A stretch of DNA of 64,000 bases from Malania oleifera (lineage: Eukaryota; Streptophyta; Magnoliopsida; Santalales; Ximeniaceae): the NCBI RefSeq assembly GCF_029873635.1, contig NC_080422.1, positions 58,315,889 to 58,379,888 on the forward strand, in the 5' to 3' direction. Both the position numbers and the translations under genes were made by a program. This document shows positions 1-64,000 of the stretch, in pieces. Position 1 is the stretch's first letter, and each line of letters opens with the position of its first letter. The notes under the pieces are model-generated. The model saw only the letters and a list, made by a program, of their open reading frames with translations, did not search any database and had not been told where the DNA came from.

Positions 1-321
1 AAGAGAAAAGAGATATCTTTTATAAGACCGGTTCTAAATTATTTTTTTAATTTCGCTTGAGATAATGAAGTTTTTTATCTCATCCGTCCAGGAGTAAGTA
101 TATTCGAACCACGTATAATTTCTGTTTCGTTTCTATTTATTATTCTAAATCTTTTATAACACGTTATCAGTACGAGACTCCAACCAACTGAAATATTTTT
201 CTTAAATCCTATTCAATTTATTTTTGGTAAGTTTTACTCCATAAGAGCATAATATTTTTCAAAAGAGAATATGCCCTTTAAAATTTAAAGAGTATCAATT
301 TTTAAAAAAGATAGTAAGATA

Positions 322-702
322 GTCCTCCTGAAGAGGCTATATTTTTAAATCTCCCGAAAAGATAGATCTCCTGAAGAGACAATATATTTAAATCTCTCAC
401 CTACATATTTAATCTCTCGAACAGATAGACGTCCTGAAGAGGTTATATATCTAATCTCCATAAGAGATATACCTAATGAAGACGGTATATTTAACATCTC
501 GAAAATATGTTCAAATCGACCTACTAAAGAGGTGAAACATTTATCCTCTAGATGAGGTAATATATTTAACCTCCGGTTGAGATGGTAAATTATTACTCAA
601 TTTAATATTGTAAATTGAAATCATACTCCTAAAGAGTACAAATTGAGAAAAATAATATAATGTTCTTGAAAAATATATTTTAAGTATCCTAGAAGGGTAT
701 AA
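322..702 (+). repeat. Cluster of short inverted repeats in the leader of element A
   Basis: At least six short inverted repeats of form NNCTC-CTRAA-GAGNN recur every 35-150 bp. Examples: CCTC/GAGG at 324-336, TCTC/GAGA at 367-379, ATCTC/GAGAT at 454-468, ACCT/AGGT at 519-533 and TACTC/GAGTA at 624-638. The outer arm bases change from copy to copy in a paired way. In the leader RNA these would make small hairpins with 5-nt loops. Function unknown. Confidence 0.6.
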
Positions 703-793
703 ATAATATTATATTATTATCTCAATTTTATTTTTTTTTTTTACATTTTTTTTCCTAAATTGTCTTATTATTGTTAATTTATTCAAATATCGA

Positions 794-1712
794 ACCTAAG
801 TAAAGTTGAATTTGTTCCCCTTGACATCAAAGACAATGATTATTTATCATGAATTCTTGATGTTGGTATCCAACTAAATGTAATGAATGTGAGAAACACT
901 ATATTAGATGGAAATACCGCATCCATGCGGAATCGCACAAAAGTTATGATTTTCTTCCGCCATCATTTAGAAGAAGAATTAAAAACTGAATACCTCACTA
1001 TTAAAGACTCACTTGTCTTATGGAAAAATTTAAAAGATATATTTGACCACCAAAAAACTGTGATTTAACCAAAAACCTGAGATTGCAAGACTTTTAAATA
1101 ATCAGCAAATATAACTAAACTCTGCATAAGATTAACTCGAACTTAAAATTATGCGGTGAAAATATTACTAATGAAGATATGCTTGAAAAAACTTTTACTA
1201 CTTTCTATCCTAGTAAAATGTTCTTGTAGTAGCAATATAAGGAGAAGAAATTTACTAAATTTTCTTAATTTATATCATGTCTTTTTGTCACTGAGCAAAA
1301 TAATGAGCTTTTGACGAAAAATTATCAAACTCGTCCAATTGGTTCGACCCCATTCCCTGAAGTAAATATGAATACATTTCGTGGTCGATGATGAGGTTGT
1401 AGGCATAGTCATAGGCATGATCATAGTTGTGGTCAAAATAATCACTAGCATCAATGTGAGGCTACAATCCCCCAAAAGAAGGGTGACCCCCAAAAGCGAG
1501 TAAATGATCAAAATCAGTGACCTAGGCATCGTGAAAATGAATGCTACAGATGTGGAAGAAAAGATCATTGGTCACGTACCTGTCATATGCCTAGGCACTT
1601 GGTAGATCTATACCAAACCTTTATAAATGAAAAGGAAAATAGTAAAGGAGTAGAAATAAATTTTGATAATTTTCTTACAAATCAAGATGAAAATAATGAT
1701 GTAATATTTTAA
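794..1712 (+). pseudogene. copia gag remnant (UBN2-type with one zinc knuckle)
   Basis: The reading frame gives a DUF4219/UBN2-like start (KVEFVPLDIKDNDYL), an in-frame stop, then the recognisable block HHLEEELKTEYLTIKDS and LWKNLKDIFDHQKTVI at about 960-1066. After a frameshift, decayed gag continues to a CCHC knuckle of spacing C-x2-C-x4-H-x4-C at 1542-1583 (CYRCGRKDHWSRTC), with a TAA stop at 1710-1712. Gag packages element RNA into virus-like particles. Several stops and frameshifts show it is dead. Confidence 0.75.
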
Positions 1713-1786
1713 GATATAAAGTAAGCAAAATTTGGATTTAAATAAATAAACTATCATATTTATTATTGCTATAATCAATTATAATA

Positions 1787-2095
1787 ATGAGTTTTTATTA
1801 TTTTTATTGTTTATGGGAAGAAACAAATTTTAGAAAAACTGTCAACTTTATCTTCTGTACTATATTATACGAAAATTGTAGTAGAATTATATCATATAAT
1901 GTCTTGAACCAAAAGTGCAATGACCCAGAGTTATTTACACTTTGGCAGGATACTCTTGGACATCCTAAAGATGTAATGATGCGAATAATCATTGAGATCA
2001 CATGGTCATCCACTAAAGAACTAGAAGATTATTTTATCAAATAATTTCATGTGTACTACTTGCTCTAAAGGAAAATTAATTATCAAACTTTTTTT
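1787..2095 (+). pseudogene. copia GAG_pre-integrase remnant
   Basis: The translation contains LFTLWQDTLGHPKDVMMR, matching the LWH-x-RLGH core of the zinc-binding region in front of copia integrase. A frameshifted continuation resembles the C-x2-C part (TTCSKGKLII-like, 2049-2085). The first zinc-ligand histidine is replaced (LWQ for LWH). No protease is recognisable between gag and this segment, so material has been lost. Confidence 0.6.
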
Positions 2096-2110
2096 TGTTT
2101 CAAACATTAG

Positions 2111-3250
2111 TGAAATTAGGATATATTCCCAAGAAGGGGGAGTGAATTGGGTTATTTAAAAACTTATTTGTTGAATTCTTATTTAATTTAACTCTTTCCA
2201 ACACAAACAATATTCCTATTTAGCTATTGTACTATATCAATGGTGAGACTTAGATATGAATGTACAAATTAATGCAATATCTGAATTTACACAATGAATT
2301 AAAGAATTAATATATTCAGTTAAGCACTCATATGAATATGATTTTCAGATAGAATCTATAAGATTTACAACAATATATTTAAAAATTAAATTCGGTGATT
2401 CAACTTATGCTTCAATGATATAAACAATATCAAGATCAAATTTTCAGCAATCAAAAACGTTTTTTTTAAATAAAAAAAAAACCAATTTCTAAAAAAAATT
2501 ACTTGTTTTAGTTCAGCACTTTTGCCTTTAATCTGAAAACTAATTTACTTGAGTATTAACTCAACATATTCACTTATTAATTTATAAGTATATGCGTATC
2601 TGAATTTTTTAATTTAACAACTTAATCTTATCACAAATATATGTTCAATAACAAACATCCAGCATTTTGTAAATTGATAATGAAGGTATAGTCAACCACG
2701 CAGGTTATATCTTGTAGAAAGTAAAAGTGTAGGGAAGAAGAAGCTGAACATCGTTATTTTTATAAGGTTCGGCAGCAGCCTATGGTCTTGCCTCACGCAA
2801 TGCACTGTGAGGATTTCCTTTCCCAACTTCATTACCAGGTGAAGTTACAACCTCTCCCCCTCAAAGGTGGAGTTCGCCTCTCTAACGAGAATACCCTCTC
2901 ACTAGCCAACAATTCAATACTTGAACCGTCAAACAATGCAAAATGCAAACAGCAACAATTGCTTGTATAAGAGAAAAACTCCTCAAATGAGCAGATTAGT
3001 ACACATTAGCATCAAAATAATACTTTAAATAAACAATATGAAGGTTGAAGCTCGAAAGTATATCACCGGAACTGATTCAAACGTGTGAGATTAGGAAGAT
3101 CAGATCAGTTTCTAAGAGTATTCACCAAGAACATAGCAGTAGTAGTAACCAGAGAGTTTTTCAAAGTATGAACGTGTCGTTCTCTTTCTTTTTGAAATTT
3201 TCATTACCCTAATGTGCGAGAATATGATGTTTAAATAGTGCACTAGTGCC
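2111..3250 (-). mobile_element. Truncated copia LTR fragment, minus orientation
   Basis: The left edge tgaaattagg at 2111 and the G-run plus gtgaattgg at 2134-2150 match the E1 LTR terminus read on the minus strand. A conserved LTR block with gttcggc at about 2768 follows. The upstream U3 part with the inverted-repeat array is missing, so the fragment ends near 3250; the exact end is uncertain. No coding sequence. Confidence 0.6.
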
Positions 3251-3688
3251 ACACCTTGAAATTTCTACCATATTTTTTTCTTTTCATATTTCTTTGATAC
3301 CATAATTCAAATAAAACATGTAGTGGAAACATATACATAACCTCAAATACAATACCAGAGTTCTAGAACCATTATATCATACATATACACATGTCTTCCC
3401 AAAAACAAGGTAATATTACAACCCAAGGTACTACTAAGCAAATCCATATACATATACTTACTAGTGTCTCACCAACACCCTCTTCCAACCCAACTACTAA
3501 TCTTGTCTGGAGCTTTCTAAGCTTGTCTCTCTAGATTTCTTGAAATGTTAAGATATTAAGGAGTGAGATACCTCCTAGTAAGATGGAATAAATTATTGTC
3601 AGTGTGTGGCAACATAAGTTTAAATGAATCAAAACACGTTTATTTAATAAATAATATAGCTCAGTAATCATGAAATCTATACCCATAT

Positions 3689-3741
<53 letters not shown>

Positions 3742-4679
3742 CATACATTTGCAACCATATATTTTTCTTAAAACTCTGTACGTGCTCAATATGTTTTCCT
3801 GGGTTCGAAACCCAACATGTTTGTAAACGTAGTTCCATCATGTTTGTAATGAGGAACCAACCTAAACGGACATGTATATATCATCGTCATTTAATCACCC
3901 CACATGACTGGGTTGTGCAGCTCGAAGGCGGGACTTAGTCATGGTTGGCCTACCAGGTTAAGTCAAAACATACCTCGTCTGTAGTATGATTGGCCCATCG
4001 CAGCCTGGTCCGGACTCAAGAGTGGTCAACATCTCTCTGCAAGCCCAATCGACTTCCAATACCAACACTCTTACCAAGTAGTGTGGTTGCACTGACTCAT
4101 TTCCTCACAACGGTATCGTGCTCTCAAATACATCATTAGTCCATCAGGGTTCTCATTTCCACAATTTTCATAGTAATCTCAATATTAAAAATATCTTGTC
4201 TGTATATATCACATTTCTCAGTATCCAAAATATCATGTCTGTATACATCACATTTCTCATAAGCAAGTATAAATTATATTCTATCATTTCACAATATCTG
4301 TCAGTATAAATTACATCTCATCATAAAATATTTTCACATGTTAAATATATGGTAACCAAACCAATACTCATGCCACACAAATTTTAAATAATATTTCATA
4401 AATTTGTAATTGCTCAGATAAATATATGATATTCCAAAACCAGTATTTTCAAATACCGAATATGTTAGCAAATCCTTCACAACATTATTATTTTCTCATG
4501 CTTTAAATTAATTAACTAATTCCCAAAATGCCTGACCTAATTTATTCAACTTACCTAATTACTGAAAATATACCTGTGAGGAACCTAACATGATGCCTGG
4601 GGCATTTGCACAAAACCATATATTCATAAACCCTAGTTTAATCAATTCAACCCCAGAACAATAACCATATTAACATTTC
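3251..4679. other. Unclassified non-coding repeat, left half
   Basis: No supportable ORF. Composition and layout (polypyrimidine stretches, a GC-richer pocket around 3890-4110) look like LTR or internal non-coding sequence of another retroelement, possibly Ty3/gypsy, but no diagnostic motif was found. It was continuous with 6598-7046 before the solo LTR at 4680 inserted, as shown by the ATTTC duplication. Confidence 0.35.
3690..3741. repeat. (AC)n-(AT)n microsatellite
   Basis: Uninterrupted AC dinucleotides run from about 3690 to 3727 and pass directly into AT dinucleotides to 3741. On the minus strand this gives a spurious VCVCVC peptide. Confidence 0.95.
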
Positions 4680-5684
4680 TATTGGAATTGGTGTGATCCC
4701 AAGGGGGGTGAATTGGGTTTTAAAACATTTTTCGTTAATTTAAACAATTACGCCGATTCACCACATATCATATCCCATTCAATATAAAACGCGTATATGT
4801 AAAATGACTAAGCTATTGGGTCATGCATACACGTGTATCTCATTCAATGTAAATGTGTGCATGTAACTAAATATAACAGTAAACAAATAGGCATACACAT
4901 ATTGAATTTATAGTGCAGTAATTTAAATGAGATAGGGAAAGAATGACACACAGATTTGTTAACGAGGTTCGACCAATATTGTCAACGTCCCCACCTGGGG
5001 CATACCCCCAAGGATTCCACTAAACCTGCTCACTTAATCGGGAGGAGTAGAAGCCTTTTATATCCTCTCTTTACGGGGCGAGGAAAACCCCAACTCAATT
5101 ACTAGGCTAAGCCAAACTAGTCTCACTTGCGGGGCTGACACTCCCCAGTTCAATTCTTGACTCAACCGAACCGGTCTCATTTACGAGGCTGAGACTCCCC
5201 AATTCAATTAACAGGCTGAACCCAACCGTTACAATAAAACCATTTTTTACATGAAATTGCTTCTAAAAATACAAGCATAGATATACACAATAAAGCTCAA
5301 TACATGCACTCTAATATGATATGAATTATGCTCAGTAGAGTAAGGGTGTGTAAATCTATTCAAACCCTAATAAGAAATTTTCTCCAAAAATATTTTTCAA
5401 TAACAAACTAGAGAACCTAGGGTTTTGGTTTCAAATGATTTTGCATAAAAAATACATGCATTTGAAAATCTATGTGCAAATCAAAGCAAGTAAAAGCCCA
5501 AATAAAATACTCTCTTGTAAATATGGTTTTCAAGAAAAATGAAAGAGAGTTTGGAAAGTATAACAAAGATTTGACCCCAAAAATATTTTTCAATAAAACG
5601 ATTGTTTGGGGGAACTTTGATTAAGAAATAATTTGAAAGAATTTTAATACTAATCAAAGTTACTAATCTTGGCTTATGAAGGGG

Positions 5685-5719
5685 TATATATAGACTCACC
5701 GAAATTTTTGACCGTTGGG
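5685..5719 (-). promoter_or_regulatory. LTR promoter: TATA box and MSA-like element
   Basis: On the minus strand TATATATA lies at 5692-5685. Just upstream is CCCAACGGTCA (5719-5709), an exact match to the plant mitosis-specific activator consensus YCYAACGGYYA bound by three-repeat MYB proteins. The position is shared with the E5 and E6 LTRs. Activity is inferred. Confidence 0.55.
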
Positions 5720-5788
5720 GACACGCTGGGCATTATTAGAAAAGTTTAATTAATTTTTAACCCTAATTACCCCAGTTAAAAATTGCAA

Positions 5789-6158
5789 CCCGAGAGATTC
5801 AGTCACCCGAGCCATAGGTTCGGTCGCCCAAACACTCATGAAGATAAAAGGCATTTTTTGAAGTTTAGGTGCCTGAGTGCAGGTTCGGTAGTCCGAACAA
5901 AAGTCAAGAACTTTCGTTCGTAGGTTCGGGTGCCCGGTGCGGGGTTTGGTTAACCGAACTGACCAATTTGGTCGCCCGAGCCCAATTTGAATGTGTCGTT
6001 TGGTCGCCCGAGTAGTTGAAAAGTGCCCTGACATAGGTTTGGGTGCTCGGGGACGATACGTTCAAAACGAGTTCAGGTGCTTGAATGCAAAGTCAACGTG
6101 TTGACTAGTTCGGTCGCCCGAGCTATTTTACACAGCCTGGGTTCGGTCGCCCGAACCC
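5789..6158 (-). repeat. U3 inverted-repeat array, GGTTCGG-TCGC-CCGAACC type
   Basis: About ten copies or derivatives of TTCGGTCGCCCGAA occur in 370 bp. The best is at 6140-6157 with perfect 7-bp arms GGTTCGG/CCGAACC around TCGC. Others have single changes such as TTCGGTAGTCCGAA and TTTGGTCGCCCGAG. Spacing is irregular (about 25-45 bp), so this is not a simple satellite. Confidence 0.85.
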
Positions 6159-6597
6159 TCTCAACTTTTTCATTAAGTTCATTTTAGCCCTAATTTGATT
6201 CCTCTAATATGAGACGTGATGTTGGGGAACTTAGGGTCTATCTTAGGCCAAAAGCCTGGCGTCGGTCGATCGAAGGGTCCCTAAGGTCATTCTACGGTCA
6301 TCTGAGCATTCAAAACATATCATACAAGATGTATGCATTATTAAAAATCAAATGATAAAAATAAAATAATTGCAATACAAATTAAAGATCAAAATGAACA
6401 TCTTTGGCCTTTTACTCTTCAAATCTCCACGGAATACGCCTGATGATATGATCTTTATGTTCCCCCAGGCTTCCATGTCCTTTACCTCATATGTGTGCTG
6501 AATCATGAACCTGTTCAAAAACACTAAATGCACACATGAGATACTTGTGCTTTGTCAGCATCAAAACAGGGATCAGACTCAAAAAGTCAACAATTTC

Positions 6598-7046
6598 CTA
6601 GGACCATACACTCTCAATAACTTATTAAACTTTAAAAATAATTAACTGATATACTTCTATTATCCTTACTCTAGCCTTGGAGTGGTGCCTAGGAAGCCCA
6701 AACTTAAAATCCGCTCCGATTAAATTGACGAGGATAGGTCCTAGAACCCCGTGGTGGTGTTCATTTTTCAATCCGGCTTACCGATGGAGAGAAATCGAAG
6801 AGAGAGAGTGAGGTGGACGGAGGAGAGAGAGGGAGAGAGAGAGAGGGAGAGAGAGAGAGAGAGACGGCTATACAACAGGGGGGATCTATTCTGTTCTTAG
6901 AAATTTATATATATATATATATATATTAGAACATTATATTATATTATACTAATATATTAATATATTATATTATATTATATTATTTAATTAATAATAATTT
7001 ATTTATTTATTTATTATTTTATTTTATTTTATTTTATTTTTTAGAA
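6598..7046. other. Unclassified repeat, right half, with low-complexity tracts
   Basis: Continuation of the sequence interrupted at 4680. It holds a GA-rich stretch at about 6798-6864, an AT run at about 6907-6927 and ATTTT/ATTT repeats at about 6995-7042. No gene was seen. Confidence 0.45.
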
Positions 7047-7787
7047 TCACTACAACTAGGGTTTTAAAAAGTTTCCTTGAAGTTTTCTCTTAATTTGGAA
7101 ACCAATCACGCAAGATATGGAAACAAGATCAGCAATGTAACTCGTTTAAACATACGTATCAATTGTCTGTCCTCGAAGGGTCAGTTGCTTGTGCTCTTTT
7201 AAAAATAGCGCATTCTGAAAGTCAGAATGGGGTCAGTCAACTGTGCCCGATAGGTTAGTCGTCTGTGCTTATTTTATTTGTATATTTTCAAACTCAGTAG
7301 CACCACAGTCACCTGATGATTTATCATTAGTAGCCTGTCTTTTTAGCAACACTTTTTTTCAATATTTTTGGTTCCAAACTTAATTCATGCAATGAATAAC
7401 TTAATTTGGACTTTGAAAAAACATTTTCCATGTATAAAATCAGGTATCTAAGTCCAATGACATATCTTAGGAGCTTCAATCAATCAATATTGGGTTTTGA
7501 AGTACTTACATGAGACTTTCATTAGACTATTCTGTCTAAGTGCCTAAGTCTTCATGTTGTGAAGCTTCCATTATGTCTTTTTGAGCTTTTTGCACTACTT
7601 CAACGAGCTTCATATCTCACATAGCTTTATATCCTTTATGATTCATCACTTTAAGTGTTCAAATCAATAAAACTCTTCAAGTATGCTCACAAAAACATTT
7701 AAGTCCTGAAATTCAAACTCACATAGACATGTTAAGGAACCTTAATTTGTTATTATAAAAACGAGATTAAGCCTTGTTGGGCCAACA
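7047..7787 (-). mobile_element. Element X 3' LTR fragment (U3 portion)
   Basis: The right end reads ggccaaca at 7780-7787. It is followed on the minus strand by a polypurine tract (AAAAAAAGGAGAGAT, 7802-7788) and the typical atgatgacaaata signal, so this is the 5' edge of a 3' LTR. The left part resembles the E1 LTR around the TATA-proximal gtttcc blocks. Degenerate inverted-repeat units (cagtcaactgtg, tagtcgtctgtg) lie near 7233-7268. The R-U5 half is missing. Confidence 0.6.
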
Positions 7788-8065
7788 ATCTCTCCTTTTT
7801 TTATGATGACAAATAAGGAGCAAAAATGAGAAAGCCTTAAAAGGCTCCCCCTTACAATAAGCATACCTCTAATAAGTCAAACACACATATCAGAGTATCA
7901 TATGTTCAACATTCTAATCAAAGCAGTATCAAGCATTCAGAATTTTCAATATATATCATGCTTTCAATACACATACTTTTAGTACTCATGCTTTCAATAT
8001 TCATAGTATTTAAGCATTCAAAATTTTCAATATATATCATGCTTTCAATACATATGCTTTCAATA

Positions 8066-8100
<35 letters not shown>

Positions 8101-8471
8101 TGCTTTCCTGATAACTCCCCCTGAATATATGGTTATCTATAAATTCTTGAATGTATTGCTCCATATAATTCTCCCCATTTTGACATCAACAAAAAGGGTA
8201 TCTGTAGAAAATGATCATGCATGACAACATAGGAATTAAAATCATATTTATTTCACAAGCATAGTCCATAATTCAACATGCAATACATTAGATCAAACAA
8301 TCATAAAATATTCATGCATTATGCAAAATATATTCAATAGCATCAAAATCGAGCATGAAATATGTCGTATCCAGGATAAGAAAAGAAAAGATAAGAAAAT
8401 AGTGTATAGATCTTAAAGCAACTCAAATATTACAACTCAAATTGTTTTAAAAGATCAGAAGTAAAACAAAA
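7788..8471 (-). other. Element X 3' non-coding region
   Basis: Non-coding stretch between the accessory-ORF remnant and the 3' LTR of X. Purine-rich PPT-like tracts on the minus strand (ctccccc on plus) lie near 7847, 8116 and 8172. An AT microsatellite occupies 8069-8098, and catgctttcaata-type repeats run from about 7940 to 8070. No ORF is supportable. Confidence 0.5.
8069..8098. repeat. (AT)n microsatellite
   Basis: Fifteen AT dinucleotides inside the non-coding part of element X. Confidence 0.95.
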
Positions 8472-8630
8472 CTAATATTCACTTCCATCATTTGATTCAG
8501 TGTCTTCCTCATCATCATCATCATCTTCATTTCTAGAGGTTATTTCTATGGGAGCTTTGCCACGAGATGAAGAAGAACTTTCCATATACTGTTTAATACA
8601 TCCAAGAGGCTGATCCAAGGAATTATAACT
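8472..8630 (-). pseudogene. C-terminal remnant of accessory ORF (third copy)
   Basis: The minus strand gives about 50 residues: IKQYMESSSSSRGK, then PIEITSRNEDDDDDEED and a short S/N tail, with a TAG stop at 8474-8472. The order Ser-rich, PIEI/PMDI-like, Asp/Glu-rich, stop matches the C-terminus of the E1 accessory ORF (YHAKSSKSSDPMDISS then DDNDDDDD). It also sits at the same place, between pol and the 3' LTR. The N-terminal part was removed where the next LTR begins at 8658. Short and low-complexity, so homology is probable rather than certain. Confidence 0.5.
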
Positions 8631-8657
8631 CGACTAAAGTGAACTTGAAAACTAAGG

Positions 8658-8863
8658 TGTAGCCCCAAGAGGGGGAGGGGTGAATTGGGTTCTAAAAGTT
8701 TTTTTTTTTTTTTAACTCCTTTTAAAGATTCTCAACTTATTGTAAGTTTAGTACTCAAATAAGGATAATTTGAATTACAATATCAACTAGAAATCAATAT
8801 TCACTTTTAAAACTTTAAGAATGAGTAAAACAATTTGATCTTGCAGTAATGTCAATTAACAAT
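8658..8863 (-). mobile_element. LTR Y, piece 1 of 3
   Basis: The terminus tgtagccccaagagggggaggggtg at 8658 is an LTR 3' end read on minus. It runs 206 bp, then E1 begins at 8864. The remaining pieces are 19069-19244 and 27870-28108; joined, they follow the usual order of terminal G-run block and then the accaacgtactccc-type block. Confidence 0.6.
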
Positions 8864-10694
8864 TGAAATTAGGAATAGTCCCAAGAGGGGGGGTGAATTG
8901 GAAACTTTTTATATTTTAATATGTTTTTCTAATCCTTTTCTTTAGATACTGTATAAAAACACAATAGGTAATTTATAAACACTCCTTAGAATACTTGTAA
9001 TCTAAATAGACAATATAATCAATAAAACTAAAACAATTTAATCACTCAATCAAGGATGATATTGCTTTTGTTGATTTCCCTGTGAATATGTATAACCTGC
9101 TTTGAAATAACTTTTAGTATGCGCCTCACTTGATTTAATATTTTCGCAGATTAACCAACGTACTCCCTTTTGGGTTCCGCAAATGGTTAATCGAAACGTA
9201 CTTTCTAAATACCAAGAATTCTTATTTCTTTTTCTTTGAAACTTGTTTCCTGCACTTTGAAATCACACAGCAAGTAAAGTATATAAAGTAGAGAGAAAGA
9301 CACAAGATTTTTATGAGGTTCGGCCTCAACACAGCCTACATCCTCGCCCTTGGCAAAATACCAAAGGTTTCCACTATAGCAGTTCCGTTACCGGGTGGAA
9401 CAACGCTTGTTTACAATCACTCCTTTGGTAAAGGCTAGAGCCCGCCTTCTCCAAACAATATGACCTTGTTTGGTCAACGTTCCAATAGCCTGGAATCATC
9501 CAAAATCTACAAGAGATATATCAAAACCTAATGTACAAGAGAAGCTCACTCACAGAGCAGATTAGTACAGATAAGAACTATGTACTTCAAAAGATAAAAT
9601 ATCAAGAATGAAATAAACTTTTGAAGCTTTTCAAAGAATTCACCCAAATCCTTATCTCCAGATGAGAAATCAGTAATTCTTCAGGATTTGATGAACAAAA
9701 GATCAGAACAACAGTACTTTTAGCTTTGCAAGAGATTGAGTAGAGTATTTTGAGAGTAAGAGAGCTTTGAGAGAATTTCAATGCTTGGGATAATATTTTT
9801 ATTCACAAGAACCATGTTTTATAGGCTTCTAAGTAGGTTTCCTTGTTGCAAGAGTTTCCTTAAAAAATTTCCCAATATATTAGAAAATTTGGGTTTCAAA
9901 CGGCTACAATTAAAATAAGAGTTTTAAAATTTTTGCCCGTTAAACAGTGTTCAGACGTCTGAAGTGTCGAGGTCAAACGTATGAAGTCTCTTAAAACCTT
10001 AAAAAATAGAATTGGATACAGGATCAGATGTCTGAAATTAGGGTTCAGTCATCTGATGTCACAGGTTTAGTCATCTAAAGTTGCAAGTTCAGACGTCTAA
10101 ACTTGCTGCTGCAACTCTCTGCCTGTTCTGAAAATTCTTCAGACGCCTGCACTTAATCTTCAGATGTCTAAAGTAATTCTTCAGATGTCTGAACTTAAGG
10201 TTCAGTCATCTGAAGTTGTCACTTCAGTCATCTGAACTCCCAAAAACTTGTTTTAAAAATTTTCTTCTTTAACACTGTTTTGCTCTCCCATGATTTTATA
10301 AAAACTCAATTCAATATATTTAAATAGGTCTTTAAACCTTGATAATCTCTTAGAAAAAGCTTGAAAATATATTTCAAAGATATTTTGCCTTTTGAAATAC
10401 TTACAAATATGTTTCCTAAGCCTTCATGCTTGAGTTTTCTTTGCTTTTGAGATTTTTTGAATAATTTGCTTGAGCTTTAAATATGTTAGACCCTCTTTGG
10501 AACATTGAGAAGTTATCTTCATACTTGACTTGTACTTATTCTTCTCTTAAACCATACTTGAGCTAAATTTAAGCATGCTTTGAGCCACACTTGATCCATA
10601 TTTCCTGAAACATCAAAAACTCAACCTTTTTCAAGTTAAATCATCCTTTGTTTGTTGTCACCAAAACCAATTGAAAAATCTTGTTAGGTCAACA
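8864..10694 (-). repeat. E1 3' LTR
   Basis: 1831 bp, minus-strand ends TGTTGACC at 10694 and TTTCA at 8864. It has a seven-base G run near the 3' terminus (8885-8891), TATAAAA at 9823-9817, and an inverted-repeat array at 9949-10238 with units such as TTCAGACGTCTGAA, TTCAGTCATCTGAA and TTCAGATGTCTGAA. The 5' LTR holds one more array unit. Confidence 0.9.
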
Positions 10695-10720
10695 ATCTTC
10701 TTCTTCTTCTTCTTCTTCAG
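10695..10720 (-). other. Purine tract (GAA)n in PPT position of E1
   Basis: On the minus strand (GAA)n-GAT directly abuts the LTR start at 10694. Other elements here have AAAAGGGGGAGAT at this place. The accessory ORF stops only 12 bp upstream. It may serve as plus-strand primer, or may mark a deletion that removed the usual 3' non-coding region. Confidence 0.5.
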
Positions 10721-10731
10721 TATGTCCTTCA

Positions 10732-11937
10732 TCACCCTCCTTCAGAATTTCCTTCTTTTTCTGCAGAAGTATCATCATCATCATCATTATCATCACTCAG
10801 AGGAGCAGAGCTAATGTCCATAGGATCACTGCTCTTAGAAGATTTGGCATGATATTTTTCTATATGCGTGACCCGTTTGTCAAGTGATGTGACTTTTGCT
10901 TTGATATTTTGAAGACTAGTGCATACTTCATAAGAAAAACTAGAGAAATCTTGTTGAAATGATAAGAACCAAGAAGGTGCTTCTGAAGATGAGCCAAGTT
11001 CTTGTGTGGAAGAAGATTGAGCAGCTGTTGGCACTGAAGCAGAGGCTAAGGCTGCTGCAAATGTAGGTGGTGCATGTGTAGTCTTGTTTGCTTTCAAAAA
11101 CCATCCGGAACCTCCCTTATCATATCCCATATGCTTTAGAGAAGTTTCATTAAAAAGATCATATCGAGTCCTTTTTATGAAAAACTCAGAAACACTAGTA
11201 AGGTTAAGATGAGTAAAGAGAAGAGTAAGAATTCCTCCATAAGGAAGAATAACGCGATTGGATTCCAACTTGGTCCACATCCAACGAACAATCAAACTAG
11301 CCAAATCCAATTTCTTGCCTTTAAGTAGACACCAAAGAACAAAACATTCGATATAAGAAAGATGATCAAAAGAGCCTTGTTTTGGTAAGATGTTAGTTGA
11401 AACTAACTTATGAAGAATTTGGCCTTTTAAATTCAATTGCTTGTATAGTGAAGGATGTGCAAAATAAACAGGCTTATGTTCCATAATCATGGGAAGAAAT
11501 TCTGCAGGAGTGAATTCTTGTTCTAGAATCCAAGACTAAGCAAACATAGGACTATTAAAATCTCCTGGAGTAAGTTTGAAAATAGGAGATAATATTTCAG
11601 AATTCAACAGTATTTTCATCCCTTTAACTTCTGAAGAGAAAATCCCATGTTCATATTGCATATTTGCATAGAAGATTTTAACTAAATGAGGAAAACAACC
11701 CTTGGTTTGTTGAGTGATAAAGTCATACCATCTAATAGCACGAAACAAGTTAAGGATATCTGGAAATTCAGTTGCAAAGAATGAGACATCCAAGACTTTA
11801 CCTAAGATTGGTTCTACAGAACTCAAGGAATTTTTATAACGAAGTTGAGCTCGAGGAGCAACTAACCATTTGTCAATATTTTGGGTTTCCCTCCCTGAGG
11901 AAGAACCTTTGTTTGCAGTTTGCTTGATTCGAGGCAT
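10732..11937 (-). pseudogene. Accessory ORF of E1, one in-frame stop
   Basis: The start is placed at MPRIKQTANKGSSSGR (ATG 11937-11935) because the E2 copy begins MPCTKQTKNHGSSSGR. A longer in-frame ATG at 12057 lies in the leader. The frame runs about 400 codons to a TGA at 10734-10732, broken once by TAG at 11538-11536. The first part (WYDFITQQTKGCFPHLVKIFYANM, LTPGDF) resembles what I recall as the 'putative plant transposon protein' domain (Pfam PF20167). Next comes an alpha/beta-like central part (YIECFVLWCLLKGKKLDLASLIVRWMW), then a Ser/Ala-rich linker, a short coiled-coil-like piece (QNIKAKVTSLDKRVTHIEKY) and an acidic tail (DDNDDDDD). No signal peptide or clear membrane helix supports an envelope role. 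Function unknown. Confidence 0.7.
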
Positions 11938-12094
11938 GGAGATACAAACTTTTAGAAACCCTAGATATTGTGTGGTGAATCTGAGTAGGATAGAGATTTC
12001 GAAGTGAAGGAAAAATGAGGGAAGATGAAATGTTTGAAGTTCGGATGAATGAACCAAGAAACTTTAGAGATCTGAAGTGAGGGTTTAGTGCGCT

Positions 12095-12286
12095 GAAATA
12101 TATAAATCCCGCGACTTCAGATGTCTGAAGATAAGTTCAGACGTCTAAAGTTTTAAAAATCTAGAAGTTTAAAAGTCAGTATGAGTTCAGACGTCTGAAG
12201 TCCTAGGTTCAGTCATCTGAACTCTTCTGCTACAGTGTTTAGACATCTAGGGTATGAACATCAGACGTCTGAAGTGTATATAAATT
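12095..12286 (-). promoter_or_regulatory. Putative internal promoter of the E1 accessory ORF
   Basis: Between the pol stop (12301) and the accessory ATG lie six inverted repeats of the type in the E1 LTR: 12114-12130, 12135-12150, 12185-12200, 12208-12223, a decayed one near 12238, and 12260-12275. A TATA-like box (TTTATATAT) follows at 12106-12098; a second lies at 12286-12277. A pyrimidine-rich leader of about 160 nt leads to the ATG. Array, TATA, leader, ATG repeats the LTR promoter layout. The E2 copy has the same arrangement. Confidence 0.6.
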
Positions 12287-12300
12287 CTGGAAGTTTTCTT

Positions 12301-15300
12301 TTAATACACTTCTCTGCTGTGAATTAACCCAAGTTCCCTCCTAATATGTATAAATCTTTCTTCACTTAAAGGTTTTGTAAAAATATCAGCCCATTGATCA
12401 CTTGTGTTTATAAATTCAAGAATGATATCTTCTTTTTGGACATGATCTCTCAAAAAATGATGTCTTATGTCTATATGCTTAGTTCTTGAGTGTGAAATTG
12501 GATTTTTAGATATATTATGGCACTTGTATTATCACACTTTATCGGAATTGTTTTATATTCTAAATTAAAATCCTTTAATTGTTGTTTCATATATAGGATT
12601 TGTGCACAACAACTTCCTGTGGCTACATATTCAGCTTCGACGGTTGATAAAGCTATAGAATTTTGTTTCTTTGAAAACCATGACACCAATGATTGTCCTA
12701 GAAAGTGACATGTGCCACTTGTACTTTTCTATCAATCTTATAACCAGCATAATCAGCATCTGAATAACTTATCATATCAAAATCCGTGTCCTTTGGATAC
12801 CATAACCCTAAATCAAGTGATCCTACCAAGTATCTAAGAATTCTTTTGACAGCTGTTAAGTGAGATTCCTTGGGAGCTGATTGAAATCTTGCACACATAC
12901 ACACACTAAACATAATATCTGGCCTACTAGCAGTTAAATATAGTAAGCTACCAATAATTCCTCTATAGTGTGTGATGTCTACCTGTTTTCCTTTTTCATC
13001 TCTATCAAGACTTGTAGTTGTACTCATAGGAGTTCCTATGGGTTTACTTTGTTCCATATCAAACTTCTTAAGCATATCCTTGATGTACTTAGTTTGATTT
13101 ATGAAAGTTCCATTTTCATCTTGTTTTATTTGTAATCCAAGAAAATAATTTAACACCCCCATCATACTCATCTCAAATTCTTTTGGCATACAAGTTGCAA
13201 ATTCTTTACATAAATCTTCATTTGTTGCTCCAAATATAATATCGTCCACATATATTTGAACTATTAGCATATCTTTAGTTTTGGATTTAATGAATAAGGT
13301 ACTATCAACTTTTCCTCTTGTAAATTCATTTTTAAGTAAAAATTTACTTAATCTCTCATACCAAGCTCTTAGAGTTTGTTTCAAACCATAAAGAGCCTTT
13401 GTCAATTTGAATACATGGTTTGGATTTTTAGAATTTTCCAAACCAGGAGGTTGTTTGACATATACTTCTTCATTTATGTATCCAATTAAAAATGCACTCT
13501 TTACATCCATTTGATATAACTTAAAATCCTTATGGGCTAAAAGCATCCTAATAGCTTCCATTCTTGCCACAGGTGCAAAAGTTTCACCATAATCAATTCC
13601 TTCTTCTTGATTATACCCTTGAGCCACTAGCCTGGCTTTATTTCTTATAAAACACCATTTTCATCCTTCTTGTTTCTAAACACTCATTTAGTTCCTATAA
13701 TTGTTTTATCTTTAGGTTTTGGTATAAGTTCCCATACTTGACTTCTTTCAAATTGATTTAATTCTTCTTGCATTGCTATAATCCAAGAATCATCATTTAA
13801 AGTATCTTCAATATTTCTAGGTTCATCTTGGGACAAAAATGCATAATGATTACAAATATGTTTTAGTGAGGCCCTAGTTGTTATCCCATTTGATGTTTCA
13901 CCAAGTATTTGTTCTTTTGGGTGATTTTTGTTATTTTTCCATTCTTTTGGAAGATTCAAATTTTCTGTAGAGTTTTCATTTGAGGCATCATTATCCTTTT
14001 CTTATTTTATTTCAATGTCTTTTTCTTTTTGAGGTATAACTTCTTTTTCATCATTCATGTCTTTGATGTCTAAACTATTTGTTTCATCAAAAGTAATATG
14101 AATTGATTCCATGATTGTAGAAGTTCTTTTGTTAAAAATCCTATAAGCTTTACTACTTGTAGAATAACCTAAGAAGATACCTTCATCTGATTTTGCATCA
14201 AATTTTCCTAGATCATCTTTAGTATTTAATATGAAGCATTTACAACCAAAAACATGAAAGTAGGAAAGATTAAGTTTTCTATCTTTCCAAAGTTCATAAG
14301 GTGTTTTATCTATTTTTGATCTTATTGATACCCTATTTACAATATAGCATGATGTATTTACAGCTTTTGCCCAAAAGTATTTAGGCAAATTATTTTCATT
14401 TAGCATTGTTCTTGTCATTTCTTGTAAAGTTTTGTTTTTTCGTTCAACAACTCCATTTTGTTGTGGAGTTCTAGGTGTTGAAAAATTATGAGTTATTCCA
14501 TGTTCATTACAAAATTTATCAACTTCCTTATTTTTAAACTCTCTTCCTTGATCACTTCTAAAACTTGTTACATTGTAACATTTCTCATTTTGTAATTTCT
14601 TACATAAGTTTATTAATTTGTTACATGCTTCATCTTTGTTTGCTAAAAATATTACCCAAGTAAATCTTGAATAATCATTTACTATAACAAAAGCATATTG
14701 CTTGCCACCTAAGCTTAAGGTTCTAGTTGGACCAAATAAGTCTAGATGCAAGAGTTCTAGAGGTCTTTTAGTGCATATGTATTTTTTCTTCTTAAAACTA
14801 GTTTTTACTTGTTTTCCCTTTTGACATGCATCACACAACTTGTCTTTTATGAATTTAGTATTTGGTAGTCCTTTTACAAGATTTTTCTTAGATAATTTGG
14901 ATAGTAAATCCATGCTAGCATGACCTAGTTTCCTATGCCATAACCAACTTACTTCATTCATAGCTGTTAAACAAGTTATGTTTTGATTTGCTATTTTCTC
15001 AAGATTTATACAATATACATTATTTATTCTATAAGCCATAAACAGAATTTCTTTGTTTTTTGGATTTTGGATAATACATTTTTCCTTCATGAAAATTACT
15101 TCAAAACGTTTATCACTTAATTGACTAATACTTAAAAGGTTATGTTTTAGTCCTTCCACTAATAACACATTATCTATAGTAAGTGAAGATTCTTTACTAA
15201 TTTTTCCAATACCAATAATTTTACCTTTGGCATTGTCGCCGAAGGTAACGTATCCCCCATCCTTTTGTTTAAGAGCAGAAAACTTGGTCTTGTCACCGGT

Positions 15301-15348
15301 CATATGCCTTGAGCACCCGCTGTCCAAGTACCATTTTTCCGTTGACAT
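12301..15348 (-). pseudogene. pol: E1 pol: protease-integrase-RT-RNase H, frameshifted
   Basis: The first open part (15348-14002, 448 codons) starts at MSTEKWYLDSGCSRHMTG: protease D9-S-G, integrase zinc ligands H138/H143 and C172/C175, and catalytic D203, D266 and E302 (35 residues between the last two). RT is open from 13627 to 12698 with QMDVKSAFL and YVDDIIFGA (DD at residues 128-129). RNase H follows in another frame from 12689 (VSWFSKKQNS, STVEAEY) and ends with the WADIFTKPLSEERF block and TAA at 12303-12301. Breaks: TAA near 14005, a Trp-to-TGA change plus frameshift around 13630-13690, and frameshifts near 12700 and 12500. All domains are recognisable, but one polyprotein can no longer be made. 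Confidence 0.9.
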
Positions 15349-15381
15349 TGTTGTCCTAAGGCAAACTTACAATGAGGGACA

Positions 15382-17145
15382 CTATATGTTAGTTTTTGGT
15401 ACCCAAATTCTTTTGACTTTCTTCATTTTGTTATTAGTTCCATTATTTGCTTTCCATTCTCCTTTAACATATTTTCTTTTTAATGGACAATTGAACATCA
15501 CATGACCTTTAGTTTTACACATATAACAAGTGTTGTGTTCATGTTTGTTATTTGATGAGGTACTAGCATAAAACTTGGTTTCCTTAACAAAATATCCCAT
15601 ATATAGCTTTTTATTCTTTTTATTTGTTTTACCATTGTAGCTTATTCCTTCTTTGTTTCCATGAAGTCTTTGTTGTCCGATCATCTTTTCAAAGTTTTCT
15701 TTTCCTTTAGTAAAATCATAGATAATCTTTTCTTTATCCTCAATTTCCTTTTTGAGTTCATTTATTTTTAAATCTTTCTTATTTAAGCCTTCTTTATGAG
15801 ATTTATCTAACTCTTGTTTTACAACATTTAATTCTTCTTCCAGTTGCTTATTATAAGTATGTCTTTCTTCTTCAATAACTTTGAATGATTCAAGTTGTTT
15901 TATTAGCTCTTGATTTTGATCTTTCAAAATCATGTTTCTTTTAGACTCTTTTATAAATCTTTTATGGAGTGAGAATAACTCAGTTTGTAACTCCTTATAA
16001 GAGGGTAAGCTATCACATGACTCATCACAAGACTAATTTGGAGATTTAGATGAAGAGTAATAAGAATTTACCTCTTCATTGTTTGCCATGAAGCATATAT
16101 TCGCCATCTCCTGTTCACTTGATTCAATTTCAATTTCGCTGGAGCTCGAGTCATCCCAAATAGCTTTCATTGCTTCCTTCTTTTTCTTCTTGTCTTTCTT
16201 GAATGATGGACAATCTGGTTTGATATGTCCTGGCTTTTTGCAATGATAACAAATTGGTAGATCATTCTTACCTTTATTTTCTTTCCTACTTGTCTCTCCT
16301 TTTTCAGTTTTCTTTTTATTAAACTTTCTAGGAAACCTTTTATTTCTTCTAAAAAATTTTCCTAGTCTCTTAGTAATAAAAGCCAGCTCATCTTGATCTA
16401 AGTCACTTGTTTCACTTTCTTCTTCACTAGTACTATGGCTAGATGCTTTTAGACCTATAGATCTTTTATGCTTAGATTCAGAATTTCTTTCCTTCAATGC
16501 CATTTCATACGTGAGAAGTGAACCTATAAGTTCTTCTAATGAAGTAGTTTTTAAATTTCTCCCTTCTGTGATAGCTGTGGCCTTTGGTTCCCGAATAGAA
16601 GGTAGGCCTCTTAGAATTTTTTTGATCATTTCATAAGTAGTATAGGTTTTTCCTAAGGCACTTAAGGAGTTTATTATGTGAGTAAACCTAGTGTACATGC
16701 TTGATATGGTTTCATTAGAATTCATTTTGAAAGCTTTGTATTCACTTGTTAACATGTATATCCTGTTATCTCTAACATCAATGGTTCCTTTATAAGTTAC
16801 TTCTAGTTTATCCCAAATTTCTTTAGCTGTTTTGCAGGCCATGACTCGGTTAAACTCATTAGCATCCAATGCACAATATAATGCATTTATAGCACTTGCA
16901 TTTATTTGAAGCATTTTATAGTCTAAGTTAGTCATATCTTTCTTTTCTTTTGAAATATGTTTTCCATCAACTGTTTTAGTGGGGATAAGATTTCCATCCA
17001 TGACTACTTCCCAAGCTTTCCAATCCATGTGTTGGAGATATATTTCCATTCTCTTTTTCCAAAAAGTATAATTGTATCCACAAAAGATTGGTGGACGGGT
17101 TGAAGATTGGCCTTCACCAAAGGGTGCTACTCCAATATTTGCCAT
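15382..17145 (-). pseudogene. gag: E1 gag with two zinc knuckles, one in-frame TAG
   Basis: Starts MANIGVAPFGEGQSSTRPP. Residues 1-370 hold a DUF4219/UBN2-type gag with LEVTYKGT, MYTRFTHIINSL and ILRGLP blocks and a first CCHC knuckle CYHCKKPGHIKPDC at 299-312. TAG at 16035-16033 interrupts the frame; it continues in register as a Lys/Glu-rich coiled coil (15933 onward), a second knuckle CYMCKTKGHVMFNC, and IWVPKTNI before TAA at 15384-15382. E2 has no stop at the TAG position, so it is most likely a mutation. The next frame-compatible start is the protease ATG at 15348. Confidence 0.88.
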
Positions 17146-17187
17146 TAGATCTTTTTATACTTTCTTGTTAGGAATCTCTATAACTAG

Positions 17188-17199
17188 GCTCTGATACCA
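17188..17199 (-). other. E1 primer-binding site
   Basis: TGGTATCAGAGC on minus, complementary to the 3' end of plant initiator Met-tRNA, two bases from the 5' LTR end. All 12 bases are intact. Confidence 0.95.
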
Positions 17200-17201
17200 A
17201 T

Positions 17202-19068
17202 TGAAATTAGGAATAGCTTCCCAAGAGGGGGGGGGGGGGGGGGTGAATTGGAAACTTTTTATATTTTAATATGTTTTTCTAATCCTTTTCTTTAGATACT
17301 GTATAAAAACACAACAGATAATTTATAAACACTCCTTAGAATACTTGTAATCTAAATAGACAAGATAATCAATAAAACTAAAACAATTTAATCACTCAAT
17401 CAAGGATGATATTGCTTTTGTTGATTTCCCTATGAATATGTATAACCTGCTTTGAAATAAATTTTAGTATGCACCTCACTTGATTTAAGATTTCCGCAGA
17501 TTAACCAACGTACTCCCTTTTGGGTTTCCGCAAACGGTTAATCGAAACGTACTTTCCAAATACCAAGAATTCTTGTTTCTTTTTCTTTGAAACTTGTTTC
17601 CTACACTTTGAAATCACATAGCAAGTAAAGTATATAAAATAGAGAGAAAGACACAAGATTTTTACGAGGTTCGGCCTCAACACAGCCTACATCCTCGCCC
17701 TTGGCAAAATACCAAAGGTTTTCACTATAGCAGTTCCGTTACCAGGTGGAACAACGCCTGTTTACAATCACTCCTTTGGTCAAGGCTAGAGCCCGCCTTC
17801 TCCAAACAATATTACCTTGTTTGGTCAATGTTCCAATAGCCTGGAATCGTCCAAAATCTACAAGAGAAATATCAAAACCTGATGTACAAGAGAAGCTCAC
17901 TCACAGAGCAGATTAGTACAGATAAGAACTATGTACTTCAAAAGATAAAATATCAAGAATGAAATAAAATTTTGAAGCTTTTCAAAGAATTCACCAAAAT
18001 CCTTTTCTCCAGATGAGAAATCAGTAATTCTTCAGGATTTGATGAACAAAAGATTAGAACAACAGTACTTTTAACTTTGCAAGAGATTGAGTAGAGTATT
18101 TTGAGAACAAAAGAGCTTTGAGATAATTTGAATGCTTGGGATAATATTTTTATTCACAAGAACCATGTATTTATAGGCTTCTAAGTAGGTTTCCTTGTTG
18201 CAAGAGTTTCCTTAAAAAATTTCCCAAGATGTTAGAAAATTTGGGTTTCAAACGGCTACAATTAAAATAAGAGTTTTAAAATTTTTGCCCGTTGAACAGT
18301 GTTCAGACGTCTGAAGTGTCAAGGTCAGACGTATGAAGTCTCTTAAACCCTTAAAAAATAGAACTGGATATAAGGTCAGACGTCTAAAATCAGGGTTCAG
18401 TCATCTGATGTCGCAGGTTCAGTTATCTGAAGTCGCAAGTTCAGACGTTTGAACTTGCTGCTGCAACTCTCTAACTGTTCTGGAAATTCTTCAGACATAT
18501 GCACTTAATCTTCAGACGTCTGAAGTAATTCTTCAGATGTCTGAACTTAAGGTTTAGTCATCTGAAGTTGTCACTTCAGTCATCTGAACTGAACAGTTCA
18601 GTCATCTAAACTCCCAAAAACTTGTTTTAAAAATTTTCTTCTTTAACACTATTTTGCTCTCCCATGATTTTATAAAAACTCAATTCAATATATTTAAATA
18701 GGTCTTTAAACCTTGATAATCTCTTAGAAAAAGCTTGAAAATATATTTCAAAGATATTTTTCCTTTTGAAATACTTACAAATATGTTTCCTAAGCCTTCA
18801 TGCTTGAGTTTTCTTTGCTCTTGAGATTTTTTGAACAATTTGCTTGAGCTTCAAATATGTTAGACCCTCTTTGGAACATTGAGAAGTTATCTTCATACTT
18901 GACTTGTACTTATTCTTCTCTTAAACCATACTTGAGCTAAATTTAAGCATGCTTTGAGTCACACTTGATCCATATTTCCTAAAACATAAAAAACTCAACC
19001 TTTTTCAAGTTAAATCATCATTTGTTTGTTATCACCAAAACCAATTGAAAAACCTTGCTAGGTCAACA
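17202..19068 (-). repeat. E1 5' LTR
   Basis: 1867 bp, collinear with the 3' LTR. Differences include expansion of the terminal G run to 17 bases (17227-17243, against 7) and one extra inverted-repeat unit near 18590-18610. TATAAAT lies at 18175-18169, with the array at 18301-18613 upstream of it in element orientation. Confidence 0.9.
18301..18613 (-). repeat. U3 inverted-repeat array, CTTCAG-ACGT-CTGAAG type
   Basis: About twelve units. The one at 18510-18525 is a perfect 16-bp palindrome CTTCAGACGTCTGAAG; decayed forms replace the central ACG by ATG or ACA, or use TCAT. Arms TTCAG/CTGAA are much better kept than the spacers. AGACGTCT contains a bZIP C-box-like core. Confidence 0.9.
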
Positions 19069-19244
19069 ACACCCAACCAAAGAATTTGATTCAATCAACA
19101 CAAACCAATGATTCACAATGTAATGCTACCAACTTTTGAATAATTCAATGCTCTCAACAAGATAACCAAAACAAGATTCACACTAAAGAATAAATTCAGT
19201 AAAGCTTCCAATATTCAGAAATTAAGTAACTCAAAGTAGAGTTT
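19069..19244 (-). mobile_element. LTR Y, piece 2 of 3
   Basis: 176 bp of non-coding sequence between E1 and E5. Its right side ends in AGTTT, which is repeated at the right end of E5. It is AT-rich and similar in type to the segment after the G-run block of the other LTRs. Confidence 0.5.
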
Positions 19245-21356
19245 TGTTAGAATTGGTGTATTCCCAAGAGGGGAGCGAATTGGGTATTTAAAAATTTCTC
19301 CTCTAGGTTCAACTAGTTCAGCAACAGTATATTCACAACCTAGAGTCAGTTCACCTAAAAGCACAGATAAGTAAAATGTATGGAATTTAAATCATGCGCA
19401 TAATTCACACAATAACATACACGTGTGGTAAATATAAAGTACGAAAATATAAACTGACACACGATATGTTATCGGGGTTCGGCCACCTATGCCTACGTCC
19501 CCGCCTTTAGCTCGCAAGCCCAAGGATTCCACTAATGGCTAACCTAATGAGTGGAGCGGCACCTAATACAACCAGGTCAATTAGCACAGGGCTGACCTCA
19601 ACCTTTACAACCAGGTCAATTAGGGGGCTGACCTTAACCAACACGCCTTAACAAGATGGCACAACTAGCTTTCCTAATCGGGTCTAAGTTAGTTCGGGAC
19701 TATTTCACAGGGCTAACTAGTCTCCCTCTTCAGGTCCATGCTTGGAAATACAATAGTATTTTTCTCAATCAAGTTGGTACAGTGATTGTGCTTTCATGTA
19801 AAGCAAATATGTACCCAATACGTGCAAGTAATAATCAATCCACAGCAAACATGTAAGAACTATAAGCTCGATGGTGTATATGTGCAATCTACACGCAATA
19901 TTATGACTTAATCTAATCAAGCAAAAGAGTGATCAAGCAAGCTAATCTTTGAAAGCAAAGTAAATGAAATCTTAATATCAGCTTAGTGTTTCAAAGATGC
20001 TAGCAATATTATTCAAATAAACTTGAAATATTTTCTCAAATTGTATCAAGCACAAGAGTTGTTTGAAAGCAAGCTTAGAAAAATATTTTGCACACAAAAA
20101 TAATTACTCAAGGAATCTTGCAATGATAATGCAAAGATCCTCAAGCTAAAGAGTTTTCCTAGCACAAAATTTATCAAGTTAAATTTGTGGGAAGAACTCA
20201 AGCCAAACTCTCAATAAAAATCAAACAATACAAATATCAATGAGAGTATAGGGCTTTGTAGGATCACTCAAGATGTACTTACTCAAAAAGATTTGGCAAG
20301 GGAATGATGGGTATATGAGATGTGTATGAAGGAAGGGCACTCAAAAAGTCAGAGAGAATTTTCTTAATCTAACTCCCTAATCTCCTGTTTATTTTAGCAA
20401 ATGATCTCATATATATAGACATAGGGAGAAATATGACCGTTAGGGACATGAAGGGTATTATGAGGATTGTTTTAAAACGTTTAAAAATAATTAACCCCAT
20501 TTAAAAAAGTTAACTATGGTAAAAAAATCATGTCCAACCCAAGAGCACCGATAGACCGAGGCAAGTTCGGTTGACCGAAGTTCTTGAGATTCGGTCGACC
20601 GGGCATGAAATGAACTATAGCTTCGGTCAACTGAACTTGTAAGTCTATCGGCGATTTTTCATTTCTACGAGGTTCGGTCGTCCGGAACCATTTTGAACTG
20701 AGCCGGTCGGTCGACCAAACTAGTCGACCAGGAGGTCAATAAAGTTGACCCTTGGGGAGTTCGGTCAATCGAGGTCAAATGAATTGCGTGACTTCGGTTG
20801 ATCGGGTTATGGTCAACTTGTTGACCCAGCACCGGTTCTGTCGACCGGACATTTTTGTACAGGGTAGTTTGGTCGATTGAGTGTGCATATTTAGTGCATT
20901 TCAGTCTTGGTTCAGGCATTCAATCACTCTAATCAAATGACCAATCATATGTATGCATGAGTGAGTGTCCTAGAGTCATTTTTAGGCCTTTTTGAGTGCA
21001 CCGAAAAAATCTGGTGTCCGTCGACTGAAGGGTGTTTCCTAAGGTCTTTCTATGGTCATTTTGATTTTCAGAAGATGTGTAGGGACCTAGAGTTGTTCTA
21101 AGGTCTTTGAGCTTGTAGTTCCTACATACATGAAATGCAGATTATTACGAACCTTTTCTTAATTAAATATTAAAGACCTGAATAGAAATTACAACAATTA
21201 AATTATAATTAGGGTCTTCAGGGTCTTCATTTTCTTCCAGGTCTTTGAGTTCCATCATATGATATCGCCAAGATAAACCTACACATCAACTCGGTAGACA
21301 TTAAGTACCTGAGTATTTGTCATAATCAAAATAGGGTATGACCCATAGGGTCAACA
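19245..21356 (-). repeat. E5 3' LTR
   Basis: 2112 bp. Minus-strand start TGTTGACCCTATGG at 21356 and end CTAACA at 19245; terminal block gggagcgaattggg near 19270; ggggttcggcc block near 19474. TATA at 20417-20410, MSA-like site at 20444-20434, inverted-repeat array about 20548-20890 (TTCGGTCGACCG types, many decayed). Confidence 0.92.
20410..20444 (-). promoter_or_regulatory. E5 3' LTR TATA box and MSA-like element
   Basis: TATATATA (20417-20410, minus) is preceded by CCTAACGGTCA (20444-20434), an exact fit to YCYAACGGYYA. In the 5' LTR the same place reads TCTAATGGTCA, a CG-to-TG type loss. Confidence 0.55.
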
Positions 21357-21371
21357 ATCTCCCCCTTTTTG
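21357..21371 (-). other. E5 polypurine tract
   Basis: AAAAAGGGGGAGAT on minus immediately before the 3' LTR, preceded by a T-rich gtcatcatc-like signal: the standard plus-strand primer of this copia group. Confidence 0.9.
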
Positions 21372-22029
21372 ATGATGATAAATACTTGCCTACTTCTCCC
21401 CCTTTTGGACACAACCAAAAGGGTCTAGATAAACATTCAAATATATATAGGAAAATAAGAAGAAAATATCATTTTTATACACAATAAGTTTGGAAAGTTT
21501 TTGAAAAATTTCGGCAGCATGCCGTTTGAAAATAGGACTTTCCAAAACAAATCCTGTATAAAAAGGACTTGTTTGAGTTTATAAAACCTAACAATTTATC
21601 CACAACTACTCAAACAGTTTAGTATTCTCAATACATAAAATAGAAGTATAACTTTCAGTCATTCAAGAGATAGAATATCCATGCAATGCAAAATGAATGA
21701 CAAAGATAACTTCAACAATTTTACTCATAAACAATACAACTGGTCATTAAAATGATTTAAATAACATGAAAAACAGAATTAGACCATAAATATGCACAAC
21801 CCATTACAAACATATCATAAGACTCGTGGAAGATTTGACTTAAAGGCACACGACATATGATACCAAAAAGAAGGTTTGAGCATAAACATAGTCTAACTAA
21901 TTCACATGCATTTTTATGTGAAGTTACCAAACCAGTTATGCAAGTTAAACCATATAGTAAATAATAATAATAATAAGGCAAGAGAGAAAATAAATTTAGT
22001 TTCGAAATAAATTCTTGCCATATGGTATT

Positions 22030-22063
<34 letters not shown>

Positions 22064-24462
22064 CTTTATGATATTTGTTTAAAGTACTAGGGGTGTGCAT
22101 GCAGAAAAAGAAACTTTAATTTTAAAACAAGCAAGCACAAATTTAGCATAAATTTTCTGGTTTGTCAATTAAGCACATACTAAGATATAACCAAAAAACC
22201 ATAACCATAATGATTATAAGCATTTAACAATCACATGCTCGATCATATGACAAATAAAATAACATTTGGCAAAGAAATATATATCAACTTAATATTTTCA
22301 CAAAGGTCACTTCAGTTAAGCATATGTCACAGTGAGTTCACAATAGATCTAAGCTAAAAATATTTATGAGCAAAACAAGATAGGAATTTATGCCTAGATG
22401 CTCCCCCTATCAATTTGAGTACATGCTTAGATTATTTAACTGCTTATACTAACCAAAGATTAATTTCATTATGCTTAGTAGTATAAGTCATCAATCCAAA
22501 TCTTTAAAATCAACTATACTGAGTATTTGTCAATTGCATTTATCACTTGATTAGTATAGTAGTCCCTATAGATCATAGATGCATAAGAGAATGTATATTG
22601 AGGCATGCAATAATGTTCATGACCCAAGAACATTCCATATCAAATCATAAGCCTTTAAGCACTAGGTATAATGTTTAGGGTATTCTCAAGAGCCTCGATA
22701 TTTTAGTGGATGAAAGTGATGCATATGGATTCTTTAAGTTCTTTCTATAGGGATGGAGTTGGGCTCCCTTAATTATTTAATGATTATGCAAGGATGAATT
22801 TTAATTTTCTATTTGGTTTCACTAATCCTTTCAAAAATATTTTAACATTAATTTTATCATAATCATCCTTAGCACAAGGTTTTATTTTGGGAAAATTCTT
22901 GTCAAAATTTCGGCAGCATGTCGTCTGTAAATCGAATATTTTCCCATAAAACTTGTACTTGATAGGTTCAATTAAGCAATTATAATTAAGTTCAAGGCAC
23001 ACGAGAACCTATATCTGCTACCAGCGTGCAATATACATCAATTGCATCCGCCATGTAGGAGACTTTCAATACAAGCATGCAATCTAGTAGTAATCAACAA
23101 CTTAACAAAATATAATCCATCCATTAATGAATATAAATCGTAGAAAGCAGAGGATAGATTTGAGTTTAGCAAAGGCTTTTATTCATTAAGGCATTCAAAC
23201 ATGTAGTATAATTATAAGAGCATTTAGTTAATATAACAATCAAAGAAAGATGCTCCCCCTGAGTTATGCGCTTATTCAATTTATGCCTTTTCTTAATTAT
23301 CAACTTTCTTTAGCCAAGGTTATTAAGATTTTCAATGAATTTAGACTTGGCATGAATGCTTTAGGCTTATTAGACCAAAAAGTCACAGTGAATGTTTCTT
23401 TAAGTGTACTATGCCTATGTCTTCCTCTTTTCTTATGAATCTCAATATGTGAGAGAGAGGCCCAAACAAGAATGGCTTTCGACTTAAAATTGCACATGCA
23501 TAGGTTTACTTGAATTTTATACATTTATCTAGATTGAGACCTAGGCGATCATATTAGCCATTCAACTTCATTTAAGATATGAAGCTCTAAAGGATTTGAC
23601 TTGAAAGATGAGAGCTTTGTGTGAGAAATAAAGAATGAATACTCTTAAAGATTAAACATTTTATTTAAGAGAGTATTCAAAAGTAGCACATTGTACAAGA
23701 TAAGCTTTCTAAAGAATATGTCCTAGCTTATTTTGGCAAAGAGCATTTTGGAGGATATGAATAACTAGTAACTGACGATCTTTGGTGATTGGAAAGTATC
23801 ATTTAGATATTATCACAATTTGGGACAAGGATACAGGTAGATAGGTGAAACCTTACCGAATATGATCATGGTTTGGTAAGGATTTCCTATGAATGAGATA
23901 AACCAAAATTAGAGGATTTTTATATTTTTGGTTCAAAGGAAATATTTTGATTTTAATCAATGAAATTTGAATCCCTTAGTGGTTGCTTCTAATTTTGACA
24001 ATAGCAAGATGTCTTATGAAGAGCACATTTAATGTATATTAATCATTTATAATCAATTGTGCTTTAAGCCTAAAGTGATGAATAAATTTTATTTGAGGCC
24101 TTTATGTTCATGGAATGTCATTAGGGAAGAATGATATCTAACAAGATGAATTCCCTAAGACTAAACATGTGCAATGGACAAAAATATGCTTAACTTAGGA
24201 TATCTACATTTAGGCATGGATTAAGCATTAAGAATTTTATACTGAGCAAAGATGCTTTAGTCCATTTGGAAGTGAATTTTATTAAAATTTTAAATTGGCT
24301 TGCTAATCTTATGATTCTTAGTATGGCAAAAGTGTATAGTGAATACATATACTAAAAATTTTCATTTTGAGCACTAACCACTTCCTAAACCTACAGTCAT
24401 CACAACCCCCTAAACTTAAACCTTGAATCTAAGGAAGCATTAAATAATTAAGTAGTATTAAT
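21372..24462 (-). other. E5 conserved non-coding 3' region
   Basis: About 3.1 kb without a supportable ORF. Parts align with E6 (for example 23250-23370 with 31610-31730, about 90% by eye) and, reversed, with E3 (22390-22300 region with 44700-44800, sharing gggggagcatct and agtgaact blocks). It holds several ctccccc tracts (PPT-like on minus) and an AT microsatellite at 22032-22060. Conservation between elements with diverged LTRs suggests a cis function such as packaging or reverse transcription (inference). Confidence 0.6.
22032..22060. repeat. (AT)n microsatellite
   Basis: AT dinucleotides inside the E5 non-coding region. Confidence 0.95.
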
Positions 24463-25648
24463 TTAAATCCATTTCATTTCCTTTTCTAAGCCTCTGGCAC
24501 TTCTAAGTAAGCAATTAAGCCATACGTGCCACATAGTTTTGCAAAATAAGCAGGTATTGAATATACATAAAAGATTGTGCTTATTTATTCTATTTTTCTT
24601 CAGTGAGACTAGACTATTGGTTTTATACAAACAACCTGAATCCTTTTTGAAAAGAATTTTCTTTTTAAGTCCGAAGGGGTTGTTTAGGTTATCTTTCTCA
24701 CTTGAGGATTCGAAAAACATTTTAGAATGATTTTTAATTTTTCTTTCTAAGCAAATGATTTTCAAAACCTTCTCAAATTTTCTCCTTTCTAGAGTGGCCT
24801 GATATTCTTTCAAATCATTTTAGTGCTTTGCCACCTTTTCATTATCAATTTTCAAAAATGTTTTCTTCTTTGATATCTCAACTAGAATTCTATGCATTTT
24901 AAATGAGGTCTTTTCTAGTTTTCCATATGAAAGCATCTCATCAAATGATTCATCACATGATTTATCAAATTGATAAACACATGAATCATTGCATTCATTC
25001 ATACCATCATCATCACAAGAAACATTTGAAGATTCATCACAAAATATATTATAGGAATCAATAGATGAATCATCACATGCAATATTAACAAAATTATCAT
25101 TACGTTCAGTAGATGATTCAACATATGACACAACATAGCATTCAACAAAGGAATTATAAATCGATTTATCATTAGATTTAGTACGTGTTATATAGCAACA
25201 TTCGCAACAGGGGTCAGCAAAAGAGATAGAGTGAGAATCATATACCTCACTGACTACAAATGTTGCATGCTCATGATTTACCGCCTCTTGATCATTTGAA
25301 CTTGGAGCATCCAGAGGAGTAATCTCTTTCTCTTGGGTCTCTCCATATTTTCTTTCAAGTTCATCCCAGATATCCTTTACACTTGCACTTACACATGCCA
25401 AAATCTCAAGTAAAATATTAGACTCTAAAGCACAATATAATATATCCATGGCATTATAATTAATCATGTTAAAATCATTTTCATTTATTTGTGCACATCT
25501 TCCTTTAGCAGTCATAAGTCAGAACCTCCAGTCCATAGATTTTAAAAATATGGTCATTCTAAATTTCCAGGTGGTGTAATCGAAAAAATAATGGAGGACT
25601 GGTAGGTGACTGTTCCTTTCCGAATGGGGGTACACCAATATGAGTCAT
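24463..25648 (-). pseudogene. gag: E5 shortened gag
   Basis: Starts MTHIGVPPFGKEQ (ATG 25648-25646), shifts frame near 25520, and continues open 25515-24820 with the UBN2-like start (INYNAMDILYCALESN, VKDIWDELERKYGET). Where full gags go on with the MYTRFTHI and RGLP blocks, this one passes to a Ser/Asp/Asn/Cys-rich stretch, then a Lys-rich segment, and after a stop a CCHC motif CLFCKTMWHVWLNC (about 24566-24525). First knuckle and half of UBN2 are missing. E3 has the same junction (GETKGKKSSTWEDPYSND against GETQEKEITPLDAPSSND), so the deletion predates both copies. Confidence 0.75.
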
Positions 25649-25688
25649 CTCGATCTTTTAGAAAAAATGTCTAAGTCAATGCCACGAG

Positions 25689-25700
25689 GCTCTGATACCA
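25689..25700 (-). other. E5 primer-binding site
   Basis: TGGTATCAGAGC on minus, two bases from the 5' LTR end; intact initiator-Met type. Confidence 0.95.
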
Positions 25701-25702
25701 AT

Positions 25703-27869
25703 TGTTAGAATTTGTGTATTCTCAAGAAGGGGTGAATTGAGTATTTAAAAATTTCTCCCCTAGGTTCAACTAGTTCAGCAACAACATATTCACAACCTAG
25801 GGCCAGTCTACCCAAATGAGTAGATAAGTAAAATATATGGAATTTAAATCATGCACATCATTCACACAATAACATACACGTGCGGTAAATATAAAGTGCA
25901 TAAATATAAACAAAGACATGATATGTTATCGAGGTTCAGTCAATTGTGCCTACGTCCCCACCCCTAGCTTGCAAGCTCGAGAATTCCACTAATGGCTCAT
26001 TTAATGGGTGGAGCAGCACCTAATACAATCAAGTCAATTAACACAGAGCTGACCTCAACTTTTACAACCACATCAATTAACGTGGCTGACCTCAACCAAC
26101 ATGGCTTAACAGGATGACACACCTAGCTTGCCTAACTGGATCTAAGCTAGTCCGGGACTATTTCATAGGGCTAGTCTCCCTTTTTAGGTCCGTGCTTGGA
26201 AATGCAACAATATTTTTCTCAATCAAGTTGGTACAGTGATTGTGCTTTCATGAAAAGTAGATATGTACCTAATAAGCGCAAGTAATAATCAATCCACACC
26301 AAACATGTAAGAACTATAAGCTCGGTAGTGTATATGTGCAATCTACGCTCAATATAATGACTTTTTCTAATCAAGCACAAGAGTGTTCAAGCAAGCTAAT
26401 CTTTGAAAGAAAAGTAAATGAAATCTCAATATCAGTTTAGTGTTTCAAAGATGCTAGCAATATTATTCAAACAAACTCGAAATATTTTCTCAAATTGTAT
26501 CAAGCACAAGAGTTGTTTGAAAACAAGCTTTGAAAAATATTTTGCACACAAAATAATTACTCAAGGAATCTTGCAATGATAATGCAAAGATCCTCAAGCT
26601 AAAGAGTTTTCCCAGCACAAAATTTATCAAGTCAAATCTGTGGGAAGAATTCAAGCCAAACTCTCAATAAAAATCAAACAATACAAATATCAATGCGAGT
26701 ATAGGGCTTTGTAGGATCACTCAAGATGTACTTAATCAGAAAGATTTGGCAAGGGAATGATGAGTATATGAGATGTGTATGAAGAAAGGGCACTCAAAAA
26801 TTTAAATAGAATTTTCTTAATTTAACTCCCTAATCTCTTGTTAATTTTAGCAAATGATCTCATATATATAGACATGGGGAGAAATGTGACCATTAGAGAC
26901 ATGAAGGGTATTATTAGGACTATTTTAAAACGTTTAAGAATAATTAACCACATTTAAAAAAGTTAATCATGGTAAAAAAATCATGTCCAACCCGAGAGCA
27001 CCGGTCGACCGAGGCAAGTTCAGTTGACCGAAGTTCTTGAGGTTCGGTCGACGGGGCTTGAAATGAACTATAGGTTCGGTCGACCTGACTTATAAGTCTA
27101 AGGGCGATTTTTCATTTTTACGAGGTTCGGTTGACAGAGGCCATTTTGAACTGAGTCGGTCGGTCGACCAAACCATTGAGTTCCTGCACGTGGGAACTCG
27201 GACGACCAGGGCATTGCAATGTATTTTCTTCTCAGTCGACTAAGAGGTCAATAAAGTTGATTGCTGGGGAGTTCAGTCGAATGGGGTCAAATGAATTGCG
27301 TAAGTTCGGTCGACTGAGCTATGGTCAACTTGTTGACCCAGCACCGGTTCGGTCAACCGAGCATTTTTGTACAGGGCAGTTCGTTCGACCGAGTGTGCAC
27401 ATTTAGTGCATTTCGGTCCTGTTTCAAGCATTCAATCACCCTAATCAAATGACCAATCATATGTATGCATGAGTGAGTGTCCTAGGGTCATTTATAAGTA
27501 TTTTTTAGTGCATCGAAAAAATTCGGTGTCGGTCGACAGAAGGGTGTTCACTAAGGTCTTTCTATGGTCATTTTGACTTTTAGGAGATGTGTAGGGACCT
27601 AGAGTCATTCTAAGGTCTTTGAGCTTGTAGTTCCAACATGCATGAAATGCAGATTATTACAGACCTTTTTCTTAATTTAATATTATAGACCCGAATAGAA
27701 ATTACAACAATTAAATTATAACTAGGGTTTTCAGGGTCTTCATTTTCCTTTAGGTCTCCGAGTACCATTATATGATACCGCCAAGATAAACCTGCACATC
27801 AATTCAGTAGACATTAAATACCTGAGTATTTGTCATAATCAAAATAGAGTATGACCCATAGGGTCAACA
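25703..27869 (-). repeat. E5 5' LTR
   Basis: 2167 bp, collinear with 19245-21356. TATA at about 26870-26862, inverted-repeat array 26998-27395, TG...CA ends kept. The terminal block is reduced to aaggggtgaattgag. Confidence 0.92.
26998..27395 (-). repeat. U3 inverted-repeat array, TTCGG-TCGA-CCGAA type
   Basis: About eleven units in 400 bp, for example CCGGTCGACCGAG (27000), GGTTCGGTCGAC (27041), GGTCGGTCGACCAAA (27160) and GGTTCGGTCAACCGAG (27347). The full form TTCGGTCGACCGAA is self-complementary. Confidence 0.85.
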
Positions 27870-28108
27870 AGTTTGATAAAAGCCATGTTTTAATGAAGCA
27901 TAATTAAAAATTCCAACGTACTTCCAAAACTCAGATTTTAAATAAACTTTCAATTAATGAGTGTTGGGTGTTAATCAATCAATGTACTCCCTTATGGTTT
28001 CTGCAAAAAGTATTGATCAACCAATGTACTCCTGTTTGGTTTCTACAATCCCAAAGTCAAATTAATGTTTGGTTTATTTTATATCCAATCCACACAATTT
28101 ATAGAATT
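27870..28108 (-). mobile_element. LTR Y, piece 3 of 3
   Basis: Begins with the right copy of AGTTT and carries the aatgtactccc...ggtttctgcaa block (twice, 27981-28050) seen in the E1 LTR as accaacgtactccc...gggtttccgcaa. It ends where the E6 LTR starts at 28109. The rest of Y was not found. Confidence 0.55.
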
Positions 28109-30066
28109 TGTTAGCCTTGGTGCAATCCCAAGAGGGGGGGGGGGGTGAATTGGAGATTTAAAAATTCATTCATAGGTTTACTAGTCTAACAACAGTAATA
28201 CGCAACCTAGGGTCTGTTTATGTAATCATAAATAAACATACACGTGCAGGAATATAAATTGCAGAAATATAAACAGTGCACACATGATATGTTATCGGGG
28301 TTCGGTCAACTGTACCTACATCCCCGCCTTGGCTCACCAGCACAAGGATTCCACTATAAGCTCACTTCACAGGTGGAGCAGCACCGATTACAACTAGGTC
28401 AATTAGCAGGGCTAACCTCAACCTAACCACACCTTACCAAGATGGTGCACCTATCTTTCCTAACCGGGTCTAAGCCAATCCGGAACTATTCCACAGGGCT
28501 AGTCTCCCTCTTCAGGCCCACGCCTAGAATACAACGAATATAAAAATTTGCATACACAAAAATATGCTTCTACACAATAAGCAAGTATGTACTACAATAC
28601 TCAAAGTATAATCAATCAACCACACATCAATAATATAGGAATTGTAAGCTCGGTGATGTGATTTTGTGTAAGCAACACTTAGCAATGTATAATCTCAAAT
28701 ATGCTTAAGGGTGTTCTAACAAGCTAATCTTTGAAACAAGATATAACAAATCTAAATAATAGATTAGGGTTTCAAAGATGTTAGCAATAATATTCAAACC
28801 AACTCAAAAATATTTTCCTCAATGAAATAAGTACAAGAGTTTTTTGAAAAATATAGGTTGTTAAATATTATGCACACAAAAATTATTGTTTGAGGAATCT
28901 AGCAATAACAATGCTAAGAACCTCAAGCTAATAAGTTTTCCCAACACAAGATTTATCAAGTTAAATTTGTGGGTTAACTATTGTTTAACTCTCCAAAATC
29001 AATAACAATTAACAAACAATATAGTGAGAGTATTAAGCCGTTTGAAATGGAGTAATAGCATAATAGAAACTCTCACAATACTTGAATTGATCAAAGGAAG
29101 GTGTGTATAAGAGTATTTGACGTAGTGTAGGCAAGATAGACATTTTAAATTTGAGAGGATTTTTCACTAATGATCTTACTAATCTTGTGCTAATTTTCAC
29201 AAATGAGCCCCTATATATAGAAGTGGGTTAAATGATGACCGTTGGGGACACCAAAGTAACTCTTAATATTGTTTTAAAACCATTTAGAAATATTAACCTT
29301 ATTTAACCGTGGTAAAAATTATTTCAACCCGAGAGTTTTGGGTGGCTGATCCACGGTTCGGTCACCCAAATAGACTTAGTCAAAAAAAATATTTTTGGAG
29401 GTTCAGGTACCCGAGTCAAGGTTCGGTTGGCTGAATCGAGGCGATTTCCAAAAGGTCCATGATTCGATCACCTTATCCATAGTTTAGTTTACCGAACTCA
29501 TGTGTTCAGTCGCCTAAGGCTAATTTGAACGTGAAGTTCGGGTTGCCGAGTTGATGGGAAAAGTGAAAGTCATGGTTCGGTCGCCCGTGGACGGTACGTT
29601 CAAAATGGTTCGGTCGTCCGAAACCCAATTCAAAAAGCTGACTCGTCAAGGGTTCGGTCACTTAAGGTGTTTTAAACACCTGGGGTTCAGTCGCCTGACC
29701 TCTCACTATTTTTTCCTATTAAGCCCTATTCATTTTAATTGATTCCCTTGATAATGCAAATGATTATGGGACTATTTTATGTGTTTGTGTGGGGACCTAA
29801 GGATTTTCTAAGGTCTATGAGTTTACAATTACTTACATGCGTGACATGCAGAGATTATTATAGACCTTTTCCTATATTTATTATTAGAGACCCGAATTGA
29901 GTAATAATATAAATTACAACACAAGAAAACTTCAGGGTCTTTATACTTTGAGTCTTTATGTGCCATCAATTGATTTGCTAATATATACCTGCACACAAAC
30001 TGGATGACCATCAAATACTTGAGTATTTGTCATTATCAAAACCGAGTATGACCTATGAGGTCAACA
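28109..30066 (-). repeat. E6 3' LTR
   Basis: 1958 bp. Terminal G-run block gagggggggggggtgaattgg at 28131-28153, ggggttcggtc block near 28298, TATA 29219-29212, MSA-like site 29246-29236, inverted-repeat array 29333-29702 (TTCGGTCACC, TTCGGTCGCCCG and TTCGGTCGTCCGAA types). Confidence 0.88.
29212..29246 (-). promoter_or_regulatory. E6 LTR TATA box and MSA-like element
   Basis: TATATATA-like box at 29219-29212 (minus), preceded by CCCAACGGTCA (29246-29236), an exact fit to YCYAACGGYYA with nearly the same spacing as in the solo LTR at 4680 and in E5. Confidence 0.55.
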
Positions 30067-31895
30067 TTCTCCCCCCTTTTGATGATGACAAATACTTGCC
30101 TACTTCTCCCCTTTTTCGCAACAACAAAAATGGCCTAAATAAACATTTAAGTATATATAGGTAAATAAAAGATAAATATCATTCAAATACAAATACAATA
30201 TATATTACAACAAACTAATTAAGCATGAGAATACAATTTTGTCATGATAAGCAACTCAATTAATCCAGTATGATCAAGACATAAAATATAGATATAACTT
30301 TCAATCATTCAAGAGATAGAATAGCCATACAATGCAAAATGAATGACAAAGATAATCTCAACAATTAAGCACAAAAACAATAAAACTGGTCATTTAAATG
30401 ATTTATATGACATGAAAACAAGGCTAGACCATAAATATACACAAACCATTGCAATTGAAACATATCATAAGATCCATGGAAGATTTGAGTTTAAAGCACA
30501 CGACATATGATAGCAAATAGTTGGTTTGAGCACAGACATAGTCTAACAAGTTAGCATGCATGTACATGTGAAGTTATAGATCTTAAGAATTTAATAATCA
30601 CATGCAAGATCATAAGGCAAATCAAATCACTATGGCAAATTAACATATTTCAAGTTAAGATTTTCAATAAAGTCACTACATTTTAGCACATGCCACACTT
30701 GATTTAATAATAGATCTAAGCTAAACATATTTAAAAGCATAACATAATAGGATTTTATGTTTAGATGCTCCCCCTTTCAATTTGAATTGTAGCTTAGATG
30801 AAATAAGCTACTTATACTCATCAAGATTGATTTCACAAGGTAAGTCAAGAGTATAAGCCATTCATTTTAAATCCTTTAACCCAACCATACTGATGATTTA
30901 TCAACTATATTATTATTATGGTCATCCCTATAGGCCACAGATGCATCTTAGAAAACATATTAATGCATGAACTAATACCCATAACCTATAACAATCCATA
31001 TCTATACATAGACATTTAACCATTGGATATGATGTTCAGTATTTTCTGAAGAGCCTCAATATTTAAGAATGTGAATTGATGCATATGAATTTTTAAGTTC
31101 TTTCTATAGGGATCAAGCCGAGCTCCTCTAATTATTCGATGATTATGCTAGGATGAAATTTAATATTCAATTATTTCACTCATTCTTTCAAAAATATTTT
31201 AACATTAATTTTATCATAATCATCTATGTACAAGGTTTTATTTTTGTAAAAATTCCTGTCGAAATTTCAATAGCATACCATCTGTAAATTGGACGTTTTC
31301 CCATAAAACCTGTACCTGATAGGTTCAAATAAGCAATTTTTAATTCATTTCAAGCATGCAAGAACCTACAATCCACCACTAGCATGCAATTCATATCAAC
31401 TGCATCTGCCATATAGGAGACATTCTAAATTAAGCATACAATCAATTATTAATCAACAAATGATACAAGAGATAAACTATCCATTAGAAGATATACTCAT
31501 TTAACACATAATGAATAGTAGGAATTTAGTGCTTTTCACATGAAGGCATATGGGAGATAAAAATCATGAGAGCATTTAATGTATATATATTCATGAAGAG
31601 AAATGCTCTCCTTGAGTTATGCACTTATTCAATTTATGTCTTTTCTTAATTATCTACTTTCTTTAGCCAATGTTATTAATATTTTCAATGAATTTAGACT
31701 TGGCATGAATGCTTGAGGCTTAGAGGACCAAAATTTCACAATGAATATTTTTTTCAAAGTTATAAGCCTACAATGCCTCTTCTCTTATGAATTTCAATAT
31801 GTAAAAGGCCCTAAGTTGGAATGACTTTTGATTTAAACTACTCATGCATAGGTTTCTTTCAAATTTCATTTCATCATCTAGATTTGAAGCCTAAT
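30067..31895 (-). other. E6 internal non-coding region
   Basis: No ORF. It aligns piecewise with 21357-23600 of E5, including the agatgctccccctttcaatttgaa block at 30761 and the ttatgcacttattcaatttatg block at 31617. Confidence 0.65.
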
Positions 31896-32375
31896 TGACA
31901 CACTCTAAAAATGAGCATCTCGGAAGCTATCCCAAGTATAAGAGTTCAATCGTGTAATACTTAACCCAAAGGCCAGATCGTCTCATCAGGGAATGCATTT
32001 TAATTCCAAACTCGTGTAATTCCAAAAGAAATTAAGAAAATAAAAATTATCTGAACATAGTTCAGAATCAGTTTCTTGGTATTTTAGAGGTTTTTGCAAT
32101 AGAATTTAAATTTTAACTGAAAATTAAATATGCATGAAATAACTTAAATAAATACCATATTCAATGCTAGAATAATGAAAGAATTAAACCCTACAATCAT
32201 TCAACTAAATAAAAATATTAACTTTAAACGTAAACCCAAGCAAGAATACACTGTAAATAAAAACACCAACTTTAGTAATAAAAACACCCAAAGAAAATAA
32301 TTAAATCCCTATAAAAACTTTAAATAAAAAGACAAATTGAAATTAACAATAATAATGCTCAAACAAGAATTTAAA

Positions 32376-32432
<57 letters not shown>

Positions 32433-33117
32433 TTTAAATAGAAATTTATATAGTAAAAAAAAGTTCTTAAATTAAACAAACTATTTTTAAACAAAAATTA
32501 ATCCAAACTTTGAATAAATTAAAAACTTAACAATAAAAATAATTTAAAAAAAAATTGAGTTCAAAGAAAGAAAGAGATGAGAGAGTAAGGGAGAAAAGAG
32601 AAGAGAGAAGAGAGAAGAGAGAGAGAGATAGCTGAAAATCTAAGAGAGGCTAAGGGTCTTCTGCTGTCCTGCGCACCGCCACCTCCCGCTGCTCCCTTTT
32701 CCCCCATAAACCCTCCTCCTCCATAAAATATCCTATTCCCCCTCTAATATTTTTCCCTAGCCGTGTCTCCTCTTGAGATAGGTGCATGGGCCATTTTTTT
32801 TTTTTTGTGGCCTAAGACTCCTTTTTTCCTTAAGCACTGCACATGGCCCAGTGCAACAACTTCACTTTCAAGCCTAATTTTGACCTAGTAAACGTTCGAA
32901 TTAACAAAAGGCTATTTATTAATGAATTGTAGATATCTTAGTAAGATTTCCAATGCCACTTGAATCACACAAATATGATGTCAGATGAAAGAGTTATGAT
33001 TAAAATATCAAAATACATTTAGGCTGTCTCTTAGCGAATTTCAGACTTGGATTGTTGCCCACTTTTCATTGCATGATACGGATTCATGTGCATGAAGCCC
33101 ACGTAGTCTTCTCACAT
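31896..33117. other. Unclassified repeat with (GA)n tract
   Basis: No supportable ORF. It contains (GA)n at 32380-32432, more GA-rich sequence at 32560-32630, a GC-rich pocket at about 32655-32720, and a tract aatgaattgtagatatcttagtaagatttcc-like (32920-32953) of a kind I associate with plant gypsy LTRs. Both borders abut copia fragments. Orientation and family not determined. Confidence 0.35.
32380..32432. repeat. (GA)n microsatellite
   Basis: GA dinucleotides with one AA interruption at about 32411. The minus strand reads as a spurious SLSLSL peptide. Confidence 0.95.
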
Positions 33118-34406
33118 GATCACTCAAGATATTTGAGAATGTTTTGAAAAGATTTTTTGAAATCCAAAAACAAATACAGACATCCTAAGATATTGCAACG
33201 AATATGCAATACTCATAAGTTTAATACAAGTCTTCTTAGGAGAGACTTATTAACAAAGTCCCTTAATAACACTTAGATTTGGCTCTCAATAAAAATTATT
33301 TCAAACAACCACCAACCAAGTGAGAGCAAACCTTTGAGCAAACAATCACTCAAGGCAACTTACAAAGAGTTTAGGGAATAGGAGAAGGTAAGTATGAGTG
33401 AATGGAGTGTGAAAATGACTAGTAGGAATTTTGAGCTTGAGAAAGAATTTCTTAATCAAGTTGGCTAATCCAATTACTAATCATTCCAAATGAAGGGGTA
33501 TTTATAGACTACCCTTGAATTATAATCGTTAAGGACATGTTTGGAATTATTAGAAAAGATTTAATGATATTTAATTATTTTAACCCTATTTTACTGAGTT
33601 AACCGCGGTAAAAAAATGGATCCAACCCGAGAGCACCGATCGACCAGGACAAGTTCGGTCGACCCAAGTTCTTGGGGTTCGGTCGACCGAGCCAAAAATG
33701 AACTGCCTGTTTGGTCGACCGGATATGTATATCCGAGGCAATTTTTCAGTATATCCGAGGTTTGGACAACTAGGGTGATTTTGAACTATATTGGTCAGTC
33801 GACCAGAGCATTGGTTTCCCACACATGGGAACTCAGTCGACTAGGTTGGTGGTATACAATTCTCGCTCGGTCGACTAGGAAGTCAAAATGTTGACTTCTT
33901 AGGAGGCTTGGTCGACCGGGGCCAAATGAACTACACAGTTCAGCTGACCGGGCCGTGGTCAATCGGTTGACCCGGTCCAGGGTCAGTTGATCGGGGGCAA
34001 AATAAACATGAAGGGCCGGTTGACTGAAGGTGCACATTTTGTGCAATTCGGATCTATTTCATGCAACAAATACCCTATTCAAAGGTCTAACACATACATG
34101 TGAAATAGTGAGTGTCCTAGGGTTGTTTGTAGGTCCTGTTTCATTTAGTTTTGGTTTGAGCTTACGTATTAGATCATGCACATGATGTGTGTGAGATTAT
34201 TACAAACCAAAAGCCCTAATTACTATTATAGACCCTTCACATGAATGAAATATATTACAATATAAAATAGTTGGGTCTTCAATATTCACTTTCTTTATCT
34301 GCATCTTGACATGTCAATTTAAGTTCCTACACATAACCTCAAACACTCATTAGATATAATGAGTATTTGTCATTATCAAAACTGGGCGTGGCCTATAAGG
34401 TCAACA
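33118..34406 (-). mobile_element. Copia LTR fragment with TCGA-type array
   Basis: The right end is ggtcaaca at 34406 (minus-strand LTR start); the left is truncated before the terminal G-run block. TATAAATA at 33506-33499, a decayed MSA-like site (CTTAACGATTA) near 33525-33540, and an inverted-repeat array at 33637-34030 with GGTTCGGTCGACCGAG at 33677-33692. The array type differs from E6, so it is not the missing E6 5' LTR. Confidence 0.75.
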
Positions 34407-34716
34407 AAGTTGTACCTCTTGTAAGCAGCTGATTGTAAGGGAAGATCCGTCCCAATTTAAGGAGCAGAGATTATAGTGGAATTCTTGAGTGGGTTGCTCA
34501 AGGCAAGGACGTAGGCCGAGTTGGTTGAACCAGGTAAAATTGCGTCTGTCTTCCCTCTTCCCTTATCTTTTAATTTCCGCAACGCACTTCATTATTTACA
34601 TTGCATGTATGTATGTTGAATAATCTCACACAAACTTGATAGATTAGTAAATAAGTTTGAAAGAATTTTTAAAATACCCAATTCACCCCCCTCTTGGGAT
34701 TACACTTAAATTAACA
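34407..34716 (+). mobile_element. R/U5 end of an E3/E4-type LTR
   Basis: agttgtacctcttgtaagcagc through ccaattcacccccctcttgggattacac to ttaaca at 34716 matches the last 300 bp of the E3 and E4 LTRs. Its upstream part is gone, cut by the minus-strand LTR ending at 34406. It abuts the middle of the E2 gag with no primer site, so it is not E2's own LTR. Confidence 0.75.
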
Positions 34717-36206
34717 ATATTATTGAATTTAATAGAGTTATGGCTTGCAAAATAGTGAAAGAAATTTGGGATGATCTAGAAGCAACTTATGAAGGAATCG
34801 TTGATGTTAGAGACAGTAGGATTGATATGTTAACTAGTGAATATGAAGCCTTCGAAATGAATTCGGATGAAACCATCACTAGTATGTATACAAGATTTAC
34901 TCACATAATAAATTCTCTCAATGCCTTAGGAAAGACCTACACCACCTATGAAATGATTCAAAAAATACTTAGAGGTCTTCCACCTATATGGGAACCTAAG
35001 GCCATTGTAATAACAGAAGGTAGGAACCTTAAAACCACTTCACTAGACAAACTTATAGGTTCGTTGCTCACTTATGAAATGACCTTGAAAGAAAGGAATC
35101 CTGAACCTAAGCATAAGAAGTCTATTGCTTTAAAAGCTGCTAATGAAAGCTCAAGTGATGATGATAGTGAATCAAGTGATCTAGACCAAGATGAATTGGC
35201 ATTTATAACTAAAAGACTTGGCAAGTTCTATAGAAGAAACAAAAAGTTTCCTAGAAAGTTTAGTAAAACAAATTCTGAAAAAGGGGAAACAAGTAGGAAG
35301 GAAAACAAAAATAAAAATGATCCATCTACTGTTATCATTACAAAAAGCCAGGTCATATTAAACTAGAATGTCCTTAACTCAAGAAGGAAAAGAAGAAAAA
35401 GAAGACAGCTATGAAAGCAACATGGGATGACACGAGTTCAAGCAAAATGGAAGATGAGACAAGCGGGCAAGAAATAGCTAACATGTGCTTCATGGCACAT
35501 AATGAAGAGGTAAATTCATACTACTCCTTATCAGAAGAATCCAATAGTGAATCATGTGATGAATCTTGTGATAGCATGTCTTCATACAAAGAAATTCAAG
35601 CTGAGTTGTTTGTCTTACATAAAAGATTTATCAAAGTTTCTAAAAGAAATATAACTCTAAAAGAACAAAATTAAAATCTAATGAAACAACTTGAAACCTC
35701 TAAATCTATTGAAAAAGAGAAAGAATCCCAATTTGAAAATCTAAAAGAGAAAATAAATGATATGTCACAAGAAATAGAAAAAATACAAGTAGATGATCAA
35801 AATAAGAAGAATTTAGAAATAATTGATCTTATGAAGACACTTGAGGATAAAGAGAAAATTATCTGCAACTTCACAAAAGGAAAAGAAAACTTTGAGAAAA
35901 TGATTGGACAACAAAGAATGCATGGAAATAAAGAAGGAATCGGTTATAATGGAATAACAAATAAAAGAAATAAGAAGTTGTTCATGGGGTACTTTGTGAA
36001 AGAAGCTAAACACTATGCGAGTACTTCTTCAACTAATGTACATGAACATACCACTTGCTACATGTGCAAGAACAAAGGACATATCATGTTTAACCACCCC
36101 CTTAAAAGAAATATGTTAAGGTTAAAAATGAATGGAAAGAAAATAATGGAACTAGATATAATTTAAAGAAAATTAAGAAAGTTTGGATTCCAAAAGCAAC
36201 ATCTTA
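34717..36206 (+). pseudogene. gag: E2 gag remnant, N-terminus missing
   Basis: Begins within the block NRVMACKIVKEIWDDLEATYEG, about residue 105 of a full gag. It keeps MYTRFTHIINSLNALGKTYT and ILRGLPPIWEPKA, then a frameshift near the first knuckle (about 35330-35370). An acidic linker follows, then a coiled coil (35640-35900) and a second knuckle CYMCKNKGHIMFNH (final Cys to His). It ends VWIPKATS-stop at about 36206, the same place as the E1 gag stop. Several stops. Confidence 0.82.
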
Positions 36207-36248
36207 AATCTTTCATTGTAGGTATGCTTTAGGACAACACCATCAAAA

Positions 36249-39141
36249 GAAAAGTGGTACTTGGATAGTGGGTGTTCAAGACACATGACCAGAGATAGAA
36301 CCAAGTTCACCACATTAACACAAAAAGATGGGGGATACGTAACCTTTGGTGACAATGGCAAAGGTAAAATTGTTGGAATTGGCAAAGTAGGTAAGGAGCC
36401 CTCACTTACAATTGATGATGTGTTGTTAGTAGATGGTTTGAAGCATAGTCTACTATGTATTAGTCAACTTAGTGACAAAGGTTTCGAATAAGAAAGAAAA
36501 ATGCATAATTCAAAATTCTAAGAATAATGAAATTCTATTCACAACTCATAGAATGAACAATGTGTATTGCATAAATCTTGATAATCTAATATCTCAAGAT
36601 GTAACTTGCTTGGCTGCACTAAATGAAAATAGTTGGCTTTGACATAGAAGATTAGGACATGCTAGCATGGATCTTCTATCTAAATTATCTAAGAATCTAG
36701 TAAAAGGCTTACCAAATGCTAAATTTATAAAAGATAAAATCCGTGATGCTTGCCAATTAGGAAAATAAGTTAAGACAAACTTTAAAAAGAAAAAGTACAT
36801 ATCAACTAGTAGGCCCTTAAAACTCATGCACTTAGACTTGTTTGGACCTACTAGAACTCAAAGCTTAGGTGGAAAACATTATGTGTTTGTGATTGTTGAC
36901 GATTATTCTAAATACACATGGGTATTGTTTTTAGCCAATAAAGATGAAGCTTGTGATATGTTAATAACTCTATGCAAGAAACTACAAAATGAGAAAGGTT
37001 ATAAGGTTACCAACTTTAGGAGTGACCAAGATAGAGAATTCAAAAATAAAGATGTTGAATAATTTTGTAGTGATCATAGTATAAATCGTAATTTTTCAGC
37101 TCCTAAAATTCCACAAAAACATGGAGTTATTGAAAGGAAAAATAGAACCCTTCAAGAAATGGCTAGAATAATGTTAAATGAAAACAATTTACCAAAGTAT
37201 TTTTAGGCTGAAGCTATAAATACAACTTGTTATGTGATAAATAGGGTATCTATTAGAACAAGCTTAAACAAGACACCTTATGAACTATGGAAGGGTAGAA
37301 GACCTAACATAGCTTACTTCCATGTATTTGGGTATAAGTGCTTTGTTCTAAATAACAAAGATGACTAAGGGAAATTTGATGCCAAATCAGATAAAGGTAT
37401 TTTCGTAGGATATGCTACAAATAGTAAAGCCTATAGGATCTATAATAAAAGGACACTTACTATCGTTGAATCAATGCATGTAACTTTTGATGAATCAAAT
37501 CCCTTTGCAAATGATATCAAGAATGTTGAAAAAGAAGATATCACTTAAAAGGTAAAAAATATTGAAATTAAAGAAGAAATAAAATAAAACAATGAAGAAA
37601 CTTCACAAGAAAAACCCATAGAAAATCAAGAATTACCAAAAGAATGGAAATATGTTAAAAATCATCCAAAGGATCAAATTATTGGAAAACCATCAAAACG
37701 AGTAATCACTAGATCATCATTGAAGAACATATGCAACCATTATGCATTTCTATCTCAAGATGAACCAAAACATATATAATAACCATTAAATGATGATTCA
37801 TGGATCATGGCTATGCAAGAAGAGCTCAATCAATTTGAAAGAAGTCAAGTATGACAATTAGTGCCCAAACCTAAAGATCATTCAATCATAGGAACTAAAT
37901 GGGTCTTTAGAAACAAGAAAGATGAAAATGGGGTAGTTGTTAGAAACAAAACTAGGCTAGTAGTACAAGGATATAATCAAGAAAAGGTATTGATTATGAT
38001 GAAACCTGTGCCCCTGTAGCTAGAATGGAAGCAATTAGAATGCTTCTAGCCTATGCAGCCCATAAGGAATTTAAGCTATATCAAATGGATGTAAAAAATG
38101 CCTTCTTAAATGGGTATATAAATGAAGTTTTTTATGTAAAACAACCACCAGGTTTTGAAAACAGAAAACATTCCAATCATGTATTTAAATTAACCAAAAC
38201 CTTGTATGGTTTAAAACAAGCTCCTAGAGTTTGGTATAAGAAAAGTTGACAGCACCTTGTTTATAAAGAATAAAAACAAACACATGCTAATAGTACAAAT
38301 ATATGTGGATAACATAATTTTTGGAGCTACAAATGAAAAATTATTTAAAGAAATTGCAAATTGCATGCAAAAAGAATTCGAAATGAGTATGATGGGAGAG
38401 TTGAATTATTTCCTAGGGTTACAAATCAAGCAAGCCAAAAGTGGAAATTTTATCAATAAAACAAAATACATTAAAGATATGTTGAAAAAGTTTGACATGG
38501 AAGGAAGTAAACCCATAGGAATTCCTATGAGAACCTCAACAAGCCTTGATAAAGATGAAAATGGAAAATTAGTGGAAATAAAACATTATCGAGGAATGAT
38601 AGGAAGCCTATTGTATTTGACAGCTAGTAGACCCGATATCATGTTTAGTGTATGCATGTGCACTAGATTTCAATCAGCACCTAAGGAATCTCATCAAGTC
38701 GCTGTTAAAAGAATACTAAGGTACTTGGTAGGTACTCTTGATTTAGGATTGTGGTATCCCAAAGAGATTGATTTTGAAATGATTAGCTATTCGGATGTGA
38801 ATTACGCTGTATGTAAAATAGACAGAAAAAGTACTAGTGACACTTGTCACTTTCTAGGACACTCACTAGTATCTTGGATTTCAAAGAAGCAAAATTTCGT
38901 AGCTTTATCCACAGGCGAGGCCAAATACATAGCTACTGGGAGTTGTTGTGCACAAACATTATATATATGAAATAACAACTGAAAGACTTCAATCTTGAAT
39001 ACCAAACAATATCAATTAAGTGTGACAACACAAGTGCAATAAACATTTCTAAAAATCCTATTTCACACTCAAGAACTAAGCACATTGATATAAGACATCA
39101 CTTTCAAAGAGATCATGTTAAAAAAGAAGATATAATACTTG
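36249..39141 (+). pseudogene. pol: E2 pol, first part (protease to RNase H), decayed
   Basis: Protease motif DSGCSRHMTRD at 36261-36293; integrase blocks LGHASMDLLSKL (about 36655), HLDLFGPT (36829), FRSDQDREF (37015) and a VIERKN-like E (37128); RT QMDVKNAFLNGYI (38080) and YVDN in place of YVDD (38300-38311), which removes a catalytic Asp; RNase H from about 38860 (CHFLGHSLVSW, KKQNF). Numerous stops (for example 36489, 36642, 37060, 37204, 37546) and a deletion near 38240. ACTTG at 39137-39141 is the left target duplication of E3. Confidence 0.85.
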
Positions 39142-39586
39142 TGTTGATTCTACGTGTCCAATCTGATTTTGATAATGACAAATCACTTGGTATTTGATGT
39201 ATGCATTGAGTTTATGAATAGGATCTATATTAAGCATGCACGGAAGGATAACGAGTCATGGGAGCCATCAAGTAAAGCATACATATCTTGTCAAGATCCA
39301 TGGAACTCAAAGAGTACGAGAATTAAGATGCAAGTGGCAAAGTTCAAGAACATCTTGGGAATGGGTACTTAGACCTCATGTATTTACATTTTCCTATGAT
39401 TTAATTTGAGGCTCAACATATATTTTAGAATGTATTTAGGACTCATGCATTTCATGAACATCATTAGGGGATATTCATGAACTAAAAAATTATTGTTAAA
39501 ACCTTGGAAAATATTTTTATAAAAGAGCCAAGAAAGAAAGCAAAGTAGATTTTTAAGTTAGAAAGGAAAAATTGAGAAAAAGGTTA

Positions 39587-39930
39587 CTCCGGTAGCTAGA
39601 ACTCAACTTCAGTCACCTGAAGAATTTCTTTAGGAGCCTGAAGATTTAATAGTGAAAAATAGAACCATGTTGAGGCACTTCGGTAGCCTGAAGTCAACTT
39701 CAGGCGCCTAAACTAGCACTTTAGGAGCTTGAACTAGTACTTTAAGAGCCTGAACTCAACTTTAGAGTAGCCGGAACTCAACTTCAGTCACCTGAAGAAT
39801 TTCTTTAGGAGCATGAAGATTTAATAGTGAAAAATAGAACCTGGTTGAGGCACTTCGGTAGCCTGAAGTCAACTTCAGGCTCCTGAACTGGCACTTTAGG
39901 AGCCTGAACTCAACTTTAGTAGCCTGAATT
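39587..39930 (+). repeat. U3 inverted-repeat array with 175-bp tandem duplication
   Basis: Units include CTTCGGTAGCCTGAAG (39679-39694), CTTCAGGCGCCTAAAC (39699-39714) and TTCAGTCACCTGAAG (39609-39623). The block beginning gaactcaacttcagtc at 39599 recurs at 39774, about 92% alike by eye, giving two tandem copies of 175 bp. The 3' LTR has only one. Confidence 0.85.
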
Positions 39931-40024
39931 TGCGGGAAAGCTTAAAAATCAGATTTTTATTAAAAGAACTCGCGAGCTATCTCTTTGATCCAATGGTTGA
40001 GATCAATTCTAAGGGTAAAACACC

Positions 40025-40032
40025 TATATATA
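40025..40032 (+). promoter_or_regulatory. E3 5' LTR TATA box
   Basis: CCTATATATACATC, 24 bp downstream of the conserved ccaatggttg motif and downstream of the inverted-repeat array. The same arrangement is in the 3' LTR near 46533. Confidence 0.6.
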
Positions 40033-41554
40033 CATCATCTAAGTCCTAGTGTGAGCTAAGAAAAAAGAGAAGATCAACGTAAAGAGAAGAATACATATTA
40101 TTGAAAGAATATTATTGCTATACGATTGCCTACACTTTAACTTCTACTCATCAAGCTTGGGCAAATCAACTCAAAATCTTGAAGGGAAGTCGTTTACTCA
40201 TTTGGTTTTTCATTCTAGTATTGAGGTTTGATCATTCAAGTTAATATTTTCAAGAGTTTCTCATCTCATCACTTGTTATTGAATATCGTTAGAAAAATTG
40301 ATCTTGAGTGTGCATATACATATAAAGATTGCTTTTGAAAAGATCATTACTTGAGAAAGTTTTTAGCTATTGGTTGACTAGTTTTTTTGATTCAAGAGTA
40401 TATATATATTTTTCATAGAGCTTATCATTGCAAAATCTACTTTGGAATATTTGTTAATAAGTTGATCTTGAGTGTGCATATAGTAAATCATTTTTGAGAA
40501 GATTACCACTTGAGGAGAGCTTTAGTTATTGATTAAATACTTTTGGTTCAAGTGAGTTTTTATTCAAGATCTTGTTATTTTTAATATTATAAGACTATTT
40601 GTTTGAATATCCATAGAGTTCATAAAGATATTTATATTGAAGGATATTTTATGAAAATCATATATTAAATCTGTTGATCTTTGGTATTCTCATCATATAG
40701 AGGTATAGATATATACATTAAGTCAAATATTACCAAGATCACATTGAGATTGAAATCTTGAGAGAAATATTGTTTTTGACAAGGTGTGTTTCAAATCTTT
40801 GCAATCTTCAAAGTTGTTTTTGTATTCAAAGATTTAACCTAAGTTCTCCAAAGTATTGATTCATATAAATATTTTTGGGAGATTTGATAAAAAGGGATTT
40901 GTGTGTTGAAGCATATCACACATAAATGATTGTATCATTTCCATACATTCTGAGCTTCAAGTTACATCATATGTTAATGCATTAGAAATTTGAATTGTAT
41001 TCACCAGCTTTTGTTAGAAGCAACATTGAGTGTTTGCAGATTTGAGCCTAAATTATAATCACGGTTTGGGTTATGAACTAAGTTTGAGGAGGAAGCTGTA
41101 CCTCTTATAAGCAGCAAATTAGGAGGAAGCTATGCCTCTTGTAAGTAGCGGATTAGGAGAGAGTTGTACCTCTTGTAAGCAGCGGATTGTAAGGGAAGCT
41201 CCATCCCAATTTAAGCAACAAGGATTTTAGTGAAATCCTTAAGTGGGTTGCTCAAGGCGAGGACGTAGGCTGAGTTGGCTAAACCTCGTAAAAAGTGTGT
41301 TTGTCCTCTCTCTTCCCTTAACTCTTTATTTTCCGCATTTCACTTTATTATTCATATTACATATGTATGTTGAATAGCTCTGCATACATTTAATTGGGTA
41401 AAGGGAACTCATTGATAAAATCAATTTAAGTTAGTCATAATCCCGGTAATTGATTTGGTAAATATACAGATAGGGATTAAGTGGTAAATAGGTTCAAAGA
41501 AATTTAAAATACCCAATTCACCCCCCCTCTTAGGATTACACCTTAATCAACAAT

Positions 41555-41566
41555 TGGTATCAGAGC
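41555..41566 (+). other. E3 primer-binding site
   Basis: TGGTATCAGAGC two bases after the 5' LTR; intact initiator-Met type. Confidence 0.95.
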
Positions 41567-41608
41567 GGGTTTACTTTGACTTAATTATTAATTTGTAAAA
41601 GGATAACG

Positions 41609-42904
41609 ATGGATTATTTTTGGTGTATCCCCAATTGGTGTGGAACAAATCTCCGCAAGACCTCCAATGTTTTATGGTGAAAATTTCATCGAGTGGAAAA
41701 TGAGAATGACTATTTTTATCAAATCTATGGATTGGAGAACTTGGAGAGTAATTGATTAAGGAAACTTAGTTCCTATGAAAATTATTGATAATGTTGAAAT
41801 CCTTAAATCTGAATATGAGCTGAATGAGAATGACATGAAATTAAAGCAAATAAATTTCGGTGCTATGAACATTCTATTGCTTGGTTTAGATACTAATGTT
41901 TTTCATGAAATCAAGTCATGTCAAAGTGCCAAGGAGATATGGGAAGAACTCGATAGGAGATTTGGAGAGACCAAAGGAAAGAAGTCCTCTACTTGGGAAG
42001 ATCCGTACTCAAATGATAAGGTAGTAGAAAACTATGGCCTAGTTGCATTGGTTGATGAAGAGGTACACTCTACTCATTCTACTTCTTATTCAAATTCTCA
42101 AAATGATTCATGCAATGACTGTGATACATCTTGTGATCCTTCTGGTAGTGAATATGATGATGAATCTGATAATGATAACATGCCATCTTATGAGGAATTA
42201 CAAAAGGGACTTGCTAAGGCTTGTAAATTGTTAACAAAGATGTCCATAAAGAAAATAATGTTGAAAAGTGAAAATAAAGACTTAGCAAAATAGTTAGAAA
42301 AGTTTCGAGAGTCTTATACTTCTTGGGAAAAAGAAAAAATTGAAAAGGAATTAGAAATTAAGAGATTAGAAACCAAGAATGAGGCATCACTGAAAGATTT
42401 AGAATCAAAAATTGGTGTTGAAAAAGAAAAGGATTTGATAATCTTGAAATTAGAAAACAAGAATGACATGATGGAAAAAGAGCTGAAAGAGTTAAGATCC
42501 AAGATTTCAAGTGATAATACTAAAGATCTTAAAATTTCTGAACTTAAGCAAACAAAATGACCAACGAATTGGTAAAGTTACAAGCTGTTTGCAAAGGCTT
42601 AAAGAATTTAAAAATCCAAAACCTAGAAAGAAATATAGAGGATCAAGCTAAGATCATCCACAAATTTACTAAAGGAAAAAAAAATTTTGACAAGCTCTTA
42701 GGTTCTCAAAAGATGACCTTAGACAAAGAAGGTATAGGTTACAATGGAATTGAAAATAGGAGAAGAAAGAACCTATACATGGGGTATTTTGTTAAAGCAT
42801 CAAACTTCTATGCTAGTACCTCCTCTGGTTCATATGCTCACTCCACCTGCATATTATGTAAAAACAAAGGACACATTAAATTTTATTGTCCATTTAAAAG
42901 GTAA
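41609..42904 (+). pseudogene. gag: E3 shortened gag
   Basis: The N-terminal block (FGVSPIGVEQISARPP, then MDWRTWRVID-stop) is readable from about 41620; an open stretch 41775-42293 holds INFGAMNILLLGLD and AKEIWEELDRRFGET. It then skips the MYTRFTHI/RGLP half of UBN2 and the first knuckle, going to an acidic Ser/Asp-rich region (SCDPSGSEYDDESDND), a long Lys/Glu coiled coil (42200-42680, one TAG at 42291, one frameshift near 42550), and a single knuckle CILCKNKGHIKFYC (42849-42890). The shortening matches E5. Nearly open, so it decayed fairly recently or is still under some constraint. Confidence 0.8.
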
Positions 42905-45810
42905 GGTGTGAAGCTCAAACAGGTTTGGTGAGTCAAAGAAAAATGAGTACCAAACAAACCCCAAAAACTCCTTCATTAGACTTTAGGATTGAGAATTTAG
43001 TGAAATCAGTCACATAAACAAAAGAGGGTCGTGAGGACTAATAGGCTTGGGAATAGTATATGCTTAATATGTAAATCTTAGTATGTGTATCTACTACACT
43101 ATTACTATACTAAGAATCCTACGAGAAAGTTAAGTCAAGATGACTCCTTTAAGCAATACATCCAATCTAACTATCTAATGCTTTTATATTGTAATGATTG
43201 GGTTAAATGTTAAAATATTGAATAGCATGCAAATTTTGATGTATTCAAAGTGAAGGTTGAGAGATTAACTGTAAAAATAATAGGAATCTAATATCCTTGC
43301 AATGAGTATCATATATCATAACATTGAAGAATTAATCCACTTCCAAGTGAATTAAAGCATTGCTGTTTAACGAACAATTCTTGTTGCTTAACCCATGCTT
43401 AAATATTAAAATTCTAAGGCAAGCAAATCATGTCCATCGCATAAGAATAAGCCTTTAGGAATAAATCATAGATTGAAAATCATCTAATCCTAAACTCAAT
43501 CTAGGAGTCTTAAATGGTTAAACCAATCATCATTCTAGCCACAAGCACTGATAAATCATAAACTCTATATCCTTCAAAGTTCTTATTAAAAGACATCCTA
43601 TTATAATCAAATTAGTGGAATTCTCTAAGGGATCAAACTGAGTACAAAGACATTTTTAATAAATATTCTTGTTGTGCTTAAAATGTAACAATCCCTAATA
43701 TTGATTTGTGCTTAAGCAATATTCTCCACAAGAAATCTTTACCATATCATGATCATATCCGGTAAAGATTCATCTATTATAGGGTTATACCCTCGCTTAA
43801 AATTGAAGACATACTTATAAGGTACTGTCCAATAATTGGATAATCAGAAATACCTAAAGAGTAGTATTCAAAATTAATATTCTCCCAAATTGCTCTTTGG
43901 CATATGTAGTTGGATATATTCACTTCTACGAAAATATTTTGAATACTGTCCAATCATAATGAATATTCTTCTGAACTTAATGATAATTGAATTGTTAAGA
44001 GTATTTGCAAAATCTCACTTCACAAGCTATCTAACTTCAAGTCAAATCCATTAGAAGATTTTGAATATGGCTAAGCTATATGTTATAGGTTTCACTCTAT
44101 ATGATAATGCAAATGACTAGGAAACCTGTGCATTGAGACTCATAAGAAAAAAAGCAATATAGGCTTGTGACCTTGAAGTAAAATAGTTTATGACTCCTTG
44201 GTTCTCTAAGCTAAAGTAGGTAAAGTCAAGTATAAATCATTCAAGATCTTTGAACACTCGGCTAAACTGGTGAAGAATGATTACTAGGAAAAGACATAAG
44301 AATATGAAAAGTGCATAACTAAAGGGGAGCAAATTAACTTGAAAATACTATGGCTCTGAAACTTAAGCATAATCACATTTAGTATCATACCTTGTATTGA
44401 TATTTGGTATCAAATCATGAATGATATGTGTAAATTCTTGTGTGCATATTTGATACAACATGTTAACCACATGATGTTGTATATTTGAAACTATACTGAA
44501 CTAAACTTGTTGCATGCTTGAAAATATTTAGGGGAGCTGAGCTCCATTCCTAGAGAAAGAGCATAAAGAAAGCATGTGCATAATAGGATCACTATAGTTG
44601 GTCAAAATATTTTACAATGACTGCTTATATGGTTTTGAACTAGTAGTGACATAAATCTTCGATAAGTATAAGCATTTCATTTCATCTACGCAAGTGTTAA
44701 AATTCATAGGGGGAGCATCTAGAAATGATTTCCTATCTTACTATGCTTACCAATATTTCTTATGCTTAGATGTGTAGTGAACTTTCTGTGGCATGCACTC
44801 AATTATGATGATTCTATTGAATATGCAAAATGAAAAATATATTGCTTTGCCGAAAATTGCTTGAGTTAACCATATGATCTTGTTTTGAAATTCATTGATA
44901 ATTAGACTTTGTATGGTTAGTATTTTTGGTTATAATTCTTTTTAGAATATACTTAAAGAAAACATCTATAACACAACTTGGTTTGAAGATCCAAAAGGTG
45001 AGAGATATATACCAGAGTAAATTTCTGATGAGAACTAAAAGGGGAGAGATTTTTTAATTGCATAAGCTACTATATGTATGAGCTTAAATGAATAAAATAG
45101 GAGAGATACTTTTCTGAGCTAAAATAAATATAGTTTCCTAGAATTATATTAGATGACATAATTCTGGGGGAGCAACGTCACTTAAGATGTAATCACTTGG
45201 TATCAAATCAATCAACTTTTAGTTTCACATTAATTCACATTTGGTATCAAATCAATTAACATTTGTTCTCATTTGATATAACATTAGTCCACATTTGATA
45301 TCACATAAATCAATATTTGTTATCCTCACATAATCATTGAAATTTATGCATTAGCAAGGGGGATGGTTGATGTAAAAAGGGGAGAAGTAAAGTCTGTTAA
45401 AAATATAATGGTTGAACAAGATTAAAACTTTAAGATTTCAAAGGGGAGAAGAACATAAAGGTATGTCCATTTATGACTTGCTATTATACACCTTTTTGTT
45501 GATGTCAAAAGGGGGAGAAAAATCAAGAGCAAAAAAATAAAAAATAAAAATCAGAAGCAAAGAAGAATGAGCAAAAACTGTTATTGATGTTATGCATAGG
45601 GTGAGATATATGAAGGGGGAGAAACTGTTGTTGATGTCATGGTTGAAACATCATGAGCATATTTCATATTTCATTTGGATTCAGGCTAAACACTTGTGTA
45701 TGAACATGAGCATATTGTCATTCATTGAATATTTGATGCATTAATTGAGAGGGAGCCTTGTTAGGCGTAACCCATTAAATATTTTTTTGCTCGTGTATTT
45801 GTCATCATCA
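42905..45810 (+). other. E3 conserved non-coding 3' region with PPT-like tracts
   Basis: About 2.9 kb without a supportable ORF. The 44500-45000 part aligns with E5 and E6 (gggggagcatct near 44710). 45144-45800 aligns with the 3' non-coding part of E4 (ataattc-ggggagcaacgtcact). Between 45180 and 45330 lie degenerate repeats around ttggtatcaaatca. Between 45354 and 45820 there are at least five GGGGAG purine tracts before the true PPT. Confidence 0.6.
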
Positions 45811-45824
45811 ACAAAGGGGGAGAT
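45811..45824 (+). other. E3 polypurine tract
   Basis: ACAAAGGGGGAGAT directly before the 3' LTR, preceded by tttgtcatcatca. Confidence 0.9.
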
Positions 45825-48070
45825 TGTTGTTTTTATGATTCAAATTTGGTTTTGATAATGACAAATCACTTGGTATTTGATCTGTTCATTAAGTTTGTGA
45901 TTATGATCTATATTAAGCATGCACGGAAGGATAACGAGTCATGGAAGCCATCAAGTAAAGCATATATATCTTGGCAAGATCCATGGAACTCAAAGAGTAC
46001 GAGAATTAAGATGCAAGCAGAAAAGTTCAAGAACATCTTGGGAATGGGTACTTAGACCTCATGTATTTACATTTTCGTATGATTTAATTTGAGGCTCAAC
46101 ATATACCTTAGAATGTCTTTAGGACTCATGCATTTGATGAAAATCATTAGTGGACATTCATGGACTTAGAAATATTGTTAAAACATTGGAAAATGTTTTT
46201 ATAAAAGATCCAAGAAAGAAAGCAAAGTAGATTTTTAAGTTAGAATGGAAAAATTGAGAAAAAGGGCACTTCGGTAGCTTGAACTCAACTTCTGTCGCCT
46301 GAAGAATTTTTTTAGGATCCTGAAGATTAAGTTCGGTAGCCTGAAGATTTAATGGTGAAAAACAAAACTTGACCAAGGCACTTCAGTAGCCTGAATTGGC
46401 ACTTTAGGAGCCTGAACTCAACTTTAGTAGCCTGAACTTGCGGGAAAGCTTAAAAATCAAATTTTTATTAAAAAGGCTCGCAAGCTATCTCTTTGACCCA
46501 ATGGTTGAGATCAATTCTAAGGGTAAAACACCTATATATACATCATCTAAACCCTAGTGTGAGCTAAGACAAAAGAGAAGATCAACGTAAAGAGAAGAAT
46601 ACATATTATTGAAAGAATATTGAGAAACATGCTCTTATTGCTATACGATTGCCTACACTTTAACTTCTACTCATCGAGCTTGGGCAAATCAACTCAGAAT
46701 CTAAAAGGGAAGTCGTTTACTCATCTGGTTTTTCATTCTAGTATTGAGGTTTGATCATTCAAGTTAATATTTTCAAGAGTTTTTCATCTCATCACTTGTT
46801 ATTGAATATCATTAGAAGAATTGATCTTGAGTGTGCATATAAAGATTGCTTTTGACAAGATCATTACTTGAGAAAGTTTTTAGCTATTGGTTGACTAGTT
46901 TTTTGATTCAAGAGTATATATATATATTTTTCATAGAGCTTATCATTGCAAAATCTACTTTGGAATATTTGTTAATAAGTTGATCTTGAGTGTGCATGTA
47001 GTAAATCATTTTTGAGAAGATTACCACTTGAGAAGAGCTTTAGTTATTGATTAAATACTTATGGTTCAAGTGTGTTTTTATTCAAAATCTTGTTATTTTT
47101 AATATTATAAGACTATTTGTTTGAATATCCATAGAGTTCATAAAGATATTTATATTGAAGGTTATTTTCTGAAAATCATATATTAAATCTGTTGATCTTT
47201 GGTATTCTCATCATATAGAGATACAGATATATACATTAGGTCAAATATTACCAAGATCACATTGAGATTGAAATCTTGAGAGAAATATTGTTTTTGACAA
47301 GGCGTGTTTTAAATCTTTGCAATCTTCAAAGTTGTTTTTGTATTCAAAGATTTAACCTAGGTTCTTCAAAGTATTGATTCATATAAATATTTTTGGGAGA
47401 TTTGATAAAAAGGGATTTGTGTGTTAAAGCATATCACACATAAATGATTGTATCATTTCCATACATTTTGAGCTTCAAGTTACATCATATGTTAATGTAT
47501 TAGGAATTTGAATTGTACTCACCAGCTTTTGCTAGAAGCAACATTGAGTGTTTGCAGATTTGAGCCTAAATTGTAATTACTGTTCAGGTTGTGAACCGGG
47601 TTTGTGGAGGAAGATCTACCTCCTGTAAGCAGCGGATTAGGAGGAAGTTGTGCTTCTTGTAAGTAGTGGATTAGGAGGGAGCCGTACCTCTTGTAAGCAG
47701 CAGTTTTTAAGGGAAGCTCCGTCTCAATTTAAGGAGCAGGGATTTTAGTGAAATCCTTGAGTGGGTTGCTCAAGGCGAGGACGTAGGCCGAGTTGGCTGA
47801 ACCTCGTAAAAATTGCGTTTGTCTTGTCTCTTCCCTTAAGTCTTTATTTTCCGCATTTCACTTTATTATTCATATTGCATATGTATGTTGAATAGCTCTA
47901 CTTGCATTTAATTGGGTAAAGGGAACTCATTGATAAAATCAATTTAAGTTAGTCATAAATCCCAGAAATTGATTTGGTAAATATACAAATAGGGATTAAG
48001 TGGTAAATAGGTTCAAAGAATTTTAAAATACCCAATTCACCCCCCTCTTGGGATTACACATTAATTAACA
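45825..48070 (+). repeat. E3 3' LTR
   Basis: 2246 bp. Starts TGTTGTTTTTATG and ends ATTAACA. Shorter inverted-repeat array 46264-46440, ccaatggttgag near 46498, TATA near 46533-46540, and terminal ccaattcacccccctcttggg block. Confidence 0.93.
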
Positions 48071-48075
48071 ACTTG

Positions 48076-48191
48076 AATTTATCAATACAAGAAATCAATG
48101 GGTAGATATATTTACAAAACCTCTCAGTGAAGAAAGATTTATAACCATAAGAAACGAACTTGGATTAATACATAGCAAAGAAGTGTTTTAA
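48076..48191 (+). pseudogene. pol: E2 pol, C-terminal end of RNase H
   Basis: Continuation after E3: EFINTRNQWVDIFTKPL-like, then SEERFITIRNELGLIHSKEVF and TAA at 48189-48191. It follows directly from the AATACTTG at 39134-39141 when E3 and one ACTTG are disregarded. Confidence 0.88.
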
Positions 48192-48209
48192 AAAAAAATT
48201 ATAAATTTT

Positions 48210-48392
48210 TTCTAAACTTCGATCATCTGAACCTAATTCTTAGAAAACTTAGCACTGTACACAACAGGTTCAAAAGACTAAACCTATAACTTCAGACGTC
48301 TGGGAGGCTACTGACTTTTAAAATTCAGGATCTGGAAATCTTTAGATGATTGAAGATAATCTTCAGTCTTCTGAAGTCATGAAGTTTAAATA
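48210..48392 (+). promoter_or_regulatory. Putative internal promoter of the E2 accessory ORF
   Basis: After the pol stop come inverted repeats CTTCGATCATCTGAAC (about 48217), CTTCAGACGTCTGGGAG (about 48291), a decayed one (48339-48355) and CTTCAGTCTTCTGAAG (48361-48376). A TATA-like TTTAAATA (48385-48392) follows, then a pyrimidine-rich leader of about 190 nt and the ATG at 48579. Same order as in E1. Confidence 0.55.
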
Positions 48393-48578
48393 CAACAACT
48401 CCTTCAAAACCCTAATTTTAGAGATCTGAAGTCTGTTCCATCACTCCTCCAAACTCACCTCTCTCTATCTCCCTCCACTCTCAACCAAAAATAATTCAAT
48501 TCGAAGCTCCATTCACTCTTCAAAAGTCAATCTGACGTAGTCTAGGGTTTTCCAATCAAGCTTTCACATACTCCAATC

Positions 48579-48661
48579 ATGCCTTGCACCAAACAAACAA
48601 AAAATCATGGATCTTCTTCAGGAAGAGATGAACAAAATATTGAAAAATGGCTTGTTGCACC
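48579..48661 (+). pseudogene. E2 accessory ORF, N-terminal piece
   Basis: Starts MPCTKQTKNHGSSSGRDEQN and runs in frame (IEKWLVAP) to the E4 insertion. It aligns with MPRIKQTANKGSSSGR and IDKWLVAP of E1, which fixes the start codon for both. GCACC at 48657-48661 is the left target duplication of E4. Confidence 0.75.
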
Positions 48662-50914
48662 TGTTGACTCTATGAGTCCAATCCGATTTTGATAATGACA
48701 AATCACTTGGTATTTGATCCGTGCATTGAGTTTGTGAACAGGAACTATATTAAGCATGCACAGAAGAATAACAAGTCATGGAAGCTATAAAGTAAAGCAT
48801 ACATATCTTGGCAAGATCCGTGGAACTTAAAGAGTACGAGAATCAAGATTTAAGTGGCAAAGTTCAAGAACGTCATAGGAATGGGTACTTAGAACTCATG
48901 TATTTACATTTTCATATGATTTATTTTGAGGCTCAAATCATACCTTAGAATGACCTTAGGACTCATGCATTTCATGAGCATCATTAGGGGAAATTCATGG
49001 ACTTGAAAATTATGTCAAAACCCTAGAAAATATTTTTTATAAAGGAGCCAAGAAAGAAAGCAAAACAGATTTTTCAAACTAAAAGAAAAAATTCAGGAAT
49101 TGGGAATTTCAAAAGACCGAAGTCAACGTTCAGTCGTCTAAAGTGGCAACTTTAGAAGACTGAAGTTAACCTCAATCATCTAAAAAATTTCTTCAGAAGA
49201 CCAAAGATTAAGTTCATTTGCCTGAAGAATTTCTGGTGAAACTCAGAACCTAGTAGAAGCACCTCAGAAGATTTAACTCACACTTCAGTCGTCTAAACCC
49301 AACACTTTAGTCGTCTGAGCCCCAACCTCAGTCGTCTAACCCTGTGTTCAGGTTATTTTTTGATGCTTAAAAAGAACGTCAGTCGTCTGGGCCCTTGACC
49401 TCAATCGATTGAACATGCGGGAAAACTTAAAAATTTAATTTTTTAGTTAGACAACTCACGAGATAATTTTTTGATCCAACGGTTGAGATCAATTCTAAGA
49501 GTAAGACACTATATATACTAAATATCTAAACCCTAGTACACAAAGAAGAAAAGATCAATGAGAAGAAAAGTGAACACTTTTAGAAAGCGAATTGAGAACG
49601 TTGAGCACTTTGCTATACGTTTGCCTGCACTTCAACTTATACTTATCAAGCTTGGGCAAATCAACTCAGAAAAATGAAGGGATCTCATATACACTTCTTG
49701 ATTTCATTATGGTATTGAGAAGAGTTATTCTCATAGAGTTTCATTCTCCAACCAGATTTGTTGATTGATATTCATTTTTCAAAGAGCTTGGTATTGCAAA
49801 ATCTATTTTTGATTAAGTATTAAGAGGTTGATCTTGAGTGTGTATATACATATATATTAAATCACTTTGATAAGATTACCACTTGAAAAGAGCTTTAGCT
49901 ATTGATTAAATACTTTAGGTTCAAGTGAGTTTTTCCATTCAAAGACTTGATATTTTTAATATTACAAATCCACTTGATTAGATATCCTTGAAGTTCATAA
50001 GTATATATATATATACATATCGTTGAAGGATATTTTCTGAAATAGATTACATTAGTTTTTGATCTTTGGAATACATATTATATATACACACACACACACA
50101 CTTGCATATTACAAAGATCTTGTTGTGATTGAATATATGAAGGAAAGCTTTTCAATTTTGATTAATTAAATATTCAAGATAAAGCTTTTGATAAGTTCAC
50201 ATTAGATATATTTGTGCATTTTTTCAAAGTGAACTATAACCCTAATATACTCCAAAGCATTTTAAATATATCTTTACTTTGGAGTTTTTGATAAAAAAAG
50301 ATTTGTGTGTTGAAGCATATCATACATAAACGATTGTATCGTTTCATACATTCTGAGCTTCAAGTTTAATCATATATTAATGTATTAGAAATTTGAATTG
50401 TACTCACTAGCTTTTGTTGGAAGCAATTTTGAGTGTTTTATAAATTTCATTGTATTCACGGTTCGGCTTGTGAACTGGGTTTGAGGAGAGAGCTGTATCT
50501 CTTGTAAGTAGCGGATTAGGAGGGAGCTGTACCTCTTGTAAGCAGCAGATTGTAAGGGAAGCCCCATCCCAATTTAAGGAGCAGGGATTATAATGAAATC
50601 CTTGAGTGGGTTGCTCAAGGCGAGGACGTAGGCCAAGTTGGCTGAACCTTGTAAAATTGTGTTTGTCTTCTCTCTTCCCTTAACTCTTTACTTTCCGCAG
50701 TACATTTTGTTATTCGTATTGCATGTGTAAGTTGAATCACTCTACACACACTTAATTGGGTAAATGGAACTCATTGACAAAATGAATTTAAGTCAGTCAT
50801 AAATCATAGCAATTGATTTGGTAAATATACAAATGGGGATTAAGTGGTAAATAGGTTCAAAGAATTTTAAAATACCCAATTGACCCCCCTCTTGGGATTA
50901 CACCTTAATTAACA
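48662..50914 (+). repeat. E4 5' LTR
   Basis: 2253 bp, TGTTGACTC...TTAACA. Inverted-repeat array 49112-49420 (CTTCAGTCGTCTAAAC, CAGAAGACCGAAG types), MSA-like site 49475-49485, TATATATA 49510-49517, AC microsatellite near 50087-50101, ctcttgtaagcagc tandem units (50495-50550), terminal ccaattgacccccctcttggg block. Confidence 0.93.
49475..49517 (+). promoter_or_regulatory. E4 5' LTR TATA box and MSA-like element
   Basis: TCCAACGGTTG at 49475-49485 fits YCYAACGGYYA at ten of eleven positions; TATATATA follows at 49510-49517. In the E4 3' LTR and both E3 LTRs the same site reads CCAATGG, a CG-to-TG change that also creates a CCAAT box. Confidence 0.5.
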
Positions 50915-50916
50915 TT

Positions 50917-50928
50917 TGCTATTAGAGC
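50917..50928 (+). other. E4 primer-binding site, two mismatches
   Basis: TGCTATTAGAGC in the place of TGGTATCAGAGC, two bases after the LTR. Mutated after insertion, or weak. Confidence 0.8.
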
Positions 50929-50969
50929 TGGTTTACATAGACTAAATAGTTTATTTGTAAAAAGATCAA

Positions 50970-52639
50970 ATGCCATATATCGGTGTAACTCCATTCGGTG
51001 AGGGACACTCATCCACTAGACCACCAATTATATGTTGTTTGAAATACACCTATTGGAAACGTAGGATGAGCATATATCTATTGAACGTAGATTGGAAGGT
51101 ATGGAAAATAGTCAATAAGGGTAATCATACTCCCATGAAAATAATTGACAAGATTAATGTACCTAAAAATGAAGATGAGTATACAGAGGAAGGCTGGAAA
51201 TTAGTGCAAATAAATGCTATTGCAATGAACTTACTGTTCTTTGCATTAGATGTAAATGAATTTAATAGGGTAATGACATGTAACTCGGCTAAAGAAATTT
51301 GTGAAAAATTGGAAGTTACTTATGAAGGCACTAAGGAAGTCAAGGATAGTAGGATAGACATGCTTACCAGTGAATATGAAGCATTTAAGATGATTGTAGA
51401 TGAATCTATTCAATCCATGTACACTAGATTCACACACATCATAAATTCTTTAAATACACTTGGAAAAACTTACCCTACTAATGAGTTAATCAGGAAAATA
51501 CTCAGGGGATTACCTCTAGTGTGGGAAGCGAAAGCTATAGCAATAACAGAAGGGAGAAATCTTAAGGAGATGTTGGTGGATGAACTCATTGGATCGTTCA
51601 TCACCTATGAGCTAGCTATAAATTAGAAAAAAAGTGAGCAGAATAAGGCAAAGAAAATTACTGCACTTTAGGCATTGTCAAACAACTCTAGTGAAGAAAG
51701 TGACTTAGAATTAGATGACGACATGACCTTGCTAACAAAAAAGGTTCATGAAGTCCTTGAAAAAGAATAAGAAGTCAATTCCGAAACTTAAAATCAGAAA
51801 GAGGAGAGTCAAGCATGAAGAAAAAGAAGGAAGATCCTCCAACATGCTACAACTGCCGAGAGGTTGGACACATCAAGCCTGAGTGTCCCAAACTAGTGAA
51901 AGCCTCAAAGAAAAAGAAGAAGGCTCTAAAAGTCGGTTGGGATTCACGTCGCACTAGTTGTTTAGAATTTGAATCCAGCGACGATGAGATTACCAATCTG
52001 TGTCTAATGGCGCATGATGACCTTGAGGTACAATCATCATTCTCATCATTTTCGTATTATTCTAGTGATTCTAAAAATGAAAATGACATGATTTCATATG
52101 ATGAACTGAAATAAGAATACCTATACTATATTAAAATGCTTGAGAAGAAAACAAAGAAAATTTCTGAGTTGAAAAATAAAGTCAAAGAACTTTCAAGTTT
52201 TGTTGAACCCCAAAATGAATCTCATGCATCTTTCTTGAAAGACAAAGAATTGAAAATTGAGGAGTTAGAAAAGGATTTGAAAGATAAATCTGAAATTATT
52301 TGTAAATTTACTGAAGGATAAAATAATTTTGAAAAACTCCTAGGAGCATAAAGAAATTCTCTAGAAAATAAAGGTCTTGGTTTTAATGGGAAAGAAAATC
52401 TAAAACAAAGACATCTTCACATGGGATATTTTGTAAGAGAGTCAAAATCATATGTTCCAACTAAGGACTATCGTAGAAATATTACATGCTATAAATGTAA
52501 AAGTTTGGGCCACATAAAATTCAACTATCCTTTCAAAAATAAATATGTCAAAATTAAGAAAGTATGGAAGGTAGAAGGAGAATCTAGCATTAACCCCCTT
52601 GGACCCAAGAAAATCTGGGTACCAAAGCTAGTTGTTTGA
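50970..52639 (+). pseudogene. gag: E4 gag with two zinc knuckles, decayed
   Basis: Starts MPYIGVTPFGEGHSSTRPP. The first 218 codons hold the UBN2-type core (YTRFTHIINSLNTLGKTYP, ILRGLPLVWEAKA). Stops and a frameshift follow, then the first knuckle CYNCREVGHIKPEC (51847-51888), an acidic linker, a coiled coil (52130-52350), a second knuckle CYKCKSLGHIKFNY (last Cys to Tyr), and IWVPKLVV-stop at 52637-52639. Unlike E3 and E5 it has the full UBN2 and first knuckle. Confidence 0.85.
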
Positions 52640-52689
52640 TTGTGTCTTGCAAATATGCCTAAGATCAGCATCCTTAAAAGATAGATGGT

Positions 52690-55600
52690 ATATAGATAAT
52701 GGATTTTCACGTCATATGACGGGGGATAAAGCAAAGTTCACATCCATCATACCCAAGGATGAAGGATTTGTCACTTTTGGAGACAATGCGGAAGGATCAC
52801 AGGTGTAGGTAAAGTTGGTAATGATTCGTTACTTATTATTGATGATGTTTTACTAGTAGATGGTTTAAAGCACAACTTATTGAGTATAAGCCAACTGTGT
52901 GATAAAGGTTACAAAGTGTCTTTTGAACATGACAAGCGCATTGTTGAACACAAAACTGATAATAAGATACTATTCACTACTGAACGTCACGAAAACGTAT
53001 ATATCACAAGCTTTGATAATTTAATTTTATAGAGTGTGACATGCTTTTCTGCTATGAATGAAATAAGTTGGATTTGGCATAGGAGACTAGGACACGCAAA
53101 CATGGATTTAATCTCAAAACTTGTTAAGAAAGAATTAGTTAAGGGACTGCCTAAGACTAAATTCGTGAAAGATAAAATCTATGATGCATGCCAACTAAGA
53201 AAGCAAGCAAGAACAAGCTTTCAGAAGAAGAAAGAAATCTCCACTACTAGGCCACTCCAAATGCTACACTTAGACTTATTTGGACCAAACCCAATTCGGA
53301 GCTTAGAAGGAAAATCATATGCCTTTGTCATAGTTGATGATTTTTCAAGATATACATGGGTACTGTTCTTAGGTCACAAAGATGAAGCATGTGAACAATT
53401 CATAAACCTGTGCAAGAAAATCCAAAATGAAAAGGGATATACAATCACTAAAATTTGAAGTGATAGAGGTAGAGAATTTAAAAATCAAGGCTTGGAAGAC
53501 CACTGTAATTCATTAGGAATTGCCCATAATTTTTCAGCTCCTAGAACACCACAATAGAATGGTGTAGTTGAAAGGAAGAATAGTTCTATACAAGTAATGG
53601 CCAAAACTATGCTTAACGAACATAAATTACCTAAGTACTTCTAGGCCAAGGTAGTGAATACCGCCTATTATGTTCTAAATAGAGTTCTAATTAGACCATC
53701 ACTTAATAAGACTCCTTACGAATTATGGAATGGCCATAGACCAAACATATCATATTTTCATGTCTTTGGCTGTAAATGTTTTATGCTTAGAGACAATGAG
53801 GATGTAGGAAAGTTTGATGTGAAATTTGATGAAGGTATCTTCCTAAGGTATGCCTCAGATAGTAAAGCCTATAGAGTATATAACAAACGAACATTGACTA
53901 TTATAGAATCTATTCACGTTGTGTTCGATGAGTCAAATCCCCTCTCCAAAAGAACTGATGGAGATGAAATTGAATTAGACAAGGAATTTGAAGAACTATC
54001 CATTGAGAATGATTCAGAAAATAAAAATGAACTTAAGGAACCATCCATTGAAATTGATCAAATTGAAAATGAGGTTAATGAACCACCTAGAGAATGGAAG
54101 TGCATTAAGAATCATCCCATTGATTAAATAATAGGTGAACCATTACGTGGAGTAGCCACTTGTTCCTCACTTAGGAATATAATCAGTCATTTTGCATTTC
54201 TATCTCAAGAAGAACCAAAGAATGTGAGTGAAGTTATAGAGGATGAATCATGGGTGTTGTTCATCAAGAAGAGCTAAACCAATTTGAGAGCAACAAAGTA
54301 TGAACATTAGTTGCTAGACCTGAGGATAAGTCAATCATTGGAACAAAATGGATATATAAGAATAAAAAGGAAGAACATGGGATAGTTGTTAGAAATAAGG
54401 TTAGACTAGTAGCTCAGGGATATAACCAAGAAGAAGGTATATATTTTGAAGAAACCTTTGCACCTGTAGCTAGAATGGAAGCCATTCTAATGCTTTTAGC
54501 CTATGCAGTGTTTAAGGATTTCAAATTATATCAAATGGATGTCAAGAGCGCATTTTTAAATGCCTACATAAATGAAGAAGTGTATGTAAAACAACCCCTA
54601 GGATTTGAAAACCATAAGAATCCAAATCACATTTATAGATTGACAAAAGTCTTGTACGATTTAAAGCAAGCTCCTAGAGCTTGGTATGAAAGGCTAAGCG
54701 ATTTTCTATTTGAAAATGGATTTATCCGAGGAAAGATAAATACAACTCTGTTCATAAAGACTAAAGAAGATGACATCCTCTTAGTCCAAGTATATGTAGA
54801 TGATATTATATTTGGAGCTACAAATCAAGAATTGTGTGATGAATTTGCTAATACTATGCAAAATGAATTTGAGATGAGCATGATGAGTGAACTAAATTTT
54901 TTCCTAGGACTTCAGATCAAACAAGAGAAACATGAAATATTTATAAATCAATTGAAGTATATTAAAGATCTACTCAAAAAAGTTTAATATGGAAGATGAA
55001 AAAATACTAAGTACACCTATGAGCGCTTCATTGAAATTAGACAAAGATGAACAGGGTATACCAGTAGATGTCAAGCTTTATCGTGGAATGATTGGTAGCT
55101 TATTATATCTTACTGCCAGTAGACTTGATATAATGTTTAGCGTATGTTTGTAAGCAAGATTTCAGGCTGAACCAAAAGAGTCACTTTTGCTAGCTGTTAA
55201 ACGAATACTTAGATTCCTAATACGAACCGTGGAAATTGGATTATGGTATCCTAAGTACACATCTTTTGAGATTATCAGCTATTCAGATGCTGATTTTGCA
55301 GGTACCAAAGTGGATAGGAAGAGCACTAGTGGTACTTGTCATTTCTTAGGACATTCCTCAGTCTCTTGGTTTTCCAAGAAGCAAAATTCAGAGACTCTTT
55401 CCATAGCTGAGGCTGAATACATAGCGGTAGGTAGTTGTTGTGCTCAAACGCTATACATGAAGTAACAACTGAAGGATTTTGGATTAGGCTATGAAACAAT
55501 CCCTATAAGATGCAATAATACGAGTGCAATAAACATCTCAAAGAATCCTATATTACATTCACGAACTAAACATATAGAGATAAGACATAATTTTCTACGT

Positions 55601-55746
55601 GATCATGTACAAAAAGGAGATGTGACACTTGAGTTTGTATGCACGGATGAACAATGGGTAGATATATTCACGAAACCACTTGCGGAGGATAAGTTTATCC
55701 AAATTAGGTGTGAATTAGGCCTAATGCATAGTCGTGAGGTTGCTTA
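52690..55746 (+). pseudogene. pol: E4 pol: protease-integrase-RT-RNase H, decayed
   Basis: Protease DNGFSRHMTGDK near 52697 (DSG changed to DNG); integrase WHRRLGHANMDL (53079), YDACQLRKQ, HLDLFGPN (53267), DRGREF and GVVERKN (about 53460-53580, after a stop); [15 protein letters not shown] (54532) with intact YVDDIIFGA (54796-54822); RNase H DADFAGTKVDRKS (55290), SIAEAEYIAVGSCCAQ; end DEQWVDIFTKPLAEDKF and TAG at 55744-55746. Stops at 53456, 53555, 53642, 54985 and 55151 among others, plus frameshifts. Confidence 0.9.
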
Positions 55747-56325
55747 GAATTATATTAGATAACATAATTCAGGGGGAGCAACGTCACTCAAAGATGTAAT
55801 CACCTGGTATCAATCAATCAGTCAACATTTGTGCACATTCGATATAACATTAGTCCACATTTGGTATCACATCAATCAATATTTGGTATCCTCACATAAT
55901 CGTTGAAACTTATGCATTAGCAAGGGGGATGGTTGATGTAAAAAGGGGAGAAGTAAAACTTTTCCAAATCTAATGGTTGAACAAGATTAAAACTTTAAAA
56001 TTTCAAAGGGGAGAAGAACATAAGGTTATGTCGACTTATGTATTTCTATTATACACCTTTTTGTTGATGTGAAAAGGGGGAGAAGAATGAGAAAAAATTG
56101 TTATTGATGTTATGAAAAGGGAGAGATATGCAAGGGGAGAAGGATAATAGAAAAGCAAAAACTGTTGAAACATCTTGAGCATATTTCATTTGGAATCAAG
56201 CTAAACACCTTATGTATGAACATGAACATATTTTCATTTATTGAATATTTGATGCATTAATTGAGGGGGAGCCTTGTTAGGCATAACCCATTATATATTT
56301 TTGACTCGTGTATTTGTCATCATCA
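55747..56325 (+). other. E4 3' non-coding region with repeated PPT-like tracts
   Basis: Starts with ataattcagggggagcaacg as in E3. It contains degenerate cacatttggtatcacatcaatca repeats (55800-55900) and about seven purine tracts such as AAAAAGGGGAGAAG and AAAAGGGGGAGAAG, some preceded by ttgttgatgt, before the true PPT. No ORF. Confidence 0.65.
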
Positions 56326-56338
56326 AAAAGGGGGAGAT
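56326..56338 (+). other. E4 polypurine tract
   Basis: AAAAGGGGGAGAT right before the 3' LTR, preceded by tttgtcatcatc. Confidence 0.9.
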
Positions 56339-58599
56339 TGTTGACTCTACGAGTCCAATCCGATTTTGATAATAACAAATCACTTGGTATTTGATATGTG
56401 CATTGAGTTTGTGAATAGGAACTATATTAAGCATGCACGGAAGGATAATGAGTCATGGAAGCTATAAAGTAAAGCATACATATCTTGACAAGATCCATGG
56501 AACTCAAAGAGTATGAGAATCAAGATGCAAGCGGTAAAGTTCAAGAACGTCATGGGAATGGGTACTTAGAACTCATGTATTTACATTTTCATATGATTTA
56601 TTTTGAGGCTCAAATCATACCTTAGAATGACCTTAGGACTCATGCATTTCATGAACATCATTAGGGGACATTCATGGACTTGAAAATAGTTTCAAAACCC
56701 TGGAAAATATTTTTTATAAAAGAGCTAAGAAAGAAAGCAAAACAAATTTTTCAAGTTAAAAGAAAAAATTCAGGAATTGGGAACTTCAGAAGACCGAAGT
56801 GAACGTTCAATCGTTTGAACTGGAAACTTCAAAAGACCGAAGTTAACCTCAGGCATCTAAAGAATTTCTTCAGAAGACCGAAGATTAAGTTCAGTTGCCT
56901 GAAGAATTTCTGGTGAAACTTAGAACCTGGCAGAAGCACCTCAGAAGATTGAACTCACACTTTAGTCATCTGAACCCAACACTTCAGTCGTCTGAGCCCC
57001 AACCTCAGTTTTCTGACCCTGTGTCCAAGTTATTTTTCGAAGCTTAAAAAGAACTTCAGTTGTGTGGGCCCTTGACCTCAGTCGACTGAACATGCGGGAA
57101 AACTTAAAAATTTAATTTTTTAGTAAAAGAACTTGTGAGATAATTTTTTGATCCAATGGTTGAGATCAATTCTAAGGGTAAGACACTATATATACTGAAT
57201 ATTTAAACCTTAGTACAAAAAGAAGAAAAGATCAACGAGAAGAAAGGAGAACACTTTTTAAAAGCAAATTGAGAACGTTGAGCACTTTGCTAGACGATTG
57301 CTTGCACTTCAACTTATACTTATCAAGCTTGGGAAAATCAACTAAGAAAAACCTAGGGATCTCATATACACTTCTTGATTTCATTCTGGTATTGAGGTTC
57401 AGCAAATCAATCTTCTAGTTAAGAGTTATTCTCATAGAGTTTCATTCTCTAAATAGATTTGTTGATTGATATTCATTTTTTAAAGAGCTTGGTATTGCAA
57501 AATCTATTTTTGATTAAGTATTAAGAGGTTGATCTTGAGTGTGTGTATATATTAAATCACTTTGATAAGATTACCACTTGAAAAGAGCTTTAGCTATCGA
57601 TTAAATACTTTAGTTTCAAGTGAGTTTTTCCATTCAAAGACTTGATATTTTTAATATTACAAATCCACTTGATCAGATATCCTTGAAGTTCATAAATATA
57701 TATATTGTTGAAGGATATTTTCTGAAATAGATTACATTAGTTTTGATCTTTGGAATACATATCATATATATGTATATATATATATACTTGCATATTACAA
57801 AGATCTTGTTGTGATTAAATATCTGAAGGAAAGGTCTTTGATTTTGATTAATTAAATATTCAAGATAAAGCTTTTGATAAGTTCACATTAGATATATTTG
57901 TGCATTTTTACAAAGTGAACTAGAACCCTAATATACTCCAAAGCATTTTAAATTTATCTTTACTTGGGAGTTTTTGATAAAAAAAGATTTGTGTGTTGAC
58001 GCATATCATGCATAAACGATTGTGTCATTTCATACATTTTGAGTTTCAAGTTTAATCATATGTTAATGTATTAGAAATTTGAATTGTACTCACTAGCTTT
58101 TGTTGGAAGCAATTTTGAGTGTTTTACAAATTTCATTGTATTCACGGTTCAGCTTGTGAACCGGGTTTGAGGAGAGAGTTGTTTCTCTTGTAAGCAGCGA
58201 ATTAGGAGGGAGCTATACCTCTTGTAAGCAATGGATTGTAAGGGAAGCTCCATCCCAATTTAAGGAGCAACGATTATAGTGAAATCCTTGAGTGGGTTAC
58301 TCTAGGCGAGGACGTAGGTCGAGTTGGCTGAACCTCATAAAATTGTGTTGTCTTCTCTCTTCCTTTAACTCTTTACTTTTTGCAGTACATTTTGTTATTC
58401 GTATTGCATGTGTAAGTTGAATCACTCTACACACAGTTAATTGGGAAAAAGGAACTCATTGATAAAATCAATTTAAGTCAGTCATAAATCCCAGCAATTG
58501 ATTTGGTAAATATAAAAATAGGGATTAAGTGGTATATAGGTTCAAAGAATTTTAAAATACCCAATTCACCCCCCTCTTAGGATTACACCTTAATCAACA
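56339..58599 (+). repeat. E4 3' LTR
   Basis: 2261 bp, TGTTGACTC...ATCAACA. Array 56786-57090, ccaatggttgag near 57158, TATATATA 57187-57194, tatatgtatatatata tract near 57770-57785, ctcttgtaagcagc units 58190-58230, and terminal ccaattcacccccctcttagg block. Confidence 0.93.
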
Positions 58600-58604
58600 G
58601 CACC

Positions 58605-58960
58605 ACAAGCGAAACTCCGTTATCGTGCCTCTCTTAGCATTGTTGATCCTATAGTGGGTAAGGTGTTAGATATCCCCTTCTTCACTGATGACTTTCCTGA
58701 AATTCTTTGTTTATTTAAAAATATAGGATGGTATGATTTCATTATTTAGCAACCCAAAGGCTTCTTTCCTTATCTTGTCAAAATATTCTACGCAAACTTA
58801 ATTTATGAAAATGACATTTTTCATCTAAAGTTAAGGGGAAGAAAATTCTTTTAAATTCTGAAATACTTTCTCTTATCTTCAAAATCACTCCAGGAGAATT
58901 TGAATGTCTCACTCTAGAAGAAGAATGGGAATATGAAGAAACTAGAGTAGATGACTAGTT
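58605..58960 (+). pseudogene. E2 accessory ORF, second piece, truncated
   Basis: Continues in frame after E4: QAKLRYRASLSIVDPIVGK, VLDIPFFTDDFPEILCLF, GWYDFII-stop, QPKGFFPYLVKIFYANL, then a frameshift. It aligns with LRYKNSLSSVEPILGK and WYDFITQQTKGCFPHLVKIFYANM of E1. After an ITPGEFE block it diverges to an acidic end (about 58905-58958) and lacks the 250-residue C-terminal part of E1, so a deletion has occurred. Confidence 0.75.
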
Positions 58961-59197
58961 GATGTTGTATTTATAAGTTTTTTGAATTGTATGACCCTGT
59001 TTAAGTTGTTTGACTAGCTAAAGTTGTTTTATGAGTAGTTTTTTTTTTTTTTGACACTTTTTGAATGAAATTCCCTCTATGTGTAAAGACATCTTTGCAA
59101 TTATGATATGATCCTATTTCCTATCCCTTGTTTCTTTTTGAATAATGACAAAGGGGGAGAAAATTGTTAGCAAAGATGATACAAAATGAGCTAAAGT
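58961..59197 (+). other. E2 3' non-coding segment, left of solo LTR
   Basis: T-rich sequence with a poly-T run (59040-59053) and a PPT-like tract GACAAAGGGGGAGAAAA (59147-59163). No gene. Confidence 0.55.
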
Positions 59198-60979
59198 GTA
59201 AAAATACTAAAGAGAAAAATGGCACAAGAAAAGGTGAATAATTGGATTCTTTTGAATTTTAACGATTTTTAAACTTCTGATTTTAATACCCAGTAAAACA
59301 AAATATATAAGTGATAGTCACACTTAAGAATACAGAAATTTAAAATCACAAGTCAATTAATGAAATCAAAGTAATTCAATCACTCAACCAAGAATATTAG
59401 AGCTTTAGTTAATTTCCCTAAAAGCCTTTTAGAATGCACCTCTCTTGATCAAGATTTCCACATATTAACCAACGTACTCCCTTTTGGGTTTCCGCAAACG
59501 GTTAATCAAAACGTACTTTCCAAATTTCAAGTATCTTTGTTTCTTTCTTACTTAAAATCTTGCAACCTGCACTTTTAAACCATATAATGATAACAAGTAA
59601 AGAATATAAAGTAATGCAGAGAGAAAGAGACAAGAATTTTTATGAGGTTTGGCTTCAACAAAGCCTATGTCCTCGCCCTTGGTAAAAACACCAAAGGGTT
59701 CCACTATATCAGTTCTGTTACCTGGTGGAACAACACCTGTTTACAACCACTCCTTTTGTTAGGCTAGAGCCTGCCTCTCCAAACATCAATTCTCTTGTTT
59801 GGTCCAACAATTCAATAGTTCTGAATTGTCTAAGAATGAAGAAAAAGAGATTTTGTGTACAAAATAAAAACTCTCAGAACAGAGTAGATTAGTACAACAA
59901 TTTAGCACACTGATACTTCAAGGTAATTCAATTATAAAAAAATTTGAAGCTCAATACTTGGTATGAATCACCAAATGATTTTCAATAAAAGATTCTGATT
60001 TTTGAAATCTTTTCTTCAAAGTATAAATCAATAAAAAATTAGTAATTTAAAAAGAGAGTTTTAGATCCTTTGAGAAATTTGAATGCTTGAAGATCGCTTG
60101 ATCTAAAAAACCTTTGAAGATTACTGGATCTAAAAACTTTTGAAGATTGCTGGATCTGAAAACCTTTGAAGATTGCTTAATTTCAAAAACTTTTGAATAT
60201 TGCTTCAATATCTCTCTTCAAAAAAACTTTGAAGATTTGAGCTATTTATAGATGTTTAGAAGCTGTTCATTACTCCCAAAGATTCCTAAAAATCGTATCC
60301 AAGTATTTTGAAATAAAATGTCCAAAAATGTGGTTTAAAAAAATCTTCCCGTTGAGAGATTTAATGCCAACGTTCGAGTGGCAGTTGCCTGCCACGACCT
60401 GACAGTTGCCTGTCATAGAACAACCTCTCAACACAGAATGCTGGCAGTCGCCTGCCAGAACCAAGGCAGTCGCCTATCTAGCTACTGACTTTTTGAAAAA
60501 CCTTCTATTTAATTTGGCAGTCGCCTACCTTATCATGACAGTTGCCTGGACCTTCAAACTTAAAAAAATTTTCTTTTTCAAAAACTTTTGTTTTCATTGA
60601 TTATAAAAATATTCTTTAGAGTATATATATGAAAATATATTTTTGAATTTCTAAGAGCTTCAAACCAATTTATACTTGAAATTAAACTTTGAAGTACCTA
60701 CATTTAGAACATCCTTAAATTATAATTCTTTGGTCTTCAAACTTGTTCTTCCATGATCCTTGTGGTTTCAATCTTTTCTTTGAGCTTTTTCACCAGTACA
60801 ACTTTATTCCTCATGCTCTTTGTAATCCATAAACTTTACTTTGTATTCTTCAAGAATTCTTTGTATTCCATAAGCTTCCTTATGCACTTGAGATTGAAAA
60901 ACTCTTACTTGAAACATATTAAACACATAATTGATTTGTTATCATCAAAATAAGAATTGTAAGCCTTATTAGGCCAACA
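59198..60979 (-). mobile_element. Solo copia LTR, minus, GGCAG-type array
   Basis: Minus-strand start TGTTGGCCT at 60979. The other end is placed at tgtaaaaatac (59198) by analogy; the terminal block has decayed to aaaaggtgaataattgg. It carries accaacgtactcccttttgggtttccgcaaacgg (59469-59502) as in the E1 LTR, a ggtttggct block near 59646, and an array at 60376-60550. Flanks TAAAG and ATAAG do not match, so ends and target duplication are uncertain. Confidence 0.7.
60376..60550 (-). repeat. U3 inverted-repeat array, TGGCAG-TCGC-CTGCCA type
   Basis: Units: GTGGCAG-TTGC-CTGCCAC (60378-60395), TGACAG-TTGC-CTGTCA (60400-60415), CTGGCAG-TCGC-CTGCCAG (60441-60458), then imperfect GGCAGTCGCCTA units near 60464 and 60519 and GACAGTTGCCTG near 60537. 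The second unit differs from the first by G to A in one arm and C to T in the other, keeping the pairing. Confidence 0.9.
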
Positions 60980-61240
60980 ATAAGAAATCATTTTTCAAGT
61001 AATACATATCTTGTGAATGAATTTAACGAAATCGTACTTTATGAGCTAAAAGATTCATATTGAATAAAGTATGACATACTTGTTAAATATTATTACATGT
61101 TGGATGATATGCTATTTCTTTACTTGGAATTTTTATCATTACTCTTATTAAATCTTAAAAGGATGCTTATTGCAAGGGGGAGCCTTTTTTTCTTTTTTTT
61201 CCAAAGGAACTCTCATCTTTGGTCTTTGTTTGTCATCATC
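60980..61240 (+). other. E2 3' non-coding segment, right of solo LTR
   Basis: AT-rich, no supportable ORF. It includes a PPT-like tract gcaagggggagcc at about 61173-61185 and ends in tttgtcatcatc before the PPT. Confidence 0.55.
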
Positions 61241-61254
61241 AAAAAGGGGGAGAT
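61241..61254 (+). other. E2 polypurine tract
   Basis: AAAAAGGGGGAGAT directly before the 3' LTR. Confidence 0.9.
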
Positions 61255-63128
61255 TATTGGCCTAACTGGGCTTTTCAATCAGTTTTGGTGATAACAAACA
61301 AAGGATAATCTAACTTGGAATGGTTGAGTAATGATGTTTCAGGTTTGACAATAATACAAGGATCATTATGGACCATCAAGCTACATTCATCAACAAGTAA
61401 TCAAAGAGAAGCTCAAAGCAACACTAGATTGATTAATGCATAAGCAAACTAAAACAAGTTCAAGCTAAAGTCCAAGGGATTTCAAAGTTACCATGTCATG
61501 GAGGATTTTAAGCTTAAAGTATAAGGTTTTAGGATGAGAAATGTAGGTACTTCAAAATTGAATATTTGTTGAAATATTATTTGAAGCTCTTTAGGGGTAA
61601 TTTATGGACTTAAAGACCTATTTTAAGAACCCCAAAAAATGGTTTATAAAAGAGAAAAGAAAGAGAGCAAAACAAATTTTTTTGAAATGGAAATAAAAAA
61701 AAACTAGAAAGTATATTGCTTCGAAGACTGAAGTTGCTGCTCATAAGTATGTAGATATTACTTTAGAAGACTGAGGTTTAAGCTCAGTCGTCTGAAGAAT
61801 TACTTCAGATGTTTGAAGATTAAGTTTGGTCGTCTGAAGATTTATTGGTGAAACACATATACAGGCAGTAGCACATCAGAAGACTGAACTCTGACTTCAG
61901 TCGTCTGAAGCCAAAACTTTAGAAGTCTAAACTCTAACTTCAGACATCTGACCCTGTGTCCAGTTCAAAATTTTCAAAGCTTTGAGGAACTTCAAAAGAT
62001 TGACCCCGAAGGTTCAATTGTCTGAACACTGTTAACGTTCAAATTTTTTAAATATTTTAAATGTTTTAAATTGGTTTCTTGTGCTCCAAATTTTCCTAAA
62101 ACTTGGGAAACACTCCAAGTAATCTTGGGTAGCATGAAACTAACTTTATTGGCCTATAAATACATGGTTTTACAAATTGAATAATACCAAGAATTGAAAA
62201 ATATGCTCTAAGCTCTCTTGCATTCAAAGTCACTACTTGCTCAAACACTTGCAATCTGAAAGTGCTGATATTTTGAAAGTGTTGATCATCAATCCCTGAG
62301 TTCTACATACTAATTTCTCATCTTGAGAAAGGGAACTTGGTGAATTCTAATCTTGAGCTTTGAATTGTATTTCAACTTTGATATTTAAATTCTGAAGTAT
62401 ATAGATTTGAATTGTATTAATCAGCTCTGTGTGTGAGCACTCTTTGTACACATCTACTTGCAATTTATTTTGTAGTTATTGGACGATTCCAGGCTTGTTG
62501 GATCGTTGACTGAACGAGGGAATATCTTTTGGAGAGGCGGGCTCTAGCTTACTTGAAGGAGTGATTGTAAAAGGTGTTGTTCCGCCTGGTAACGGAACTA
62601 AGCTAGTGAATCCTTTGGTGGTTTGCCAAAGGTGAGGACATAGGCTAGGGATACGTCGAACCTTGTAAAATCTCAGTGTTCTTCTCTCTTCGTTACTCTT
62701 TATTTTATGCATTTTACTTGTATTTGTTGGATGCAAATTGATTGATTGCAAGGCTTAAGTAAAAATTAAGAGAAGATTCTTAATTCTAGAAAGTACATTT
62801 TAATTAGCCTTTTGCGAAAACTCTCAAGGGAGTACATTGGTTAATTTGCTGAAATCTTGATTAAGTGAGCGCTTTACAAAACAAAAACAAAACAGGGTTT
62901 GCATAAAATCACAGGGCTGCTACCAAAAGTTGAAAGCATCGAATTCTTGTTTGTTTTGATTGATTGATTTCAATATTGTGGTTGATTGGAATTTGTGGTG
63001 TATTTTGGTTTGATTGATTTATTTATGTTTTTGTTGTTGCACTAAAACAAGTAAAAAGTTTTAAGAAGAGCCTAAAAATTTTAAATAATCCAATTCACCC
63101 CCCTCTTGGGAATTATATTATACTTTCA
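61255..63128 (+). repeat. E2 3' LTR
   Basis: 1874 bp. Starts TATTGGCC (decayed TG) and ends ACTTTCA at 63128, like the E1 LTR end TTTCA. Inverted-repeat array 61718-62022 (CTCAGTCGTCTGAAG, CTTCAGATGTTTGAAG types), TATAAATA 62155-62162, R/U5 block with ggagaggcgggctctagc and ccgcctggtaacggaac shared with E1 in reverse orientation, and terminal ccaattcacccccctcttgggaa. Confidence 0.88.
62155..62162 (+). promoter_or_regulatory. E2 3' LTR TATA box
   Basis: GGCCTATAAATACATGG downstream of the inverted-repeat array; the E1 LTR has TATAAAA/TATAAAT before catgg at the same place. Confidence 0.6.
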
Positions 63129-64000
63129 ACCAAATTTGAGCCACCACAATGAATCAGTCTTGTTACCTGCACAAAAGTTAGCCTCAAATAAATCAATACG
63201 TTTTAAGGTACTAGACAAAACATGTGCAAATTGCCTTCCTTGTTTTAACAAGAAAGGACCTTTATTCAGTATATTTTTCAAGAAAGTCACTTCTTTAAGA
63301 ACCGATCTTTGAGGAAAAGTTGTCAGAGCAGTTACATTTAGTTCTTAGAAGCATTAACATTAAAAATTTTACCTGGTTCCTTGAAAGTTAAATTCTCACC
63401 AGTCTACTCACCCTTTTTATCGAGTGTACCCATCACCTTACCACTACGGGGATTTGCTTTAGCATTGCACTCCTTGATATTTAATCTAGTAGGGAATGAT
63501 GGTTCCACGACTTTCAATCTCTAAGGGTAAGGTACCACAGGTTGGTACTCTTTACTAGTCTCGATCTCCAGGTTAATTGACTTCTTCAATTTTGGACTTG
63601 CTTCCTCTAATTTTTCTTTGACCTCATCTATCTCAGTTGTAACTTCAGGTGTCAAGACAACTATTGGTCTTTCAGTGAGTATCTTAGGTTGGGGAACTTC
63701 TTTTCCACTTCTCGAAGTAATAACGACCTCCTCTGTCTCAAGAGAAACATTATGTATTTGTTACTGTTGGTGCTAGTATTCTTGAGGATTAGACTGAGGT
63801 TCTACTGAAAATTCCCTTTTTTCTAAGATATTAAATTGCGTGCTCAACTCATCAATGGTGTCCCAAAATTTATTTATGGCCTGAGTGTACTGATTGTTAG
63901 TTGTGACTTGAATTTGCATGATTTGCTGAAACATATTCGCCATCTACATCATGCTATCATCAGAAGATTTCTTTAATGAAATAGAAGCTAGATTTGGTTG
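63129..64000 (-). pseudogene. Ty3/gypsy gag fragment (Athila/Tat-like), right edge
   Basis: From ATG 63943-63941 the minus strand reads MANMFQQIMQIQVTTNNQYT, then IDELSTQFNILEKREF, two stops, and EVVITSRSGKEVPQP. This matches the (A)ITLRSGK block at the gag C-terminus of Athila/Tat-type gypsy elements. A Lys/Glu/Pro-rich stretch (PEVTTEIDEVKEKLEEASP) and PSFPTRLNIKE follow, to about 63400. The 63129-63400 part is not recognised. No LTR or pol lies inside the window, so the element continues beyond it. Confidence 0.55.

Follow-up and report, generated by a model that had tools for sequence, protein, structure and literature searches.

Palindromic arrays in Sirevirus LTRs of Malania oleifera are candidate oriented binding sites of a dimeric protein

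We analysed a 64,000-nucleotide stretch of the Malania oleifera genome (the window), whose elements are Sireviruses (Ty1/copia) by diagnostic features described in the part of PMC2829016 that covers them. The junction of 5′ LTR and PBS, CA-ATTGG-TATCAGAGC, occurs exactly at 17188–17203 (−, element E1), 25689–25704 (−, E4) and 41551–41566 (+, E2), and with three mismatches at four further places in the window. The polypurine tract octamer AGGGGGAG is present in 21 exact copies and directly precedes LTR starts, for example at 21358 (−), 45825, 56339 and 61255; no exact copy lies beside the 3′ LTR of E1. The order of genes is that of copia, with gag, and with integrase before reverse transcriptase, as judged by Pfam matches on the E1 ORFs. 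E1 itself spans 8887–19069 on the minus strand between LTRs that are 94.6% alike (3′ LTR at 8887–10695, aligned to 17237–19069), and encodes on the same strand a gag with a zinc knuckle (16033–17154, PF14223) and a reverse transcriptase (12698–13660, PF07727). The labels E1 to E4 and X are those of this analysis and may differ from the E1 to E6 of the first-pass annotation. Two interiors of about 4.3 kb, at 41553–45824 and 21358–25702, gave gag and protease matches only and are probably non-autonomous or deleted. E3 (48662–58599) appears to interrupt the env-like gene of X, an outer element, with env matches ending at 48662 and starting again at 58600 (48579–48662 and 58600–58901). The LTRs of E2 and E3 have 34-bp tandem repeats in their downstream part (41087–41188, 47606–47701 and 50484–50559).

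At 5789–6158 on the minus strand lies an array of imperfect palindromes of the CGG type, with a sense core that is mostly GCGA. A TATA box follows at 5684–5693 (−), separated by 104 bp from the closest site of the array, bearing out the original placement of this array upstream of TATA. Neither PBS nor interior was found in the window for the LTR that carries it; we placed this LTR by array similarity, which groups it with an LTR at 29 kb and with 25 of the genome loci introduced below. We measured this array together with 11 other LTR arrays and one at 60.4 kb, and with two stretches that precede env-like genes, in E1 and X. CGG-type sites recur in the 3′ LTR of E4 (20566–20849, −, core TCGA), in a third minus-strand LTR (29242–29699, −) and in a fragment of five sites (33654–34028, −), and the 5′ LTR array of E4 is degraded (27019–27517, −). 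Sites of the form TTCAG-N4-CTGAA make up the 3′ LTR array of E1 (9950–10236, −), whose 5′ LTR array lies at 18302–18610 (−), and E2 carries TTCAG/TTTAG-N4-CTGAA in its 5′ LTR (39608–39928, +), with its 3′ LTR array at 46270–46436 (+). The remaining arrays are those of E3 (49108–49319 and 56785–57017, both +), a six-site array of GRCAG-GCGA-CTGYC (60380–60550, −) and the array of an LTR starting near 61255 (61762–61952, +), which we took as the probable 3′ LTR of X. In the LTRs measured, the nearest site is about 95–200 bp upstream of TATA. The expected 6–12 repeats per LTR agree with the 11 sites at 5789–6158 and the 6 at 60.4 kb; the other arrays hold 5–12, counted with arm templates at up to two mismatches.

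The palindromic LTR arrays are real. The 370 bp of the array at 5789–6158 contain three perfect repeats with 5-bp arms and a 4-nt loop, where dinucleotide shuffles give 0.32 (1 of 500 reached 3), and seven repeats with four of five pairs, against 3.62 (21 of 500 reached that); one of the three perfect repeats is GTCAA-N4-TTGAC and not the CGG motif. Taking a count as exceeding chance where at most 25 of 500 shuffles reached it, we found that arm pairing alone set 10 of 15 window regions (this array and 9 of 14 others) above shuffles on at least one of the two counts, with no excess at 26870–27340, 46330–46440, 48300–48420, 49100–49400 and 61757–61990. A motif-free count of arms over 284 kb, a sample made up of the window itself, its two 10-kb flanks and 20 tiles of 10 kb, ranked TTCAG (27 against 0.49 expected) and TTCGG (5 against 0.06) highest in enrichment once N runs and ATATA/TATAT are set aside, with GTCAA also near the top. 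Genome-wide, TTCGGTCGCCCGAA occurs 3,969 times against 2 for the reversed pattern, GGCAG-NCGA-CTGCC 2,660 times against 1 for its control, and the chimera TTCAG-NCGA-CTGCC 40 times against 1. The three classes of site, TTCGG..CCGAA, TTCAG..CTGAA and GRCAG..CTGYC, share C-R-G, four bases and C-Y-G. The motifs named for each family by the first-pass annotation hold as family tendencies but not as exact units, most sites being imperfect: the window has four exact copies of TTCGG-N4-CCGAA, none of CTTCAGGCGCCTGAAG and no exact TTCGGTCGACCGAA, the nearest copy of which is one mismatch off.

To this set we added 27 genome loci, each chosen by an exact match to a single 14-mer, TTCGGTCGCCCGAA, from 8 plus 20 places (100 places were listed of the 3,969 counted); L007 was dropped, as it overlaps L006. 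Since 25 of the 27 fall into one cluster, they share ancestry and their counts are not counts of independent events. We also added one neighbouring element, L009, as well as 14 loci picked by hand from 150 listed env-like places for an env match without a stop. The CGG-CCG core is present in the LTR of the 5789–6158 array, in E4, at 29 kb, at 33.6 kb and in the 27 loci that were chosen by it; it is absent from E1, E2, E3, X, the 60-kb array and L009, which mostly have CAG-CTG instead. The proposal that all LTRs with a preserved U3 carry such arrays was upheld in the arrays measured, but not in an unselected sample of 20 adjacent 10-kb tiles. These tiles yielded 11 PBS-like 16-mers with one to three mismatches, one of them too near a tile end, and in a search with two motif classes an array above shuffles lay upstream of only 1 of the 10 testable places (L018, TTCRG; GRCAG 0 of 10); no 16-mer was exact, so many of these places may belong to non-Sirevirus elements with the same tRNA primer. 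The tile result counts against 'all LTRs'.

The unit has a fixed geometry. When sites were chosen by the left arm alone on both strands, leaving out ascertained exact sites, CCGAA followed TTCGG 38 times and CTGAA followed TTCAG 64 times across a spacer of 4 bp, against 0–4 times at shifts of 1–4 bp, and mixed sites of the form TTCGG..CTGAA were common (30). With LTR orientation read from masked flanks, that is, from sequence outside the array, the sense core was GCGA in 27 of 27 CGG-type loci and TCGC in none, a single direction relative to the LTR; in L040 the flank matches fell on the side opposite to expectation (0 of 4), and L004, L039 and L046 are partly inconsistent. The sites had been said to occur in both orientations, which fails for these CGG-type loci and may hold for E3 and the 61-kb LTR, where sense cores include AAGA and TCGT. 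The two half-sites also differ: among sites with one half-site intact, it was the 3′ one in 105 cases and the 5′ one in 42 over 26 loci (P = 2e-7; excluding L040 and every exact TTCGGGCGACCGAA site), and in 55 and 21 cases in the window (P = 1e-4). Taken singly, only the E4 array of the window is significant for this bias, and there is no asymmetry in E3 (7 against 6) or in the pre-env arrays of E1 (2 against 3) and X (2 against 2).

The arrays had further been described as irregularly spaced, and we found that they are not simply so. Distances between neighbouring sites are mostly 20–22, 32–34, 39–46, 50–51, 60–65 and 71–74 bp; multiples of 10.5, give or take 2 bp, account for 74% of all distances and 60% of distinct ones, where chance would give 33%. 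Counting each distance once per cluster and including the arrays before env in E1 and L009, the best period was 10.2 bp (R = 0.456, n = 75), a value that none of 20,000 jittered sets reached, and the same held when the largest cluster was left out (R = 0.566, n = 45; 0 of 20,000). The largest cluster alone is weakly phased (R = 0.28 at 10.5), and phasing in the env-chosen loci was not significant (17 distinct spacings, P = 0.33). Several arrays contain tandem repeats with a period of 20–22, and duplicated units of 21–22 bp could be a partial source of the phasing.

Placing the arrays upstream of TATA describes the LTR arrays, but it missed the same motif in front of the env-like gene of E1, where an array of TTCAG-N4-CTGAA sites like those of the E1 LTRs spans 12040–12273 (−). 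The gene follows in two pieces parted by a TAG, 11539–11937 and 10732–11535, both on the minus strand, the second comprising part of PF20167, a coiled-coil-like helix and an acidic end. One motif is shared by LTR and pre-env arrays in all three env-bearing elements (E1, X and L009): in E1 the TTCRG-type sites number 10 and 12 in the LTRs and 8 before env; L009 carries sites of GRCAG type, 10 and 6, with none of TTCRG type; and X, an element joined by inference, has 8 and 7. The pre-env stretch of X lies at 48077–48578 (+), with seven sites at up to two mismatches and three at up to one. In the env-less interiors of E3, E4 and E2, in which no env match was seen, sites with at most one mismatch number 0, 0 and 1, and those with at most two number 5, 5 and 4 over 4.3–5.4 kb; E2 and E4 look deleted, and the absence of env there may be secondary. 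At least one CRG-N4-CYG lies upstream of the open frame in 10 of the 14 env-chosen loci, of which 8 exceed all but 0–3 of 200 shuffles, and 4 have none; among 40 such sites the core is GCGA in 8 and TCGC in 0. On contig C1 up to 57.2 Mb, GGCAG-NCGA-CTGCC was found by eye within 500 bp upstream of the env profile match at 3 of 6 listed env places, each time on the env strand. At L038/L051, where an env-bearing copy adjoins a CGG array, the pre-env sites are of CAG type and the adjacent LTR is of CGG type. An LTR-like start directly follows the broken env match there and no AGGGGGAG was seen by eye, which led us to read this place as a probable insertion of an LTR into env and to leave it out of the comparison of LTR and pre-env motifs in both directions.

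The reading we favour, and consider fairly probable, is that the arrays are oriented sites for a putative dimeric DNA-binding protein that controls transcription of both the LTR and env. The arrays are the repeated motifs (RMs) of Sireviruses, and would act as grouped dyad sites, oriented and imperfect, on double-stranded DNA. A sequence-specific protein would probably bind each site as a dimer, through one strong half-site (3′ in the sense direction) and one weaker, and several dimers could sit side by side on one face of the helix. Dimers at the LTR array may control LTR transcription, and the second array with the same motif probably controls the env-like gene; where the specificity of the protein changed between families, both half-sites and both arrays would change with it. 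Dimeric protein sites were one of two possibilities raised by the first-pass annotation, and this one gains indirect support from the 4-bp spacer, the half-sites with a common family tendency, the period of about 10.2 bp, the single orientation and the presence of the motif at two places.

Two special cases of this model differ in the nature of the protein. One, which we regard as quite possible though somewhat short of even, is that a host transcription factor uses the sites, for instance a WRKY-type factor at an inverted W-box pair, and that families differ through CpG loss and drift or through escape from a host repressor. Inside the array at 5789–6158 lies GTCAA-N4-TTGAC (6092–6105), a pair that we take to be W-box-like; further copies were noticed in or near CGG-type arrays at 20812, 27324 and 33958. 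Exact copies occur in 13 of the 27 loci, always within 200 bp of the array, with 24 in 337 kb against 0–2 for seven permuted arms; within 100 bp of the array span there are 11 exact copies and 14 with at most one mismatch, against 0 and 0–2 for eight permuted arms. The CpG content also fits a host factor. Two CGG arrays have ratios of observed to expected CpG of 1.14 and 1.34, and the 27 loci one of 1.11, with flanks at 0.48; in CAG arrays the ratio is 0.28–0.59, like that of their surroundings. The diversifying pressure once invoked for the family differences stays conjectural; one CpG transition in each half-site suffices to convert CGG-N4-CCG to CAG-N4-CTG. Since CGG to CAG and CCG to CTG are changes of this kind, the CAG types may plausibly have arisen through methylation, with the binding protein adapting afterwards. 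Against a host factor, no W-box pair with up to one mismatch lies near 13 of the 27 array spans, and such a factor alone leaves unexplained both the pre-env array where env exists and the motif matched between the two places.

In the other special case the element itself would encode the binding factor: its env-like protein (PF20167) would serve as an activator or anti-silencing protein specific to the family, working on the LTR and on the promoter of its own gene in a way comparable to the VANC proteins of VANDAL transposons. This is unlikely in our estimation. In its favour, arrays precede env in three env-bearing elements and are scarce in three env-less interiors, and the family motif is identical at LTR and pre-env. 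A first look at the genome gave 8,173 PF20167 candidates, and all 150 that were scored match. The match in E1 falls below the curated cut-off (39.4 against 45 bits), and an unbroken copy of 447 aa, L066, matches at 76.7 bits. L066 has a basic N-terminus, a predicted long helix at 316–364 and a tail with a net charge of −24 over residues 361–440; no 19-residue window exceeds a hydropathy of 1.6, and there is no strong hydrophobic stretch. No DNA-binding domain was recognised in Pfam, however, and AlphaFold models of the env-like proteins were poor (mean pLDDT 53.9 and 47.4). Neither the first E1 piece nor L066 had a homologue at E 0.001, and a PDB sequence search gave a single match at E 0.37. 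The N-termini read MPRTKQTA in L064 and, by eye, in L051, MPRIKQTA in E1 (window position 11937, minus strand), MPRSKSVG in several copies and MVRTKTVG in L009 (by eye); we take MPR(T/I)KQTA to resemble the histone H3 tail, ARTKQTAR. LTR arrays are also kept in env-less elements, and transmembrane and coiled-coil domains are ascribed to Sirevirus env-like proteins in part of PMC3414828. VANC (part of PMC5735166) offers a precedent, by which the 'envelope-like' protein would be not an envelope at all but a nuclear, dimeric, family-specific DNA-binding regulator that recognises the RM arrays of its LTRs and of its own gene and co-evolves with them, a retrotransposon counterpart of VANC; we rate this proposal as a long shot.

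RNA hairpins at the 3′ end of the transcript, serving packaging, stability or as a source of small RNA, were the second possibility first raised for the arrays, and we now think them improbable. We compared arm complementarity in 261 units, selected by a product pattern in which each arm is free of the other (165 in 26 loci, one exact site per locus left out, and 96 in the window). Within arrays it was no greater than with shuffled arms (loci 428 against 427.0, P = 0.50; window 284 against 278.7, P = 0.21), the outcome that the first-pass annotation had named as refuting, here at the level of units. Arms do shift together between window arrays (284 against 265.7 after shuffling between arrays, P = 0.0017) but not between loci (428 against 425.0, P = 0.38), and one of eight single-pair tests had an excess of double changes (pair 5–10, window, 5 against 1.9, P = 0.019 uncorrected). 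As it is in window families, not in single units, that the arms agree, the symmetry belongs to the family consensus, as expected for a dimeric protein and not for a hairpin. Imperfect sense pairs had no excess of G-U over A-C (59 against 173 in the loci, 46 against 54 in the window), and the half-site asymmetry likewise speaks against hairpins. In a folding test on 8 of the 26 loci and 12 other arrays with 50 shuffles each, all 20 arrays folded more stably than the mean of their shuffles, whichever strand was taken (z −1.15 to −8.21), yet z was lower for the sense strand in only 8 of them. Palindromes of maize Sireviruses attract small RNAs (Bousios 2016, as cited in parts of PMC10760457 and PMC5311732), and with such stable predicted folds the hairpins may yet be a source of small RNAs. 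Taken together, the tests favour sites in double-stranded DNA over RNA. Least probable, and by our reckoning very much so, is that the arrays are functionless leftovers of neutral tandem duplication: the 20–22 period repeats and the 9 of 10 PBS-like tile places without an array would suit it, but arms and 4-bp spacer are conserved across many diverged copies, one dyad stands at both LTR and pre-env, and grass and eudicot Sireviruses alike have palindromic RMs in the part of PMC2829016 that treats them.

Arrays of this kind are already known. Bousios et al. 2010 (PMC2829016) described palindromic RMs in Sireviruses, lying upstream of TATA and in front of env, and the portions concerned match our arrays in many respects: the motifs are palindromic, in multiple copies, located before TATA and before env, specific in sequence to the element and rich in CpG in the CGG families. 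The linkers of env-less elements are described there as lacking copies, much as here, where E2 has a single site at up to one mismatch. The same source reports a CGG-CCG signature in 12 of 13 elements, the exception being Tnd-1, and the CAG-N4-CTG elements of the window likewise go without it. The CAG-N4-CTG variants (TTCAG..CTGAA and GRCAG..CTGYC) beside CGG-N4-CCG appear to be what is new. The main text of PMC2829016 has 'helical' and 'spacing' nowhere but in its references, does not contain 'half-site' and uses 'orientation' only for a supplementary table; within the literature surveyed, which covers the field in part, we met no earlier report of phasing, orientation or half-site asymmetry of Sirevirus motifs. 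The function of the RMs and of the env-like gene is called unproven in the relevant part of PMC2829016, and that of env also in PMC3414828. The 2016 study of maize Sireviruses, as cited, likewise reports clusters of LTR palindromes, rapid change and secondary structure; it stresses small RNAs, whereas our tests favour DNA sites.

VANC and the VANDAL elements (PMC5735166 and PMC10398659, in the parts that describe them) offer a second comparison, as they too have family-specific arrays of short motifs in non-coding element DNA that change together. They differ in being DNA transposons with a nine-base motif, to which a protein of the element has been shown to bind, whereas the binding protein of our arrays is putative, and the word 'palindrome' is absent from PMC5735166. 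Sireviruses are abundant in some plant genomes and make up 21% of that of maize (PMC10760457). Set beside the earlier description of their RMs, the geometry found here turns it into a testable model, in which oriented dimer sites, perhaps on one face of the helix, would carry the family motif at the LTR and before env.
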